Of a stretch of 64,000 nucleotides of DNA, positions 1 through 64,000 are shown piece after piece. The notes under the pieces are model-generated. The model did not search any database. It was not told where the DNA came from and saw only the letters and a program-made list of their open reading frames with translations. Source of the DNA: Brachypterus glaber (lineage: Eukaryota; Arthropoda; Insecta; Coleoptera; Kateretidae); assembly GCA_958510825.1 (NCBI GenBank), contig OY294049.1, positions 29,459,415 to 29,523,414 on the forward strand. Direction: 5' to 3'. The number at the start of each line of letters is the position of its first letter. Within the stretch, counting starts at the first letter, position 1. The translations under genes were made by a program, and so were the position numbers.

Positions 1-1913
1 GTTTCTTTTCTCCAAACGCTGATAATCTCTAAAAATACGAAAAAAAAAATTCTCTCGATTTTTTTTTTCATATTTTTATCGCGACCAGCGTTTAAAGTTA
101 CGACAAAAATAAGTTTTTCTCAAAATAAAAAAAAAGTTGAATTTCGACCTCAATTCCACTTTTCAGAAATTATTTTACGATACTTTTTTTTGAACCAATG
201 GCGTAACTACGGGGGGTGCGGTGCGGAGGGGGGCCCCACGCCGTTGAATAAAAAAGCACTGTTAATGTTCAACATTTTTAAAAATAATTCATTAAAAATA
301 AAAATCTTAACTAGAATTTGCGGTAGCATCTAAGTAAAAAGGGCGCGTGTCGCATTGGCGGTTATATCAAAGGAACCGCTTAAAGACTGCTGACTTTTTA
401 TGAGAAGGCATTTTTATTTTTGATACTTTTTTCAATGTTTACTTAACCTAATAAGAAACTTTAAACATTTTAGTTGTTTTTTTATATTGGATAAGGGACG
501 CACACACGTGTGTGAAAAAGGCGTAAATCCGACAGTGCGACCTCCACGTGGTAGATACGCTTTAGCTAACGCTAATGCCGGCGGTTTTTTTGAAATTTCT
601 GGGAATCATAATTTTTTTTTTTTAATTTTAAATTTTTTTTGTCGTAACTTTAAACGCTGGTCGCGATAAAAATGTGAAAAAAATCGAGAGAATTTTTTTT
701 CCGTTTTTTTTTTAGAGATTATCAGCGTTTAAGAGAAAAATAGTGATTCTTTAATTTTTTCAAAAATTCAATCGAATGAAACAAAACAATGGCTGGATGG
801 ATCGAATTTTAACTTTGTACGGTTTTTGTGGGTATATTGAGCTGTAAAAGGCACACTTAACAAACTTAACAAACGAAAATTAACCTGCTTGGCTGACGCC
901 TCACAGGTTAATTTTCTCATGGGCAATATCTTACTTTACCCACTAGTACCATAAATAACTATTACTATCCTCCAGGAAAGACTTGCGTTAGTCAATTTTT
1001 TTATGTAATAAATAGGTAGAGGTACAGTTTTAAAATAATAAAAAACTAAAAAAAAAAAAATAAATTAAAATTTTTTTTATTTTATAAGTTATTTAGTTAT
1101 TTTAACCTTTGTCTAATTTTAGGCAAAAAAAAGTAAGTAGATACAAGAAAAACAGTATTTTACGAAGTTATTGCAAAACTAATTTACAATACCTACATAA
1201 AATACTACACTAGGACAAACAATTAAAGGATCAAAAAAAAAATCCAAATTTTTAGCGATTTTTCAAATGGCTGTATCTTTGTGAAAAATAGACGTATAGG
1301 AGTCATGAAAAAAGCAATTTGAAGCTTGAAGTCTCTAGTTTTGAGATTTTAGGAAAAAATTTTTTTCGAACAACAAGTATCGCGCAATTCTAATGAGTAC
1401 CGTGAAGAAAATTTTTTTTTTTTTTTTTTGGGTCCACGGACTTTAAAAAAAATGTTTCCGACTAAGCCACTATATGGATCGGATAGGTTGTTTATTCAGC
1501 TTTAATTGGATTTTTTGTAAGCTTTGATACGACTATTTCTCGCTGAGCTATCGGACTTTGAATGGAAATGGATCATTTTGTCTTGGATCATCGGTATCTC
1601 AGCAACCAGTGGTCCCACAGAGAATTGAAGATGGGTTTCAGAAACTTGAATAAATTCTCTACAAGGTTTGGCCATCGTTTTTTTTTTAATTTTCCATTCT
1701 TAACATGATTTTGAAAAATCGCGAAAAAATGTGCTTTTGAAAGTTTTTTGGAAAATCACGCGCTGAATTAAGAATATTGCGAAAACGACTAATGTTAAGT
1801 GTACCTTTTACAGCTCAATATACCCACAAAAACCCTACAAAGTTTCAATTCGATCCATCCAGCCGTTGTTTTGTTTCATTGGATTGAATTTTTGAAAAAA
1901 TTAAAGGATTACG
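1..1913. repeat. Tandem segmental repeat, unit 1 (with part of a foldback repeat)
   Basis: The sequence starting at base 1 recurs almost unchanged at 1914, so the period is 1913 bp. The phase is set only by the window edge. The unit contains the right half of a foldback repeat (about 1-850), a spacer with the 12 bp palindrome AAAATTAACCTG/CAGGTTAATTTT near 883-922, poly-A/T-rich sequence, and the start of the next foldback copy (from about 1435). No gene is seen. It keeps the uninterrupted Polinton target site (GGGTCCACGGACTTT, about 1431-1445) and the uninterrupted LINE target site near 909-925. Confidence 0.9.
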
Positions 1914-2766
1914 TTTCTTTTCTCCAAACGCTGATAATCTCTAAAAATACGAAAAAAAAAATTCTCTCGATTTTTTTTTTCATATTTTTATCGCGACCAG
2001 CGTTTAAAGTTACGACAAAAATAAGTTTTTCTCAAAATAAAAAAAAAGTTGAATTTCGACCTCAATTCCACTTTTCAGAAATTATTTTACGATACTTTTT
2101 TTTGAACCAATGGCGTAACTACGGGGGGTGCGGTGCGGAGGGGGGCCCCACGCCGTTGAATAAAAAAGCACTGTTAATGTTCAACATTTTTAAAAATAAT
2201 TCATTAAAAATAAAAATCTTAACTAGAATTTGCGGTAGCATCTAAGTAAAAAGGGCGCGTGTCGCATTGGCGGTTATATCAAAGGAACCGCTTAGACTGC
2301 TGACTTTTTATGAGAAGGCATTTTTATTTTTGATACTTTTTTCAATGTTTACTTAACCTAATAAGAAACTTTAAACATTTCAGTTGTTTTTTTATATTGG
2401 ATAAGGGACGCACACACGTGTGTGAAAAAGGCGTAAATCCGACAGTGCGACCTCCACGTGGTAGATACGCTTTAGCTAACGCTAATGCCGGCGGTTTTTT
2501 TGAAATTTCTGGGAATCATAATTTTTTTTTTTAATTTTAAATTTTTTTTGTCGTAACTTTAAACGCTGGTCGCGATAAAAATGTGAAAAAAATCGAGAGA
2601 ATTTTTTTTTCCTTTTTTTTTAGAGATTATCAGCGTTTAAGAGAAAAATAGTGATTCTTTAATTTTTTCAAAAATTCAATTGAATGAAACAAAACAATGG
2701 CTGGATGGATCGAATTTTAACTTTGTACGGTTTTTGTGGGTATATTGAGCTGTAAAAGGCACACTT
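1799..2766. repeat. Foldback (inverted-repeat) element
   Basis: The left arm (about 1799-2045) reads inverted at about 2555-2766. Shared landmarks are the CAGCTCAATATACCCACA end, the CCATCCAGCC stretch and the CAAACGCTGATAATCTCT stretch. The core (about 2090-2520) is GC-richer, with a GGGGTGCGGTGCGGAG run. A more complete copy lies at 23140-24709. Confidence 0.85.
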
Positions 2767-2819
2767 AACAAACTTAACAAACGAAAATTAACCTGCTTGG
2801 CTGACGCCTCACAGGTTAA

Positions 2820-2820
2820 T

Positions 2821-2857
<37 letters not shown>

Positions 2858-3366
2858 TCGTTTATTTCCAAAAAAAATCTACTTCTTACACATAAAAAAT
2901 AAATATTTAGAGAAACATTGTCAGGAATAGTAAGAAAAATAAAATAAAATAAAAAATTAAAAATTAGACAGTCTAATTGTGCTTAAATTGCTGATTTAAA
3001 TCTTCATATTCTCTTATTGTATAAGGTTCAATCTCACAAATGTGATCAAACAGATTTCTCTTAAAAATCCTTAAATTTTTACTTAAATTCTTTAATTCGC
3101 TTGGTAGGTCATTAAAGAATTTCATAGAAGAGTAGTACGAGCTCTTTTCAAAAGAAGTTAATCTATGTTTTGGAATATTATAGTCCAAAATTCTTTAAAA
3201 GATTCCACTGCTCATCAACATTTTCATTTGAACATTCATAAACATTCTGCCAGTTTTGTTCAGCAAGTTTTTCTTTGAAAAAGTTTGTATTTTTTTGGCA
3301 GGTTATTTTTTGCATAATATGTGAGTTTTACAAGTTTGTGATCTGAGATGTGTTTTTCAATAACTT
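2820..3366 (-). mobile_element. 5'-truncated non-LTR retrotransposon tail
   Basis: This insertion is absent from the parallel copy at about 915. It ends on the minus strand with an (ATT)n tail (plus-strand ATA/TAA repeats at 2822-2857). The element therefore lies on the minus strand and retains only its 3' end, as expected of a target-primed insertion. The empty site GGTTAATTTTCTCATGGG at about 909 fixes both junctions. Confidence 0.8.
2973..3188 (-). pseudogene. LINE reverse transcriptase C-terminal fragment
   Basis: 71 codons are open. The central segment FFNDLPSELKNL followed by FKRNLFDHI matches the pattern usual at the C-terminal end of non-LTR reverse transcriptases (wN-x-LP-x-x-l, then an FKr-x-L motif). 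Nothing upstream of the RT remains, so this is a dead remnant inside the 2820-3366 insertion. The family (Jockey/CR1/I-like) cannot be settled from this much sequence. Confidence 0.6.
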
Positions 3367-3882
3367 CTCATGGGCAATATCTTACTTTACCCACTAGTAC
3401 CATAAATAACTATTACTATCCTCCAGGAAAGACTTGCGTTAGTCAATTTTTTTATGTAATAAATAGGTAGAGGTACAGTTTTAAAATAATAAAAAACTAA
3501 AAAAAAAAAAATAAATAAAAAAAAAATTTATTTTATAAGTTATTTAGTTATTTTAACCTTTGTCTAATTTTAGGCAAAAAAAAGTAAGTAGATACAAGAA
3601 AAACAGTATTTTACGAAGTTATTGCAAAACTAATTTACAATACCTACATAAAATACTACACTAGGACAAACAATTAAAGGATCAACAAAAAATCCAAATT
3701 TTTAGCGATTTTTCAAATGGCTGTATCTTTGTGAAAAATAGACGTATAGGAGTCATGAAAAAAGCAATTTGAAGCTTGAAGTCTCTAGTTTTGAGACTTT
3801 AGGAAAAAAAATTTTTTCGAACAACAAGTATCGCGCAATTCTAATGAGTACCGTGAAGAAAATTTTTTTTTTTTTTTTTGGG

Positions 3883-3888
3883 TCCACG
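3883..3888. other. Polinton target-site duplication, left (TCCACG)
   Basis: TCCACG precedes the element's first base and recurs directly after its last base at 23078-23083. The unoccupied paralogous site near 1433 has the hexamer once. Six-bp duplications are the hallmark of Polinton/Maverick integration by a retroviral-type integrase. Confidence 0.95.
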
Positions 3889-4805
3889 AGTAGTGTTTTT
3901 TAGAGAGTTCATAATCCTCCCATACTCCCATTTTACGGGGGCAGTCGAAAAGTTATTCTGTTGGTTTTTTAAAAAAAGTGTTATTTTTTATGCGGTTGGA
4001 ACGACAATTACCGTGGAATTGCTCTTAATAATAATGTATGTATAATTTGTTTGCGTTTTAGAATTAATTAGTTGTTTATGTTAATTTAGCTGTTCACGGA
4101 AAAACATGATGTCATCGCATTCAAGTTAGTAAACACAAACAATTAATATTCCACAAATAAAATACACTGACAAAAATCTAAATAATATTATTAAAATTTT
4201 AGCAAGCAAGTAAACCTAGCATAAAAAAGCAGAGTGAAAAAGTATGGTGGAAAAGTAGCGCGCAAAATTACTGCGAAAAAGTAGCGCGTAAATGTACCGC
4301 GCACTGACAAAAATCTAAATAATACCATTAAAATTTTAGCAAGCAAGTAAACCTAGCATGAAAAAGAAGAGTGAAAAAGTATGGTGGAAAAGTAGCGCGC
4401 AAAATTACTGCGAAAAAGTAGCGCGTAAATGTACCGCGCACTGACAAAAATCTAAATAAGACCATTAAAATTTTAGCAAGCAAGTAAACCTAGCATGAAA
4501 AAGCAGAGCGATAAAGTATGGTGGAAAAGTAGCGCGCAAAATTACTGCGAAAAAATATGGTGCAAAAGTAGCACGTCAAATTATTGGAAAAAAGTAGCGT
4601 TCAACATTACTGCAAAAAAGTACCTCAAAAAAGTAGCGCGTAAATGTACCGCGTAAATGTACAGTGCAAAATTACTGTGAAAAAGTACCGCAAAAAGTAG
4701 TGCGTAAATGTACCGCAAAAAAAGTAGTGCGTAAATATATCGAGATGTGAGATAGGTGATGACGTCAGTTTTCCTCCAATTTTTTTTGTTATGTACAGTC
4801 GGAAA
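3889..4805. repeat. Polinton left terminal inverted repeat, interrupted
   Basis: 3889-3971 matches the inverted right end up to the CTGTTGGTTTTT motif. A second matching block (GAGATAGGTGATGACGTCAG to TTATGTAC, 4746-4797) pairs with 22865-22913. The two blocks are separated by about 770 bp not present in the right repeat, including the 4166-4742 tandem array. Confidence 0.85.
4166..4742. repeat. Tandem repeat inside the left Polinton end (~136 bp period)
   Basis: CACTGACAAAAATCTAAATAA recurs at about 4166, 4300 and 4438. It is followed by shorter degenerate iterations built on AAAAGTAGCGCGTAAATGTACCGC. The minus-strand open frame here (4625-4837) simply follows the repeats and is not annotated. 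Confidence 0.85.
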
Positions 4806-5258
4806 ATTTCTTTTATAGATAATTTTGGAGGGTTCACAAAATAATTCTATAACTTTTTATAGTGTATGAAAATTAATAAAATATTTAATTCAGTATACAT
4901 ATTGACTTTAATTTGTTTGCGTTGTAGAATTAATTGTTAGTTCGTGTATGTGAATTATTAATTAGTTTATTTTATTGTTTAACTTAAGTGTTTTTGTACA
5001 TGACTTGATTATTAAGTTGCATTTATGTAACTACTTTGTTTGTTTAGAATTAATTGCTTTTTTTCATGCGTTTCTTTAAACTGTTGGAAAGTTTGCAAAT
5101 CAATTTATTTAATAACACGGTTTTATACAGAGTGTTTCAAAAATTATTTATAATATTAGATAAAGTTAACTTTAGGTCATTACTTAAAAATTATTATATA
5201 ATATTAGATAAAGTTAACTTTAAGTCATTATTTAAACATTGTTTAAGGCAATTACATC
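4806..5258. other. Left-end non-coding stretch of the Polinton
   Basis: AT-rich. It repeats the motif TTTGTTTGCGTTKTAGAATTAATT found at about 4049 and 4911. It has a direct repeat of TATAATATTAGATAAAGTTAACTTT at about 5150 and 5197. The 70-codon frame at 5054-5266 is made of that direct repeat and is not judged to be a gene. Confidence 0.6.
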
Positions 5259-5774
5259 ATGATTAACGAATTGTTATTGTTGAGTTTTTTTTCCAATCCA
5301 CAACTTATATTTTTAAAAACTTATAATGTTAAGGAAATGTACATAACCTCTACCTCTTCTTGTAATGTAGATGTTAATTTGGAAGTTCCTAATTGGCCGC
5401 AAAACTTCAGAAGAATGTCCTTAAAAACTCTGGAATATGAAGATTATATCATGGAAATATTTATTGACGATTCCAATAATTTAAAAATATATAATAAAAC
5501 ATTTTTAAACTATCAACTTATGATGTCTTTTGTTAACGGTAGTAGCCTAAGAACCGATTGGCACACAATTTTATGGAACCAGAATCTTTGGAATAACAAA
5601 TGGGAAGAAAAAATAATGGATGAACAAAGATATTATTTTAATAAGTTAATACTTTTTCTAATTTTCTTTTTTATTTTATTTATTAGTTTTTTATTAATTG
5701 TATTTATTTTTTATAAAAATAGGAGAAAATTGTATACATTTAGAAACAGTGAAATTACTGAATTAAATAATTAA
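5259..5774 (+). CDS. Predicted single-pass membrane protein of the Polinton
   Basis: 171 codons; I do not recognise a family. What can be seen: a short hydrophobic N-terminus (residues 4-11), a polar middle domain with two potential N-glycosylation sites (NKT at 79-81, NGS at 93-95) and one Cys. There is one strong membrane segment near residues 130-152, followed at once by the basic stretch KNRRK, leaving about 18 residues at the C-terminus. That is a type I topology (outside-TM-short inside tail) if the N-terminus acts as a signal. It lies between the left terminal repeat and the tRNA-like element, in the same direction as the small-gene cluster downstream. A virion envelope or host-membrane role would be inference only. 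Start: the first ATG after repeat-derived sequence. Confidence 0.6.
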   Translation: MINELLLLSFFSNPQLIFLKTYNVKEMYITSTSSCNVDVNLEVPNWPQNFRRMSLKTLEYEDYIMEIFIDDSNNLKIYNKTFLNYQLMMSFVNGSSLRTDWHTILWNQNLWNNKWEEKIMDEQRYYFNKLILFLIFFFILFISFLLIVFIFYKNRRKLYTFRNSEITELNN

Positions 5775-5816
5775 ATTACATTTTTGTTTAACCTCTTACT
5801 ATTCTACTTAATTAAG

Positions 5817-5910
5817 CATCCCCTAAGTGCAGGACTTGTGTGGGCTAGTAGCAGAGGGAACCATCGGCTTAGACTGACTTTCGAACCAGTTTCTAGGGAG
5901 TGTTCGTTTC
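5817..5910 (+). other. Possible structured RNA segment
   Basis: CCCTA near 5820 can pair with TAGGG near 5900. Between them ACTG/CAGT arms flank a TTCGAA loop resembling a T-arm. No good box A or anticodon stem could be drawn, so this is only a structural suspicion. Confidence 0.2.
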
Positions 5911-5961
5911 TCTTTTTACCTTCACCAAATTTCAATTATTAACTAACTGAAAAAGGCAAAT

Positions 5962-6033
5962 CGACACCAGTGAGAATCGAACTCACGATAGTAGATTTAC
6001 TATTCAGACGCGCTAACCACTACGCTATGTCAT
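5962..6033 (-). tRNA. tRNA-like sequence (degenerate)
   Basis: On the minus strand there is a box-A-like TAGCGTAGTGG, a D-stem GCGT/GCGC, and a perfect five-pair T-arm GTGAG/CTCAC around TTCGATT (box B). The acceptor stem has mismatches. The only good middle stem (ATAGT/ACTAT, six-base loop) is displaced from the usual anticodon position. It looks like a decayed tRNA or tRNA-derived RNA polymerase III promoter rather than a normal tRNA. No anticodon is assigned. Confidence 0.4.
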
Positions 6034-6205
6034 TTTAAATATGAACGTGTAGTTTTTATTTCTTTCTGGACACTTAGTATAAAGTATAATATGATGCAAT
6101 ATGTTATTAACAATAAGTATGCAGTGACCATGAAATATGATTCAATGTTGACAATTAGTACGCAGTGATCATTAAAGTTAATAAATAATTAATGAGTTGT
6201 TTTGT

Positions 6206-6294
6206 ATATAAACTTGATTTTTGTGTTAGAATATCATCAATTTCTTAAGTTCGTTCAGTGGAACTAAGTTCTAGTTCAGTTTAAAGTTATAAAG
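6206..6294 (+). promoter_or_regulatory. TATA box and untranslated leader exon for the left gene cluster
   Basis: TATATAA at 6206-6212 is followed by a likely start region near 6235 and TTCAGT-type initiator matches. A strong splice donor AAAG|GTAAGG (exon end 6294) follows. No ATG frame of note lies between. Three acceptors downstream (AG at 6851-6852, 7196-7197 and 7598-7599) each sit directly before an open frame. One leader alternatively spliced to several small genes is inferred. Confidence 0.55.
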
Positions 6295-6854
6295 GTAAGG
6301 ATATATTATTTTTTCACTAAACATTTTTATTTTTTATTTTGGATTATATTTTTAATTTTAAAATCATATTTTTAACACAAAAGTGCATTTTTTTTCTAGT
6401 AAAAATCTTTGATGCTAGTAAATAAAAATTTGTTTAACTTTTTATTTAAAAAAAATGGTTTTTCTCAAAAAAATTCTAACGGTAGACTTTAAATTTAAAT
6501 TATACGTGTTTTTTTTGAATGATTGAAACTATGTTGGTTTATGATTTTTTTTAAACAGATTATAAACCATATATACCTTTTTTATTTTTTAATTGTCATT
6601 GTTTTTAATTTTTTGTATTTATTTTTACCTTGGTGACTAAACTTTTTAAAATATGGGTTTCGTCAAAAAAAAATTAATCGATCTGTAACTCTAAACTAAA
6701 AAAATTACAGACCTTTTTGTTTTTTTTGAATTATTTTTGAAAAAATTTAAAAGATTTTTATATTTTTTAAATTTTTACTGTTTTTTATTTTTAATATAAA
6801 GTTAGTTAATACTAAAAATGCATTTTGGAAAAATTTGAAAAATTTATTTTAGTT
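6295..6854 (+). other. Probable intron of the left gene cluster
   Basis: AT-rich, without a credible open frame. It is bounded by the donor at 6295 and the acceptor AG at 6851-6852. Spliced forms joining later acceptors would remove more. Confidence 0.45.
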
Positions 6855-7070
6855 ATGGAGCGACAAGTCTTCTATGTTAAAAGAGGAAAATGTAGTGTTT
6901 GCCAAACAATTTTTAAAAAAAAAAGTAAAAAATGTAAAAATATTTTAGAAACCCAAAAAATAATATATTGTAAAAAGTGTAGAGTAAAAACAATTTTTTT
7001 AATCAAAATAACAATTAAAATTACTCTAGTAACAAAAATGCAAAAAAACCATACAGTCAGTCAGTTTTAA
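6855..7070 (+). CDS. Small zinc-ribbon-like protein
   Basis: 71 codons from the ATG that lies two bases after a splice-acceptor AG. An in-frame ATG 30 bp upstream sits inside the presumed intron. Two cysteine pairs (CSVC near residues 13-16 and CKKC near 40-43) with a Lys-rich linker could bind one zinc. The C-terminal third is low-complexity and runs into a direct repeat (7058-7162), so the tail may be repeat-derived. The function is unknown. Composition is poor enough that it may be a decayed gene. Confidence 0.35.
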   Translation: MERQVFYVKRGKCSVCQTIFKKKSKKCKNILETQKIIYCKKCRVKTIFLIKITIKITLVTKMQKNHTVSQF

Positions 7071-7162
7071 GAAAAGTAAGTTAGAAATACATTTCTAAAA
7101 AAAGTGTTACATCAGTTTTAAGAAAAGTAAGTTAAAAATACATTTCTAAAAAAAAGTGTTAC
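7058..7162. repeat. Direct repeat, two ~52 bp copies
   Basis: TCAGTTTTAAGAAAAGTAAG through AAAGTGTTAC occurs twice in a row. It separates two small genes and could duplicate a splice branch or donor region (AGTAAGTTA in each copy). Confidence 0.8.
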
Positions 7163-7197
7163 TGTTTTTTAATAATTTTTTTTTTTTTTGATTTTAG

Positions 7198-7515
7198 ATG
7201 AATTTTCAAAAATTAAAAGAAAAAAAATTTAATTCCAATCAACGTGAAATAAAAAAACCAATTAGTCTTCTTATTGGAAAAAAATATAAAATTTTATCGA
7301 TTATGGAATTTGATGGTTTAAACCAAAGAAGTTTAGTTGCCAAGTTGGAAAACTTTTCCGTTTGGATACCTAATAAATTTTACGAAATTTTTTCGAAAGA
7401 AGCAGTTACAGACTATAATCACAATCATAATGGCAAATTATATATTGAACTAATAAAAACTGAAATAATAGATGGAAAGGAATGTGCTTTTGTAGATATT
7501 GATACGTACGAATAA
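7198..7515 (+). CDS. Conserved small Polinton protein, possibly OB-fold/ssDNA-binding-like
   Basis: 105 codons, with the ATG fused directly to a splice acceptor (ten or more T's, then GATTTTAG|ATG), which supports this start. The order is a basic N-terminus, a beta-rich core (GKKYKIL near 28-34; RSLVAKL near 45-51), then VWIPNKFYEIF near 56-66 and a GKLYIEL strand. This resembles ~100-residue insect Polinton-associated proteins of the general form 'GkkYkI...kfG...va.L......LP.rf'. Role is inferred only: possibly single-stranded DNA binding during protein-primed replication. It overlaps a frame continuing past 7499 that is probably read only after the 7599 acceptor. Confidence 0.6.
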   Translation: MNFQKLKEKKFNSNQREIKKPISLLIGKKYKILSIMEFDGLNQRSLVAKLENFSVWIPNKFYEIFSKEAVTDYNHNHNGKLYIELIKTEIIDGKECAFVDIDTYE

Positions 7516-7615
7516 AGCCTATGAACCTTTTAAATTAAGGTATTTTATTTTTGCAATAAATTATTTAGTATTGTATATTTATATTTATTTTTTTTTTAGT
7601 AACATACAACTTAAA

Positions 7616-8266
7616 ATGTCGTCTGAAAATCTTAATGCTGAAACAGAAAGGTTCCTGGGTGATCACATCGAAAGTAAATCTGAACATTTTTTGGATATGG
7701 AAGAAAAAGAATTTCCGTGTACGGCTGATATGGAAGAGGCCTTTGATGGTACAGCAGAAACCAAAATTTTAACAACTTACATATGTATTTACGATTTTGA
7801 ATTTGAGAAAAACGAAGTTACTGAAAATCTTCTAAAGTTTGAGTGGAACGCAGGACAAACTAGAGCTTTAGGCGTTGCTAGTATTTGGCACCGTTTACCG
7901 GTGAATCGAGCCGCTTCGGATATTTTAGAGCCAGAAGTGGAAACAAATATAACTAATTTAGTGTACCATCCATATCAATTAATAACATGTAATAACTATT
8001 TATTACTAATTAATGAATCGAAAAAATGTTTAATAACTTGTATGAGGTGTGCACCATCAGTAATAACTGATATAAAAAATTATACAAAAGAATTATTCGT
8101 AATCCACATCCATTCCCATGGCTACGGGCACGTCCACTGCATGATTTGCAAGAAACATTTTCAAGAACCATGTATTTATCAAAGTTTTAACTGTACAGAA
8201 TGTTTTAAATATGATACATTTTTACAACATTTCAAATTATTTGACAGTTATTTTAGTAATTTTTAA
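7616..8266 (+). CDS. Cys/His-rich Polinton protein, unknown function
   Basis: 216 codons from the ATG 17 bp after a splice acceptor (AG at 7598-7599). The frame is open further up to 7499, but that part is hydrophobic AT-rich intron-like sequence. The N-terminal ~45 residues are acidic. The C-terminal ~85 residues are rich in Cys and His: a CLITCMRC cluster, then HIHSHGYGHVHCMICKKHF and CTECF. This suggests one or two zinc sites in a non-classical arrangement. No family recognised. It is the last gene of the rightward left-end cluster and is followed by ~600 bp without a gene. Confidence 0.6.
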   Translation: MSSENLNAETERFLGDHIESKSEHFLDMEEKEFPCTADMEEAFDGTAETKILTTYICIYDFEFEKNEVTENLLKFEWNAGQTRALGVASIWHRLPVNRAASDILEPEVETNITNLVYHPYQLITCNNYLLLINESKKCLITCMRCAPSVITDIKNYTKELFVIHIHSHGYGHVHCMICKKHFQEPCIYQSFNCTECFKYDTFLQHFKLFDSYFSNF

Positions 8267-8860
8267 TTGAACATATAACATTTTAAATTATATATATATA
8301 TGTTATTCTATTCTATGTTTTGTGATAATATAATTTGTTTTAAAACAAAAAAACACTCATAGGGGGTAACCACCCTAAGAACAAAAATGTTAACTTGCTT
8401 AAATAAGATTAACGTTCTTGTCACTAGGGCATTGGTTTTGAGTAAATTCTTGTTATTTTAATGTTAGAGATGTTTTTGTTCTGATATTTCTTTGATTGGT
8501 TTAACGATTGTATCCTAGTTACCTTTTAAAGAAATTAAGGATTTGGCAGTCCAATCCGAACAAAAAACACTCTCAGGTGTCACGAAGATGCTCCCTTTAA
8601 CGGACCTGAATTAACCTGAGCGCCATAAATTTTACCTGTGGTATACTGACGGGCAGATACCCTATGGTTAAACAACCCGGTAACATAATATTTTATTTTT
8701 TGTAATTTCATTTTTATAATTTTAAACTTTTCGAATAAGTGTAATATTTTTAAAAATAATTTTTAAAATATTAAGCTTATAATATTTTTAAGATTAAAGA
8801 CGACTGTAGTTTGTAGGTTTTAAATAAAATATTTTATTTGATTAACAAATTTTTATTTTT
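8267..8860. other. Intergenic region between convergent Polinton genes
   Basis: No credible frame on either strand. It has two copies of an AAAAACACTC-type start (about 8348 and 8565) heading GC-richer segments (GGGGGTAACCACCC; GGTGTCACGAAGATGCTCCC). It serves as the shared 3' region of the rightward small-gene cluster and the leftward block. A structured RNA is possible but not demonstrated. Confidence 0.5.
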
Positions 8861-9484
8861 TTACATCTCCATAGAGTTTATCTTATCTAAGTTTATTTTA
8901 ATTACATCGGGATAAAATTGTAGTAATTCTAAGAATATTAAATAATTATTGGAATTAAAAAAAAGTGATGAAAGTTTATCCAATTCTTGCATAATATCAT
9001 CAAACTGAGATATAATTGGTAAAGCGTTAGTATAAAAAAATTTAAAATCTAAATTTTTTAAATACTTTAAGCGATAGTTAATTAGAATTTGCAAAGATAA
9101 AATTTCATCAATACATTCTTTAGAAAAAATAATAGTTTTTTCTTTTTTCTCAAGTTTTAAATATTCTTGATCCTCTGTAGATTTGGTTAAATTATAGAGG
9201 TTAACTTCAAAATTTAATTGGTCCTGGTTATTCTCCAACAAAATTTTAATATTATCCAAGAAATCATACCAATCCAAGTCCAATAAAGAAATGGTTTGAT
9301 CGCTCTGTATAAATCTTAAACATGGCTCAAATCCCATAGCTACATTTAGACCAGTAGATATTTTCAAGTCACATGCTTTTGAAAAATACAATGTTTCATT
9401 TAACAGTTGTTTGTCGATTTCATCTTCGTAACACAATAATATATCGTTTACAAGATCAAAATAATCGGTCATTAAGGACATCAT
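8861..9484 (-). CDS. Conserved Polinton protein, unknown function (~207 aa)
   Basis: 207 codons, acidic and Leu/Ile/Asn-rich, predicted mostly helical. The best landmark is the segment GFEPCLRFIQ (about residues 51-60) followed by an LDLDWYDFLDNI stretch. It resembles a widespread uncharacterised insect Polinton protein with an 'FEP.lrf ... i.l...W..l' core. Two Met codons (MMSLM) leave the exact start open by a few residues. It is the last gene of the leftward block, 60 bp after the integrase. No enzymatic motif is seen. Confidence 0.65.
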   Translation of the reverse strand: MMSLMTDYFDLVNDILLCYEDEIDKQLLNETLYFSKACDLKISTGLNVAMGFEPCLRFIQSDQTISLLDLDWYDFLDNIKILLENNQDQLNFEVNLYNLTKSTEDQEYLKLEKKEKTIIFSKECIDEILSLQILINYRLKYLKNLDFKFFYTNALPIISQFDDIMQELDKLSSLFFNSNNYLIFLELLQFYPDVIKINLDKINSMEM

Positions 9485-9544
9485 TATACTTTACAATCTC
9501 AAAGAATACTAATTAAAAAAATATTTATTTTACTTAATATAGAT

Positions 9545-10477
9545 CTAAACGAAATCTTTTTTGGATATCCATTCATCATGTGACTTATCCAAACCAAGGT
9601 ATCGAACCTTTACCTTTGTGCCTTTTTTCTGTAGAATTTTTGAGATAAGATACACATCGGGATACATAACCTTAGAAATTTCAAAATTATAAAAACGGCC
9701 TTTTATTGATTCTTTTTTTTGATCCTCCAGAATATAAGTTGGGGGGTTAGTAAACTTGATTTCCTTAATGGAAAAAATTTCGTTCGACCAAGAGGGTTGA
9801 TATCCTTTGCTAAAGGCCTCTCTATATTTACTTATTCTAACAAAGTCACCAATTTTATAAAGCGGTTTTACAACTTTTTTTGGAAAACTGTAGGACTGTA
9901 ATAATATTGTTTTTTCATTTTTTTTATTAACGTCTTTAGGTTTAAAACCAGTTGTAGAATGTACAGTGTTATTATAACTATTTACTATATTTTTAAAAAT
10001 ATCCACCCATTTATAACTTCCTTGTAAGGAAAATTGACGCCACATTATATTCTTTAAAGTGCGATTTACCCTCTCTACTATTGATGCTTTAATATTTGAA
10101 TAAGTACTGTAATGATTTATTTTATACTCTTGCATTAATTGCCTAAAATCTTTGTTATAAAATTCCCGCCCCATATCGGTTTGTAGATTGTTAGGGCCTT
10201 TTTTGTTAGTTAACAAAATAGATTTCATAGCAGTTGTAACATCTTTACCCTTTTTACTTTTTAAAGGTTCTAACCATACAAATTTAGAAAACGCATTTAT
10301 TACAACTAAAATATATTTATATCCCTTATTAATTTTCGAGTAAGGGATCATTTCAACTAGATCAGCAACCCATAAATCATTTAAACCTTTAATAATTACC
10401 CTACATCGTTTAAATTTTTTTCTTGCAGGTTTGTGAAGTTCAGTAACAACTTACTCCTTAATATTACTGTTTTTCAT
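9545..10477 (-). CDS. Polinton retroviral-type integrase (in-frame stop near start)
   Basis: This is a DDE integrase that inserts the element and makes the 6 bp duplication. The catalytic core has D in ADLVEM (codon 10361-10363), D in LQTDMGREF and E in IVERVNRTLK with the usual ~35-residue spacing. An SH3-like/chromodomain-like C-terminus ends VRYLGLDKSHDEWISKKDFV. The first Met of the long uninterrupted frame (10351) lies after the first catalytic Asp, so starting there would give a dead enzyme. The coding frame continues upstream through the conserved ELHKPARKKF segment to a TAA at 10451-10453. An in-frame ATG stands eight codons further up (10477), overlapping the upstream gene by 14 bp. 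Options are a nonsense mutation, a splice to the AG at 10450-10451, or a sequencing error. Confidence 0.9.
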
Positions 10478-12365
10478 AATATATGGGCAAAAGTAACAGT
10501 AATTCCAGATAAATATTTCCTTGCGCCTTACGATCTAGTGTTGCAATAGAAAAAGTGTCAATTTTCGTAACGTCTCTGCTATTTAAATTACTTAAACCAA
10601 GCTCGGTGGTAGAATAATAATCCTTATCATTTAAAATGACAATGGCAGGAGGCCCACTATATTTTACTTTTTTTAGTACTGCCTTGTTGAAAGGAAGCTG
10701 AAACGTCTCTTTTAGGTTTTGTAATTTGTATAAATAATATTTAGATTTTACTGAATAATGTGAAGCAATAAATGTTTTGTCAGTAACTGCATTACCAGTA
10801 ATTATAAATACACTTTCATAAAATAATTTCTGAATTTTTGAATCCACAATCATTTCATTATATTGAATTTTTTTCTTATTACTTAACATAGTTTGTTCGT
10901 TTTTCTTAATTTTTTCATTTAGTTCAGAGTGTATTTTTAAAGAATTTTCAAAATCATTTTCAAGTTTAATTATTTTGTCATCTACAGTCTGAATTAGTAA
11001 TTCAGTGCTGGTTACTTTATTTTGAAAACCATCAAGTATCCCTTTTTGGTTAACACTTTTTTCAGATAAAGTTTGAATTTCTGTGTTGATGTTTTTTAAA
11101 GAGTTTTCACAGTTTTCTTTAAGTTTGTTCAGTCTTTCATTCATATTCTGAGTTAATAAGTCACTGTTGGTAACTTTATTTTGAAAACCATCAAGTATCC
11201 CTTTTTGGTTAACACTTTTTTCAGATAAAGTTTGAATTTCTGTGTCGATGTTTTTTAAAGAGTTTTCAAAGTTTTCTTTAAGTTTATCCAGACTTTCTTT
11301 CATATTCTGAGTTAATAAGTCACTGTTGGTAACTTTATTTTGAAAACCGTCAAGTATCCCTTTTTGGTTAACACTTTGTTCAGACAAATTTTGAATTTCT
11401 GTGTTGATGTTTTTTAAAGAGGTTTCAAAGTTTTCTTTAAGTTTATCCAGACTTATATCCATATTCTGAATTGTTAAGTCACTGCTGCCTGCTGAATTTT
11501 TCTCAGAAAAATTTTGAATTTCTGTTGCGATATTTTTTATAGACGTTTCAAAATTATCTTTTAGTTTAATTATTTTGTCATCTATAGTCTGGATAGATAA
11601 TTCAGTGCTGATTACTTTATTTTGAAAACTATCAAAGATCCCTTTTTGATTAATATTTTGCTCAGACAAATTTTGAATTTCTATTCCAATGTTTTTTAAA
11701 GAGTTTTCAAAGTTTTCTTTAAGTTTATCCAGTTTTTCATTCATATTCTGAGTTAATAAGCCACTGTTGGTAACTTTATTTTGAAAACTATCAAGTATAC
11801 CTTTTTGGTTTTCACTTTGCTCAGACAAATTTTGAATTTCTTTTACAATATTTTCTTTAACCTTTGTAAATTCATCTAACTTCTCTTCAAATGTCTTAAT
11901 TTTTTTTGAACTGGATCCTTCTTCTGATTCCACGCTAAGTCTTTTATTAAGTTGTTGAGTAAAATCCTTATTTATTTTAGTTTCCAGATCAGAGGATTTT
12001 TCTGTTATGATTTTATTAACAACAGTAAATACATCCTTATTTTTTGTATTAATTATTTCACCTATCCTATTATCTAAATTAATCTTTTCAATATTTGATT
12101 TTATTTTTTCGACATTTTCCAAAGATTTTTGATAAATATTATCTACATAATATTTATTGGTTGCATCAAATTTATTTTTGGGAATTTCTAAATTAATTAT
12201 TCTTTTATTTTTCATGTCATAATTATCTCCGGAATTTAAAAATTTTTGGTTAGAAATCACATTTTGTGAATCAACCGAGGGAGTTTCCGTATGAATTAAA
12301 TTTGTTTTCTCAGAGTAATTATATTTCACATCTAAATAATGTCTACCAAACTTATCGATAGGCAT
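10464..12365 (-). CDS. Fibre-like coiled-coil protein with ~53-residue repeats
   Basis: 633 codons in three parts. The N-terminus (MPIDKFGRHYL) is followed by the NYDMKNKRIINL...DATNKYYVDNI segment, which has the form of phage tail-fibre and trimeric-stalk modules. The middle (about residues 165-470) is a coiled-coil stalk of about six tandem ~53-residue repeats, each containing a form of NQKGILDGFQNKV, then LDKLKENFENSLKNI and EIQ-LSE. One repeat is shortened. The C-terminal ~140 residues are non-repetitive and beta-rich, like a head or receptor-binding domain. It lies directly downstream of conserved structural genes. By architecture (anchor, stalk, knob) it is a plausible host-attachment spike anchored to the penton. 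This is inference from layout, not from recognised fibre homology. The repeats are recent: the DNA copies between 10970 and 11860 are highly similar. Confidence 0.75.
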   Translation of the reverse strand: MPIDKFGRHYLDVKYNYSEKTNLIHTETPSVDSQNVISNQKFLNSGDNYDMKNKRIINLEIPKNKFDATNKYYVDNIYQKSLENVEKIKSNIEKINLDNRIGEIINTKNKDVFTVVNKIITEKSSDLETKINKDFTQQLNKRLSVESEEGSSSKKIKTFEEKLDEFTKVKENIVKEIQNLSEQSENQKGILDSFQNKVTNSGLLTQNMNEKLDKLKENFENSLKNIGIEIQNLSEQNINQKGIFDSFQNKVISTELSIQTIDDKIIKLKDNFETSIKNIATEIQNFSEKNSAGSSDLTIQNMDISLDKLKENFETSLKNINTEIQNLSEQSVNQKGILDGFQNKVTNSDLLTQNMKESLDKLKENFENSLKNIDTEIQTLSEKSVNQKGILDGFQNKVTNSDLLTQNMNERLNKLKENCENSLKNINTEIQTLSEKSVNQKGILDGFQNKVTSTELLIQTVDDKIIKLENDFENSLKIHSELNEKIKKNEQTMLSNKKKIQYNEMIVDSKIQKLFYESVFIITGNAVTDKTFIASHYSVKSKYYLYKLQNLKETFQLPFNKAVLKKVKYSGPPAIVILNDKDYYSTTELGLSNLNSRDVTKIDTFSIATLDRKAQGNIYLELLLLLPIYYEKQ

Positions 12366-12399
12366 CTTGACTAGAACTAACCTAATTTTATTTGTTTTT

Positions 12400-13503
12400 T
12401 TATTTTATAATTTTTTTTTCTCGGAGTTCTTCAACTATAGATATAATTTCATTATTATGCCCCGTATGTCCAGCCATTTGTGAGGCAATTAAAAGTTTTA
12501 GGCGTTCAATGATTTCATTAGGGTCATCAAAATATATATAATCAATTTTTTTTTTTGAGAGGTCAAGCATTAAACCTTTTCCAGTTTTATTTTTTGAACT
12601 TCTCAGATTTTTTGGACTCCTGTAAACAATGTTTTTTTGGCTTAAAATCCCCTTTTGGACTAAAAATGGTCTTATGATATTATTATATTTGTCTGTATTT
12701 GATGCTTGAATGCTCTCAGTTTCGTTATAGTTTTTACGATATGCATTAGTTCGCTTTAAAATATCCATATAATTTTCTAAATCGCTTTTATGATATCCAA
12801 TAGGATGTTTTTTAAAAAGTAATTCATAAAGTCCCACTGTTCCAGGATATTGAACATTTTCTACAACTACATCCTTTCCTTTAAAATTTAATAAACTGTT
12901 CGCTATTTTATACACATCTGAATCTGGTGAATATTTAATTCCATACTTAAAATCAAACTGATTTTCAGTATCATGAATACATTCATCAATATACCTCCGA
13001 GGTAAAGGATCAAATTGAGAAAGGTAGTCCTGATAAGTCGCGGCGGTAGATAAATTTTGAACTTGTTCAAGAAGACTAGTTTCTTTATTTAAATCAACAT
13101 CACTGTCATCCTCTTGTATTGTTTTATCCTCTATATATTGATCCTTTAAAAACGATGGTGTTGTCATAGGCAAAACAGGTTGATATTTTGTAGTTCTGGG
13201 TGTTGCAAATTGTGTCGCATCTGCTTGATTTTCGTGAAATTTATTTTGTAAGGTTGAATGTAAAAATGAAATATCTTTGGTTTGATCTGATTTAACTGCG
13301 CCTGGTAATTCTTCTAGTTTTTCCCTTTTAATATTTGTATCTGGTATTATATTTTTTAGAAATTTTTCTAATGGTTCCGTAATTGGTTTACTTCGAAGTT
13401 TTAATTCCCTTTCCGATTGCGCTAAATCAGATTTTAAAGTACGATATTTTTGTTTAATAGATTTTCTTGTGTTAATTAATTCTTTAGCTAAACGTTCGTT
13501 CAT
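12400..13503 (-). CDS. Conserved Polinton structural/accessory protein (DUF8207-like)
   Basis: 367 codons. The N-terminal ~150 residues are charged and coiled-coil or disordered (RKSIKQKYRTLKSDLAQSEREL), followed by an acidic linker. The conserved C-terminal half holds the VQYPGTVGLYELLFKKHP landmark (about residues 219-236) and ends with a block containing IYFDDPNEIIERLKLLIASQ then HNNEIISIVEELRE. That combination is a family I know as common in insect Polintons, which I believe is catalogued as DUF8207 (the number is from memory). The biochemical role is unknown. It sits 34 bp from the fibre-like gene in a tight leftward block, fitting a virion or assembly protein. It starts at the first ATG. 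Confidence 0.75.
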   Translation of the reverse strand: MNERLAKELINTRKSIKQKYRTLKSDLAQSERELKLRSKPITEPLEKFLKNIIPDTNIKREKLEELPGAVKSDQTKDISFLHSTLQNKFHENQADATQFATPRTTKYQPVLPMTTPSFLKDQYIEDKTIQEDDSDVDLNKETSLLEQVQNLSTAATYQDYLSQFDPLPRRYIDECIHDTENQFDFKYGIKYSPDSDVYKIANSLLNFKGKDVVVENVQYPGTVGLYELLFKKHPIGYHKSDLENYMDILKRTNAYRKNYNETESIQASNTDKYNNIIRPFLVQKGILSQKNIVYRSPKNLRSSKNKTGKGLMLDLSKKKIDYIYFDDPNEIIERLKLLIASQMAGHTGHNNEIISIVEELREKKIIK

Positions 13504-13600
13504 GTTTTTGTGTTAAAAGACCACACTTAACTAAAACTATTACTTTTAGAATAACTTTATATACAGGTTGAAATAAAACGAATAATTATTAAAAAAATAT

Positions 13601-14050
13601 TTAATTATTCACTAAAAAGTTATTATACAGAAAATATACATTAGATAGGGAACACACACAGAAATCATTGTTATGATAAAAACAAAGTGGTTTAGATTTT
13701 TGAATAGCTGGTATTTCATTCAATTCGACTACTGTTTTTTTTGTTAGTTTTTTAATATATGCAGCTTTCTCTGTTCCTTTGATGAAAATTTTCTCAGCAT
13801 TTTTACAAAGGTCTCTGATAATATTTTGAGAATTATAAGCTAATATATATCCTGTGTCCCACTTAATACAATGATGATTTTTGATATTCCACTGAGCCTG
13901 TTGTTGTAAATATTTTGGTAAATCCTTAAATTTAAATGGTGCCTTAAAAACGTAGTGACTTACTCTAAATCCATCAAAAGCTGCAAGTTCCTTAATTAAA
14001 AATCGATTACCTTCTAATTTAAATGCCTGAAAATCTATAACTAAACTCAT
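13601..14050 (-). CDS. Conserved Polinton protein, DnaQ/RNase-H-fold-like
   Basis: 149 codons. The N-terminal pattern VIDFQAFKL then FLIKELAAFDG, a HYVFKAPF strand, then HHCIKWDTGY, and a central IFIKGTEKAAYIKKL match a small arthropod Polinton-associated family whose strand order suggests an RNase-H/DnaQ-type fold. The usual acidic catalytic set is not clearly complete, so nuclease activity is uncertain. The C-terminus has a Cys/His cluster (LCFYHNNDFCVC), possibly a zinc site. It lies 12 bp from the major capsid gene, in the leftward block. Confidence 0.6.
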   Translation of the reverse strand: MSLVIDFQAFKLEGNRFLIKELAAFDGFRVSHYVFKAPFKFKDLPKYLQQQAQWNIKNHHCIKWDTGYILAYNSQNIIRDLCKNAEKIFIKGTEKAAYIKKLTKKTVVELNEIPAIQKSKPLCFYHNNDFCVCSLSNVYFLYNNFLVNN

Positions 14051-14062
14051 TATTTTTTTTAA

Positions 14063-15286
14063 TTATAAATGTTTAACAATTTTTGTTAACGGATTGTAAC
14101 TTATTAATTTTTCATGTAAAATTAAACAATAAGCTGAAGTTTCCTTGGGAACATTTACAGAGGTCTCAAATTCAACTCTAAGTGTGATAGGTCCACTTTG
14201 AATTGATTCTTTTTGTCGTAAACAGTCAATATATGTAATAGGTGCTATACTTTTAAATTCTGTTGGTGTAAATAGAGGAATATTTGCAAGGTCATAATAT
14301 GAACTTCTAAACTTTGCAAACATTTCATAAAGTTGAGCAAACTTATTATTTTCGAAATCTATAAACAGATCATTACAAGGATATCTCTCTGAATTTAAAA
14401 ACACCCTTATATCTCGAAGTTTGCAGTCATCAAATTTACTCATGTCTTTTGACACGACATCCCTTCTCCTTGTTTGAAAAGCTATAATAATATGTCTCGG
14501 TGTTTCCAGTCTTGTGCTAGTCTTAACTGACCAATTATGTCTATTTGTGTCCAATAATTCAGGATATTCAACAAGTTCCCAACTTCTAAAGCCAATTTTT
14601 ATATCAACATTTTTATCAATTAGTTTTGTCAGAGCAATTTCTTCAGCTAAACCAACAGATACGTGAGGTATTTTCCAAGAAAGTTTCATAAGTTCAATTT
14701 TAGGTTCTTCTGTACCTGTCGTACCAGTATATAATACAGAATTTAAATCATTATTACTGCGAACTATTATTAATTCCTGTTTAGCATTAATCAATATCTT
14801 TCGAAAATCCTCAAAAAAACCCATTAATGTAGACAATTCAATAACTACATTGAAATTTCCGTTTTTATCTACTAGAATAGGTTCTGTATATTTGGATTTG
14901 GGAAACCATCCTGCATTTTCCAGTTTGACTGTGTCACCAACACAAAATGAGAGATAACCTTTTAAAGTTGAGGTTAATCCAACGTCTCTAACTGAATCAA
15001 CTTGTTGCCCATTTATTAAGTATCGGATTTCTTTAAAAAGAAAAGCTACCCCGTTATTTATTAGCGTTAAATTTTTAGTTACACTGCCATCAGATTTTGT
15101 TAGTTTTCCCTCGATATTTAAAAAACTTTCACAAGGTAACGTAAATTTATCTGCGCCCGGTATAGCTATTATTATTTCATCATTATTGCCTAACTTATTG
15201 GGTAAATATGGTTCATATGTATGATATTGTAAACTAGTTATTGAATTATCAATATAGAGATTTTCCGTTACATTTAAAATACTCAT
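14063..15286 (-). CDS. Major capsid protein, double jelly-roll
   Basis: 407 codons. It matches the insect Polinton capsid pattern: an N-terminal arm with DNSITSLQYHTYEPYLPN (about residues 13-30), then DEIIIAIPGADKFTLPCESFL starting the first jelly-roll, and the FLFKEIRYLINGQQVDSVRD segment about residues 86-105. The second half carries RRRDVVSKDMSKFDDCKLRD and IRVFLNSERYPCNDL. In this family the protein forms trimeric pseudo-hexameric capsomers of an icosahedral shell, as in adenoviruses and virophages. No break or frameshift is seen. The start is the ATG two bases after the small basic gene's stop. A complete capsid gene implies this lineage could make virions. Confidence 0.9.
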   Translation of the reverse strand: MSILNVTENLYIDNSITSLQYHTYEPYLPNKLGNNDEIIIAIPGADKFTLPCESFLNIEGKLTKSDGSVTKNLTLINNGVAFLFKEIRYLINGQQVDSVRDVGLTSTLKGYLSFCVGDTVKLENAGWFPKSKYTEPILVDKNGNFNVVIELSTLMGFFEDFRKILINAKQELIIVRSNNDLNSVLYTGTTGTEEPKIELMKLSWKIPHVSVGLAEEIALTKLIDKNVDIKIGFRSWELVEYPELLDTNRHNWSVKTSTRLETPRHIIIAFQTRRRDVVSKDMSKFDDCKLRDIRVFLNSERYPCNDLFIDFENNKFAQLYEMFAKFRSSYYDLANIPLFTPTEFKSIAPITYIDCLRQKESIQSGPITLRVEFETSVNVPKETSAYCLILHEKLISYNPLTKIVKHL

Positions 15287-15287
15287 T

Positions 15288-15464
15288 TTAAATTAGTAAG
15301 GTAAAGCCTAAAGATTTTAAAAACCGATGATTTTTCGGTGTTATCTGTTTAACGTTTGTTTTAGAAATGCGTTTTTTCGAAACTTTCTTTTTTTTATACT
15401 TTCCTTCATCTAATTTAAAATTATTAGAACTAGTAGTAAAAGAAGGATTATATTTAGTAACCAT
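15288..15464 (-). CDS. Small basic protein between penton and capsid genes
   Basis: 58 codons, strongly basic with runs such as KYKKKKVSKKR (about residues 23-33), ending in a conserved-looking TPKNHRFLKSLGF segment (43-55). It overlaps the penton gene's end by 11 bp and stops one base before the capsid ATG. That packing argues for a real gene. A core or DNA-condensing peptide of the virion, analogous in size and charge to small adenoviral core proteins, is an inference. The KN-x-x-FLKSLG tail may be a protease-processed or packaging signal. Start: the only in-frame ATG. Confidence 0.6.
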   Translation of the reverse strand: MVTKYNPSFTTSSNNFKLDEGKYKKKKVSKKRISKTNVKQITPKNHRFLKSLGFTLLI

Positions 15465-16155
15465 TTTTACTTTTAATTTTTTTCACGTGTAGTCTTATTG
15501 TTATCACTTCATCATTAAAATTGATGAGATCACCATCTTGATCAAGTATTTTAAGGGATATGTTCGTTATAGTTTTCACGTTTATGGGAAAATATAAAAT
15601 TGTTTCAGGTCTTTCCACTATTTTATAACCAACAGGAACTATGGGAAAGAATTGATGAATAATATGAACAGGTTTTCCGTTTAAATAGGATCCTTCTGCT
15701 ATATTACAATCTATACAAATTGCATTTATTTTTAAAATTTCTGCTGGATGATCTGAATCATATGCAGTTCCTGCTTCTAAAGTTTTATTTTCAAAACCTA
15801 AAATTTTTCCGATGGAATCGTCTTTGAAAATTATCTTTTCTGTGCATCTGATATATGTATGTAATGTATTGTTATTTCCATATAAAACAAGCAATATTTT
15901 ACCCGTGCTAAGTTCCCTATGTAAAAATTTATATAAATCGGATATCTCGTAAGACCCAGTTGGTATAGTCACAAATGTATTTTCATCTCTATAATAAAAT
16001 TTATTATTTTTTTCGTCAATATTAGGAATAGAGTAAAAAGTCTCAAAATTTGATAATCCTATAACATAATCACTATTTTCGTCTAAATAAATCGGGGGGT
16101 TAAAAACAGCACTTAATACCGATTTTTTATCCGAAAGAGCTAATGTAAAAGACAT
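15454..16155 (-). CDS. Minor capsid protein (penton-like, single jelly-roll)
   Basis: 233 codons. The N-terminal third (LALSDKKSVLSAVFNPPIYL, then DYVIGLSNFETFYSIPNI and NNKFYYRDEN followed by VTIPTGSYEISDLYKFL) has the pattern of the Polinton/adintovirus-type penton protein. The remainder is beta-rich, as expected of a jelly-roll. Its predicted role is pentamers at the five-fold vertices, where fibre-like proteins normally attach. It lies 34 bp downstream of the protease gene and overlaps the small basic gene. It is intact. Confidence 0.8.
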   Translation of the reverse strand: MSFTLALSDKKSVLSAVFNPPIYLDENSDYVIGLSNFETFYSIPNIDEKNNKFYYRDENTFVTIPTGSYEISDLYKFLHRELSTGKILLVLYGNNNTLHTYIRCTEKIIFKDDSIGKILGFENKTLEAGTAYDSDHPAEILKINAICIDCNIAEGSYLNGKPVHIIHQFFPIVPVGYKIVERPETILYFPINVKTITNISLKILDQDGDLINFNDEVITIRLHVKKIKSKNGY

Positions 16156-16189
16156 TACAATTCAAGTGATATTATTCAACTAATTTTTT

Positions 16190-16585
16190 TTACTGTTTTT
16201 TACTGTTCTTATAAAGAAATGATAAACATAAATGACCACAATTATAAAGATTGAATTTTTGTTTCCGTTCATAATTATATTTAACATTCTTGACGTTACC
16301 ATCACTAAAAAAATATTTAATTAATTCTTCGGGAGGTCTTAAGTTTCCGTACGAATCAAAGTACTGTATTTCCCTATTCTTTTTTTGTACATACGTTACC
16401 CAATGGCTGCCAGGTCCAGAAGATACATCTAAATTTACGATACCACATTCATTTTTTCTAATTCTTTTTGGTAGATTATCCCGCATAAATACACCGCGAA
16501 AATTTGGAATTTTTAGTTCTTTTACAATTTTTAATAAATCAAAATTTGTAAGTGGCCGATGTGGTATTTTCTCTAGAAGTTTTTT
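16190..16585 (-). CDS. Adenain-like maturation cysteine protease
   Basis: Catalytic elements are visible. Numbering from the Met at 16486: His28 in GPGSHW, Asp44 in YFDSYG, a Gln at 76 and Cys83 in NCGHLC. This is the order of the adenovirus-type (C5/C48-like) protease that matures capsid precursors. The Met at 16486 gives 98 codons, but the coding frame continues upstream without a Met for 33 more codons to a TAA at 16586-16588. It includes IPHRPL and IPNFRGVFM, which belong to the family's N-terminal part. The true start is probably in an upstream exon, with a possible acceptor CTTCTAG ending at 16573. The open frame overlaps the end of the phospholipase-type gene by about 13 bp. Confidence 0.85.
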   Translation of the reverse strand, partial: KKLLEKIPHRPLTNFDLLKIVKELKIPNFRGVFMRDNLPKRIRKNECGIVNLDVSSGPGSHWVTYVQKKNREIQYFDSYGNLRPPEELIKYFFSDGNVKNVKYNYERKQKFNLYNCGHLCLSFLYKNSKKQ

Positions 16586-17489
16586 TTAAATCGATTATTC
16601 CAGACCAAACCAAAGCCCTTTTTGTAAGGTTGTAGGTACAATCCCTTTCCAACATGCTTATTTTCCATAGCTAAATTATGTCTATTTTCTTCGTCCAGTT
16701 TTTGTCTAGCTATCTTGGTTTCGTTAACGGCCTTTATAACACCAGCAGCTCCTCCGACAAGTGAACCTAAAGCGCTGAGTCCTAAAACAAAATAAAAATA
16801 AAATTTTTGTAATGTAAAATGTTTTTTTTACACAAACCTGCGAATATTGGAATGAGTGGTAAAATTCCTCCTGTTTTTGGAATAGGTATTATTCTTTCTT
16901 TTGGTGCAATTATTTTTCGACCTCCTTTCTTTAGTGTCTTGAGTGCAACTCTGGTTAAGTTTTCTAAATTAGATGTTCGCGGTAAACTAGCTAAACTGTG
17001 ACGAGCTTTTCTAACCGCCGCAAAAAAATTCAGATCTTTCTTACGCACACCTTTTCCTTTTTTTCGTCTTTTTCTAATATTTCTTTTTCTAATACCCATA
17101 CCAAGTTTAGTTTTTGCTTTCATTGTTGAAGCTACACCTAAGGCCAAAATTTTTTCACCAATTTTTGCGTCACTTGATTTAAACCTATTGTACGCTTTAT
17201 TTTCTAATATTTTATCAGCTAGATTACGTTTCTCAACGTCTTGAAATTTGGAGTAGGCTATATCATGTTCTTTACAAGCTTCATCCAATTTATTTATTCC
17301 TTTGTCACCTCGTGAAAGGCGTTTCGCTAAGGCAGTACCGGGGCCACAAAAGTTATACCCTGGCAAATGTAATTCTACCGGTAATGTGTTTATAAATTTA
17401 TTTAGAAAACCGTAGCCTCGTTTTTTTGCACCTCTTCTTTCCTTAAAGTCTTGTTTAGAAATAATATTAGATTTTGTGAGAACCCTCAT
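16573..17489 (-). CDS. Phospholipase A2-domain / hydrophobic virion protein, one intron
   Basis: Exon 1 is 17489-16838 and exon 2 is 16781-16573, around a 56 nt GT-AG intron (GCAG|GTTTGT...TTTTAG|GA): 286 residues in total. The N-terminal domain is a parvovirus-capsid-type phospholipase A2: calcium loop YNFCGPGTAL (residues 45-54) and catalytic HD at 75-76 in CKEHDIAY. A very basic segment near 130-155 follows. Across the splice comes a Gly/Ala-rich hydrophobic segment, then an alpha-helical tail with HVGKGLYLQPYKKGFG. Such PLA2 domains breach endosomal membranes in known capsids. Here the combined basic and membrane-active layout suggests an entry or minor core protein. It is the first gene of the leftward virion block, divergent from the ATPase. 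Without splicing it would end at 16782 after unrelated residues. Confidence 0.85.
16782..16837 (-). other. Intron in the phospholipase-type gene
   Basis: 56 nt. The donor is GCAG|GTTTGT at 16837, the acceptor TTTTGTTTTAG at 16782. Splicing keeps the frame and restores the hydrophobic LPLIPIFAGL context into a Gly/Ala-rich helix. Its size equals the polymerase introns (54 and 56 nt). Confidence 0.85.
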
Positions 17490-17599
17490 TTTATATAACT
17501 GTACAAATTAGAACTGAATTTTCTAAGCAATACAACTTTTTAAATAGATTAACATTATTAAATAGAACTCATTCTAATACAAATAATGAGAAAGGGAAC
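17490..17599. promoter_or_regulatory. Divergent promoter between virion block and ATPase
   Basis: 110 bp separate the two opposing ATGs. TATATAA on the minus strand lies immediately before the leftward ATG, which is too close for a normal TATA distance. No clear TATA is seen for the rightward gene. Shared regulation of capsid and packaging genes is inferred from position only. Confidence 0.45.
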
Positions 17600-18286
17600 A
17601 TGCGAATTGAGCAACAATCTTTTGCTCTTCCAATTAAAAATCACGATCAACTCGACAATAAACAATTCCAAAAGCATGGACCAATATTTTGTGGAGGACC
17701 AAAACGAGGACTAGTCGTGGGTGCATCGGGATGTGGAAAAACCAACGTTTTAATTAGTTTAATAGAACACCTGAACGGACTTAGATTTGAAAATATATAT
17801 GTTTACTCAAAATCTTTAAACCAACCAAAATATAAATATTTAAGTTTTTTATTAAAACCAGTAAAAGAAATAGGATATTTTGAGTTTGAAAACTGCAATA
17901 ATTTAATAACTCCTGCTGCAATAAAACCTAATTCCATCGTAATATTTGACGACGTAGTGTGTGGAAATCAAAGTACTATTAGAGATTTTTTTGTCTATTC
18001 CCGACACAAAAATACCGACGTATTTTACCTAGCACAAACTTACTCCGCCGTTCCAAAACAACATATAAGGGATAATGCAAATTTATTAATTATCTTTCAA
18101 CAAGACAATACGAATTTAAAACACATTTATGACGACCATGTTAATGTAGATATGCCTTTTAAAGATTTTCAGAAATTGTGTTCTTTGTGTTGGATAGATA
18201 GATATGATTTTGTAGTTATTGATAAGGATTGTAAATTAAATTCAGGTCGTTATAGAAACGGATTTGATAAATTTATTAAAATATAA
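17600..18286 (+). CDS. A32-like genome-packaging ATPase (FtsK/HerA superfamily)
   Basis: 228 codons. Walker A is GASGCGKTN (residues 41-49) and Walker B is IVIFDD (113-118). The following SRHKNTDVFYLAQTYSAVPK block holds the conserved Gln/Ser sensor region of this family. Length is normal for Polinton ATPases. In relatives the enzyme pumps replicated DNA into preformed capsids. Its presence with capsid, penton and protease completes the morphogenesis set. The gene is intact, starts at an ATG after GAGAAAGGGAAC, and is followed by the polymerase in the same direction. Confidence 0.93.
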   Translation: MRIEQQSFALPIKNHDQLDNKQFQKHGPIFCGGPKRGLVVGASGCGKTNVLISLIEHLNGLRFENIYVYSKSLNQPKYKYLSFLLKPVKEIGYFEFENCNNLITPAAIKPNSIVIFDDVVCGNQSTIRDFFVYSRHKNTDVFYLAQTYSAVPKQHIRDNANLLIIFQQDNTNLKHIYDDHVNVDMPFKDFQKLCSLCWIDRYDFVVIDKDCKLNSGRYRNGFDKFIKI

Positions 18287-18389
18287 ACAAATTAACCTTG
18301 AATATAAAGATATAATTATATGTAAAGTTTTAAAACTGTAGTTCCAAACTATCTGTTAACTAATAAACATATTTGTTTTAGTCCAAAAA

Positions 18390-21300
18390 ATGATCAACTG
18401 TCAACATTGTGGAAAGTCATTCACTCGTAAAGATAATCTTAAGCGACATGGAAACTGCAATGAGGGTTTTCAGCTTTGTGAAATTTGTGGTTCAGTTTCA
18501 AAATCTACAAGATCTTTACAATTACATCAAAATAAATTCCATGGATTGAAAAGAACTGCAAGTGCTCCAATTAAAACCTCTGCCACAAAACAACTGTGTT
18601 TGAATGGTAAGCAAATCAGTTTACATTGTAAGATTTTTCAATTTATAATACTTCTTTTAGCACCCTCAACTTCAGCCACATCATACTGTTTAGTTTGTGA
18701 TATTCATGTAGCGAGAAATATGTTTGCTGGGCACAAAAAATCACTTTCTCATCGCGATAAATGTTGTAAAGATTTGGAAGAAGGAATTGAGATTATTCAA
18801 TCTGCATTTCAAAAAAGGATTGCAAGTTTTCGTTTGAAACCATCAGAAAACTTTGGTGTTGATATAAAAAGATTTCTAAAATCGTTTGAGGCTAAAGTAG
18901 TTCGATTGACTCAAATTTATTTAAAAAATGAAGAATCCCTGAAAATAAATATAGAGCTATTTGGATCTTATGTTTTACAAACAAAAGAAAAACATGAAAC
19001 AAAATCTTTTAATACAAAATTTAGGGTTTTGAATGAGGCTATCAACCTTGAGGAGGTCTACACGGAACTATGCGAAACTGTTGAAACGAAATCTAAGGAA
19101 TTTTCGGAAAAAGATAGCGGTAAGTTTAACTGTTTTAATATTTCAATTATTTTTAATCGAAACCATTTGTTTTAGGTTGGGCCTTGGAAAAAATATTATA
19201 CTTGGAATTAAATATAAACAAGTATAATCCTTTACGAGCCACTTCGTACATATCACTTTCACCAAGCATAACTAAAAAAAAGGCTGTACTAAATATACAA
19301 AATGAAGATACGAAATGTTTCTTATGGTCAATCTTAGCTCAATTACATCCAGTAAATATAAATAGAGAAAGAGTTCAAAACTATAAAATCTATGAAAACA
19401 GTTTAAATTTTGAAGGGATCGAATTTCCTGTAAAACTAACTGATATAACAAAATTTGAAAAACTAAATGATATATCTGTAAATGTTTATGGCTTGGAGAA
19501 AATTTGGAAAAATAATTCATATAAATATGAAATTGTTGGTCCATTATATTTTACAAAATCACGTAAAGGAACACATGTAAATTTACTTTTTATAAGTGAT
19601 GCTGAAGGAAATAATCATTACTGTTTAATAACAAATTTATCTCGGTTAGTTTCTGCACAATTGTCAAAGCATAATGGAAAAAAACATATATGTGATGGAT
19701 GCTTAATTTATTTTTCAACAAAAAAAAATTAAACCGTCATCAGGAGAATGACTGTAATCATATATCCGTACATTTACCTGACAGTAATTCTTTTAAAATT
19801 AATATATCAGGAAACGATGTACCAGCAACTTTGTTAAAATTTCAAGACCATGATAAAAAACTCAAGGTTCCTTTCGTAATATACGCTGATTTTGAAACTA
19901 TCTTAAAATCTATAGATAGCTGCGCGCCAACTCCAGAAAAATCGTATACCTTACAAACTCATATTAATATCCCATACTCTTATGCTTATTATATAAAATG
20001 TGATTTTGATGAAAATCTTTCACAATTTAAAACTTTTCGTGGTGAAAATGTCTCAGATAATTTTATCCAATCTTTAGAAACAGATTGTAGAAACATTTTT
20101 GAAAAATATTTACGTCATATTATTCCTATTAAAAAATTAACTGAAATGGAAGAACTAACTTTTAAAAATACTAAAAATTGTCATATTTGTGAAAAAGAGT
20201 TTGATGAAGATAGTGTAAAAGTAAGGGATCACTGTCATTTAACTGGTAATTTTAGAGGAGCGGCTCATTCAATTTGTAATTTAAATTTCAAAATTTCACA
20301 ATTTATACCAGTACTTTTTCATAATTTAAGTGGGTTTGATAGTCATATGTTTATAAAAGAGTTGGCCCAAAATGAGGCAAATATTGAGGTTTTACCTAAA
20401 AATAAAGAAAAATATATTTCTTTCACGAAAAATATACTCATTACACATAGTAGTGCTGATGGAAAAACCGTAACTGAATATTTAAAAATCAGGTTTTTAG
20501 ATAGTTTTAATTTCCTACCGGGTGGTTTGGAGAAACTGAGTCAAAGTCTAAAATCTGATCAATGCCGTGAAGTAAGAAAATACTTTCCTAATAGTGATCA
20601 ATTTGAACTGATTCGTCAAAAAGGTGTTTTTCCCTATTCATATATAAATACTTATTCAAAATTAAATGACACGAAACTTCCTTCAAAACATAACTTTTTT
20701 AACGAACTCAGAAATGAAAGTATCACAGATGAGGATTATCAACGGGCTTGTAATGTATGGAATTTATTTAAATGTAAAACTTTGGGTGAATATTCAGATA
20801 TTTATCTAAAATCTGATGTTCTTCTGTTAGCAGACATCTTTGAAAACTTCAGATCTGTATGTTTGGAAATATATCAGTTGGATCCAGCAAATTTTTATAC
20901 ATCTCCAGGCCTTTCTTGGAGTGCAATGTTAAAGAAAACTGAAGTAGAGTTAGAACTTTTAACAGATCTAGATATGTATCATTTTCTTAAAAAGGGTATA
21001 CGGGGCGGTTTAAGCCAGTGTAGTATCAGAAAAGCAGAAGCAAATAATCAGTTTATGTCAACCTATGATCCATCAAAACCAACATCTTTTATCACATACT
21101 TGGATGCTACAAATTTATACGGAGCGGCCATGTCACAATTTCTTCCAGTTAATAATTTTCAATGGTTGACTAGGGAAAAAATTAAAAAAATTAATGTAAA
21201 TAAAATTAGCGACACAAACGAAATGGGTTATATTTTAGAAGTTGATTTGGAATATCCTAAACATTTACATAACCTTGACAATGAACTACCCTTTTGTCCA

Positions 21301-22349
21301 GAATCTAAAGAAGTTTCTAAATCTAAAATTACAAAATTAATTGCAAATCTAGAAAACAAATCACAATATATTATACATTATAGAAATCTTAAGCAAGCTT
21401 TAGAACATGGACTCAGGCTGACCAAAATTCATAGGATTTTGAGTTTTAATCAGTCGCCATGGCTAAAGCGATATATAGACTTAAATACTAAAATGCGCAA
21501 TAATGCTAAATCCAAATTTGAAAAGGATTTTTTTAAATTAATGGTCAATTCAGTATTTGGAAAAACCATGGAAAATGTGGATAAAAGGGTTGATGTTAAA
21601 CTAATTACTCATTGGAAAAATATTGGTAAAAAATTAGGTGCCGAGGCTCTAATTGCCAAGCCAAATTTTAAAGACTTAAAAATTTTTTCGGAAAACTTTG
21701 TAGCAATACAAATGAATCGTATTAAAGTTGTATATAATAAACCTATTTATGTCGGTTTTTGTATTTTGGATTTAGCAAAAACCTTTATTTATGATTTTTA
21801 TTACAACTACATCAAATTAAAATATGGGGATAAGGCCGTTTTGCTTTACACTGATACAGACTCACTCCTACTGCAAATTTTTACAGAAAATTTCTATGCT
21901 GATATAGAGGAAAATTTAGATAAATTCGATACATCTAATTACAGTCTAGAAAATCCTTATGGAATTTCCGTAAACAAGTCAATTTTGGGAAAAATGAAAG
22001 ATGAGTATGCTGGTGAAATTATTCATGACTTTTATGGTACTGGGGCTAAAGCTTATTGTGTAAATGTGTCTGGAAAATTAACAAAAAAGGCAAAGGGTAT
22101 ACCAGATACAGTTTCAAAAAAAGACTTATCTAAAGACGATTACAAATTAGTAGTAGAGACAGAAGGGGAAAAATATTTCGTGAAATTAAAACTTTTCGGT
22201 CACATTTACATAACGTATATGTGGAGCAAAAAAATAAAGTAGCTCTCTCATATGCGGATGATAAGCGATTTATTATACCCGGTACTGAAAAAACTCTAGC
22301 TTGGGGGCATCAGGATATAAAAAAATATAAACAATTAGTTCCTGATTGA
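18390..22349 (+). CDS. polB: Protein-primed family B DNA polymerase (two frameshifts)
   Basis: About 1,280 residues if read through. The N-terminus has two C2H2-like zinc fingers (CQHCGKSF, CEICGSVS). Introns are 18607-18660 (54 nt, in frame) and 19120-19175 (56 nt, GTAAGT...TTTTAG, splitting a Gly codon). Further on are an HNH-like RDHCHLTG segment (about 20226), Exo I DFET (19888), Exo II HNLSGFDSH (about 20320), Exo III YLKSDVLLLAD (about 20803), motif A DATNLYG (about 21103), motif B NSVFGK (about 21548) and motif C YTDTDS (21847-21864). All catalytic residues are present. It replicates the element from protein-primed ends. Breaks are a -1 shift at an A9 run (19720-19728) and another at an A4 run (22188-22191), after which the normal C-terminal frame runs to the stop at 22347-22349. 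A splice acceptor just before the ATG (AG 18380-18381) implies an untranslated leader exon. Confidence 0.95.
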
Positions 22350-22365
22350 TCAACTTGCAAACAAC

Positions 22366-22536
22366 ATGTTAAAGGAGCTTCTTGAGATTTATCTAAAAAA
22401 AATACATGATTTAAAAATAGATATTGAAGAGTATGAGGCGAAACTGAAAATGTTTTCCAAATTTTCCAAGCTAAGTCTAACAAAACAAAACATGTCACGT
22501 TTCACAAAAAATAATTTGTATCAAAATGAAAAATAA
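22366..22536 (+). CDS. Small coiled-coil protein after the polymerase
   Basis: 56 codons starting 16 bp after the polymerase stop. The first half is a heptad-like helix (LLEIYLKKIHDLKIDIEEYEAKL), and the second half is Ser/Lys/Asn-rich (SKFSKLSLTKQNMSRF). The composition is balanced, unlike the AT-driven random frames nearby. Probably a small accessory protein; no family recognised. Confidence 0.45.
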   Translation: MLKELLEIYLKKIHDLKIDIEEYEAKLKMFSKFSKLSLTKQNMSRFTKNNLYQNEK

Positions 22537-22571
22537 AAAATAATTAATAACATCCTTTTGTTTTATTTTCC

Positions 22572-22781
22572 CTAATTTAAATTAACAATTTTATTTTTAA
22601 TTAACATGTAAAGTCGAATTTTACATTCTAGAACTTTATTCAAAGTACGACTAGCTGCTTCTATTCTTCTTTGAAAATGAAATCTATCTCGGGCATCTTG
22701 TTCCCAATTCACCCAATTTTCCAAATCTTCGTGTGGGATATAATAGGTGATTGTTATGGGATCAAACTTCACTCTTTGCAT
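22572..22781 (-). CDS. PPP1R15/GADD34-core-like protein (PP1 regulatory motif)
   Basis: 69 codons. Residues 3-6 are RVKF, a perfect RVxF docking motif for protein phosphatase 1. A hydrophobic strand ITITYYI follows at 9-15, then WEQDARDRFHFQRRI at 26-40. In the cellular PPP1R15 family (GADD34/CReP) the same order defines the core that holds PP1 and recruits phosphorylated eIF2alpha: K/RVRF, a beta strand, then WE-x-x-ARDR-x-RF-x-RRI. Several large DNA viruses carry such cores to undo host translation shutoff. A matching role here is inferred from the motifs. The rest of the protein is a short helix. The gene is isolated at the right end, antisense to the polymerase, just inside the terminal repeat. 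A TATATATATAA lies 18-28 bp upstream of the ATG. No break is seen. Confidence 0.6.
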   Translation of the reverse strand: MQRVKFDPITITYYIPHEDLENWVNWEQDARDRFHFQRRIEAASRTLNKVLECKIRLYMLIKNKIVNLN

Positions 22782-22854
22782 AATTACTAATTTTCAGATT
22801 ATATATATAAAACTCGATTACACCCTTATATTAAGATCAAATCACAACTTTCCA

Positions 22855-23077
22855 ACTGTCCCCCGTACATAACAAAAAAATTGGAGGAAAACTGACGTCA
22901 TCACCTATCTCGCAATGTAAAAACCAACAGAATAACTTTTCGACTGCCCCCCGTAAAATGGGAGTGAACTGACGTCATCACCTATATCGCAATGTAAAAA
23001 CCAACAGAATAACTTTTCGACTGCCCCCCGTAAAATGGGAGTATGGGAGGATTATGAACTCTCTAAAAAACACTACT
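22855..23077. repeat. Polinton right terminal inverted repeat
   Basis: It ends CACTACT and mirrors the left end. It contains a tandem duplication of a ~75 bp block (GCAATGTAAAAACCAACAGA ... GTAAAATGGGAGT twice). It therefore differs from the left end, which has one block and an insertion. Each block carries TGACGTCA, a perfect CREB/ATF-type palindrome (three in the right repeat region counting 22890-22900, one at about 4759 on the left). Confidence 0.9.
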
Positions 23078-23083
23078 TCCACG
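23078..23083. other. Polinton target-site duplication, right (TCCACG)
   Basis: Identical to 3883-3888. Flanking sequence GGACTTTAAAAAAAATG continues the interrupted repeat exactly as in the unoccupied copy near 1437. Confidence 0.95.
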
Positions 23084-24709
23084 GACTTTAAAAAAAATGT
23101 TTCCGACTAAGCCACTATATGGATCGGATAGGTTGTTTATTCAGCTTTAATTGGATTTTTTGTAAGCTTTGATACGACTATTTCTCGCTGAGCTATCGGA
23201 CTTTGAATGGAAATGGATCATTTTGTCTTGGATCATCGGTATCTCAGCAACCAGTGGTCCCACAGAGAATTGAAGATGGGTTTCAGAAACTTGAATAAAT
23301 TCTCTACAAGGTTTGGCCATCGTTTTTTTTTTAATTTTCCATTCTTAACATGATTTTGAAAAATCGCGAAAAAATGTGCTTTTGAAAGTTTTTTGGAAAA
23401 TCACGCGCTGAATTAAGAATATTGCGAAAACGACTAATGTTAAGTGTACCTTTTACAGCTTAGTATACCCACAAAAACCCTACAAAGTTTCAATTCGATC
23501 CATCCAGCCGTTGTTTTGTTTCATTGGATTGAATTTTTGAAAAAATTAAAGGATTACGTTTCTTTTCTCCAAACGCTGATAATCTCTAAAAATACGAAAA
23601 AAAAAATTCTCTCGATTTTTTTTTTCATATTTTTATCGCGACCAGCGTTTAAAGTTACGACAAAAATAAGTTTTTCTCAAAATAAAAAAAAAGTTGAATT
23701 TCGACCTCAATTCCACTTTTCAGAAATTATTTTACGATACTTTTTTTTGAACCAATGGCGTAACTACGGGGGGTGCGGTGCGGAGGGGGGCCCCACGCCG
23801 TTGAATAAAAAAGCACTGTTAATGTTCAACATTTTTAAAAATAATTCATTAAAAATAAAAATCTTAACTAGAATTTGCGGTAGCATCTAAGTAAAAAGGG
23901 CGCGTGTCGCATTGGCGGTTATATCAAAGGAACCGCTTAAAGACTGCTGACTTTTTATGAGAAGGCATTTTTATTTTTGATACTTTTTTCCTTGTTTACT
24001 TAACCTAATAAGAAACTTTAAACATTTCAGTTGTTTTTTTATATTGGATAAGGGACGCACACACGTGTGTGAAAAAGGCGTAAATCCGACAGTGCGACCT
24101 CCACGTGGTAGATACGCTTTATCTAACGCTAATGCCGGCGGTTTTTTTGAAATTTCTGGGAATCATAATTTTTTTTTTTAATTTTAAATTTTTTTTGTCG
24201 TAACTTTAAACGCTGGTCGCGATAAAAATGTGAAAAAAATCGAGAGAATTTTTTTTTCCGTTTTTTTTTTTTAGAGATTATCAGCGTTTAAGAGAAAAAT
24301 AGTGATTCTTTAATTTTTTCAAAAATTCAATCGAATGAAACAAAACAATGGCTGGATGGATCGAATTTTAAGTTTGTAGGGTTTTTGTGGGTATATTGAG
24401 CTGTAAAAGGCACACTTAACATTAGTCGTTTTCGCAATATTCTTAATTCAGCGCGTGATTTTCCAAAAAACCTCCAAAAGCCCATTTTTTCGCGATTTTT
24501 CAAAATCATGTTAAGAATGGAAAATTAAAAAAAAAACGAGGGCCAAACCTTGTAGAGAATTTATTCAAGTTTCTGAAACCCATCTTCAATTCTCTGTGGG
24601 ACCACTGAGATATCGATAATCCAAGACAAAATGATCCATTTCCATTCAAAGTCCAGCTCAGCGAGAAATGGTCGTATCAAAGCTTACAGAAAATCCAATT
24701 AAAGCTGAA
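23078..24709. repeat. Foldback repeat copy after the Polinton, longer arms
   Basis: It continues the segment cut by the Polinton. Arms are about 23140-23740 and about 24180-24709, near-perfect inverted copies reaching TTCAGCTTTAATTGG at the outside, around a ~430 bp core. The right arm stops at the N gap, so its outer end is unseen. Confidence 0.85.
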
Positions 24710-24909
24710 NNNNNNNNNNNNNNNNNNNNNNNNNNNNNNNNNNNNNNNNNNNNNNNNNNNNNNNNNNNNNNNNNNNNNNNNNNNNNNNNNNNNNNNNNNN
24801 NNNNNNNNNNNNNNNNNNNNNNNNNNNNNNNNNNNNNNNNNNNNNNNNNNNNNNNNNNNNNNNNNNNNNNNNNNNNNNNNNNNNNNNNNNNNNNNNNNNN
24901 NNNNNNNNN
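24710..24909. other. Assembly gap (200 N)
   Basis: Exactly 200 N, the usual placeholder for a gap of unknown size. It lies where a long palindrome would collapse assembly. Frames predicted through it are meaningless. Confidence 0.99.
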
Positions 24910-25752
24910 TGCTGGATTGAAGGAAGAAGTGAACAATTATGGTGTCATGATTTATGTGTTGAAATTGTTTGGAGATTTTTTTTACAATAAAAAAGAGTAG
25001 CTCTTAGTGAAGAGTATTTATTCAAAATTCGTTGTAGTTACATCAGTCCAATATCGTGTAAAATACCTAAAAATAGGTCCGAGAACGACGGTAAACTAAA
25101 TAAATAAAATAAATAATTTTAAGAATCTACTAAATTCTTACTAAAAATCTAAAATCTACCAAATATCGACAAAAGAGATAAAACTGAAGCAGTAAGCTTA
25201 TACGCAAATCGTGCGCCCTCTATTTTAGATGGTAGACACAGTGTAGCTACAATTGCTTCAAGATTCAAACAACAACAAAATAATAAATTTCATAAGATTA
25301 AAAAAATAATTGTAATTAATGCAATACAAATAAAAGTTACAATTTAAATTTCATAAAATTAAAAAAATAATTGTAAATAATGCGAAGAAATAAAGTTTAT
25401 TAAAAATATTTTCTAGATATCTGAATAAAAAATAAACAAGCCGTAAAGATATGTAATGCTACGCATTCCATTATATATTATTCACAGCAAATGGTATATT
25501 GCATTTTCCTAAATATAAAAAATTAAAAAAAAGATCTTTGCAAGTGTAGTTTGTTTTAAGAATGAGCCAAATATTCTAATAATAATAATATCCAGGTTTG
25601 GATATTTTGGTATACACATATATCCAAGGGTGGATATTCTGGTAAATATTCTAAATTGTTAAACAAATTTAAAGTATTTAAACTACATATTTGGAGTAAA
25701 TATATAAATATATAAATATTACTTTTATTCTAGAGCGTATCTTTCTCATTTT
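24910..25752. other. Non-coding stretch after the gap, possible 3' exon end
   Basis: A plus-strand frame is open from the gap to TAG at 24998-25000 (about 29 codons), of ordinary composition; it could be the last codons of a gene lost in the gap. A second open stretch near 25166-25345 (RDKTEAVSLYANRAPSILD) is also not AT-driven, but no start or splice evidence is convincing. The segment at 25430-25510 (AAGCCGTAAA-AT-TG-TAATGCTACGC) recurs near 28352, so it is a dispersed repeat. Confidence 0.3.
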
Positions 25753-26467
25753 TCAAAAAAAAAAAAATAGTCTGGTATAGGAACCTATACCTCGAAAAAC
25801 CGTCCTTTTAATAAAGGTCAGGGTATTGGCCCAGGGGAGGTCTCTTATTTCCTTTTGGTCGAGTCTTTGAGTTTCAAAGGCTTGCAACCCGATTCTGTTG
25901 TATTTTACACACTCAGCTAAGTAATGAGAATATGTTTCATCCTGTCCGCACTCTGGACATAGCGGATTCTCTAGAATCCGCATCATTGCCAGGTGCTTCT
26001 CAAGCTTACATTGGCCTGTAAGGACCCCTATAAGTTGTCTGAGTGCAGTCCTTTATTTTTTCAGCAACCAGTCGGTTTTCAATTTGCTTGGGCTAGCCAG
26101 GAAGTCCTTGGGTTACCGGCAACCGTCTCCATTGATCATTTAGCATGGTATAAGCCCACTCATTGAGAGCGGTGTTTACCTGCTTCCTATTAACACCAAG
26201 TATAGGTTCCGGTCCCATGCGCGCTATCCCTGATCCGAGTCTTGCAACTGTTCATCTGCAACTCTCTGACTAGGGTTGACCTAGTGCTGGAATACATAAT
26301 GCCTTTAGAGCAGCTCGACTGCCCAAGCAGATGTACACCTCGTGCCCCCGGTACTGTTTTATTTCCCTGCAATTTACCGCTTACTGTATAGCATATACCT
26401 CAGCTTGGACGATAATATGAGGCAGTGAGGTTGGTTCGGGTTACCTCACTGCCTCATATCATCGTCG
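25753..26467 (-). pseudogene. Jockey-like LINE ORF2 remnant (RNase H to C-terminal zinc region)
   Basis: On the minus strand, in order: an RNase H-like start (QAEVYAI), a degraded active segment where GSRAALKAL replaces the usual SDSQAALKAL (the Asp is lost), a GPEPILGV-type linker, and the C-terminal PLCPECGQDETYSHYLAEC zinc-like motif followed by DLPWANTLTFI. The frames are broken by several stops and shifts, so it is dead. It is 5'-truncated at a hairpin (26408-26466). Confidence 0.75.
26408..26466. repeat. Hairpin with 24 bp arms at the broken LINE edge
   Basis: GACGATAATATGAGGCAGTG with its inverse CACTGCCTCATATCATCGTC (24 bp arms in all, one mismatch) surrounds an ~11 bp loop. Half of it is LINE RNase H sequence, so it is an inverted duplication at the 5' breakpoint. 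Confidence 0.85.
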
Positions 26468-26845
26468 GTGTAAATATCTTTGAGTCCGGTGTTGGTCTTT
26501 TGCATAATATTTTTTTATTGTTTGGATAATGGTTCAGAACTAAATACTTGCATTAAAAAAATAAATAAACCAAATTATTCAAGAGAAAGTGGTTAGCGAA
26601 GGTCGAATTAGCAGTAAAAAAAGTTAAACAAGATGATTTCCTTGTTAATTAAAATCATAAAAAATAAACGCGATCGTAAACGCGTTTTGCAATTTTTAGA
26701 CAAACCGTTTTTTTTTTTAGATAAATTCCATTTACCTAATTCACCATTTAACTAACACAGTTAATTTTTAGCGAGTTTTTGAAAAGCAAAATATATAGGG
26801 TGTTTCAGGTATTCGATCATTAATTTCGGGAGCTAATTCTGATTC

Positions 26846-27340
26846 TGATTTTTTTTTGGCGATTTTTTTAGTTTCTGTTTTTGATGCTTAGAAATTATCT
26901 CTAACTGTAATTTTCTCGAAAACGGTTGGTTCTATAGAAAATAATAAAGTATACTTTATTATTTTTCTCCGTGTTCCGCAAAAACCCGCAACTTTTTTTT
27001 TCATAGAATAATATTACTAAAGTTAAAGAAAAATCTCCACTGAAAGGAACAATTAACAAATCGTTATTGTTTTTATATTTATGATTTAAACTGATAGTTA
27101 ATATTTTCACGTTTCTATGACCTTTAAATTAGGATACAGACACTTTATTAATTTGCCCCAAACTTTATCGCTCTAAAAGTTTCTTAACAACCTATCAACA
27201 GACTATGATTTCTGAGTTAAAATACATAAATAAGGTACTCTTAGTATAACACCGTAGAACCAACCGTTTTCGAGAAAATTACAGTTAGAAATCATTTCAC
27301 TTTCTAACAGAAATTAAAAAAATCGCCAAAAAAAAATTAG
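26846..27340. repeat. Palindromic MITE-like repeat (TTCTCGAAAACGGTTGG arms)
   Basis: Arms of about 90 bp (26846-26937 and 27250-27340) are inverted copies with small mismatches. The inner ends carry TTCTCGAAAACGGTTGG and its complement. It is non-coding, and a relative lies at 29185-29652. Confidence 0.8.
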
Positions 27341-28083
27341 TTTATTTTACAGATGGCTAAATAATATATTGAAATAAAGATTTTCACAAAAATAGGGGAT
27401 TAGATACATTTTTAAGTTTGATCATATCTTTTTCATATTAAATGCTTTAATTTTAAGTATTTCTCCAAAACTGAAGAAGAAGAAAAAAATAGCCCTAATT
27501 TCGTGCAAATACAGTAATGGTTAAAAACCGATGAGTCATATTGACTCGGCCATTTTGAATTTTTAGGTTATGAACATTGGTTTGGATAATCAAAAGAAGA
27601 CATTTAACACATTTTTATAAAGATCGAAAAAAAACTCAAATTTTGGACCACCCTAGTGGCGCGAATTTTTTTTTCATTGTTTTCGTTATTTTATTCGAAA
27701 TCAGCAGTATCAAAAATAGCCGTATGCAAAAATTCCGAATTTTGTCCACTTTTTTTTTCTGGCTCTCTGTGCATTGAGTAAAAGATGTTAAGAAACAAAT
27801 TGCACTTAAAAATTTTCATTTTGTGATGAATGCGCCCAAAAGTTGCACTGTTCCACTTCGTTCCTATGAAAAGCGTTTATGACACAACTTTGTTAAATTT
27901 TTATTTTTAATAAATCTTACTAAATCTACTAAATCTTAAAGGGAGGAGGGGTTAAAAATTCTTAAAAGCCTTGTACACGGCCCCTAATAGGCCTAACTAT
28001 AAGAGAAATAAACATAATGTATCTCTAAAATTAAATACTGTTTTATATCTTCATTGTTTAGTTTACCTTTATTTTTGATTCAG
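27341..28083. other. Non-coding stretch
   Basis: AT-rich, with no gene-like frame. The short plus-strand frame 27577-27777 has biased composition and no recognisable motif. Confidence 0.5.
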
Positions 28084-28352
28084 GAATATGATGGTTTTGA
28101 GGGTTCACGGTGATGATTTCGTATTTCCACCCACAATGCACCAGGTATCATCCCGAGTACCGCAAATGAATATGATGAAGGTTCATATTCCGTTTTCTTT
28201 TAAACTACTAGAAACATCCAAATCGTCATATTCAGGTAAGATTAATTTTTCATTAAATTATTAAGGTATTTTATTAAAATAAATTTAAATAGAGCACGCA
28301 AAAACATCGTTAATTGAGCAAATTCTCTCATTGTTTGGACCAAATGTATTTA
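28084..28352 (+). other. Possible pair of coding exons (28084-28235, 28293-28352)
   Basis: GATTCAG|GAATATG opens a 152 nt segment that ends at TTCAG|GTAAGATT. Its second frame is fully open with balanced composition (landmark VHGDDFVFPPTMHQV). After a 57 nt intron-like stretch ending TTTAAATAG, the frame continues (HAKTSLIEQILSLFG) until it meets a dispersed repeat near 28352. The intron length matches others in this window. It could be a host exon pair or an old transposon gene. No family recognised, and no start or end is seen. Confidence 0.3.
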
Positions 28353-28621
28353 ATAAACAAGCCGTAAACATATCCAATGCTACGCATTTGATTATTAGTA
28401 TATTATATATTATATTATTATATATTATTCACAGTAAATGGTATATTGCATTATCCCAAATATGTACTTGAAAAAATAAAAAAATAAATAATTTTTTAAC
28501 AATTTTTGTTTTTAAAATAAGATCTTTTTTTGAAGAAAAAAACAAAATTTGAAAAAAAATTTTTTTTTATAGATATTTTTTTTCATTTTTTAAAAAAGTT
28601 TAACCCCCATAACTTTTTTAT

Positions 28622-28818
28622 TGTTGGGGGAATTACTTTCAAAATTGGTAGAACTGATCCTAATAAAAGTAATTTTTCCTGAAAAAGTTACGTTAATCGA
28701 AATTTTCTTTCAGCTTTTTTTGTTGGGGGAATTACTTTCAAAATTGGTAGAACTGATCCTAATAAAAGTAATTTTTCCTGAAGAAGTTACGTTAATCCAA
28801 ATTTTCTTTCAGCTTTTT
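28622..28818. repeat. Tandem duplication, two 99 bp copies
   Basis: TGTTGGGGGAATTACTTTCA starts at 28622 and again at 28721. A third, degenerate start follows near 28862. The plus-strand frame 28621-28854 is the translated repeat, not a gene. Confidence 0.85.
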
Positions 28819-29184
28819 TCGAGTTTTTTTTTAAGTTTAACCAACCCCCTATAACTTTTTTATTTTTGGGGGGAATACTTTCAAAAACAATAGAGATCTT
28901 CCCCTCGTAGAACTTGATTTTTCCTGAAAATTTCAAGTCGATCGGATTATTCGTTCTTGAGTTTCGTGTTCACAAAAATCGTGACATCGGACAGACGCGT
29001 CTAGACGGACGGATTTTTTCATGAAACAAAGGACAATGGGCATTTCTATAAGGGTTTTGGGCCAACCCTCAACAGCAATGAATTATACAGGCTGTATTTA
29101 AAATAGCATCGGAAAATTTAACAGGTGATTCTACATGATAAAATATGACAAAAAATTCCTATAAACATATGTCTAAAAAAATAG

Positions 29185-29652
29185 GTCAAAATACATAAAA
29201 AAGGTATTCTTGTTGTAATACTGTAGGATTAACCGTTTTCGAGAAAAATTCATTTGAAGTTGAAATTCCACGGTTCGAGGACGAAAAATTAAATACTAAA
29301 ATGTCGAAAACCAAAATGATGCAATGTTATTCTACATCAAAAACTAAGAAAAAAAGTTTCCATACATGTAGGTCAAAAAATGCTTTTAAAGCTACCATGG
29401 CCCTTTAAAAATGGTGCATATTTAGGAGACCATAGCTCCATTAGGATTGATTTTTGAAAGTACCTGTATATGAGGTTTTTTTCTTAGTTTTTAATGTACA
29501 TTCGCCCTGCATCATTAAAATTTTGGTTTTCAACATTTTAGTATTTAATTTTTCGTCCTCGAACCTTGAAATTTCACCTTCAAATTAATTTTTCTCGAAA
29601 ACGGTTAATCCTACAGTATTACAACAAGAGTACCTTTTTTATGTATTTTGAC
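29185..29652. repeat. Palindromic MITE-like repeat
   Basis: Arms of about 170 bp (29185-29358 and 29476-29652) are inverted. Both contain the TCTCGAAAACGGTTAATCCT motif and the TTTTTCGTCCTCGAAC motif. The outer ends read AAAATACATAAAAAAGG. Non-coding. Confidence 0.8.
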
Positions 29653-30106
29653 CCGAGGAATCATATTTCAAAAATAAAATTGCAAAAAAGTTAAACAGAA
29701 AAAAGTTTGGGACAAAAAACTGATAAGCCCCCCCCCCCCGTTTCGCACGCCCCTGGTTGAAATAAATACATGAAAAAAAAACTATATAAAAAACAAGTTT
29801 TTAAATTTAAAACCCTTCTATTGATTACGTATTATGTATAAAGTAGAAAACAAGATATACCAATTTACAAAAACGAATTTTTTAAAAGAAAGGTTTTAAT
29901 TAAAATTATATTTAATTATTTTGTTAGGGTAGAAAATCATGTGTACCAAATTTCAGCTCTCTAAGTTTATTCTAAGTGGGTATAACAGAGAGTGCCCTTC
30001 AGAGTTAACTTAGCCGCATGGAGGGTGATGGGGGGGTTGACGGTTGTTTTTTTTATAGTAAAATTTTATTATTACGGGATGAGTACGTAACCCAATTTTA
30101 CTTTTA
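29653..30106. other. Non-coding flank of the large repeat elements
   Basis: It contains a segment (about 29905-29985: TTAATTATTTTGTTAGGG ... TCTAAG) that recurs after the second large element at about 45040-45115. The two 7 kb elements therefore sit between copies of one dispersed repeat. Confidence 0.6.
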
Positions 30107-30223
30107 CCCTGCTGAAAATGACGGATCTGTGCGGATATGATTTTCGAATGATATATGCGGAAATGCCGGATATATGCGGGTGTGTTTTACATCTGCTTTT
30201 GTCGGCAACCAAAAAAGCAAAAA

Positions 30224-32365
30224 GTCTCCGTGTATCTGTTTTGTTGTGTTTTAGTTCCGGTTAGTGCACCACAACCGCGTTTATCCGCCCATGTACGCGT
30301 TGGCTCGTTATTTATGTGGACCCAGACCAACAAATATCGTCCGCACAGATCCGTTTAGGTGTGCTTTATACCTGCCCAAGTCTGTTTTTGACGGATCGTT
30401 TTTATTCCGCTTAGATATGCTTTTGACCCGCCACAGTCCGCACATGTCTGAAATTGCCGTATATACGCGAGTATAAACCAGTAGTCCGCGTGTATCTGTT
30501 TTGTTGTGTTTTAGATCCGGTTAGTGCACCACAACCGCGTTTATCCGCCCATGTACGCGTTGACTCCTCATTTATGTGGGCCCAGACCAGCAAATATCGT
30601 CCGCACAGATCCGTTTAGGTGTGCTTTATACCTGCCCAAGTCTATTTTTGACGGATCTTATTTATTCCGCTTAGACATGGTTTTGACCCGCCACAGTCCG
30701 CACATGTCTGAAATTGCCGTATATACACGGGTGTAAACCAGCAGTCCGCGTGTATCTGTTTTGTTGTGTTTTAGTTCCGGTTAGTGCACCACGACCGCGT
30801 TTATCCGCCCATGTACGTGTTGACTCGTCATTTATGTGGGCCCAGACCAGCAAATATCGTCCGCACAGATCCGTTTAGGTTTGCTTTATACCTGCCCAAG
30901 TCTGTTTTTGACGGATTTTATTTATTCCGCTTAGACATGCTTTTGACCCGCCACAGTCCGCACATGTCTGAAATTGCCGTATATACACGGGTGTAAACCA
31001 GCAGTCCGCGTGTATCTGTTTTGTTGTGTTTTAGTTCCGGTTAGTGCACCACGACCGCGTTTATCCGCCCATGTACGCGTTGACTCGTCATTTATGTGGG
31101 CCCAGACCAGCAAATATCGTCCGCACAGATCCGTTTAGGTGTGCTTTATACCTGCCCAAGTCTGTTTTTGACGGATCTTATTTATTCCGCTTAGACATGC
31201 TTTTGACCCGCCACAGTCCGCACATGTCTGAAATTGCCGTATATACACGGGTGTAAACCAGCAGTCCGCGTGTATCTGTTTTGTTGTGTTTTAGTTCCGG
31301 TTAGTGCACCACGACCGCGTTTATCCGCCCATGTACGCGTTGACTCGTCATTTATGTGGGCCCAGACCAGCAAATATCGTCCGCACAGATCCGTTTAGGT
31401 GTGCTTTATACCTGCCCAAGTCTGTTTTTGACGGATCTTATTTATTCCGCTTAGACATGCTTTTGACCCGCCACAGTCCGCACATGTCTGAAATTACCGT
31501 ATATACACGGGTGTAAACCAGCAGTCCGCGTGTATCTGTTTTGTTGTGTTTTAGTTCCGGTTAGTGCACCACGACCGCGTTTATCCGCCCATGTACGCGT
31601 TGACGCGTCATTTATGTGGGCCCAGACCAGCAAATATCGTCCGCACAGATCCGTTTAGGTGTGCTTTATACCTGCCCAAGTCTGTTTTTGACGGATCTTA
31701 TTTATTCCGCTTAGACATGCTTTTGACCCGCCACAGTCCGCACATGTCTGAAATTGCCGTATATACACGGGTGTAAACCAGCAGTCCGCGTGTATCTGTT
31801 TTGTTGTGTTTTAGTTCCGGTTAGTGCACCACGACCGCGTTTATCCGCCCATGTACCCGTTGACTCGTCATTTATGTGGGCCCAGACCAGACCAGTAAAT
31901 ATCGTCCGCACAGATCCGTTTAGGTGTGCTTTATACCTACCCAAGTCTGTTTTTGACGGATCGTATTTATTCCGCTTAGATATGCTTTTGACCCGCCATA
32001 GTCCGCAAATGTCTGTACAGGACGGAACTAAATCTAAAAATATTGTCGGCGTACACCCGCCCAAGTCTGAAATTGTCGCATATACGCGGATGTAAACTGG
32101 CTGGTTTTTCGTCGGCTCTTGTCGGCAAGCTAAGTCCGTGCGTATCTGTTTTGGTGTGTTTTAGTTCCGGTTAATGCACCACGGCCGCGTTTATCCGCCC
32201 ATGTACGCGTTGACCCGTCAATTATGTATGCCCAGACCTGCAAATATCGTCCGCAAAAATCAGTTTAAGTGTGCTTTATGCCTGCCCAAGTCTGTTTTTG
32301 ACGGATCGTATGTATTCCGCTTGGATATACTTTTTACCCGCCGCAGTCCGCAAATGTCTGCATAA
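30224..32365. repeat. 260 bp tandem array, copy 1
   Basis: About seven near-identical monomers with exact 260 bp spacing (the CACCAC landmark at 30264, 30524, 30784, 31044, 31304, 31564, 31824), followed by two diverged ones. The central monomers differ at only a few positions, indicating recent amplification or homogenisation. Confidence 0.95.
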
Positions 32366-35300
32366 TACGGTACTAATCTGAAAATATTGGTAAAAGTCCA
32401 AACCTGGTGATATCGGATATGGTAAAATAGAAAAATTAATTAAGTTAAATGAAAATTTTTTTATAGATATATCTGTTAGTTAAAAATGTTTTAATTGAAG
32501 ACATAGAAATTACAAATTTATTCATTTTGGAAAATGCATACCCAATTACTGTTCGTTTAAATAATGATTTAATTTTAAAAAACTGTTGATTCAATGTCAA
32601 AAATTTAAAAAACCTAAAAAGTATATTTTTGTATTGTCCAAAATCTAAAAACTATTTTTGTAGTGTGCATAAGGAATACAATCAAATGGGCATGGTCATA
32701 CATGGGTGGGCGTTGTAATAGAAAAAAAAACAGATTTGGGCCGGTATGAGCCGGCACAAAATTTGGACGGGTAAGAGCTGACATAACAGTCAAAACCATA
32801 CTTGGGCGGTTATGACATAACAGACTTTTACCGATACCGATATAATAGACTAAACTAGTTTAGAGCACAGAACACCCACCAGAAACCCATAATGGCGGCT
32901 TATTCAAATTAAAAATATTTTTATTTTATTTGGATCATTACTTTGATTTAGGCATTCGACAAAATTGCCGAACGCCTAAATCAAAATGATTTGTGGGTAA
33001 TAAAAAAAAAAACAAGAAATTAAAATAAAGTATTTTTTTTTTAAACAAAATTGTAATATAACCATAATACAAACTCTATGTAAATACCTGGAAAAAAATA
33101 TAAGTATAAAGAAAAATAGTTTATTGAACAGGTGCGTAGATATGGGGGGGTAGAGGGGGTATTTATCCCCCAAGAATCTTTATTTGTTATATATTTTTTT
33201 GTTATTTTAAATAAAAAATTGAAAAATTAAAATAATGGTGGGTGTTTTTTGCTTGGGGCGCTAAATTTTGTAGAAACGCTCAGGGACAAAGCTTTTTTTT
33301 TTCTGAGGGTGTTTTTTTGTTTTGGTAGGGGCGCCAAATTTTGAATAAAATATTTATTTTGGATAGGAAAAAAATAACATTTTTAATAGCTGGGCCCCCC
33401 TAGGCTAGAAATCTCACTAGCCTTGGGCTTCCCAGTCCGACACTGGATGCTGACTACGCGCCTGTTATTAACTAGGTAATTAATTATAAACATTTTTAGG
33501 GGCTATTTAAAAATTATGTCCCCGCAATTAAGACAAGTTTTGACCCCGTGTCAATTTAGCTTCTACCCCCCAAAAAAATATCCTCACTAATACATCAAAC
33601 CCCCCACCCTACTTTTTGTAACTTGACCTCTGACCCCATCTCCCCTAGAGTGGTGACAATTGTTGAACAGCCCCTAAAGAAGTAGTTCTTTATAAAAAGC
33701 TAGTAAAAAATATTATGAAAATAATTCAGCTGATATCCTGGGACAGGGCCGTAACCAGAAAAAAATCTAGGGGAGGGGCTCAGCGCCCAGGGTCAAAAAA
33801 AGAAAAAATACCTTCATGAAAAAATGCTTTGTCCCTGACGATTTCTACCAAACCTGGCGACCCTGTGAAACAAAATTGGCGCTCCAAAAAAATACCAGAG
33901 GGTTCAGCAAAAAAAAATTGTCACCCCAAAAATTAAAAAAGCTTTGTCCCTAGCGGTTTCTGCCAAAATTGGCGCCCCTGCAAAAAAATAGCGCCCCAAA
34001 AATTACTTTTACGAAGAAAAAAGGTTTACCCCCTGACGGTATCTACCGAACTTGGCGCCCCCGCAAAAAAATGGCGCCCCAAAAATAACCTTCAAGGAAA
34101 AAGGCTTTGTCCTTGGCGGTTTCTTAAAACTTGGCGCCCCTGCAAAAGAAAATTGGCGCCCAAAAAATACCAGAGGGGCTCAAACCAAGGCTAGGGGGGG
34201 CTGTCCTGGGATCCCATTAAGTTGAATTGTATCTTCCTTTATCCATCTTATCTCATCTCCAACTTTTCCTAAAAAAACAAGAGGTGTTTAAATAATTGGA
34301 CAAGTACGACTTTGTTACTAAAAAATAGTTAGTTATTATTTCAGGGTGAGAATATTTTTTTTTAAAGAAATTATGCGCATATCTAGGGGGCTTAGCGGGG
34401 CCTAAAATAATAAAAAATACTGCTGTTGGAGGTCTGTGTGGTTAACAAAGGTCCCTAGAGACCAGGTGTTGAGGGCTATGAACACTGTACTGAACGAACA
34501 AAACTAAAATAAACTAAATAAAAGTGGGGCATTTTGGTATTGTATGTCAATTTTCTTATACACTTGCTAGAGGCTGGCTGGAGAAATATTTTTTATGTCA
34601 ATGTTCATGTTGAAACCAAATAGGGCCCATCACTTTTCTATACAGTTTTTTTCACTAAAGGCTGATTGGACACTTGTAGAAACTTTGTACGCTTTGTGCA
34701 CATGCCTGTATGGCATATATGGTAAAGATTTTAATTAAAAATACTCGCACTAACAAAAAACAAATACTAAATTGTGACCTTCCAATAAAGAACAAATTGC
34801 ATGACATAAATTAAAATTGTCAAAGGCATTCTAGTAGTAAATAATAAAACAATATTAAGCGATATTTATTAATGTATTTAAACAAATTCAGGTGTACTTA
34901 CTTTTAATAGAAAAATCTATGATCGTTGTTGCTTCTTTTGGTCCTATCACCTATCTATCAACCAAACATTCGTTTATTCATTCCATAGTACTATAATTAG
35001 TTAAACATAATTGTTATTTTGCTTTATATTTATAATTATTGCTAGCTTTACTTACTCTTATCACAGAACACCCACTTATTTATCTTATTTACTTGTCAAA
35101 GAACAGGCGCCAAAGCAACAGTAATTATAGGTTATGTCAAACATAAATCGTGACAGGGCGCTTATGTGCAGCTCTTTATGCCGCTTTTTGATAAACTGCG
35201 CATGCGCTGACCGTTTTTCAATCTATTATTTTAAATAAAAAACATTTTTTTACATAAAAAAACACCAAACAGACACCAAACCAACGTTAACGTAAACCAA

Positions 35301-35439
35301 GGCCCCCTCATTAAAAAAAAAGACCAAACAACAAAAAACCAAAACAAAATCCTGCATAGATGAGCTACATTTAGACATATTGAAAAACGGTCAGCGCATG
35401 CGCAGTTTATCAAAAACGTTGCATAAAGAGCTGCACATA
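32366..35439. other. Central non-coding part of element copy 1
   Basis: Contains a hairpin (32943-32984, 16 bp arms TTGATTTAGGCATTCG, one mismatch) and ~90 bp imperfect repeats rich in GGCGCCCC near 33840-34160. A 326 bp stretch (about 33472-33797) is absent from copy 2. No gene is seen. Confidence 0.6.
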
Positions 35440-36645
35440 GGCGCTCCTGAATATGGGCGGGTGTATGCCGACATAGTCCGAAAAAGAAGATGACCGAGCG
35501 CGGATACGCGGACTGGGGCGGGTACATGCCGACAAAATTGGGAAAGATTGACGGACAATGTCAGATAAACGCGGATGTACGCAGACATAATTCTAAAAAA
35601 AGACGACCGAGCGCAGATTTAAGCGGACTTGGGCGGGTACATTCCGACAACATTGGGAAATATTGACAGACAATATCATATAAACGCGGATATACGACAT
35701 AATCCGAAAAAAAAAGACGTTCCAGCGCAGATATGAGCGGACTGGGGCGGGTACATGCCGACAAAATTGGGAAAGATTGACGGACAATGTCAGATAAACG
35801 CGGATGTACGCAGACATAATTCGAAAAAAAGACGACCGAGCGCAGATTTGAGCGGACTTGGGCGGGTACATGCCGACAACATTGGGAAATATTGACAGAG
35901 AATATCATATAAACGCGGATATACGCCGACATAATCCGAAAAAAAAAGACGGTTGAGCGCAGATATAAGCGGACTGGGGCGGGTACATGCCGACCAAATT
36001 GGGAAAGATTGTCGGACAATGTCAGATAAACGCGGATGTACGCAGACATAATTCTAAAAAAAGACGACCGAGCGCAGATTTAAGCGGACTTGGGCGGGTA
36101 CATTCCGACAACATTGGGAAATATTGACAGACAATATCATATAAACGCGGATATACGACATAATCCGAAAAAAAAAGACGTTCCAGCGCAGATATGAGCG
36201 GGCCAGGGCGGTTACATGCCGACAAAATTGGGAAGGATTGACGGACAGTGTCGGATAAACGCGGATATACGCCGATATAATAAAAAAAAGACGACCGAGC
36301 GCAGATATGAGCGGACTAGGGCGGTTTAATGCCGACAAAAATTTGGAAATATTGACGGACAGTGTCGGATAAACGCGGATATACGCCGACATAATCTGAA
36401 AAAAAGACTACCGAGCGTAGATATAAGCGGACTAAGGCGGTTACATGCCGACAAAATTGGGAAAGATTGACGGGACAGTTTCGGATAAACGCGGATATAC
36501 GCCGACATAATTCGAAAAAAAGACGACCGAGCGCAGATATGATTGGACTAGGGCGGTTACATGCCGACAAAATTGGGAGATTGATGGACAATGTCAGATA
36601 AACGCGGATATAAGTCTACATAATCCAAGCGCAGATATGAGCGGA
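35440..36645. repeat. ~115 bp tandem array, copy 1
   Basis: About ten monomers of the form GAGCGCAGATATGAGCGGAC ... GCCGACAAAATTGGGAAAGA ... AACGCGGATATACGCCGACA. The long minus-strand frames here follow the period and are not genes. Confidence 0.9.
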
Positions 36646-37367
36646 TAAATGCCGACTAATACTCTGACAGACAAAACCACTTAGGCTGGTGTAAGCCGAC
36701 ATGATCGGACGCGCATAGGCGGATATAAGCCGACTTAATGAAACAGAAAAAAACAGACTTGGGCAGGTAACAGCCGACATAAATTATTTTGGACATACGC
36801 GGACTTGTGCGGAAGTACTTCTATTGTGAAAAAGCCGGACTTATGCAGATATAAATATTTGACTGCCAAATTAGGATAAAAGCAGATATAAAAATAACAA
36901 AAATTGCGGGTATCAGCCGACAAAAATTATATTTCAACTTTCCGGATCTAAGCGGACTTGTGCGGACAAAAATTCTATGTAAAAATTTCGGATGCATGCA
37001 GACCTAAATGTCTAACTGTAGATTTAGGATCATTGCAGATATAAATAACACCTGCTATAGCCGACTCAATGCAACTGAAAAATTTGCCGACTTCTGCGGA
37101 TCTGATTTTAATCCTAAATTGCGGGTGAAATGCAATTGACGGGTGAACGCGGATGTAGCGGGTCTAAAACATATCAAAACGGATTTGTTTTTTCACCCGC
37201 ACAGAGCTGCACAGATCCGTTATTTTCAGCAGGGTAAATAAACTCACGTGCCCTGCTGAAAATGACGGATCTGTGCGGATATGATTTTCGAATGATATAT
37301 GCGGAAATGCCGGATATATGCGGGTGTGTTTTACATCTGCTTTTGTCGGCAACCAAAAAAGCAAAAA

Positions 37368-40045
37368 GTCTCCGTGTATCTGTTTTGTTGTGTTTTAGTT
37401 CCGGTTAGTGCACCACAACCGCGTTTATCCGCCCATGTACGCGTTGACTCGTCATTTATGTGGACCCAGACCAGCATACATCGTCCGCACAGATCCGTTT
37501 AGGTGTGCTTTATACCTGCCCAAGTCTGTTTTTGACGGATCTTATTTATTCCGCTTAGACATGCTTTTGACCCGCCACAGTCCGCACATGTCTGACATTG
37601 CCGTATATACGCGAGTACTCGAGTGTAAACCAGTAGTCCGCGTGTATCTGTTTTGTTGTGTTTTAGTTCCGGTTAGTGCACCACGACCGCATTTATCCGC
37701 CGATGTACGCGTTGGCTCGTCATTTATGTGGGCCCAGACCAGCAAATATCGTCCGCACAGATCCGTTTACGTGTGCTTTATACCTGCCCAAGTCTGTTTT
37801 TGACGCATCTTATTTATTCCGCTTAGACATGCTTTTGACCCGCCACAGTCCGCACATGTCTGAAATTGCCGTATATACGCGAGTGTAAACCAGTAGTCCG
37901 CGTGTATCTGTTTTGTTGTGTTTTAGTTCCGGTTAGTGCACCACAACCGCGTTTATCCGCCCATGTACGCGTTGACTCGTCATTTATGTGGGCCCAGACC
38001 AGCAAATATCGTCCGCACAGATCCGTTTAGGTGTGCTTTATACCTGCCCAAGTCTGTTTTTGACGGATCTTATTTATTCCGCTTAGACATGCTTTTGACC
38101 CGCAATAGTCCGCACATGTCTGAAATTGTCGCATATACGCGGGTGTAAACCAGCAGTCCGCGTGTATCTGTTTTGTTGTGTTTTAGTTCCGGTTAGTGCA
38201 CCACGACCGCATTTATCCGCCCATGTACGCGTTGGCTCGTCATTTATGTGAGCCCAGACCAGCAAATATCGTCCGCACAGATCCGTTTAGGTGTGCTTCA
38301 TACCTGCCCAAGTCTGTTTTTGACGCATCTTATTTATTCCGCTTAGACATGCTTTTGACCCGCCACAGTCCGCACATGTCTGAAATTGCCGTATATACGC
38401 GAGTGTAAACCAGTAGTCCGCGTGTATCTGTTTTGTTGTGTTTTAGTTCCGGTTAGTGCACCACAACCGCGTTTATCCGCCCATGTACGCGTTGACTCGT
38501 CATTTATGTGGGCCCAGACCAGCAAATATCGTCCGCACAGATCCGTTTAGGTGTGCTTTATACCTGCCCAAGTCTGTTTTTGACGCATCTTATTTATTCC
38601 GCTTAGACATGCTTTTCACCCGCCACAGTCCGCACATGTCTGAAATTGCTGTATATACACGGGTGTAAACCAGCAGTCCGCGTGTATCTGTTTTGTTGTG
38701 TTTTAGTTCCGGTTAGTGCACCACAACCGCGTTTATCCGCCCATGTACGCGTTGACTCGTCATTTATGTGGGCCCAGACCAGCAAATATCGTCCGCACAG
38801 ATCCGTTTAGGTGTGCTTTATACCTGCTCAAGTCTGTTTTTGACGCATCTTATTTATTCCGCTTAGACATGCTTTTCACCCGCCACAGTCCGCACATGTC
38901 TGAAATTGCTGTATATACACGGGTGTAAACCAGCAGTCCGCGTGTATCTGTTTTAGTTCCGGTTAGTGCATCACGACCGCGTTTATCCGCCCATGTACGC
39001 GTTGACTCGTCATTTATGTGGGCCCAGACCAGCAAATATCGTCCGCACAGATCCGTTTAGGTGTGCTTTATACCTGCCCAAGTCTGTTTTTGACGGATCT
39101 TATTTATTCCGCTGACATGCTTTTGACCCGCCACAGTCCGCACATGTCTGAAATTGCCGTATATACACGAGTGTAAACCAGCAGTCCGCGTGTATCTGTT
39201 TTGTTGTGTTTTAGTTCCGGTTAGTGCACCACGACCGCGTTTATCCGCCCATGTACGCGTTGACTCGTCATTTATGTGGGCCCAGACCAGACCAGTAAAT
39301 ATCGTCCGCACAGATCCGTTTAGGTGTGCTTTATACCTGCCCAAGTCTGTTTTTGACGGAACGTATTAATTCCGCTTAGATATGCTTTTGACCCGTCATA
39401 GTCCGCAAATGTCTGTACAGGACGGTACTAAATCTAAAAATATTGTCGGCGTACACCCGCCCAAGTCTGAAATTGTCGCATATACGCGGATGTAAACTGG
39501 CTGGTTTTTCGTCGGCTCTTGTCGGCAAGCTAAGTCCGCGCGTATCTGTTTTGGTGTGTTTTAGTTCCGGTTAGTGCACCACGACCGCGTTTATTCGCCC
39601 ATGTACGCGTTGACCCGTCATTTATGTGGGCCCAGAAGAGCAAATATCGTCCGCTTTATACCTGCGCAAGTCTGTTTTTGACGGATCGTATTTATTCCGC
39701 TTAGATATGCTTTTGACCCGTCATAGTCCGCAGTTGTCTGTACAGGACGGTACTAAATCTAAAAATATTATCGGCGTACACCCGCCCAAGTCTGAAATTG
39801 TCGCATATCCGCGCGTATCTGTTTTGGTGTGTTTTAGTTCCGGTTAGTGCACCACGACCGCGTTTATCCGCCCATGTACGCGTTGACCCGTCAATTATGT
39901 ATGCCCAGACCTGCAAATATCGTCCGCAAAAATCAGTTTAAGTGTGCTTTATACCTGCCCAAATCTGTTTTTGACGGATCGTATGTATTGGATATACTTT
40001 TTACCCGCCACAGTCCGCAAATGGCTGCATAATACGGTACTAATC
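37368..40045. repeat. 260 bp tandem array, copy 2
   Basis: At least seven 252-268 bp monomers (landmarks at 37408, 37676, 37936, 38196, 38456, 38716), then shorter diverged ones to about 40045. Monomers match those of copy 1. Confidence 0.93.
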
Positions 40046-40583
40046 TGAAAATATTGGTAAAAGTCCAAACCTGGTGATATCGGATATGGTAAAATAGAAA
40101 AATTAATTAAGTTAAATGAAATTTTTTTTATAGAGATATCTGTTTTTAAAGTTAAAAATGTTTTGACATAGAAATTACAAATTTATTTATTTTGGAAAAT
40201 GCATGCCCAATTACTGTTCGTTTAAATAATGATTTAATTTTAAAAAACTGTTGATTCAATGTCCAAAATTTAAAAACCTAAAAACTATATTTTTGTATTG
40301 TCCAAAATCTAAAAACTATTTTTGTACTGTGCATAAGGAATACAATAAACTGGGCATGGTCAGACATGGGTGGGCGTTGAAAAAAAAAACAGATTTGGGC
40401 CGGTATGAGCCTGCACAAAATTTGGACGGGTAAGAGCTGACATAACAGTCAAAACCATACTTGGGCGGTTATGACAGAATTGACTTTTACCGATACCGAT
40501 ATAATAGACAAAACTAGACAGAACACCCACCAGAAACCCATAATTCAAATTAAAAATATTTTTATTTTATTTGGATCATTACT

Positions 40584-40625
40584 TTGATTTAGGCATTCGA
40601 CAAAATTGCCGAACGCCTAAATCAA
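40584..40625. repeat. Hairpin conserved in both large elements
   Basis: TTGATTTAGGCATTCG faces its inverse with one mismatch and a 10-base spacer, exactly as at 32943-32984 in copy 1. Confidence 0.85.
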
Positions 40626-42499
40626 AATGATGGTTGTGTGGGTAATAAAAAAAAACAAGAAATTAAAATAAAGTATTTTTTTTTAAACAAAATTGCAATA
40701 TAACCATAATACAAACTCTATGTAAATACCTGGAAAAAAATATAAGTATAAAGAAAAATAGTTTATCGAACAGGTGCGTAGATATGGGGGGGGGGGGTAG
40801 AGGGGGTATTTACCCCCCAAGAATCTTTATTTGTTATATATTTTTTTGTTATTTTAAATAAAAAATTGAAAAATTAAAATAATGGTGGGTGTTTTTTGCC
40901 TGGGGCGCTAAATTTTGTAGAAACGCTCAGGGAAAAAGCTTTTTTTCTGAGGGTGTTTTTTAGTTTTTGTTTTGGTAGGGGCGCCAAATTTTGAAATTTT
41001 GAATAAAAAAATTTATTTTGAAAAGGAAAAAAAAAATAACATTTTTAATAGCTGGTCCCCCCTAGGCTAGAAATCTCTCTAGCCTTGGGCTTCCCAGTCC
41101 GACACTGGATTTTGACTACGCGCCTGTTATCAAAAGGGTCAAAAAAAAGAAAAAATACCTTCATGAAAAAATGCTTTGTCCCTGACGATTTCTACCAAAC
41201 TTGGCGACCCTGTGAAACAAAATTGGCGCTCCAAAAAAATACCAGAGGGATCAGCGAAAAAAAATTGTCGCCCCAAAAATTAAAAAAGCTTTGTCCCTAG
41301 CAGTTTCTGCCAAAATTGGCACTCCTGCAAAAAAATAGCGCCCCAAAAATTACCTTTACCAAAAAAGGTTTACTCCGACGGTATCTACCGAACTTGGCGC
41401 CCCCGCAAATAAATGGCGCCCCAAAAATAACCTTCAAGGAAAAAGACTTTGTCCTTGACGGTTTCTACCCTGCAAAAGAAAATTGGCGCCCCAAAAAATA
41501 CCAGGGGAGCTCAAACCAAGGCCGGGGGGGCTGTCCTGGGATCCCATTAAGTTGAATTGTATCTTCCTTTATCCATCTTGTCTCATCTCCAACTTTTCCT
41601 AAAAAAACAAGAGTTGTTTAAATAATTGGACAAGTTCGACTTTGTTACTAACAAATAGTCAGTTATTATTTCAGGGTGAGAATATTTTTTTTAAAGAAAT
41701 TATGCGCATATCTAGGGGGGCTTAGCGGGGCCTAAAATAATAAAAAATACTGCTGTTGGAGGTCTGTGTGGTTAACAAAGGTCCCTAGAGACCAGGTGTT
41801 GAGTGCTATGAATGCTGTACTGAACAAACAAAACTAAAATAGACTAAATAAAAGTGGGGCATTTTGGTATTGTATGTCAATTTTCTTATACACTTGCTAG
41901 AGGCTGGCTGGACAAATATTTTTTATGTCAATGTTCATGTTGAAACCAAATAGGGCCCATCAATTTTCCATACAGTTTTTTTCACTAAAGGCTGATTGGA
42001 CACTTGTAGAAACTTTGTACGTTTTGTGCACAGGCCTGTATGGCATATATGGTAAAGATTTTATTTAAAAATACTCGCACTAACAAAAAACAAATACTAA
42101 ATTGTGACCTTCCAATAAAGAACAAATTTCATGACATAAATTAAAATTGTCAAGGGCATTCTAGTAGTAAATAATAAAACAATATTAAGCGATATTTATT
42201 AATGTATTTAAACAAATTCAGGTGTACTTACTTTTAATAGAAAAATCTATGAACGTTGTTGCTTCTTTTGGTCCTATCACCTATCTATCCAACCAAACAT
42301 TCGTTTATTCATTTCATAGTACTATAATTAGTTAAACATAATTGTTATTTTGCTTTATATTTATAATTATTGCTAGCTTTACTTACTCTTATCACAGAAC
42401 ACCCACTTATTTAACTTATTTACTTGTTAAAGAACAGGCGCCAAAAGCAACAGTAATTATAGGTTATGTCAAACATAAATCGTGACAGGAGCGCTTATG

Positions 42500-43275
42500 T
42501 GCAGCTCTTTATGCCGCGTTTTGATAAACTGCGCATGCGCTGACTGTTTTTCAATCTATTATTTTAAATAAAAAACATTTTTTTACAAAAAAAAAACACC
42601 AATCAGACGCCAAAACTAACGTTAACGTAAACCAAGGCCCCCTCATTAGAAAAAAGAACACCAAACAACAAAAAACCAAAACAAACACCGGCACGGAGAG
42701 CTGCAATTACGCTTGTATTGTGACGGTTCAAGGTTGGTGATTAGAAGAGGTTAGCTCAACATACGTAAACATTATTTTTTAACAGAAAAAACATTATATT
42801 ATAATAAACTACATGTATAAAGACAACAAATGTAATAATAAATAATAACAATAAAAATAAAAACATATATATAATAGTTAAATTCAACAAGGGGATTGGG
42901 AGGTCGAGCCAACCTTGTTTTTTTATATCTCGAACATCTAAGAATGATATGCGAAAAACAGAACACCCACTATGCGAACTATTTCTTCCTTGTTGCTAGG
43001 CCTGTAATACCAGTCGGAACCCCCTGGTTTAGAGCGCGTACATGGTCTGATAAACGCGAACATGGGACAAGCTCCTAAATGCAGCTCTCCATGCAGAATT
43101 TTGTTTTGGTTATTTGTTGTTTGGTCTTTTTTTTTAATGAGGGGGCCTTGGTTTACGTTAACGTTGGTTGGGCGTCTGTTTGTGTTTTTTTTTTTGTAAA
43201 AAATGTTTTTTATTTAAAATAACATATTGAAAAACGCTCAGCGCATGCGCAGTTTATCAAAAACCTTGCATAACG
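42500..43275. repeat. Central palindrome of element copy 2
   Basis: About 42500-42690 is inverted at about 43085-43275. Landmarks are CTGCGCATGCGCTGA, ACGTTAACGTAAACCAAGGC and CCCCCTCATTA. Copy 1 keeps only one arm plus a short stub, so the copy 1 centre is a deletion of this palindrome. Confidence 0.8.
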
Positions 43276-43279
43276 AGCT

Positions 43280-44600
43280 GCACATAGGCGCTCCTGAACA
43301 TGGGCGGGTATATGCCGACATAGTCCGAAAAAGAAGACGACCGAGCGCGGATATGAGCGGACTGGGGCGGGTACATGCCGACAAAATTGGGAAAGATTGA
43401 CGGACAATGTCAGATAAACGCGGATGTACGCAGACATAATTCGAAAAAAGACGACCGAGCGCAGATTTGAGCGGACTAGGGCGGGTACATGCCGACAATA
43501 TTGAAAAATATTGACGGACAATATCAGATAAACGCGGATATACGCCGACATAATCCGAAAAAAAGACGGTTTGAGCGCAGATATGAGCGGACTGGGGCGG
43601 GTACATGCCGACAAAATTGGGAAAAATTGACGGACAATATCAGATAAACGCGGATGTACGCAGACATCATTCTAAAAAAAGACGACCGAGCGCAGATTTG
43701 AGTGGACTTGGGCGGGTACATGCCGACAACATTGGAAAATTTTGACAGACAATATCATATAATCGCGGATATACGCCGACATAATCCGAAAAAAAAAGAC
43801 GGTTGAGCGCAGATATGAGCGGACTGGGGCGGGTACATGCCGACAAAATTGGGAAAGATGTCAGATAAACGCGGATGTACGCAGACATAATCCGAAAAAA
43901 AAAGACGGTCCAGCGAAGATATGAGCGGGCCAGGGCGGTTACATGCCGACAAAATTGGGAAGGATTGACGGACAATATCAGATAAACGCGGATATACGCC
44001 GACATAATCCGAAAAAAAGACGGTTGAACGCAGATATGAGCGGACTGGGGCGGGTACATGCCGACAAAATTGGGAAAGATTGTCGGACAATGTCAGATAA
44101 ACGCGGATGTACGCAGACATAATTCTAAAAAAAGACGACCGAGCGCAGATTTGAGCGGACTTGGGCGGGTACATGCCGACAACATTGGGAAATATTGACA
44201 GACAATATCATATAAACGCGGATATACGCCGACATAATCCGAAAAAAAAAGACGGTCCAGCGCAGATATGAGCGGGCCAGGGCGGTTACATGCCGACAAA
44301 ATTGGGAAGGATTGACGGACAGTGTCGGATAAACGCGGATATACGCCGATATAATAAAAAAAGACGACCGAGCGTAGATATAAGCGGACTAAGGCGGTTA
44401 CATGCCGACAAAATTGGGAAAGATTAACGGGACAGTTTCGGATAAACGCGGATATACGCCGACATAATCCGAAAAAATAACGACCGAGCGCAGATATGAG
44501 TGGACTAGGGCGGTTACATGCCGACAAAATTGGGAGATTGATGGACAATGTCAGATAAACGCGGATATAAGCCTACATAATACAAGCGCAGGTATGAGCG
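43280..44600. repeat. ~115 bp tandem array, copy 2
   Basis: About eleven monomers like those at 35440-36645, with two alternating subtypes (GGATGTACGCAGACATAATT and GGATATACGCCGACATAATC). Minus-strand frames here are shadows. Confidence 0.9.
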
Positions 44601-45143
44601 GATAAATGCCGACTAATACTCTGACAGACAAAACCACTTAGGCTGGTGTAAGCCGACATGATCGGAACGCGCATAGGCGGATATAAGCCGACTTAATGAA
44701 ACAGAAAAAAAAACAGACTTGGGCAGGTAACAGCCGACATAATGCAGACCTAAATGTCTAACTGTAAATTTAGGATCATTGCAGATATAAATAACACCTG
44801 CTATAGCCGACTCAATGCAACTGAAAAATTTGCCGACTTCTGCGGATCTGATTTTAATTCTAAATTGCGGGTGAAATGCAATTGACGGGTGAACGCGGAT
44901 GTAGCGGGTCTAAAACATATTAAAACGGATTTGTTTTTTCACCCGCACAGAGCTGCACAGATCCGTCATTTTCAGCAGGGTGGATAAAAAAAAGTTTTTG
45001 ATATTTTAGGGGTGGGGGGGACTGTGGGGGTAAATTTTATATTAAATTATTTTGTTAGGGCAGATAAGCATGTATACCAAATTTCAGCTCTCTAAGTCTA
45101 TTCTAAGTGGGTGAAAAAGCATTTGGCAAATTTGACAAATATA

Positions 45144-45145
<2 letters not shown>

Positions 45146-45202
<57 letters not shown>
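45146..45202. repeat. (TA)n microsatellite
   Basis: About 28 uninterrupted TA units directly before the TA-targeting mariner-type element. Confidence 0.97.
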
Positions 45203-45204
<2 letters not shown>

Positions 45205-45929
45205 CAGTGCGGTCCAAAAGTCACCCCCCTCTTAACTTTTGAACGAGTTGAGATATCGATTTCAAATTTAGAACTCTTAAATAAGACAACTTAAACTATC
45301 TTTAAGCATATATTTGATACTTTTATCTCTTAAAATGTGGGCAGGGGGGCATGGGGGAAATTATTTAAATGGAAAGGGGGGTCGTGTGATACATCATTTT
45401 AAAGCCTTTAAAATTCTCTATATAACCATACATTTTTAAATTTTTTAAACATGTTTTTTTAAGGTTTTGATTTTTCAGTTTTTTGTGCTAAAAAAATAAA
45501 TTTTTAAGTTTTTTTTTTGTTAATTTTTATTTATGTCAACTAAAAATTAGTTGAAAAGTATGATTTACTTTTTTTCATTATGAAATTAGGCATTTTTAAA
45601 AAATTGTTTGGATTTTTTAGAGAAATTTTGACAAAAATACCCATTTTCAACCCTATTTTAAACCCAAAAAAAAAATGTTTAAAAAAAATAAAAAATATAC
45701 AGTTAAATGGAAAATTTATAAGCTTTAAAATGATGTATCACACGACCCACCTTTCCATTTAAAAAAATGTCGTCCCATGCCCCCCTGCCCATATTTTAAG
45801 AGCTAAAAGTATCAAATATATGCTTAAAGATAGTTTAAGTTGTCTTATTTAAGAGTTCTAAATTTGAAGTCGATATCTAAACTCGTTCAAAAGTTAAGAG
45901 GGGGGGGGGGTGACTTTTGGACCGCTCAG
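45205..45929. mobile_element. Mariner-type MITE (725 bp, ~205 bp inverted arms)
   Basis: The left end CAGTGCGGTCCAAAAGTCAC is matched by an inverted right end CTGAGCGGTCCAAAAGTCA. TA stands on both sides (45203-45204, 45930-45931). Arms extend about 205 bp (45205-45415, 45721-45929). There is no transposase; the 45580-45762 frame is low-complexity. The termini and TA duplication fit Tc1/mariner. Confidence 0.8.
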
Positions 45930-46247
45930 TATATGGAAGTGAAGTGAATAGAAGGGTTTTAATAACACCCAAAAACGGGCCTTGGTAGGATAAGTGGACG
46001 TGCAAAACCTCGTTGATATATCTCAAAGGGTTTCTGAGTTATTAAATAAAAACCGATTTTTTTAGCCACTTTCAAAGGGGCGTAGCTCCCTTATGACGCA
46101 TTTTTAGACATATGTTTATAGGTACTTTTTGTCATATTTTATGATGTAGAATCATCTGTTAAAATTTCCGATGCTTATTTCAAATACAGCGTGTATATTA
46201 TAAGAAAGGTATTTTTATGTAGATTAATAATTTTGATTCAAAAACAT

Positions 46248-46355
46248 CCCTATTGAAAATGACGGGTCTGGGCGGGTATAAATGGTGCACAAACCGGACT
46301 TGAGCGGGTGAATTTCATCCACTCAAGTCCGATTTCTGCACCATTTTCAACAGGG
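46248..46355. mobile_element. 108 bp miniature of the CCCTGCTG element family
   Basis: It starts CCCTATTGAAAATG and ends CATTTTCAACAGGG, with AT on both sides (46246-46247, 46356-46357). The interior keeps the family words CGGGTCTGGGCGGG and GGACTTGAGCGGGTGAA and is itself palindromic. It shows the family's minimal mobile form. Confidence 0.75.
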
Positions 46356-47521
46356 ATACCTTATCCGTTTACCCGAACGTAATATTTTATATACAAAAAC
46401 CTTCCTCCAGAAATGCTGTATAAAACAGTGAAAACTGCACTAAAATTCGTCCTTCAGTTTTGGAGAAAATCGAGAACATACAACACACAACTTTATTTTT
46501 GATTTGATTAAAAATGCCGTTAGTTTTATATTAAATAATAGTATATTTAAAAACGGGTGCGCGTACTAGGCCTTTGGTGCATGTTGCACCCTCATGCACT
46601 AGAATACAAACGTTCACTCGTTTTAAAATATATTATTAAGCGATTAGTTTTATTATTTTAATTTGTTAAACAATTGCAATAAAATATCTACTAAAAATTA
46701 AAAAAAGCTGCTATATCTGCTACCATTGCAATCTGCTACCACCGCCTCTACTACTTCTACCATTGCATCCGATACCACCGCCTGATTACTTCTACCACGG
46801 ATTGCGTATTATTAAAAGCAACCTAAAAATAAGAAAGTAGATTAAAAATATTATAAAGTAACTACATGTATCAATAATATTTACCTTCAATAATTATTGA
46901 AGGTAAATATTATTGATATATTATAATTTTCTTGTATATATGCTGCAAACTACGGCCACATTTGAGGAAGATTAGCAGTCAGAACATGGTACCTTAGATA
47001 ATTATGGTAATTATGCTCACATCATTAAATAATTACGCATTCCTTCCATCATTGCTAATTTTAAATCCAATCATAATACAAGTAATAGATTTTTATAACA
47101 TTATTGTTAACCATTAAAAACGTAAAAATTAAAAATTTTGACAATAACATAACTGCATTCTTTTATTTATACCAATCATAGGTAATTAGATTGAAAAATA
47201 AGGAAAATCAATAAAAGTTCAAAATTATATATTATGAGAGGGGGGGGGGGGCAGTTAGTAGCTGAAGGCAGTGTATGGAGAAGAAAAGGGTTAAAAATAA
47301 GCATTTCGTTATTTGTACACAGCCTCTAATTTGTTTAAGCAGCAAAAATATTGTATGAAATTATTATGTGAGGTACTAATTTCAAAGGCCTATAACTCGG
47401 AATCCCGGTGCCTAAGGTATGTTTTTGAATTCAAATAATTAATCTACATAAAAATACCTTTCCAATGACATAATTCGTTGCTGTTGAGGAAAGTTTAGGG
47501 TGGACCCAAAATGCCCATTGA
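46356..47521. other. Non-coding stretch with one perfect palindrome
   Basis: No gene is seen. 46869-46918 is a spacerless 50 bp perfect palindrome (25 bp arms, centre CAATAATTATTG). Short CTACTACTTCTACCATTGCA-type repeats lie near 46730-46800. Confidence 0.6.
46869..46918. repeat. Perfect 50 bp palindrome
   Basis: Each 25 bp arm begins TATCAATAATATTTACCTTC; the arms meet with no spacer. Confidence 0.95.
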
Positions 47522-47674
47522 GGAACGTTCAAGTATTACGTAACGCAAATTTTGATCATTTTGGACCCCCATCCCCCCCCCTGTAACGCTATTTTCCTAT
47601 ACCATTAACATGGGCGTAACACTCCAAAATGACCCCACCCCCTCTAGGAGCGTTACGTAATACTTGAACGTTCC
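47522..47674. repeat. MITE-like element with 25 bp perfect inverted repeats
   Basis: GGAACGTTCAAGTATTACGT plus AACGC at the left is exactly inverted at 47650-47674. The 103 bp interior is C- or G-rich with partial symmetry (GACCCCCATCCCC). No target duplication can be named. Confidence 0.8.
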
Positions 47675-48640
47675 CTTGTCCTTTATATTCAAGAATTTTT
47701 TGTCTAGGACGATTTTTGAAATTTTTTGAAAATTCGAAACTACCGTTTTATATTATTCTAGCGCAACTTTTTTTTTGCCCCGATCGGAAAATAATTTTTT
47801 TTTACTAATTCGAGGGCGTAGAATCCCAATCTGACCTTAGAAAAATCCCAGCACCTCACATTTTTGAAATATAAATCCAGGAAATAGACAATTTTTTATC
47901 AAAATATTTAAAAAACGAGTAGAATTTTAAAAGTTTTAGGGTATATTAAAAAAAATACGAGGAATTCGAAAATCTATTTGCGAAGGACCTACTGTCACAG
48001 GAAGTAAGTGAAAATAAATAAAAAGCTTAAAATTAAAGTGCAGAGTTTACTTAATTGCTCATTTGTGGCAAAACTATCAAAGTGTAAAATTTTTATAGGA
48101 CTTAATTTGTAAATTATAAAATATAAAATTCTCTACAAAATATTTATACTAATATTTATTTATTTTGCTTGATTTTTCGTAAAAAGTAATTAAATGAAAA
48201 AGTAATAAATTAAAAGCACACAGTTTAAACTTTTTTCCCGAGCCCAAAAAATATATTCTTCTAATCAATTTAAAGGCACAAAAACTGAATTTGACCTTAA
48301 AAAAATCCAGCACATCTTATTTTTCAAATTTTAGTACATGCAATTATGCCAATTTAAAAATAATTTATAAAAGACAATATTGCTTTATTTTTTTTATGGT
48401 TTTCTAAAAATATCACTTCATTACCGTATTACATAACAATAACATATTAGTTTATTTTTGACCCCTAGTGATGCTTTTTAGCGTTTTTTAGCATGAGTAC
48501 GTGGTACTAAGCTTGTCCCTTTATGCACCCCTCTCCTCACCCCACCCCCTACTTAGTTGTGTCACAGATCAATTTTTTTTAACTTTTTTTACCTAGTATC
48601 CCTACTTATTCTACCTATAAATTGATAGTTTCCATAATCT
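47675..48640. other. Non-coding stretch
   Basis: AT-rich, with no credible gene on either strand. Confidence 0.5.
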
Positions 48641-49117
48641 AAGTTGGGTATTTTGCTTTCCCATTTTGAAAATTTTCAAAATTTCGGAAAGCCTTATATT
48701 CGTGCAAAAATTTCAATTTTTTTTTACGTATTTTTGCGTTTTATGTATAAATCAATTTCAAGCAAAAAAAATATATCGGTCGGTCGATCGGTCTGTCCGG
48801 GAAATCTTTTGGGCACGATAACTTAACAACGCTTTAAGCTAGAGACTTGAAATTTGAAGTACGGGTATTTTACCAAAAGTTCTCGCTCGGGATTGTTTTT
48901 GGTGGACATTGGGGTGCGGCAAGGGGGGCAAATGGGGTAAAATACATTTTTTTAGAAAAATGTGAAAATTGCTATTAGGGGTTTTTGAGGTTGCTGAAAT
49001 TGAATCTGATAATATTATTATTAAATAATTTTTTTCTAACTCCACCCTCGAGGGTATGAGGGGGTTAATATTTTTTAATATTTTCAATATTTTCGTCAAA
49101 ATTGATATATAGGGGTT
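48641..49117. repeat. Dispersed repeat X, copy 1
   Basis: Nearly identical to 51061-51530. It includes GGTCGGTCGATCGGTCTGTC and GGGCAAATGGGGTAAAATAC. Here it joins directly to the inverted Y-type sequence at 49118, showing a deletion junction. Confidence 0.85.
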
Positions 49118-52100
49118 TTTGTCTTAATAAGACTAGTTATTAGATATTGCAATCCTAAAGGGTACCCGTTTTAGATTTTTTAATTTGCCAAAAATTAAGC
49201 CATGCATTTCCAAAGGCTCTCGCATAAATTAAAGATTCTATTGAATTTTAATCCATGTGAAGTAAAGATAAAACTATAACTTCGCGTATTAATTACACTA
49301 GGCAACATGCTTTCTTGCCCTGATCGCAGACCTTTTCTCGACTAATTTTGAGTCGCTGAGATGGCCTCAGAATGTTTTTACTACCTCAGATTTCTGAGAA
49401 AAATGAGACAAAAGTGGTAAAAAATCATTATTTTATCCCTCTTTTGTTCTAAAATCATGGGAGATAAAAATATTCTGAGGACAAATTTTGATTCAGAGAC
49501 TCAATATTAGTTAAAATACACTGCCCAGTAAAAGAGCTTTTCTATTTTACACCTCCGCGCGTAAAATGGATTTTTTATTATTAGATTTACTTTTAGCAAC
49601 CTTAAAAATATACAAATTTTCACGAAAATCACCCCCCGCCTTTGGTTAAAAAGTATTTTATCCACCGCCTATAAATCACGGGTCTCTAAAAACAAACTGT
49701 ATAAAATTTAAAACGGCCGGCTGTGGATAAAGTAGTATTCTGCGTATAATAGCTATTATTTATTCGGGTGATTAGGCCACTCGCCTATCGGCTCGTGTCC
49801 CAAAGTTCACCCTCGTTGATTAATAGCTATTATTATACGCTCGTTGAATAATATACTATTAAATATTCTACAAAAACATTTCTAATCATTTTTGTCTTAA
49901 TACGACTAGTTATTAGATATTGCAATCCTTCTATAAAGGGTACCCGTTTTAGATTTTTTTAATTTGCCAAAAATTAAGCGATATATTTCCAGAAGACTCT
50001 CGCATAAATTGAAGATTCTATTGAATTTTAATCCATGTGAAGTAAAGATAAAATTATAACTTCGCGTATTAATTACACTAGGCAACATGCTTTCTTGCCC
50101 TGATCGCAGGCCTTTTTTCGACTAATTTTGGGTCGCTGAGATGGCCTCAGAATGTTTCTACTACTTCAGATTTCTGAGAATAAAAGTAAAAATGAGACAA
50201 AAGTGGTAAAAAATCATTATTTTATCCCTCTTTTGTTCTAAAATCATGGGAGATAAAAATATTCTGAGGACAGATTTGTATTCAGAGACTCAATATTAGT
50301 TAAAATACACTGCCCAGTAAAACAGCTTTTCCATTTTACACCTCCGCGCGTAAAATGAATTTTTTATTATTAGATTTACTTTTCGCAACCTTAAAAATAT
50401 ACCAATTTTCACGTCTCTTTCGGGGTGCAGTTAGAACTTTTTTATTATCAGATTCTCTTTCAGCAACCTTAAAAACGCCAATACACCAATTTTCACAAAA
50501 ACTACCCCCACCCCTCAGGGGGTGAAATTAGAAAAATGTTATTAAAAGATTCAGGTTTAGCGACCTCCAAAAACCCCAATATATAAATTTTCAAGAAAAC
50601 TACCCCCCGTCCCTTTGGGGTGGAGTTAGAATTTTTTTATACTTAGATTTACTTTCAGCAACCTCAAAAACCCCAATATGCTAAATTTCACAAAAACTAC
50701 CCCCACCCCTCAGGGGGTGGATTTAGAATTTTTCTGTTATCAGATTCACTTTCAGCAACCTCGAACACCACAATATACCAGTTTTTACGAAAACTACCCC
50801 CCACCCCTCAGGGGATGAAATTAGAAAAAAAATATTATCAGATTCATATTCTTCAACCCCAAAAACCCCTATATATCAATTTTGACGAAAATATTGAAAA
50901 TATTAAAAAATATTAACCCCCTCATACCCTCGGGGGTGGAGTTAGAAAAAAATTATTTAATAATAATATTATCAGATTCAATTTCAGCAACCTCAAAAAT
51001 CCCTATATAGCAATTTTCACATTTTTCTAAAAAAATGTATTTTACCCCATTTGCCCCCCTTGCCCCTTGAAAATTTTTAAAATTTCGGAAAGCCTTATAT
51101 TCGTGCAAAAATTTCAATTTTTTTTTTCGTATTTTTGCGTTTTATTTCGTTTTATGTATAAATCAATTTCAAGCAAAAAAAATATATCGGTCGGTCGATC
51201 GGTCTGTCCGGGAAATCTTTTGGGCACGATAACTTAACAACGCTTTAATCTAGAGACTTGAAATTTGAAGTACGGGTATTTTACCAAAAGTTCTCGCTCG
51301 GGATTGTTTTTGGTGGACATTGGGGTGCAAGGGGGGCAAATGGGGTAAAATACATTTTTTTAGAAAAATGTGAAAATTGCTATATAGGGGTTTTTGAGGT
51401 TGCTGAAATTGAATCTGATAATATTATTATTAAATAATTTTTTTCTAACTCCACCCCCGAGGGTATGAGGGGGTTAATATTTTTTAATATTTTCAATATT
51501 TTCGTCAAAATTGATATATAGGGGTTTTTGGGGTTGAAGAATATGAATCTGATAATATTTTTTTTCTAATTTCATCCCCTGAGGGGTGGGGGGTAGTTTT
51601 CGTAAAAACTGGTATATTGTGGTGTTCGAGGTTGCTGAAAGTGAATCTGATAACAGAAAAATTCTAAATCCACCCCCTGAGGGGTGGGGGTAGTTTTTGT
51701 GAAATTTAGCATATTCGGGTTTTTGAGGTTGCTGAAAGTAAATCTAAGTATAAAAAAATTCTAACTCCACCCCAAAGGGACGGGGGGTAGTTTTCTTGAA
51801 AATTTATATATTGGGGTTTTTGGAGGTCGCTAAACCTGAATCTTTTAATAACATTTTTCTAATTTCACCCCCTGAGGGGTGGGGGTAGTTTTTGTGAAAA
51901 TTGGTGTATTGGCGTTTTTAAGGTTGCTGAAAGAGAATCTGATAATAAAAAAGTTCTAACTGCACCCCCAAAGAGACGTGAAAATTGGTATATTTTTAAG
52001 GTTGCGAAAAGTAAATCTAATAATAAAAAATTCATTTTACGCGCGGAGGTGTAAAATGGGAAAGCTGTTTTACTGGGCAGTGTATTTTAACTAATATTGA

Positions 52101-52796
52101 GTCCTTGAATACAAATCTGTCCTCAGAATATTTTTATCTCCCATGAGGGATAAAATAATGATTTTTTACCACTTTTGTCTCATTTTTACCTTTTATTCTC
52201 AGAAATCTGAGGTAGTAGAAACATTCTGAGGCCATCTCAGCGACCCAAAATTAGTCGAAAAAAGGCCTGCGGTCAGGGCAAGAAAGCATGTTGCCTAGTG
52301 TAATTAATACGCGAAGTTATAATTTTATCTTTACTTCACATGGATTAAAATTCAATAGAATCTTCAATTTATGCGAGAGTCTTCTGGAAATACATCGCTT
52401 AATTTTTTGCAAATTAAAAAAATCTAAAACGGGTACCCTTTATAGAAGGATTGCAATATCTAATAACTAGTCGTATTAAGACAAAAATGATTAGAAATGT
52501 TTTTGTAGAATATTTAATAGTATATTATTCAACGAGCGTATAATAATAGCTATTAATCAACGAGGGTGAACTTTGGGACACGAGCCGATAGGCGAGTGGC
52601 CTAATCACCCGAATAAATAATAGCTATTATACGCAGAATACTACTTTATCCACAGCCGGCCGTTTTAAATTTTATACAGTTTGTTTTTAGAGACCCGTGA
52701 TTTATAGGCGGTGGATAAAATACTTTTTAACCAAAGGCGGGGGGTGATTTTCGTGAAAATTGGTATATTTTTAAGGTTGCTAAAAGTAAATCTAAT
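49118..52796. repeat. Giant palindrome (arms to ~1.9 kb) interrupted by the BEL element
   Basis: The left arm is 49118-51064. The right arm runs 51328-52796 and then, after the retrotransposon, 59807-60271. The spacer is about 263 bp. Arms include ~100 bp tandem blocks (ACCCCTCAGGGGGTG with its inverse CACCCCCTGAGGGGT) and a TCTTAATACGACTAGTTATT end. The outer portion (49118-49585) matches 59802-60271 better than the inner copy (49880-50345). Open frames such as 49906-50088 and 52288-52470 are the two arms of one sequence and not genes. Confidence 0.8.
52792..52796. other. BEL target-site duplication, left (CTAAT)
   Basis: CTAAT followed by TGTTAGGA, the first eight bases of the BEL LTR, then the N gap. 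The same CTAAT follows the 3' LTR at 59802-59806, and the paralogous site near 52012 has it once. Confidence 0.85.
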
Positions 52797-52804
52797 TGTT
52801 AGGA
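52797..52804 (+). mobile_element. First 8 bp of a BEL 5' LTR, cut by the gap
   Basis: TGTTAGGA is identical to the start of the LTRs at 53649 and 59524. It is the true 5' end of the element whose 3' end is at 59801. Confidence 0.75.
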
Positions 52805-53004
52805 NNNNNNNNNNNNNNNNNNNNNNNNNNNNNNNNNNNNNNNNNNNNNNNNNNNNNNNNNNNNNNNNNNNNNNNNNNNNNNNNNNNNNNNNNNNNNNNN
52901 NNNNNNNNNNNNNNNNNNNNNNNNNNNNNNNNNNNNNNNNNNNNNNNNNNNNNNNNNNNNNNNNNNNNNNNNNNNNNNNNNNNNNNNNNNNNNNNNNNNN
53001 NNNN
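52805..53004. other. Assembly gap (200 N)
   Basis: Exactly 200 N. It lies inside the 5' LTR of the BEL insertion, a common place for contigs to break. Confidence 0.99.
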
Positions 53005-53648
53005 CCCTACCCCCCTTTACCCCCTCTCATCTACGCCCTTGCTTAGGTCATAGGAAAAATAGTATAACTACACACCTTGACGCAAACCTATTTCAGTGCA
53101 CTCTGAGCGCTTTTTTTACTCGGCTTCACCTTGTGCACTCTTGTCACAAGTCTTGTGCACTGAAAACTAGCTTCGCGTACCTACTCGGTGCGTAATTTAC
53201 TATTGCTATCGAGATGATCAAGAGCGGTTTTATAGTATATTAAAGTACTAGTTTCATAACATACGTTTTTAGCGCACGAGTACAAGTTTAGAACACGAGC
53301 CGTTTGCGGCGAGTTTTCTAAAGTACTAGTGCTCTAAAAACGTGTTATGAAACGGGTGCTTTATACAGTTTTTTCTAAAATTTAAAAAACTTACATTTAA
53401 ATTGATGATTGATTTAGGGATTTTTGTTTTGGGTGGGCATTACAGTTTACACTATGTTTAAAATTCTAAGAACAAATGATATTTTGATATATTTTCTTTT
53501 TTCACTGCAATTAACCAGTCCACAATTTTAACACGGTAAAAAATAACCCAAACACAAAATTTTGTAAAAAATTAAACTTTAAATCGACATTGACATTTGC
53601 ACGCAAAACATCAAGAGATAGGCTTTTGTATGTTGCCAACCCAACAGA
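53005..53648. other. Unrelated flank carried with the BEL contig
   Basis: Not BEL and not the palindrome family. It holds an imperfect inverted repeat (about 53245-53285 against 53320-53362: AAAGTACTAG, CGTTTTTAG). No gene is seen. It probably comes from the 5' flank of a different BEL copy. Confidence 0.6.
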
Positions 53649-53926
53649 TGTTAGGAAAAGCCCATTATTATTTTTAATATTTCCCGCTTAAAATTCAAAT
53701 TTAAATAAGGTTGGGTTTTTACGCGCAAAAGGTTGGCAACACTGTTGTATTGTCAGTCAGCTGAGTAAGGTCGGCGTACCCGCGGTATTCTTTTTATCGT
53801 TAGTATTTTTCACACGGCATTTTCGAAATAAGTTTGTATGTACCCATTTGTTACAAGTTAAATATATGTCCTTTAAAGTTCTATCGAAGTTTTATTGTGA
53901 ACGGGTAGTTCCTCTAGGGCTTCACA
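53649..53926 (+). repeat. BEL 5' LTR
   Basis: 278 bp, starting TG and ending CA, with the same length as the 3' LTR. Contains GTCAGTCAGCTGAGTAAGGT, a plausible transcription-start region. Confidence 0.93.
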
Positions 53927-53930
53927 TTTG

Positions 53931-53948
53931 TGGCGACCGTGACAGGAC
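53931..53948 (+). promoter_or_regulatory. Primer-binding site
   Basis: TGGCGACCGTGACAGGAC, four bases after the LTR, is the form usual in BEL elements. The complementary tRNA is not assigned. Confidence 0.7.
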
Positions 53949-54000
53949 TTGTGATCTTTAAGTGGACAAACCGGGGTAACAAGTGTGTGTTGTTTTGAAA

Positions 54001-57000
54001 ATGGCCGGTTTAGAACGTAAAAAGAAACTCCGTAAAGCTTTACGTACTGCTTTTACGAATAGAGAGACGAATTGTTGGCCGATCCGGAATTGAATTGCGA
54101 CGAAATTAGTGTGGCGTCGGACCTTTTGCGGGAAAAATATGACGAATTAAAACGTGCGAGTTCCGAGGTTTTTGAACTTTTAGTGGATAGTGAAACGACT
54201 GAACCAGAGTTGGACCAGGATCAAGAGCAGTGTGACACTTATACCAAGCGATTTAAAACCCTCAGCTACAAGTGTACCAATGTTATCAAAAGTAACAGGT
54301 TGGAACAAGTTGGAAGTACACAAGTAGGCACTCCAGAAACACCCGCTACAGGTAGGCGAAACTATCAACTTCCAGTAATTCAATTTAAGAAATTTGACGG
54401 TAATATTCGGGAATGGTTGCCGTTTTGGGCGCAGTTCAAAAAAGTGCATGAAGACTCTAATATTGACCCGGCAGATAAAGTCGACTATTTAGTTCAAGCT
54501 ACAGTATCAGGCAGTAGGGCTAGGCAACTTGTAGATAGTTTCCCTGCTACAGGGCAGCACTATCCACAAATTATAGAAAGTTTACAATCGCGTTTTGGGC
54601 GCGAAGATTTGCAAATTGAAGTATACGTAAGGGCACTTCTAAAATTGATTTTAAATAATGCAGTAACGAAAAATAAGATTGATATTTCTCGTTTATATGA
54701 CCAAATTGAAACTCAGTTACGGTCTTTGGAAACTCTTGGTATAACATCGGACAAATATGCGGCGATGCTATTTCCTTTGATAGAATCTTGTTTACCGGAG
54801 GAACTTCTACGGATTTGGCAGCGGTCTGCTTTAAGCTTGTATCCCGATAACGACCAAGATGATAGAGAGTCGGTGGTTTCTATGACGAGTGGTAACGGTT
54901 CCGCGACTGGAGGGTCGGTGGTGAATGCGCTCGGATCCGCGGATTCCAATGTGACATTGGAGAAAAGATTAAAGGCTTTAATGCAATTTTGGAGAAACGA
55001 AGTAGAGAATGAGCAGCGAGTTATGTTGGCTTCTGAAGGTTTTGGGCTTCGTGAAGCTTCCCAAAATTCTGGTACGACTGGTTTTCGAAAAAAGATACAG
55101 AGTTCAGGGGAAAAACCGTTTGTTCCTACGGCGGCTGATTTAATTAATGGTGAAGTCGCCAAATGTATTTTTTGTGACGGAGCACACGATAGCGCAGAAT
55201 GTTTTAAGGCGCAGAGCTATCCGTTAGACAAGAAAAATCAATGTATTAAAAATAAAAGGGCCTGTTTTCGTTGTCTCAAAATTGGTCATACGTCAAAAAG
55301 GTGCAGAGGACGTGTTAAATGTATAGTATGTAGCAAACAACATGTGACTTTGATGTGTCCTGAATTGAAGGTTAATATTGATATTGATGCAGGCAAAGCC
55401 GAGACTGAAAAAACCACGGAGATTAACGGTGCGAATTACACAAGTAATCACGTTTTTTTACAAACGTTACGTGTAAAAATGATTGGAAAAAATGGATCGC
55501 GTGACGTGCGCGTTTTGATTGACACTGGTTCGCAGCGCTCATATGTTTTGAAATCAACGGTGGAAAAAATGGGCGTGGTTCCAAAAAGTAAAGAAAAAAT
55601 TATGCATTGTCTGTTTGGTGGAGGCATGTTAGAACAAAATCATAACCTGTATGAAGTAACTTTGGCTCAAGATGATTTTTTATGTAAGTTGGACGTGCTA
55701 GATCAACCCAAAATATGTATGGATGTAGCTCCAATTTTTCCTGGACCATGGATAGACGAGTTAAGAGCTTTTAATATAGAATTGAGTGACGCACAACAAT
55801 CATACCAAATTGACCTGCTCATCGGTGCTGACGTCGCGGGAAAGCTGTATACGGGTAGGCGACAGGTACTTGAATCTGGTCTTGTTGCAATGGAGACTTT
55901 CCTAGGGTGGACGCTGATGGGAAGTGTGCAAAGAAGGTCGTTTGGCAAAAATGCGGCTGTGTCGACTTTAAATCTTTTTGTAAAAGATGTTTCGATAACT
56001 AACTTGTGGGAGCTGGATATACTAGGTATCACAGAATCAACCCAGAGTAAAAATAGGCAAGAAGAGGAGTTAGATGCGAAACAGTTCTTTTTAGAAACCG
56101 TAGAACAAGAGAGTGATGGGCGTTATAAAGTGCGATTGCCTTGGATACAGGGACACCCACCGCTTCCAGATAATTATGGACTTGCGCAGAAGCGTTTAGA
56201 AAATGTTTTAAGAAAATTAAAAACGGAAAATTTGGAAAGGGCTTATGATGAAGTTTTTCAAGATTGGCTGGGCGACGGAATAATTGAAATAGTTGAAAAA
56301 AAATGTTATGATAGACCAGTTCACTATTTACCGCACAGACCTGTAATTAAGGAGAACTCAAGCACCAGAATAAGACCAGTATTTGACGCAAGCGCAAAAG
56401 AGAAAAATAAACCTTCTTTAAATCAGTGCCTGGAGAAGGGTTTGAACCTGATTGAGAAAATTCCTAACATTTTACTAAGGTTTAGAGAAAACAGGATAGG
56501 AGTGGTCTCGGATATAAAAAAGGCCTTTCTACAAATAAGTTTACACGAATCTGACAGAGATTGCTTACGTTTTTTGTGGATAGATTCAGAGGGAAAAGAA
56601 AAATGTTACAGACACAAGCGTGTGGTATTTGGTGTGAATAGTAGTCCGTTTTTGTTAGGCACCACAATAGAACATCACCTTGAGCAATGTCAAACCAAAG
56701 TTGAAGAATCTAGCCACAGTAGTTACTCAGTTGAAACAATTACCAGATTAATAAAAAGCTTTTACGTAGACAACTGTGTGACTAGTCTAAATACCGAAAA
56801 TACACTGAAAAAATTTATGCAAGAGTCTATTCAAATTATGTCAGAGGCAATGTTTGACCTTCGAGGGTGGGAGAGGACGCAGTTCGATGAGCATGGAAGT
56901 GATATTCCGGTCCTTGGTCTCACTTGGAACACTAGCAGAGATACCTTGTCTATCAAAAATTGTTTGAATCTTGAAGAAATAAAAAGTTTAGACGTGACAA

Positions 57001-59393
57001 AAAGAAATATTTTAAGTGTAGCTCAGAAGATTTTCGATCCGATTGGATTCACCAGCCCTATTACTGTTTGTCCAAAGATTTTGTTGCAGAAGACATGGGA
57101 AAACCAGTTGGGATGGGACCAACCTGTAGAAGAAGATATGAAAAAAGAATTTTTTGATTGGGTCGATAATATGAAATATTTAGAAGAAATTGAAATACCA
57201 AGATGGGTCAGAGCCGGAAATATAGAAGAAAAATGCAGTTTACACATTTTTTGTGACGCAAGCATAAAGGCTTATGCTTGTGTAATTTTTTTGAGAGTGG
57301 AACATGGCGGTGAAGTTTCTCTATATTTGCTAGCATCAAAGTCTAGAATAGCACCCAAGAAACCCATCAGTATACCACGCCTGGAATTGCTGAGTGCTAC
57401 GATTGCTGCAAGATTATTTGTGACTGTTCAACAAAATCTAGAGCAAGAAATGGACGGTTATTTTTGGAGTGACTCCAGCACAGTTCTGTCGTGGATACGC
57501 AGAAAGGAAGAATGGGGCACTTTCGTCGGGAACAGAGTGTCCGAAATTAGGTCCTTAACCCCTATGATGTCATGGAAACATTTGCCTGGTGTGATGAACC
57601 CGGCAGACCTCCCCTCCCGTGGATGCTCTGCTAAGTTTTTACTGGATTCGCGATGGTGGGAGGGGCCGGCATGGCTACGTGAAAGTCCAGAGTTATGGCC
57701 ACAGGAAAAACAATTCGATTGTAATGAAGAAGAAATCAATAAAGAAAAGAAAAAGAAAATTGTTACTATGGTTGATACTGTAGCAGATTATTGGAATTTT
57801 AGTCGAATTTCCAAGTATCAAAGCATAGTTCGTATAATGGCTAACATTTTTCGTTTCGTACATAATGCAAGACAAAGTTGTAGGAACGATAGGAAATGCG
57901 GACCGATTTCGGTTCAAGAGTTAAACAATGCCGAAATGTTTGTGTTTAAAGTTGTTCAAGAAGAAGTTTTTGAGAAGAATGATCCGAGACTTAGGGGATT
58001 GGACATATTTAATGAGTTCGGTGTCATGAGACTAAAATCGCGTATTTCAAATCGTGTTGATAGTGAACATTTTCGTTTTCCGATAGTTTTGCCGAATAAG
58101 CACACAATAACGGACAAATTAGTGACTGGAATTCACGAAAGATCGTGCCATGTGGGTGCGCAAGGACTACTAAGTTTACTTAGGGAGAAGTACTGGATTT
58201 TGGGCGGTAGACGTTATATACGAGGGGTGATCGGAAAGTGTAAAGTGTGTAGAAGACAGAACAGCAAACCCTTTCAAGTGAAAAGCCCTCCGTTGCCGTT
58301 TGATCGAGTGCGAGATGCCGTTGTTTTTGAAATCTCGGGCGTGGATCTAGCAGGACCGCTTTACTTGAAATCTGGAGAAAAGGTGTGGGTTGTACTTTTT
58401 ACGTGCGCAGTGTACCGCGCAGTACATTTTGAACTATGCATTTCTTTATCTACTGAAAGTTTTATTAAAGCTTTGAGGCGTTTTATCGCGCGCCAAGGTC
58501 GTCCAAAGGTCCTTTACAGTGATAACGGGACAAATTTTGTGGGCACGGAAAATGCTTTTGAAAGACTAGACTGGGACAAAATAGCTAAATATTCGTCGGT
58601 CGAACGGATAACGTGGCATTTTAACCCCCCAAGTGCGCCGTGGTGGGGAGGATTTTGGGAGCGGCTCGTGGCACTCCTCAAACAACTTCTACGTAAGATG
58701 CTAGGTCGTGCGTGTCTTACTTATGAAGATTTATTGACAGTTTTAATAGATTGTGAATCGGTTATTAATTCGAGACCATTGACATACCAGTCTAATGACG
58801 CAAATGATTTAGTGGCGTTAACTCCAGTTATGTTTCTTCGCGAGTTAGTAGACAGTGGTGTTCCGGATTGTGATGCGGTTGATAAGGAGTTTTTGTGCAA
58901 AAAGTCTCGAAATTTGCAAAAGTTACGCGAAGATTTACGTAAACGATTCCGTAACGAGTATTTAGGACAGTTGCAATTAATGTCTAACGCGAAACCGTCG
59001 CGAGAGGTTATTGTCGGTGAAGTTGTCCTAATAGGAAATGACAATGAGAAGCGCATTGATTGGCCTTTAGGACGTGTCATAGAACTTTTACCGGGAAAGG
59101 ACGGTTGTGTTCGTCTTGTGCGCGTAGTAACGTCAAAGGGACAGTTACTTCGTGCTGTACAGAGAATCTTTCCATTGGAAATGGATGCACATCAGGTTGT
59201 TCTTCAGGAGAAATCCAAAGTTCCGTCTGAGCCAGAGGTAGCAGTGGAAGAAGATCCAGTAGTGAGTAAACCAGAGAGTGATAGTGCATCGCAAATCGCG
59301 GACGTGAGTGATTTGTGCAGAAACAGAGTGATCGAATCGTTTAAAACGCGTAGTGGGAGAGTAGTAAAATTTCCAAAAAGGTTTGAAGACTAA
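54001..59393 (+). CDS. BEL/Pao gag-pol polyprotein (frameshift near start)
   Basis: The frame from about 54063 encodes ~1,775 residues. Approximate positions counting from 54072: gag region (DUF1759-like, FDGNIREWLPFWAQF near 100), CCHC knuckles (CFRCLKIGHTSKRC near 400), aspartic protease DTGSQ near 483, reverse transcriptase (RPVFDAS near 771; FYVDN near 898 in place of YVDD), RNase H (FCDASIKAYA near 1060), integrase HHCC (near 1355-1390), and DDE core with D near 1424 (VDLAGP), D near 1483 (YSDNGTNF) and E near 1527 (GGFWERL), then a DUF5641-like tail. There is no ATG at the start of this frame. The natural gag ATG is at 54001 (MAGLERKKKLRKALRTAFT), one frame away, so a single-base deletion lies between about 54045 and 54068. 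All catalytic motifs downstream are intact. Confidence 0.93.
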
Positions 59394-59511
59394 AGACTGT
59401 AAGTAGCTAGAACAGTTAAGTTTTAGAGACAAATTGAATATTTTATGAGATTGTTTACGTTTCATTTTTGTTTTGTTTAATGAGAAACTTTAAAATGTTT
59501 TCCAAGTTTCT

Positions 59512-59523
59512 CAGGTGGGAGAA
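59512..59523 (+). promoter_or_regulatory. Polypurine tract
   Basis: AGGTGGGAGAA directly before the 3' LTR, the expected plus-strand primer. Confidence 0.8.
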
Positions 59524-59801
59524 TGTTAGGAAAAGCCCATTATTATTTTTAATATTTCCCGCTTAAAATTCAAATTTAAATAAGGTTGGGTTTTTACGCG
59601 CAAAAGGTTGGCAACACTGTTGTATTGTCAGTCAGCTGAGTAAGGTCGGCGTACCCGCGGTATTCTTTTTATCGTTAGTATTTTTCACACGGCATTTTCG
59701 AAATAAGTTTGTATGTACCCATTTGTTACAAGTTAAATATATGTCCTTTAAAGTTCTATCGAAGTTTTATTGTGAACGGGTAGTTCCTCTAGGGCTTCAC
59801 A
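59524..59801 (+). repeat. BEL 3' LTR
   Basis: 278 bp, matches the 5' LTR throughout. Followed by CTAAT, equal to 52792-52796. Confidence 0.93.
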
Positions 59802-60530
59802 CTAATAATAAAAAATCCATTTTACGCGCGGACGTGTAAAATGGAAAAGCTCTTTTACTGGGCAGTGTATTTTAACTAATATTGAGTCTCTGAATCAAAA
59901 TTTGTCCTCAGAATATTTTTATCTCCCATGATTTTAGAACAAAAGAGGGATAAAATAATGATTTTTTACCACTTTTGTCTCATTTTTCTCAGAAATCTGA
60001 GGTAGTAAAAACATTCTGAGGCCATCTCAGCGACTCAAAATTAGTCGAGAAAAGGTCTGCGATCAGGGCAAGAAAGCATGTTGCCTAGTTTAATTAATAC
60101 GCGAAGTTATAGTTTTATCTTTACTTCACATGGATTAAAATTCAATAGAATCTTTAATTTATGCGAGAGCCTTTGGAAATACATCGCTTAATTTTTGGCA
60201 AATTAAAAAATCTAAAACGGGTACCCTTTATAGAAGGATTGCAATATCTAATAACTAGTCTTATTAAGACAAAAATGATTAGAAATGTTTTTGTAGAATA
60301 TTTAATAGTATATTATTCAACGAGCGTATAATAATAGCTATTAATCAACGAGGGTAAACTTTGGGACACGAGCCGATAGGCGAGTGGCCTAATCACCCGA
60401 ATAAATAATAGTTATTATACGCGAGTAGAATACTATACTTTATCCACGGCCGGCCGTTTTAAATTTTATACAGTTTATTTTTAGAGAACCGTGATTTATA
60501 GGCCGTGCATTATATACTTTTCAACTGTCA
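59802..60530. repeat. Continuation of the giant palindrome's right arm
   Basis: Inverted match to 49118-49585, and also a direct paralog of 52013-52700. Ends near CGTGATTTATAGGCCGTGCA. Non-coding. Confidence 0.8.
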
Positions 60531-61499
60531 TAATCAATAAAATGCTACGCATTCGATAGTATGCTCATCACAGTGGATAGTATATTGCGTTTTATCCGAG
60601 GGGTAAACTAGATTAGTTCATTATACTTCACTTCACTTGGGGAGTGAATTAGACTCAGCTAATCTAGTGTCCTTAGGGTAAACCGCTGACAAAATTGTGT
60701 ACACCTGAATTTCTTTTAGAAGCAATAGATTTCCTCTAGATTACTTCCAAAGATTACCTCGAGTTTCTAAGATTTCCTTCAGATTACCTCGTAACCTTGA
60801 AAGATTTCCCGCAGATTACCTCCAATTTTTACATCTGAATTCCTCTGCGGTTTACCCTCGGTTTTATCTACTTTATATTTCTCATAGACGGCTAACCGTT
60901 TTTCAATACAGCGAGTTTCCCAAATTTTACTTCCCGGAAAATATACCGTTACTTTAAAAGATAGAAACTTAATTAAAAAGTAATGGGCATTCATGGGGAC
61001 TGCCGACAGAAGTGAAAACTTAAAACTATGAAATAACAGTGTTTTTTTTTTTTGAAATTTCAAATTGTAGTATCAAAAATTAAAATTTCATAATTTATAA
61101 ATTAAAATTATTAACATTAGTCGGGTTTTCACATCTATCGGCACTCCGAGCAACAATTATATACATTTTTATATGGTTTATTTATTAGTCAAAATATATG
61201 ATGGGCTGCGCAAGCCCAGTACAAAGCCAGATTTCACCTTTTTTCATTTTGTCGATTTTCAGTTCTCTTATACCAAATTCTATGTTTCTGCGACTTTCCA
61301 TTAAAAAAATGTCATTTTGAAAGGTCGGCCATCTCGTTTTTTGGTTTCGTCGATTTTCAATTGTGATTATATCCTTATATACCAATTTTTAAATCCCTAC
61401 GATGATCCATTCAAGATTTATAAAAAAAGCGTTTTTTTTTTAATTAAGTACTTGCTGCGCTCGCCGGGACTTTACGGCTAGCAGTTTTTAGGTAAAATC
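60531..61499. other. Non-coding stretch
   Basis: A short repeat (AATGCTACGCATTCGATAGT, about 60541) resembles segments near 25460 and 28377. Degenerate AGATTACCTC iterations lie at 60735-60825. No gene is credible. Confidence 0.5.
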
Positions 61500-61928
61500 T
61501 GTTTAAATAGTCACCATAAGCTTATATTTTAAATTTGAAGTCCCTAAGTCAATCCAGTCAAAAGTTATTATGAAAACAAAAGAAAATCATGATGTACCTA
61601 TTTTGGACTTCACGTCTAGTATTTTTCGGTATTTTATGCATTGTATATTGCATATTGTATAATTCAATAGTCACCATAAGCCTATATTTTAAATTTCAAG
61701 TTAAGTCAATCCTATGAAAAGTTATTAAAACAACAACAAAAATCATGATGGTCCTGTTTTGGACTTCATGGCTAGTATTTTTTTGCATTTTTATGCATGT
61801 ATCTTGTTTAAATTTCAAGTCTCTAAGTAAATCTTATCTAAAGTTATTAAAAACAAAAGAAAATCATGATGTGCCTGTTTTGGACTTTATGGCTAGTACT
61901 TTTTGGTAGTTTTATGTATGTCATCTTA
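61500..61928. repeat. Imperfect tandem repeat, ~3 copies of 135-165 bp
   Basis: AGTCACCATAAGCTTATATT or its remnants, then AAAATCATGATG and TTTTGGACTT, recur from about 61508, 61669 and 61805. A further fragment is at about 62813. Confidence 0.7.
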
Positions 61929-62803
61929 GTCCAGTCAAATAATAAATGGAAATTGCAATAAACGTACACGGGTTGATATTTTAAAGGGTAATAGAACACT
62001 CCTGTTAGTTTTTCACCGGGTGATTTGCGTAAGGGGTGTCCGCTATCTTGAATTTTAGGGGTGAGTTGCTTAATATGCATCTTACAATAAAAATTAATAT
62101 AACCAATTTTGTAAAGAAGGATATTTCCAACAATTTTTGTTTTGATAATTTTTTTAATATATTATTAATAACAATCGAGTTAATTCAAAAATAGCCATGT
62201 TGAAGGTGAAATTGTTTTTTTTTCCATTTTTCATCCAAATTATTCATCGAAGAAGCAAACTTGTAGCTCTTGAAATTCTTTATATGTTTTATGTATTACG
62301 AATTTTCATAGGTACGGTTACAGAGGGCGCAACTCGACTTTCAGCACCCCTGTAACTGTAACAAAATACTTATGAAAATTCGTAATACATAGAACTTATA
62401 GAGAATTTCAAGAGCTACAAGTTTGCTTATAACCTACCTTTTATCCTACGATAAATAATTTGGCTAAAAATCAAAAAATACAATTTCACCCCCAACATGG
62501 CCATTTTTGAATATTTATAACTCGATTGTTAACATATTAAAAAAATTATTTAAACAAAAATTGTTGGAAATTTTCTTCTTAACAAAATTGGTTATATGCA
62601 TTTTTATCGTAACATGCATATTTAGCGAGATAACCGCAATCACCCCTTAAAATCAGGATAGCGGACACCCCTTACGCAAATCATCCGGTGAAAAACTAAC
62701 AGGAGTGTCTTGTAACTATCCAAAACTTAAAACCCTTTAAAATATCAGCTCGTGTACATTTATTGCAATTTAACATAGGAATTTCTCGTTATTTGACTGG
62801 ACT
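61929..62803. repeat. 875 bp palindromic element
   Basis: Arms of about 400-450 bp (61929-62325, 62349-62803). Outer ends are AGTCCAGTCAAATAA and its inverse. Landmarks in both arms are GGGGTGTCCGCTATC and AGCTACAAGTTTGC. Non-coding. Confidence 0.85.
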
Positions 62804-63639
62804 ATGTTTAAATAGTCACCATAAGCTAATATTTCAAAGAACCCCGCACAAAACCCCGTGTTTTTGGCCTTCGGCTAAATTTGCTGGAAATTATATATTT
62901 TATTAACCTTCATGTCCTTAGTAATTGACCAAAATTTCAGCTTAATTGTATGTACAGTTTTTAAGATATGGAGCTTTAAAGTTGGTGATTTAGAATTCAG
63001 GAAAATTTTACACCTGTTAAAATTTTGTGCTTTTTTAATGTCAGTTTTTTATGTATGATTAAAATTAATATTGCAAATTGAAGGTGTTTATATGCTTTAT
63101 TTAAATGTGTTATAATATTGGTCACATAGTGTTTCCATTTTCCGTGGCAACAGCTTAAAATAGGCGATATAATAAATATTAAAAATGCTAATTATTAATT
63201 TTGATTTAATATTAAAAAACAGAAAATCTAACGGCTAGAATTTCATAAGTTTTATGTATTTTATAGTTTTTGAGTTACTGAATAAAAATAATTGAAAGCG
63301 AAGCTTATTAGAGTACTCAAAGTCCTTCTGTTTGGCATGATGGGGGTAAACCACATCAAAATAAATTAATTTGATTCAATCATCTATAAGTTTTAAATTC
63401 TCGGTAAATCTTACAAATAAATAGAATTTTAGAAAATGCATTGCTAAAGTAAAGTAGGTAAACCAACTAAAGAGCCTACATTGGCATAGTGGAGCAAAGG
63501 GCATGAAACGTTAAACTGTTATAAAATTACTTATTTCTGTGTTTAAGATAATCGCTTGCAATGGAGGGAGTTTAACCAAGTTAACCAGGTTCTCAAAAGT
63601 AATTTAAGCTTAGTAGGAAAAGGGGTACCTATAGATAGG
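62804..63639. other. Non-coding stretch
   Basis: AT-rich, with no recognised repeat apart from the 62813 fragment and no gene-like frame. Confidence 0.4.
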
Positions 63640-63861
63640 CTAATTACTTAAATGTTTAAAAGGCAATAAAAATAGGAATCTAAAAGGTAATAAAAAACTA
63701 GTTAATTGCTTCACCTTTGTGCGCTGTATCTTAATAAAATTAGTTTTAATATAATTTGGTAATAAGGAATATCCGATCTTCAGATTCAATGGTTTATTGG
63801 TTTGAGGAATATATTTTGCAACTATAGGTATTCCATCTCTTCCTGTAGGAAGTCTTATACC
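63640..63861 (-). other. Possible terminal coding exon, minus strand
   Basis: After an acceptor-like AAATCCAG the minus strand stays open for 73 codons to TAG. The first ~45 residues have normal composition (GIRLPTGRDGIPIVAKYIPQ) and the tail is Phe/Leu-rich. A possible upstream exon runs off the window end and would join at a GTAAAT donor near 63958. No family recognised; it could be host or transposon sequence. Confidence 0.25.
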
Positions 63862-64000
63862 CTGGATTTTATCTTTCGCCTATCCAGTTTCTATCCAGGT
63901 AATTCTTGATTAACATAGTTCAATATGAAATAAAAATGTGTAAAAAAAATATTTACTTGGTACTTCAGGTAAAGTCTGTTTATTTTTGAGAAAATTGTAA

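Follow-up and report, generated by a model that had tools for sequence, protein, structure and literature searches.

Does a frame of 69 codons at the right end of a beetle Polinton encode a subunit that directs a host phosphatase against translation shut-off? Whether animal Polintons have a viral stage today is an open question; their capsid genes mean that they could make particles, and few Polinton genes point to a fight with the host. We examined the frame in a 64,000-nucleotide stretch of the Brachypterus glaber genome (the window), asking whether it is a gene, whether it is related to PPP1R15 and what its product might do.

An intact frame beside the Polinton polymerase

The element carrying the frame bears the hallmarks of a Polinton, namely a type-B DNA polymerase, an rve integrase, a double jelly-roll capsid, an A32 ATPase, terminal inverted repeats that are 98.8% identical along 82 columns, and a 6-bp duplication (Table 1). 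Pfam also recognised a C2H2 protein, and its search of the Polinton frames left four, including a conserved frame at 12400-13503, without a family. The protease-like frame is 47-58% identical to frames of 2 further Polinton families, F2 and F3.

An earlier note, made from the sequence alone, had described an intact 69-codon frame with RVKF at residues 3-6 and WEQDARDRFHFQRRI at residues 26-40, and we found both motifs exactly so. It lies antisense to the polymerase, ~330 bp past the polymerase 3' end, and no other listed frame (≥50 codons) separates it from the right terminal repeat; the frame map and the delimited repeats thereby bear out the right-end, antisense site that the note had given. 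Reading the same interval on the plus strand was ruled out by three stops. Among 14 copies inspected, 7 have AATAAA or ATTAAA at most 120 bases from the stop, and in 6 of these it stands 4 bases past it.

Several other features of the element and its flank were observed. A tRNA-like sequence at 5962-6034 on the minus strand (Rfam tRNA 30.1 against a 29-bit threshold; no ARAGORN call) is perhaps a SINE head. Adjoining the integrase, 10464-12365 (minus strand) encodes a coiled-coil-like, possibly fibre-like protein of 633 amino acids with internal repeats of 159 bases. At the left end, plus-strand frames at 5259-5774, 7198-7515 and 7616-8266, with no Pfam family above cut-off, are candidates for further accessory genes; the first has a hydrophobic C-terminal stretch resembling a membrane anchor. 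A subterminal tandem repeat at 22890-23042 (two copies of a 77-bp unit) contains a TGACGTCA palindrome and has one extra unit in other insertions. Directly right of the Polinton, a large imperfect foldback occupies 23140-24709, with inverted arms of 317, 71, 55, 50 and 35 bases.

Table 1 Features of the Polinton, its PPP1R15-like frame and the F2 counterpart (window positions unless another locus is named)
Feature	Position	Strand	Basis or remark
Whole Polinton	3889..23077		19,189 bp
Left terminal inverted repeat	3889..3969	+	Starts AGTAGTGTTTTTTAGAGAG
Right terminal inverted repeat	22996..23077	-	
Target-site duplication TCCACG, left	3883..3888	+	Perfect, 6 bp
Target-site duplication TCCACG, right	23078..23083	+	Perfect, 6 bp
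Retrovirus-type integrase (rve)	9545..10351	-	Pfam E 2.1e-11
Double jelly-roll major capsid protein	14063..15286	-	Pfam E 8.2e-101
Protease-like frame, 98 aa	16190..16486	-	Peptidase_C48 E 0.021, below cut-off
Phospholipase A2-like protein	16782..17489	-	Pfam E 2.5e-15
A32-like ATPase	17600..18286	+	Pfam E 4.7e-7
Type-B DNA polymerase (DNA_pol_B_2)	19699..22242	+	Pfam E 2.8e-29
PPP1R15-like frame, 69 aa	22572..22781	-	Intact; ATG 22779-22781, TAG stop 22572-22574
RVKF (3-6), predicted PP1-docking RVxF motif	22764..22775	-	13-row alignment
T12-Y13-Y14	22740..22748	-	Invariant in 13/13 rows
Linker (16-25), fast-changing	22707..22736	-	Arg-pocket residue absent
WEQDARDRFHFQRRI (26-40), predicted G-actin/eIF2alpha-contacting helix	22662..22706	-	Profile and structure-database alignments
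LNKVL (47-51), in register with DP71L LSAVL	22629..22643	-	13-copy profile alignment
TATA-like stretch	22799..22809	-	18-28 bases upstream of ATG; by eye, no statistic
AATAAA, poly(A)-like signal	22562..22567	-	4 bases past stop
F2 gene, PPP1R15-like, 78 aa from ATG	L060:5269-5502 = G000:C1:82639269-82639502		PF10488

The frame is under purifying selection across five lineages

We sought copies in the 648-Mb genome that holds the window. The product gave 59 match rows, of which 38 span residues 1-68 or 1-69 uninterrupted by a stop; 18 of these intact rows, window included, are 100% identical to the window product. Together with the capsid protein, which likewise returned 14 rows at 100% and the top E-value (window included), this marks lineage A as recently expanded. 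DNA was taken for 46 loci representing 50 of the 59 rows, the remaining nine all being 100% identical to the window. Lineages A-E were defined from the divergent copies, and identity to the window ranges from 62 to 96% among the 13 rows that we aligned. The other 33 loci were left out for stops, truncations, a lost ATG or near-duplication, many being broken in the manner of dead insertions, and several rows were trimmed at codon 68 where some frames extend to 71-110 codons; this selection and trimming bias the alignment toward intact motifs.

Comparison of the window copy with lineage E gave a dN/dS of 0.20 (dN 0.19, dS 0.93), and with D, C and B values of 0.30, 0.37 and 0.34. Two C-like copies (L015 and L024) gave 0.64 and 0.71 against the window, and the ratio exceeded 1 in two of 28 pairs (L015-L024 and L030-L034), where changes are few. 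Against neutral simulations (1000 each at kappa 1, 2 and 4), the window-E, C-E and C-D pairs showed fewer nonsynonymous changes than any simulation at every kappa. The fraction of simulations with as few was 0.007-0.038 for window-D and 0.06-0.16, not significant, for window-B, a pair with 13 differences. At similar dS, the polymerase ratio was 0.23 for B, 0.27 for D and 0.30 for C, while two loci of E, compared over 689 and 266 codons, gave 0.16 and 0.13; these ratios include some neutral decay, with 2-5 stops in four of the five polymerase copies. The small gene is, by this similarity to the polymerase range of 0.13-0.30, constrained about as firmly as the polymerase. Taken together, these codon comparisons show the PPP1R15-like frame to be under purifying selection.

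Among 38 loci retrieved by position, 25 have the polymerase C-terminus within ~500 bases. Within lineage E, locus L031 reaches the polymerase by DNA similarity and two extended loci contain polymerase sequence; at L062 no polymerase sequence was seen. The PPP1R15-like gene has thus travelled with the element since before the A-E split.

Profile searches relate the frame to the PPP1R15 core

Searched alone against the PDB with phmmer, the window product matched African swine fever virus (ASFV) DP71L best (E 2.4e-4), followed by PPP1R15A and PPP1R15B (0.065-0.11). With a profile of 13 copies, DP71L (4.4e-7), two PPP1R15B entries (1.9e-4 and 2.1e-4) and two PPP1R15A entries (2.1e-3 and 0.029) were the top five of 14 matches. 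From the residue equivalent to W582 of human PPP1R15A onward, the alignment is ungapped over 26 residues with PPP1R15A and 36 with DP71L. Matches to toxin A and cell-wall-repeat structures (E ≥0.037, no stretch passing alone) were discarded as chance tyrosine-rich matches.

We also built an independent HMM from the host PPP1R15 exon and the PPP1R15-like gene of the F2 Polintons, with nothing from the window lineage. It ranked the frame first of the 611 window frames of at least 40 codons (25.2 bits, E 4.1e-7), the runner-up scoring 6.9 bits (E 0.21); in a random control, 20 first-order Markov sequences with 10,876 frames in all, the top score was 11.5 bits (E 0.14).

The Pfam family PP1c_bdg (PF10488) matched the window sequence at E 0.039, behind EAD9 (0.023), and its score of 14.1 bits falls short of the 26.1-bit cut-off; across the lineage it matched all but one of the 13 members at E ≤1, at best 9.3e-4. 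EAD9 and MYB-CC, matched by just 1 and 2 of the 13 members, were rejected as alternatives. The PF10488 cut-off is also missed by the F2 gene (18.7 bits) and by P0002 (17.8 bits), a PPP1R15-like protein of 74 amino acids that was the sole match (E 5.6e-3) of the lineage profile at E ≤1 among 5.8 billion proteins. As a single query the window product had no match in that collection. A mixed profile including P0002 and the F2 gene returned 15 small proteins from it (P0002-P0016, 56-132 amino acids), all with FQRRI and one named at source 'Phosphatase-1 catalytic subunit binding region'. The contigs carrying these proteins are short, at most 537-3973 bases; they are possibly further viral or Polinton copies. 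IMG/VR viral contigs scanned for relatives gave 35, 62, 28 and 29 pattern matches, with 0 confirmed. A fold search with the AF2 model returned three meaningless matches (E ≥4.8), as expected for a product that is one helix.

The PDB profile, the Pfam matches of lineage members and the host-plus-F2 HMM all agree that the likeness to PPP1R15 exceeds chance, as had been proposed. We show by these comparisons that the window frame is, at the level of sequence, homologous to the PPP1R15 core.

Docking and helix residues are kept while two arginines are replaced

Counted over the 13 aligned rows of the window lineage, with W26 mapped to W582 of human PPP1R15A, the RVxF motif has an invariant F, with V in 12 of the 13 (I in the other) and R in 11 (S in two). 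T12-Y13 stands 6-7 residues past that F, in register with the PhiPhi motif (V564-H565 in human PPP1R15A; PMC10743859), with T replacing a hydrophobic residue. In the predicted helix, the equivalents of W582, R587, F592 and R595 are invariant, and R594 and I596 are kept in 12 of 13; in the L..VL segment, L47 and L51 are invariant and V50 is found in 12. These counts sustain the expectation that RVxF and ARDR residues would be conserved in related Polintons, here within the same genome.

Other positions depart from the family. Linker residues 16-25 average 35% identity to the window (12 rows), against 79-88% for the other three segments, and the distance from the RVxF phenylalanine to the tryptophan is 20 positions (19 in lineage E) against 24 in human PPP1R15A, which makes the linker 4-5 residues shorter. 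The Arg-pocket residue 4 before the tryptophan (R578 in human PPP1R15A, R658 in human PPP1R15B) is N, E or D in every row, and the equivalent of R591, an eIF2alpha contact, is H or Y in every row; the R612 position, counted ungapped, is Q in the five lineage-E rows. Two intact near-duplicates outside the alignment carry R instead of the tryptophan (L010) and RVRF (L020). P0009 has the same F-to-W distance of 20, yet it retains the complete ARDRARFQRRI and has an Arg at -5, which shows that a more canonical relative can have a short linker as well.

The minimal PPP1R15 core that the earlier note had proposed thus stands in outline, with a shorter linker, N/E/D for R578 and H/Y for R591 setting it apart. 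Because of these two replacements and a Pfam score below the cut-off, we call it a divergent PPP1R15-like core and not a full family member. An AF2 model from a 2-sequence alignment (pTM 0.44) places a helix at 17-68, with pLDDT ~90 or more from ~31 to 60, and a flexible N-terminus (mean pLDDT 43 and 50 in the first two ten-residue blocks), a prediction that fits the proposed binding mode without proving it.

A second Polinton family carries a more canonical gene

Searching the host genome with PF10488 returned 12 rows: the host PPP1R15 core exon (C18:22036955-22037083; L047:1435-1653, G000:C18), ten rows of the F2 gene and one lineage-E copy. The host exon, at 31.1 bits in this search and 33.7 in the Pfam comparison with the F2 gene and P0002, is the sole row above the cut-off. 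The F2 gene matches DP71L first in the PDB (6e-6) and retains Arg 4 before Trp (RK.NW). It is flanked by a conserved frame (32% identity to window 12400-13503), whose end it overlaps by ATGA, and by an integrase gene that comes next (57% identity to that of the window); the F2 major capsid is 43% identical, and the window polymerase as query found no match within the F2 stretches examined. The earlier note had overlooked this second family, which bears a more canonical version elsewhere in the element.

Of the ten F2 rows, six are arranged as three pairs in inverted orientation, ~8.9 kb apart (two pairs on C4, one on C16); the pair examined, on C4, lies inside 3.8-kb inverted repeats that duplicate the integrase too.

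Identity between P0002 and the F2 gene is 46%; in the host genome, P0002 matches the F2 gene at 5e-10, the host exon at 1.2e-5 and the window lineage at best at 0.001 (window copy 0.19). Identity of the window product is 37-38% with the F2 gene and with P0002, compared with 25% for the host exon; these identities and our tree rest on MAFFT alignments (A2, A3) that misplace the N-terminal motif and linker because the linker is shorter. In the tree, support for the window clade is 100/99; the host row groups with P0007 (86/84), and the deep forks are unresolved, with long branches.

A third family, F3 (C18:10514001-10534000 and C19:6431001-6449000), has a capsid 49% identical to the window's. 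The family profile found no frame better than E 1.3 in these two loci and in C11 and C10 regions with more divergent capsids, a small sample in which some elements may be cut or decayed; the PPP1R15-like gene therefore looks like an optional accessory.

A putative eIF2alpha-phosphatase subunit and its alternatives

We consider it probable, at roughly 0.7, that the frame encodes a divergent minimal PPP1R15-like regulatory subunit, a Polinton accessory gene product that steers PP1 to phospho-eIF2alpha. In PPP1R15, RVxF and PhiPhi are described as holding PP1 (PMC8500838, PMC4394352, PMC10743859), and the helix after W582 as contacting G-actin through F592, R595 and I596 and eIF2alpha through R587, R591 and R594 (PMC8500838, PMC10743859); a core of ~70 residues is reported to suffice in cells (PMC8500838, PMC4394352). 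By analogy, the flexible N-terminus would dock host PP1 through RVKF and the subsequent T-Y strand, and the helix from W26 would bind G-actin by F36, R39 and I40 and the folded part of eIF2alpha by R31 and R38. PP1 would thereby be held on phospho-Ser51 of eIF2alpha, and translation could resume once host eIF2alpha kinases respond to the element's replication or particle production. PP1 would still be steered to eIF2alpha, the Arg anchor having been lost or replaced. We infer, as the earlier note had, that the product may antagonise translation shut-off.

Several points count against this reading: loss of the Arg pocket and of R591, Q at R612 in lineage E, the L010 copy without its Trp and the window score below the Pfam cut-off. 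An alanine mutant of the Arg-pocket residue (R578/R658) is reported to weaken actin activation markedly (PMC4394352); with that residue and R591 lost and the linker shorter, the activity and selectivity of the product are putative. Substrate recruitment has also been argued to lie outside the PPP1R15 core (PMC8633803, PMC7615683), and C-terminal cores are reported to form PP1 complexes without selectivity for eIF2alpha (PMC8633803), so substrate recruitment by the core is disputed for the cellular proteins too.

This last report favours the main rival, that eIF2alpha selectivity has been lost and a PPP1R15-derived product binding PP1, perhaps with actin, retargets or sequesters PP1 or the host holophosphatase. 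Replacement of both arginines in all 13 rows and the fastest change in the linker between the two motifs speak for it as well. Nonetheless, the eIF2alpha contacts R587 and R594 and the actin contacts F592, R595 and I596 are among the best kept, which is more than a mere PP1 decoy would need, and P0009 joins a short F-W distance to a canonical helix and an Arg at -5; we regard this rival as unlikely. Far less probable is a PP1-docking protein of unrelated origin whose two motifs converged and which acts on particle-assembly or replication proteins. RVxF is described as common among PP1 partners (PMC10743859), and the gene adjoins the polymerase, but convergence would have to extend over the ungapped alignments with PPP1R15A and DP71L.

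The host exon offers a source for recent capture, in which the gene would be not yet functional or hitch-hiking. Identities and tree do not favour this, the window product being closer to the F2 gene and P0002 (with the N-terminal half poorly aligned) and its clade separate from the host row below the unresolved deep forks; the gene is also older than the A-E split, with polymerase sequence adjoining it in lineages B, C and D and at two loci of E, and we hold this origin to be highly improbable. The poorest candidate, with a negligible chance of being right, is a chance or unconstrained frame whose PPP1R15 likeness is coincidental. The frame is short, in AT-rich DNA, a motif-seeking reader scans many frames, the window sequence scores weakly with Pfam, where an unrelated family ranks above PP1c_bdg, and constraint against lineage B alone is not significant. 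Against this stand purifying selection over a dS of ~0.9, top profile matches confined to PPP1R15 and DP71L, and first rank among 611 frames with a lineage-free profile, which we take to refute it. The divergent eIF2alpha-directed PP1 subunit remains our preferred reading.

Implications for Polinton biology

More tentatively, and at somewhat less than even odds, animal Polintons took PPP1R15 on two or more occasions (the two families differ in its place and in its sequence type) and so regularly meet the host eIF2alpha stress response, and the eIF2alpha-directed PP1 subunit of the window lineage works without the Arg-pocket anchor. If true, that repeated meeting is what an infectious or particle-making stage would be expected to bring. 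An eIF2alpha-phosphatase adaptor maintained by selection would be evidence, from the genome itself, that Polintons clash with the integrated stress response, and loss of the Arg pocket would serve as a natural experiment on which PP1 contacts can be spared. Herpesviruses, asfarviruses and baculoviruses are known users of the PPP1R15 module, and Polintons would join them. In aggregate, the gene suggests that Polintons must overcome host translation shutdown, as true viruses do.

Comparison with known systems

Viral capture of PPP1R15 is already known, with homologues described in herpesviruses, ASFV and insect baculoviruses (PMC4394352, PMC10807198, PMC5704228). As far as we searched the open literature (5.39 million papers, an incomplete coverage), its occurrence in Polintons is unreported: among the papers listed, no report joins Polintons, Mavericks or adintoviruses with PPP1R15, GADD34 or an eIF2 phosphatase function, in keeping with the earlier note's view that the function was undescribed there. 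Passages of PMC6401483 and PMC5704228 name Polintons only in a reference or apart from phosphatase, and the main text of PMC11071296, a preprint on animal-virus gene transfer and adintoviruses, contains neither 'phosphatase' nor 'eIF2'.

Cellular PPP1R15A/GADD34, PPP1R15B/CReP and the host PPP1R15 share with the Polinton product the order RVxF, strand, W, ARDR, F and R.I. Mammalian PPP1R15 proteins exceed 600 amino acids and have further regions (PMC8500838), whereas the Polinton gene holds the core only and has lost the R578 and R591 equivalents. By description, two viral groups are alike: granulovirus and baculovirus homologues (coGV-gp036), in which insect DNA viruses have captured the PPP1R15 core (PMC4394352, PMC5704228), and HSV-1 gamma-34.5 (ICP34.5), with a viral RVxF and a PPP1R15-like C-terminal core (PMC10807198) that, unlike the Polinton gene, forms the end of a longer protein. 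The F2 gene is likewise PPP1R15-like and Polinton-borne, but keeps RK.NW and sits elsewhere in its element. Closest among solved structures is the short form of ASFV DP71L (PDB 9nb9 chain B), which is borne by a DNA virus and about 70 amino acids long, with W, DRF.FQRRI and L..VL in the same register. DP71L carries RVxF, and its LSAVL is said to bridge PP1 and eIF2alpha (PMC10807198); it retains RKGPW, with Arg at -4 from the W, where the Polinton product has no Arg and a shorter linker.
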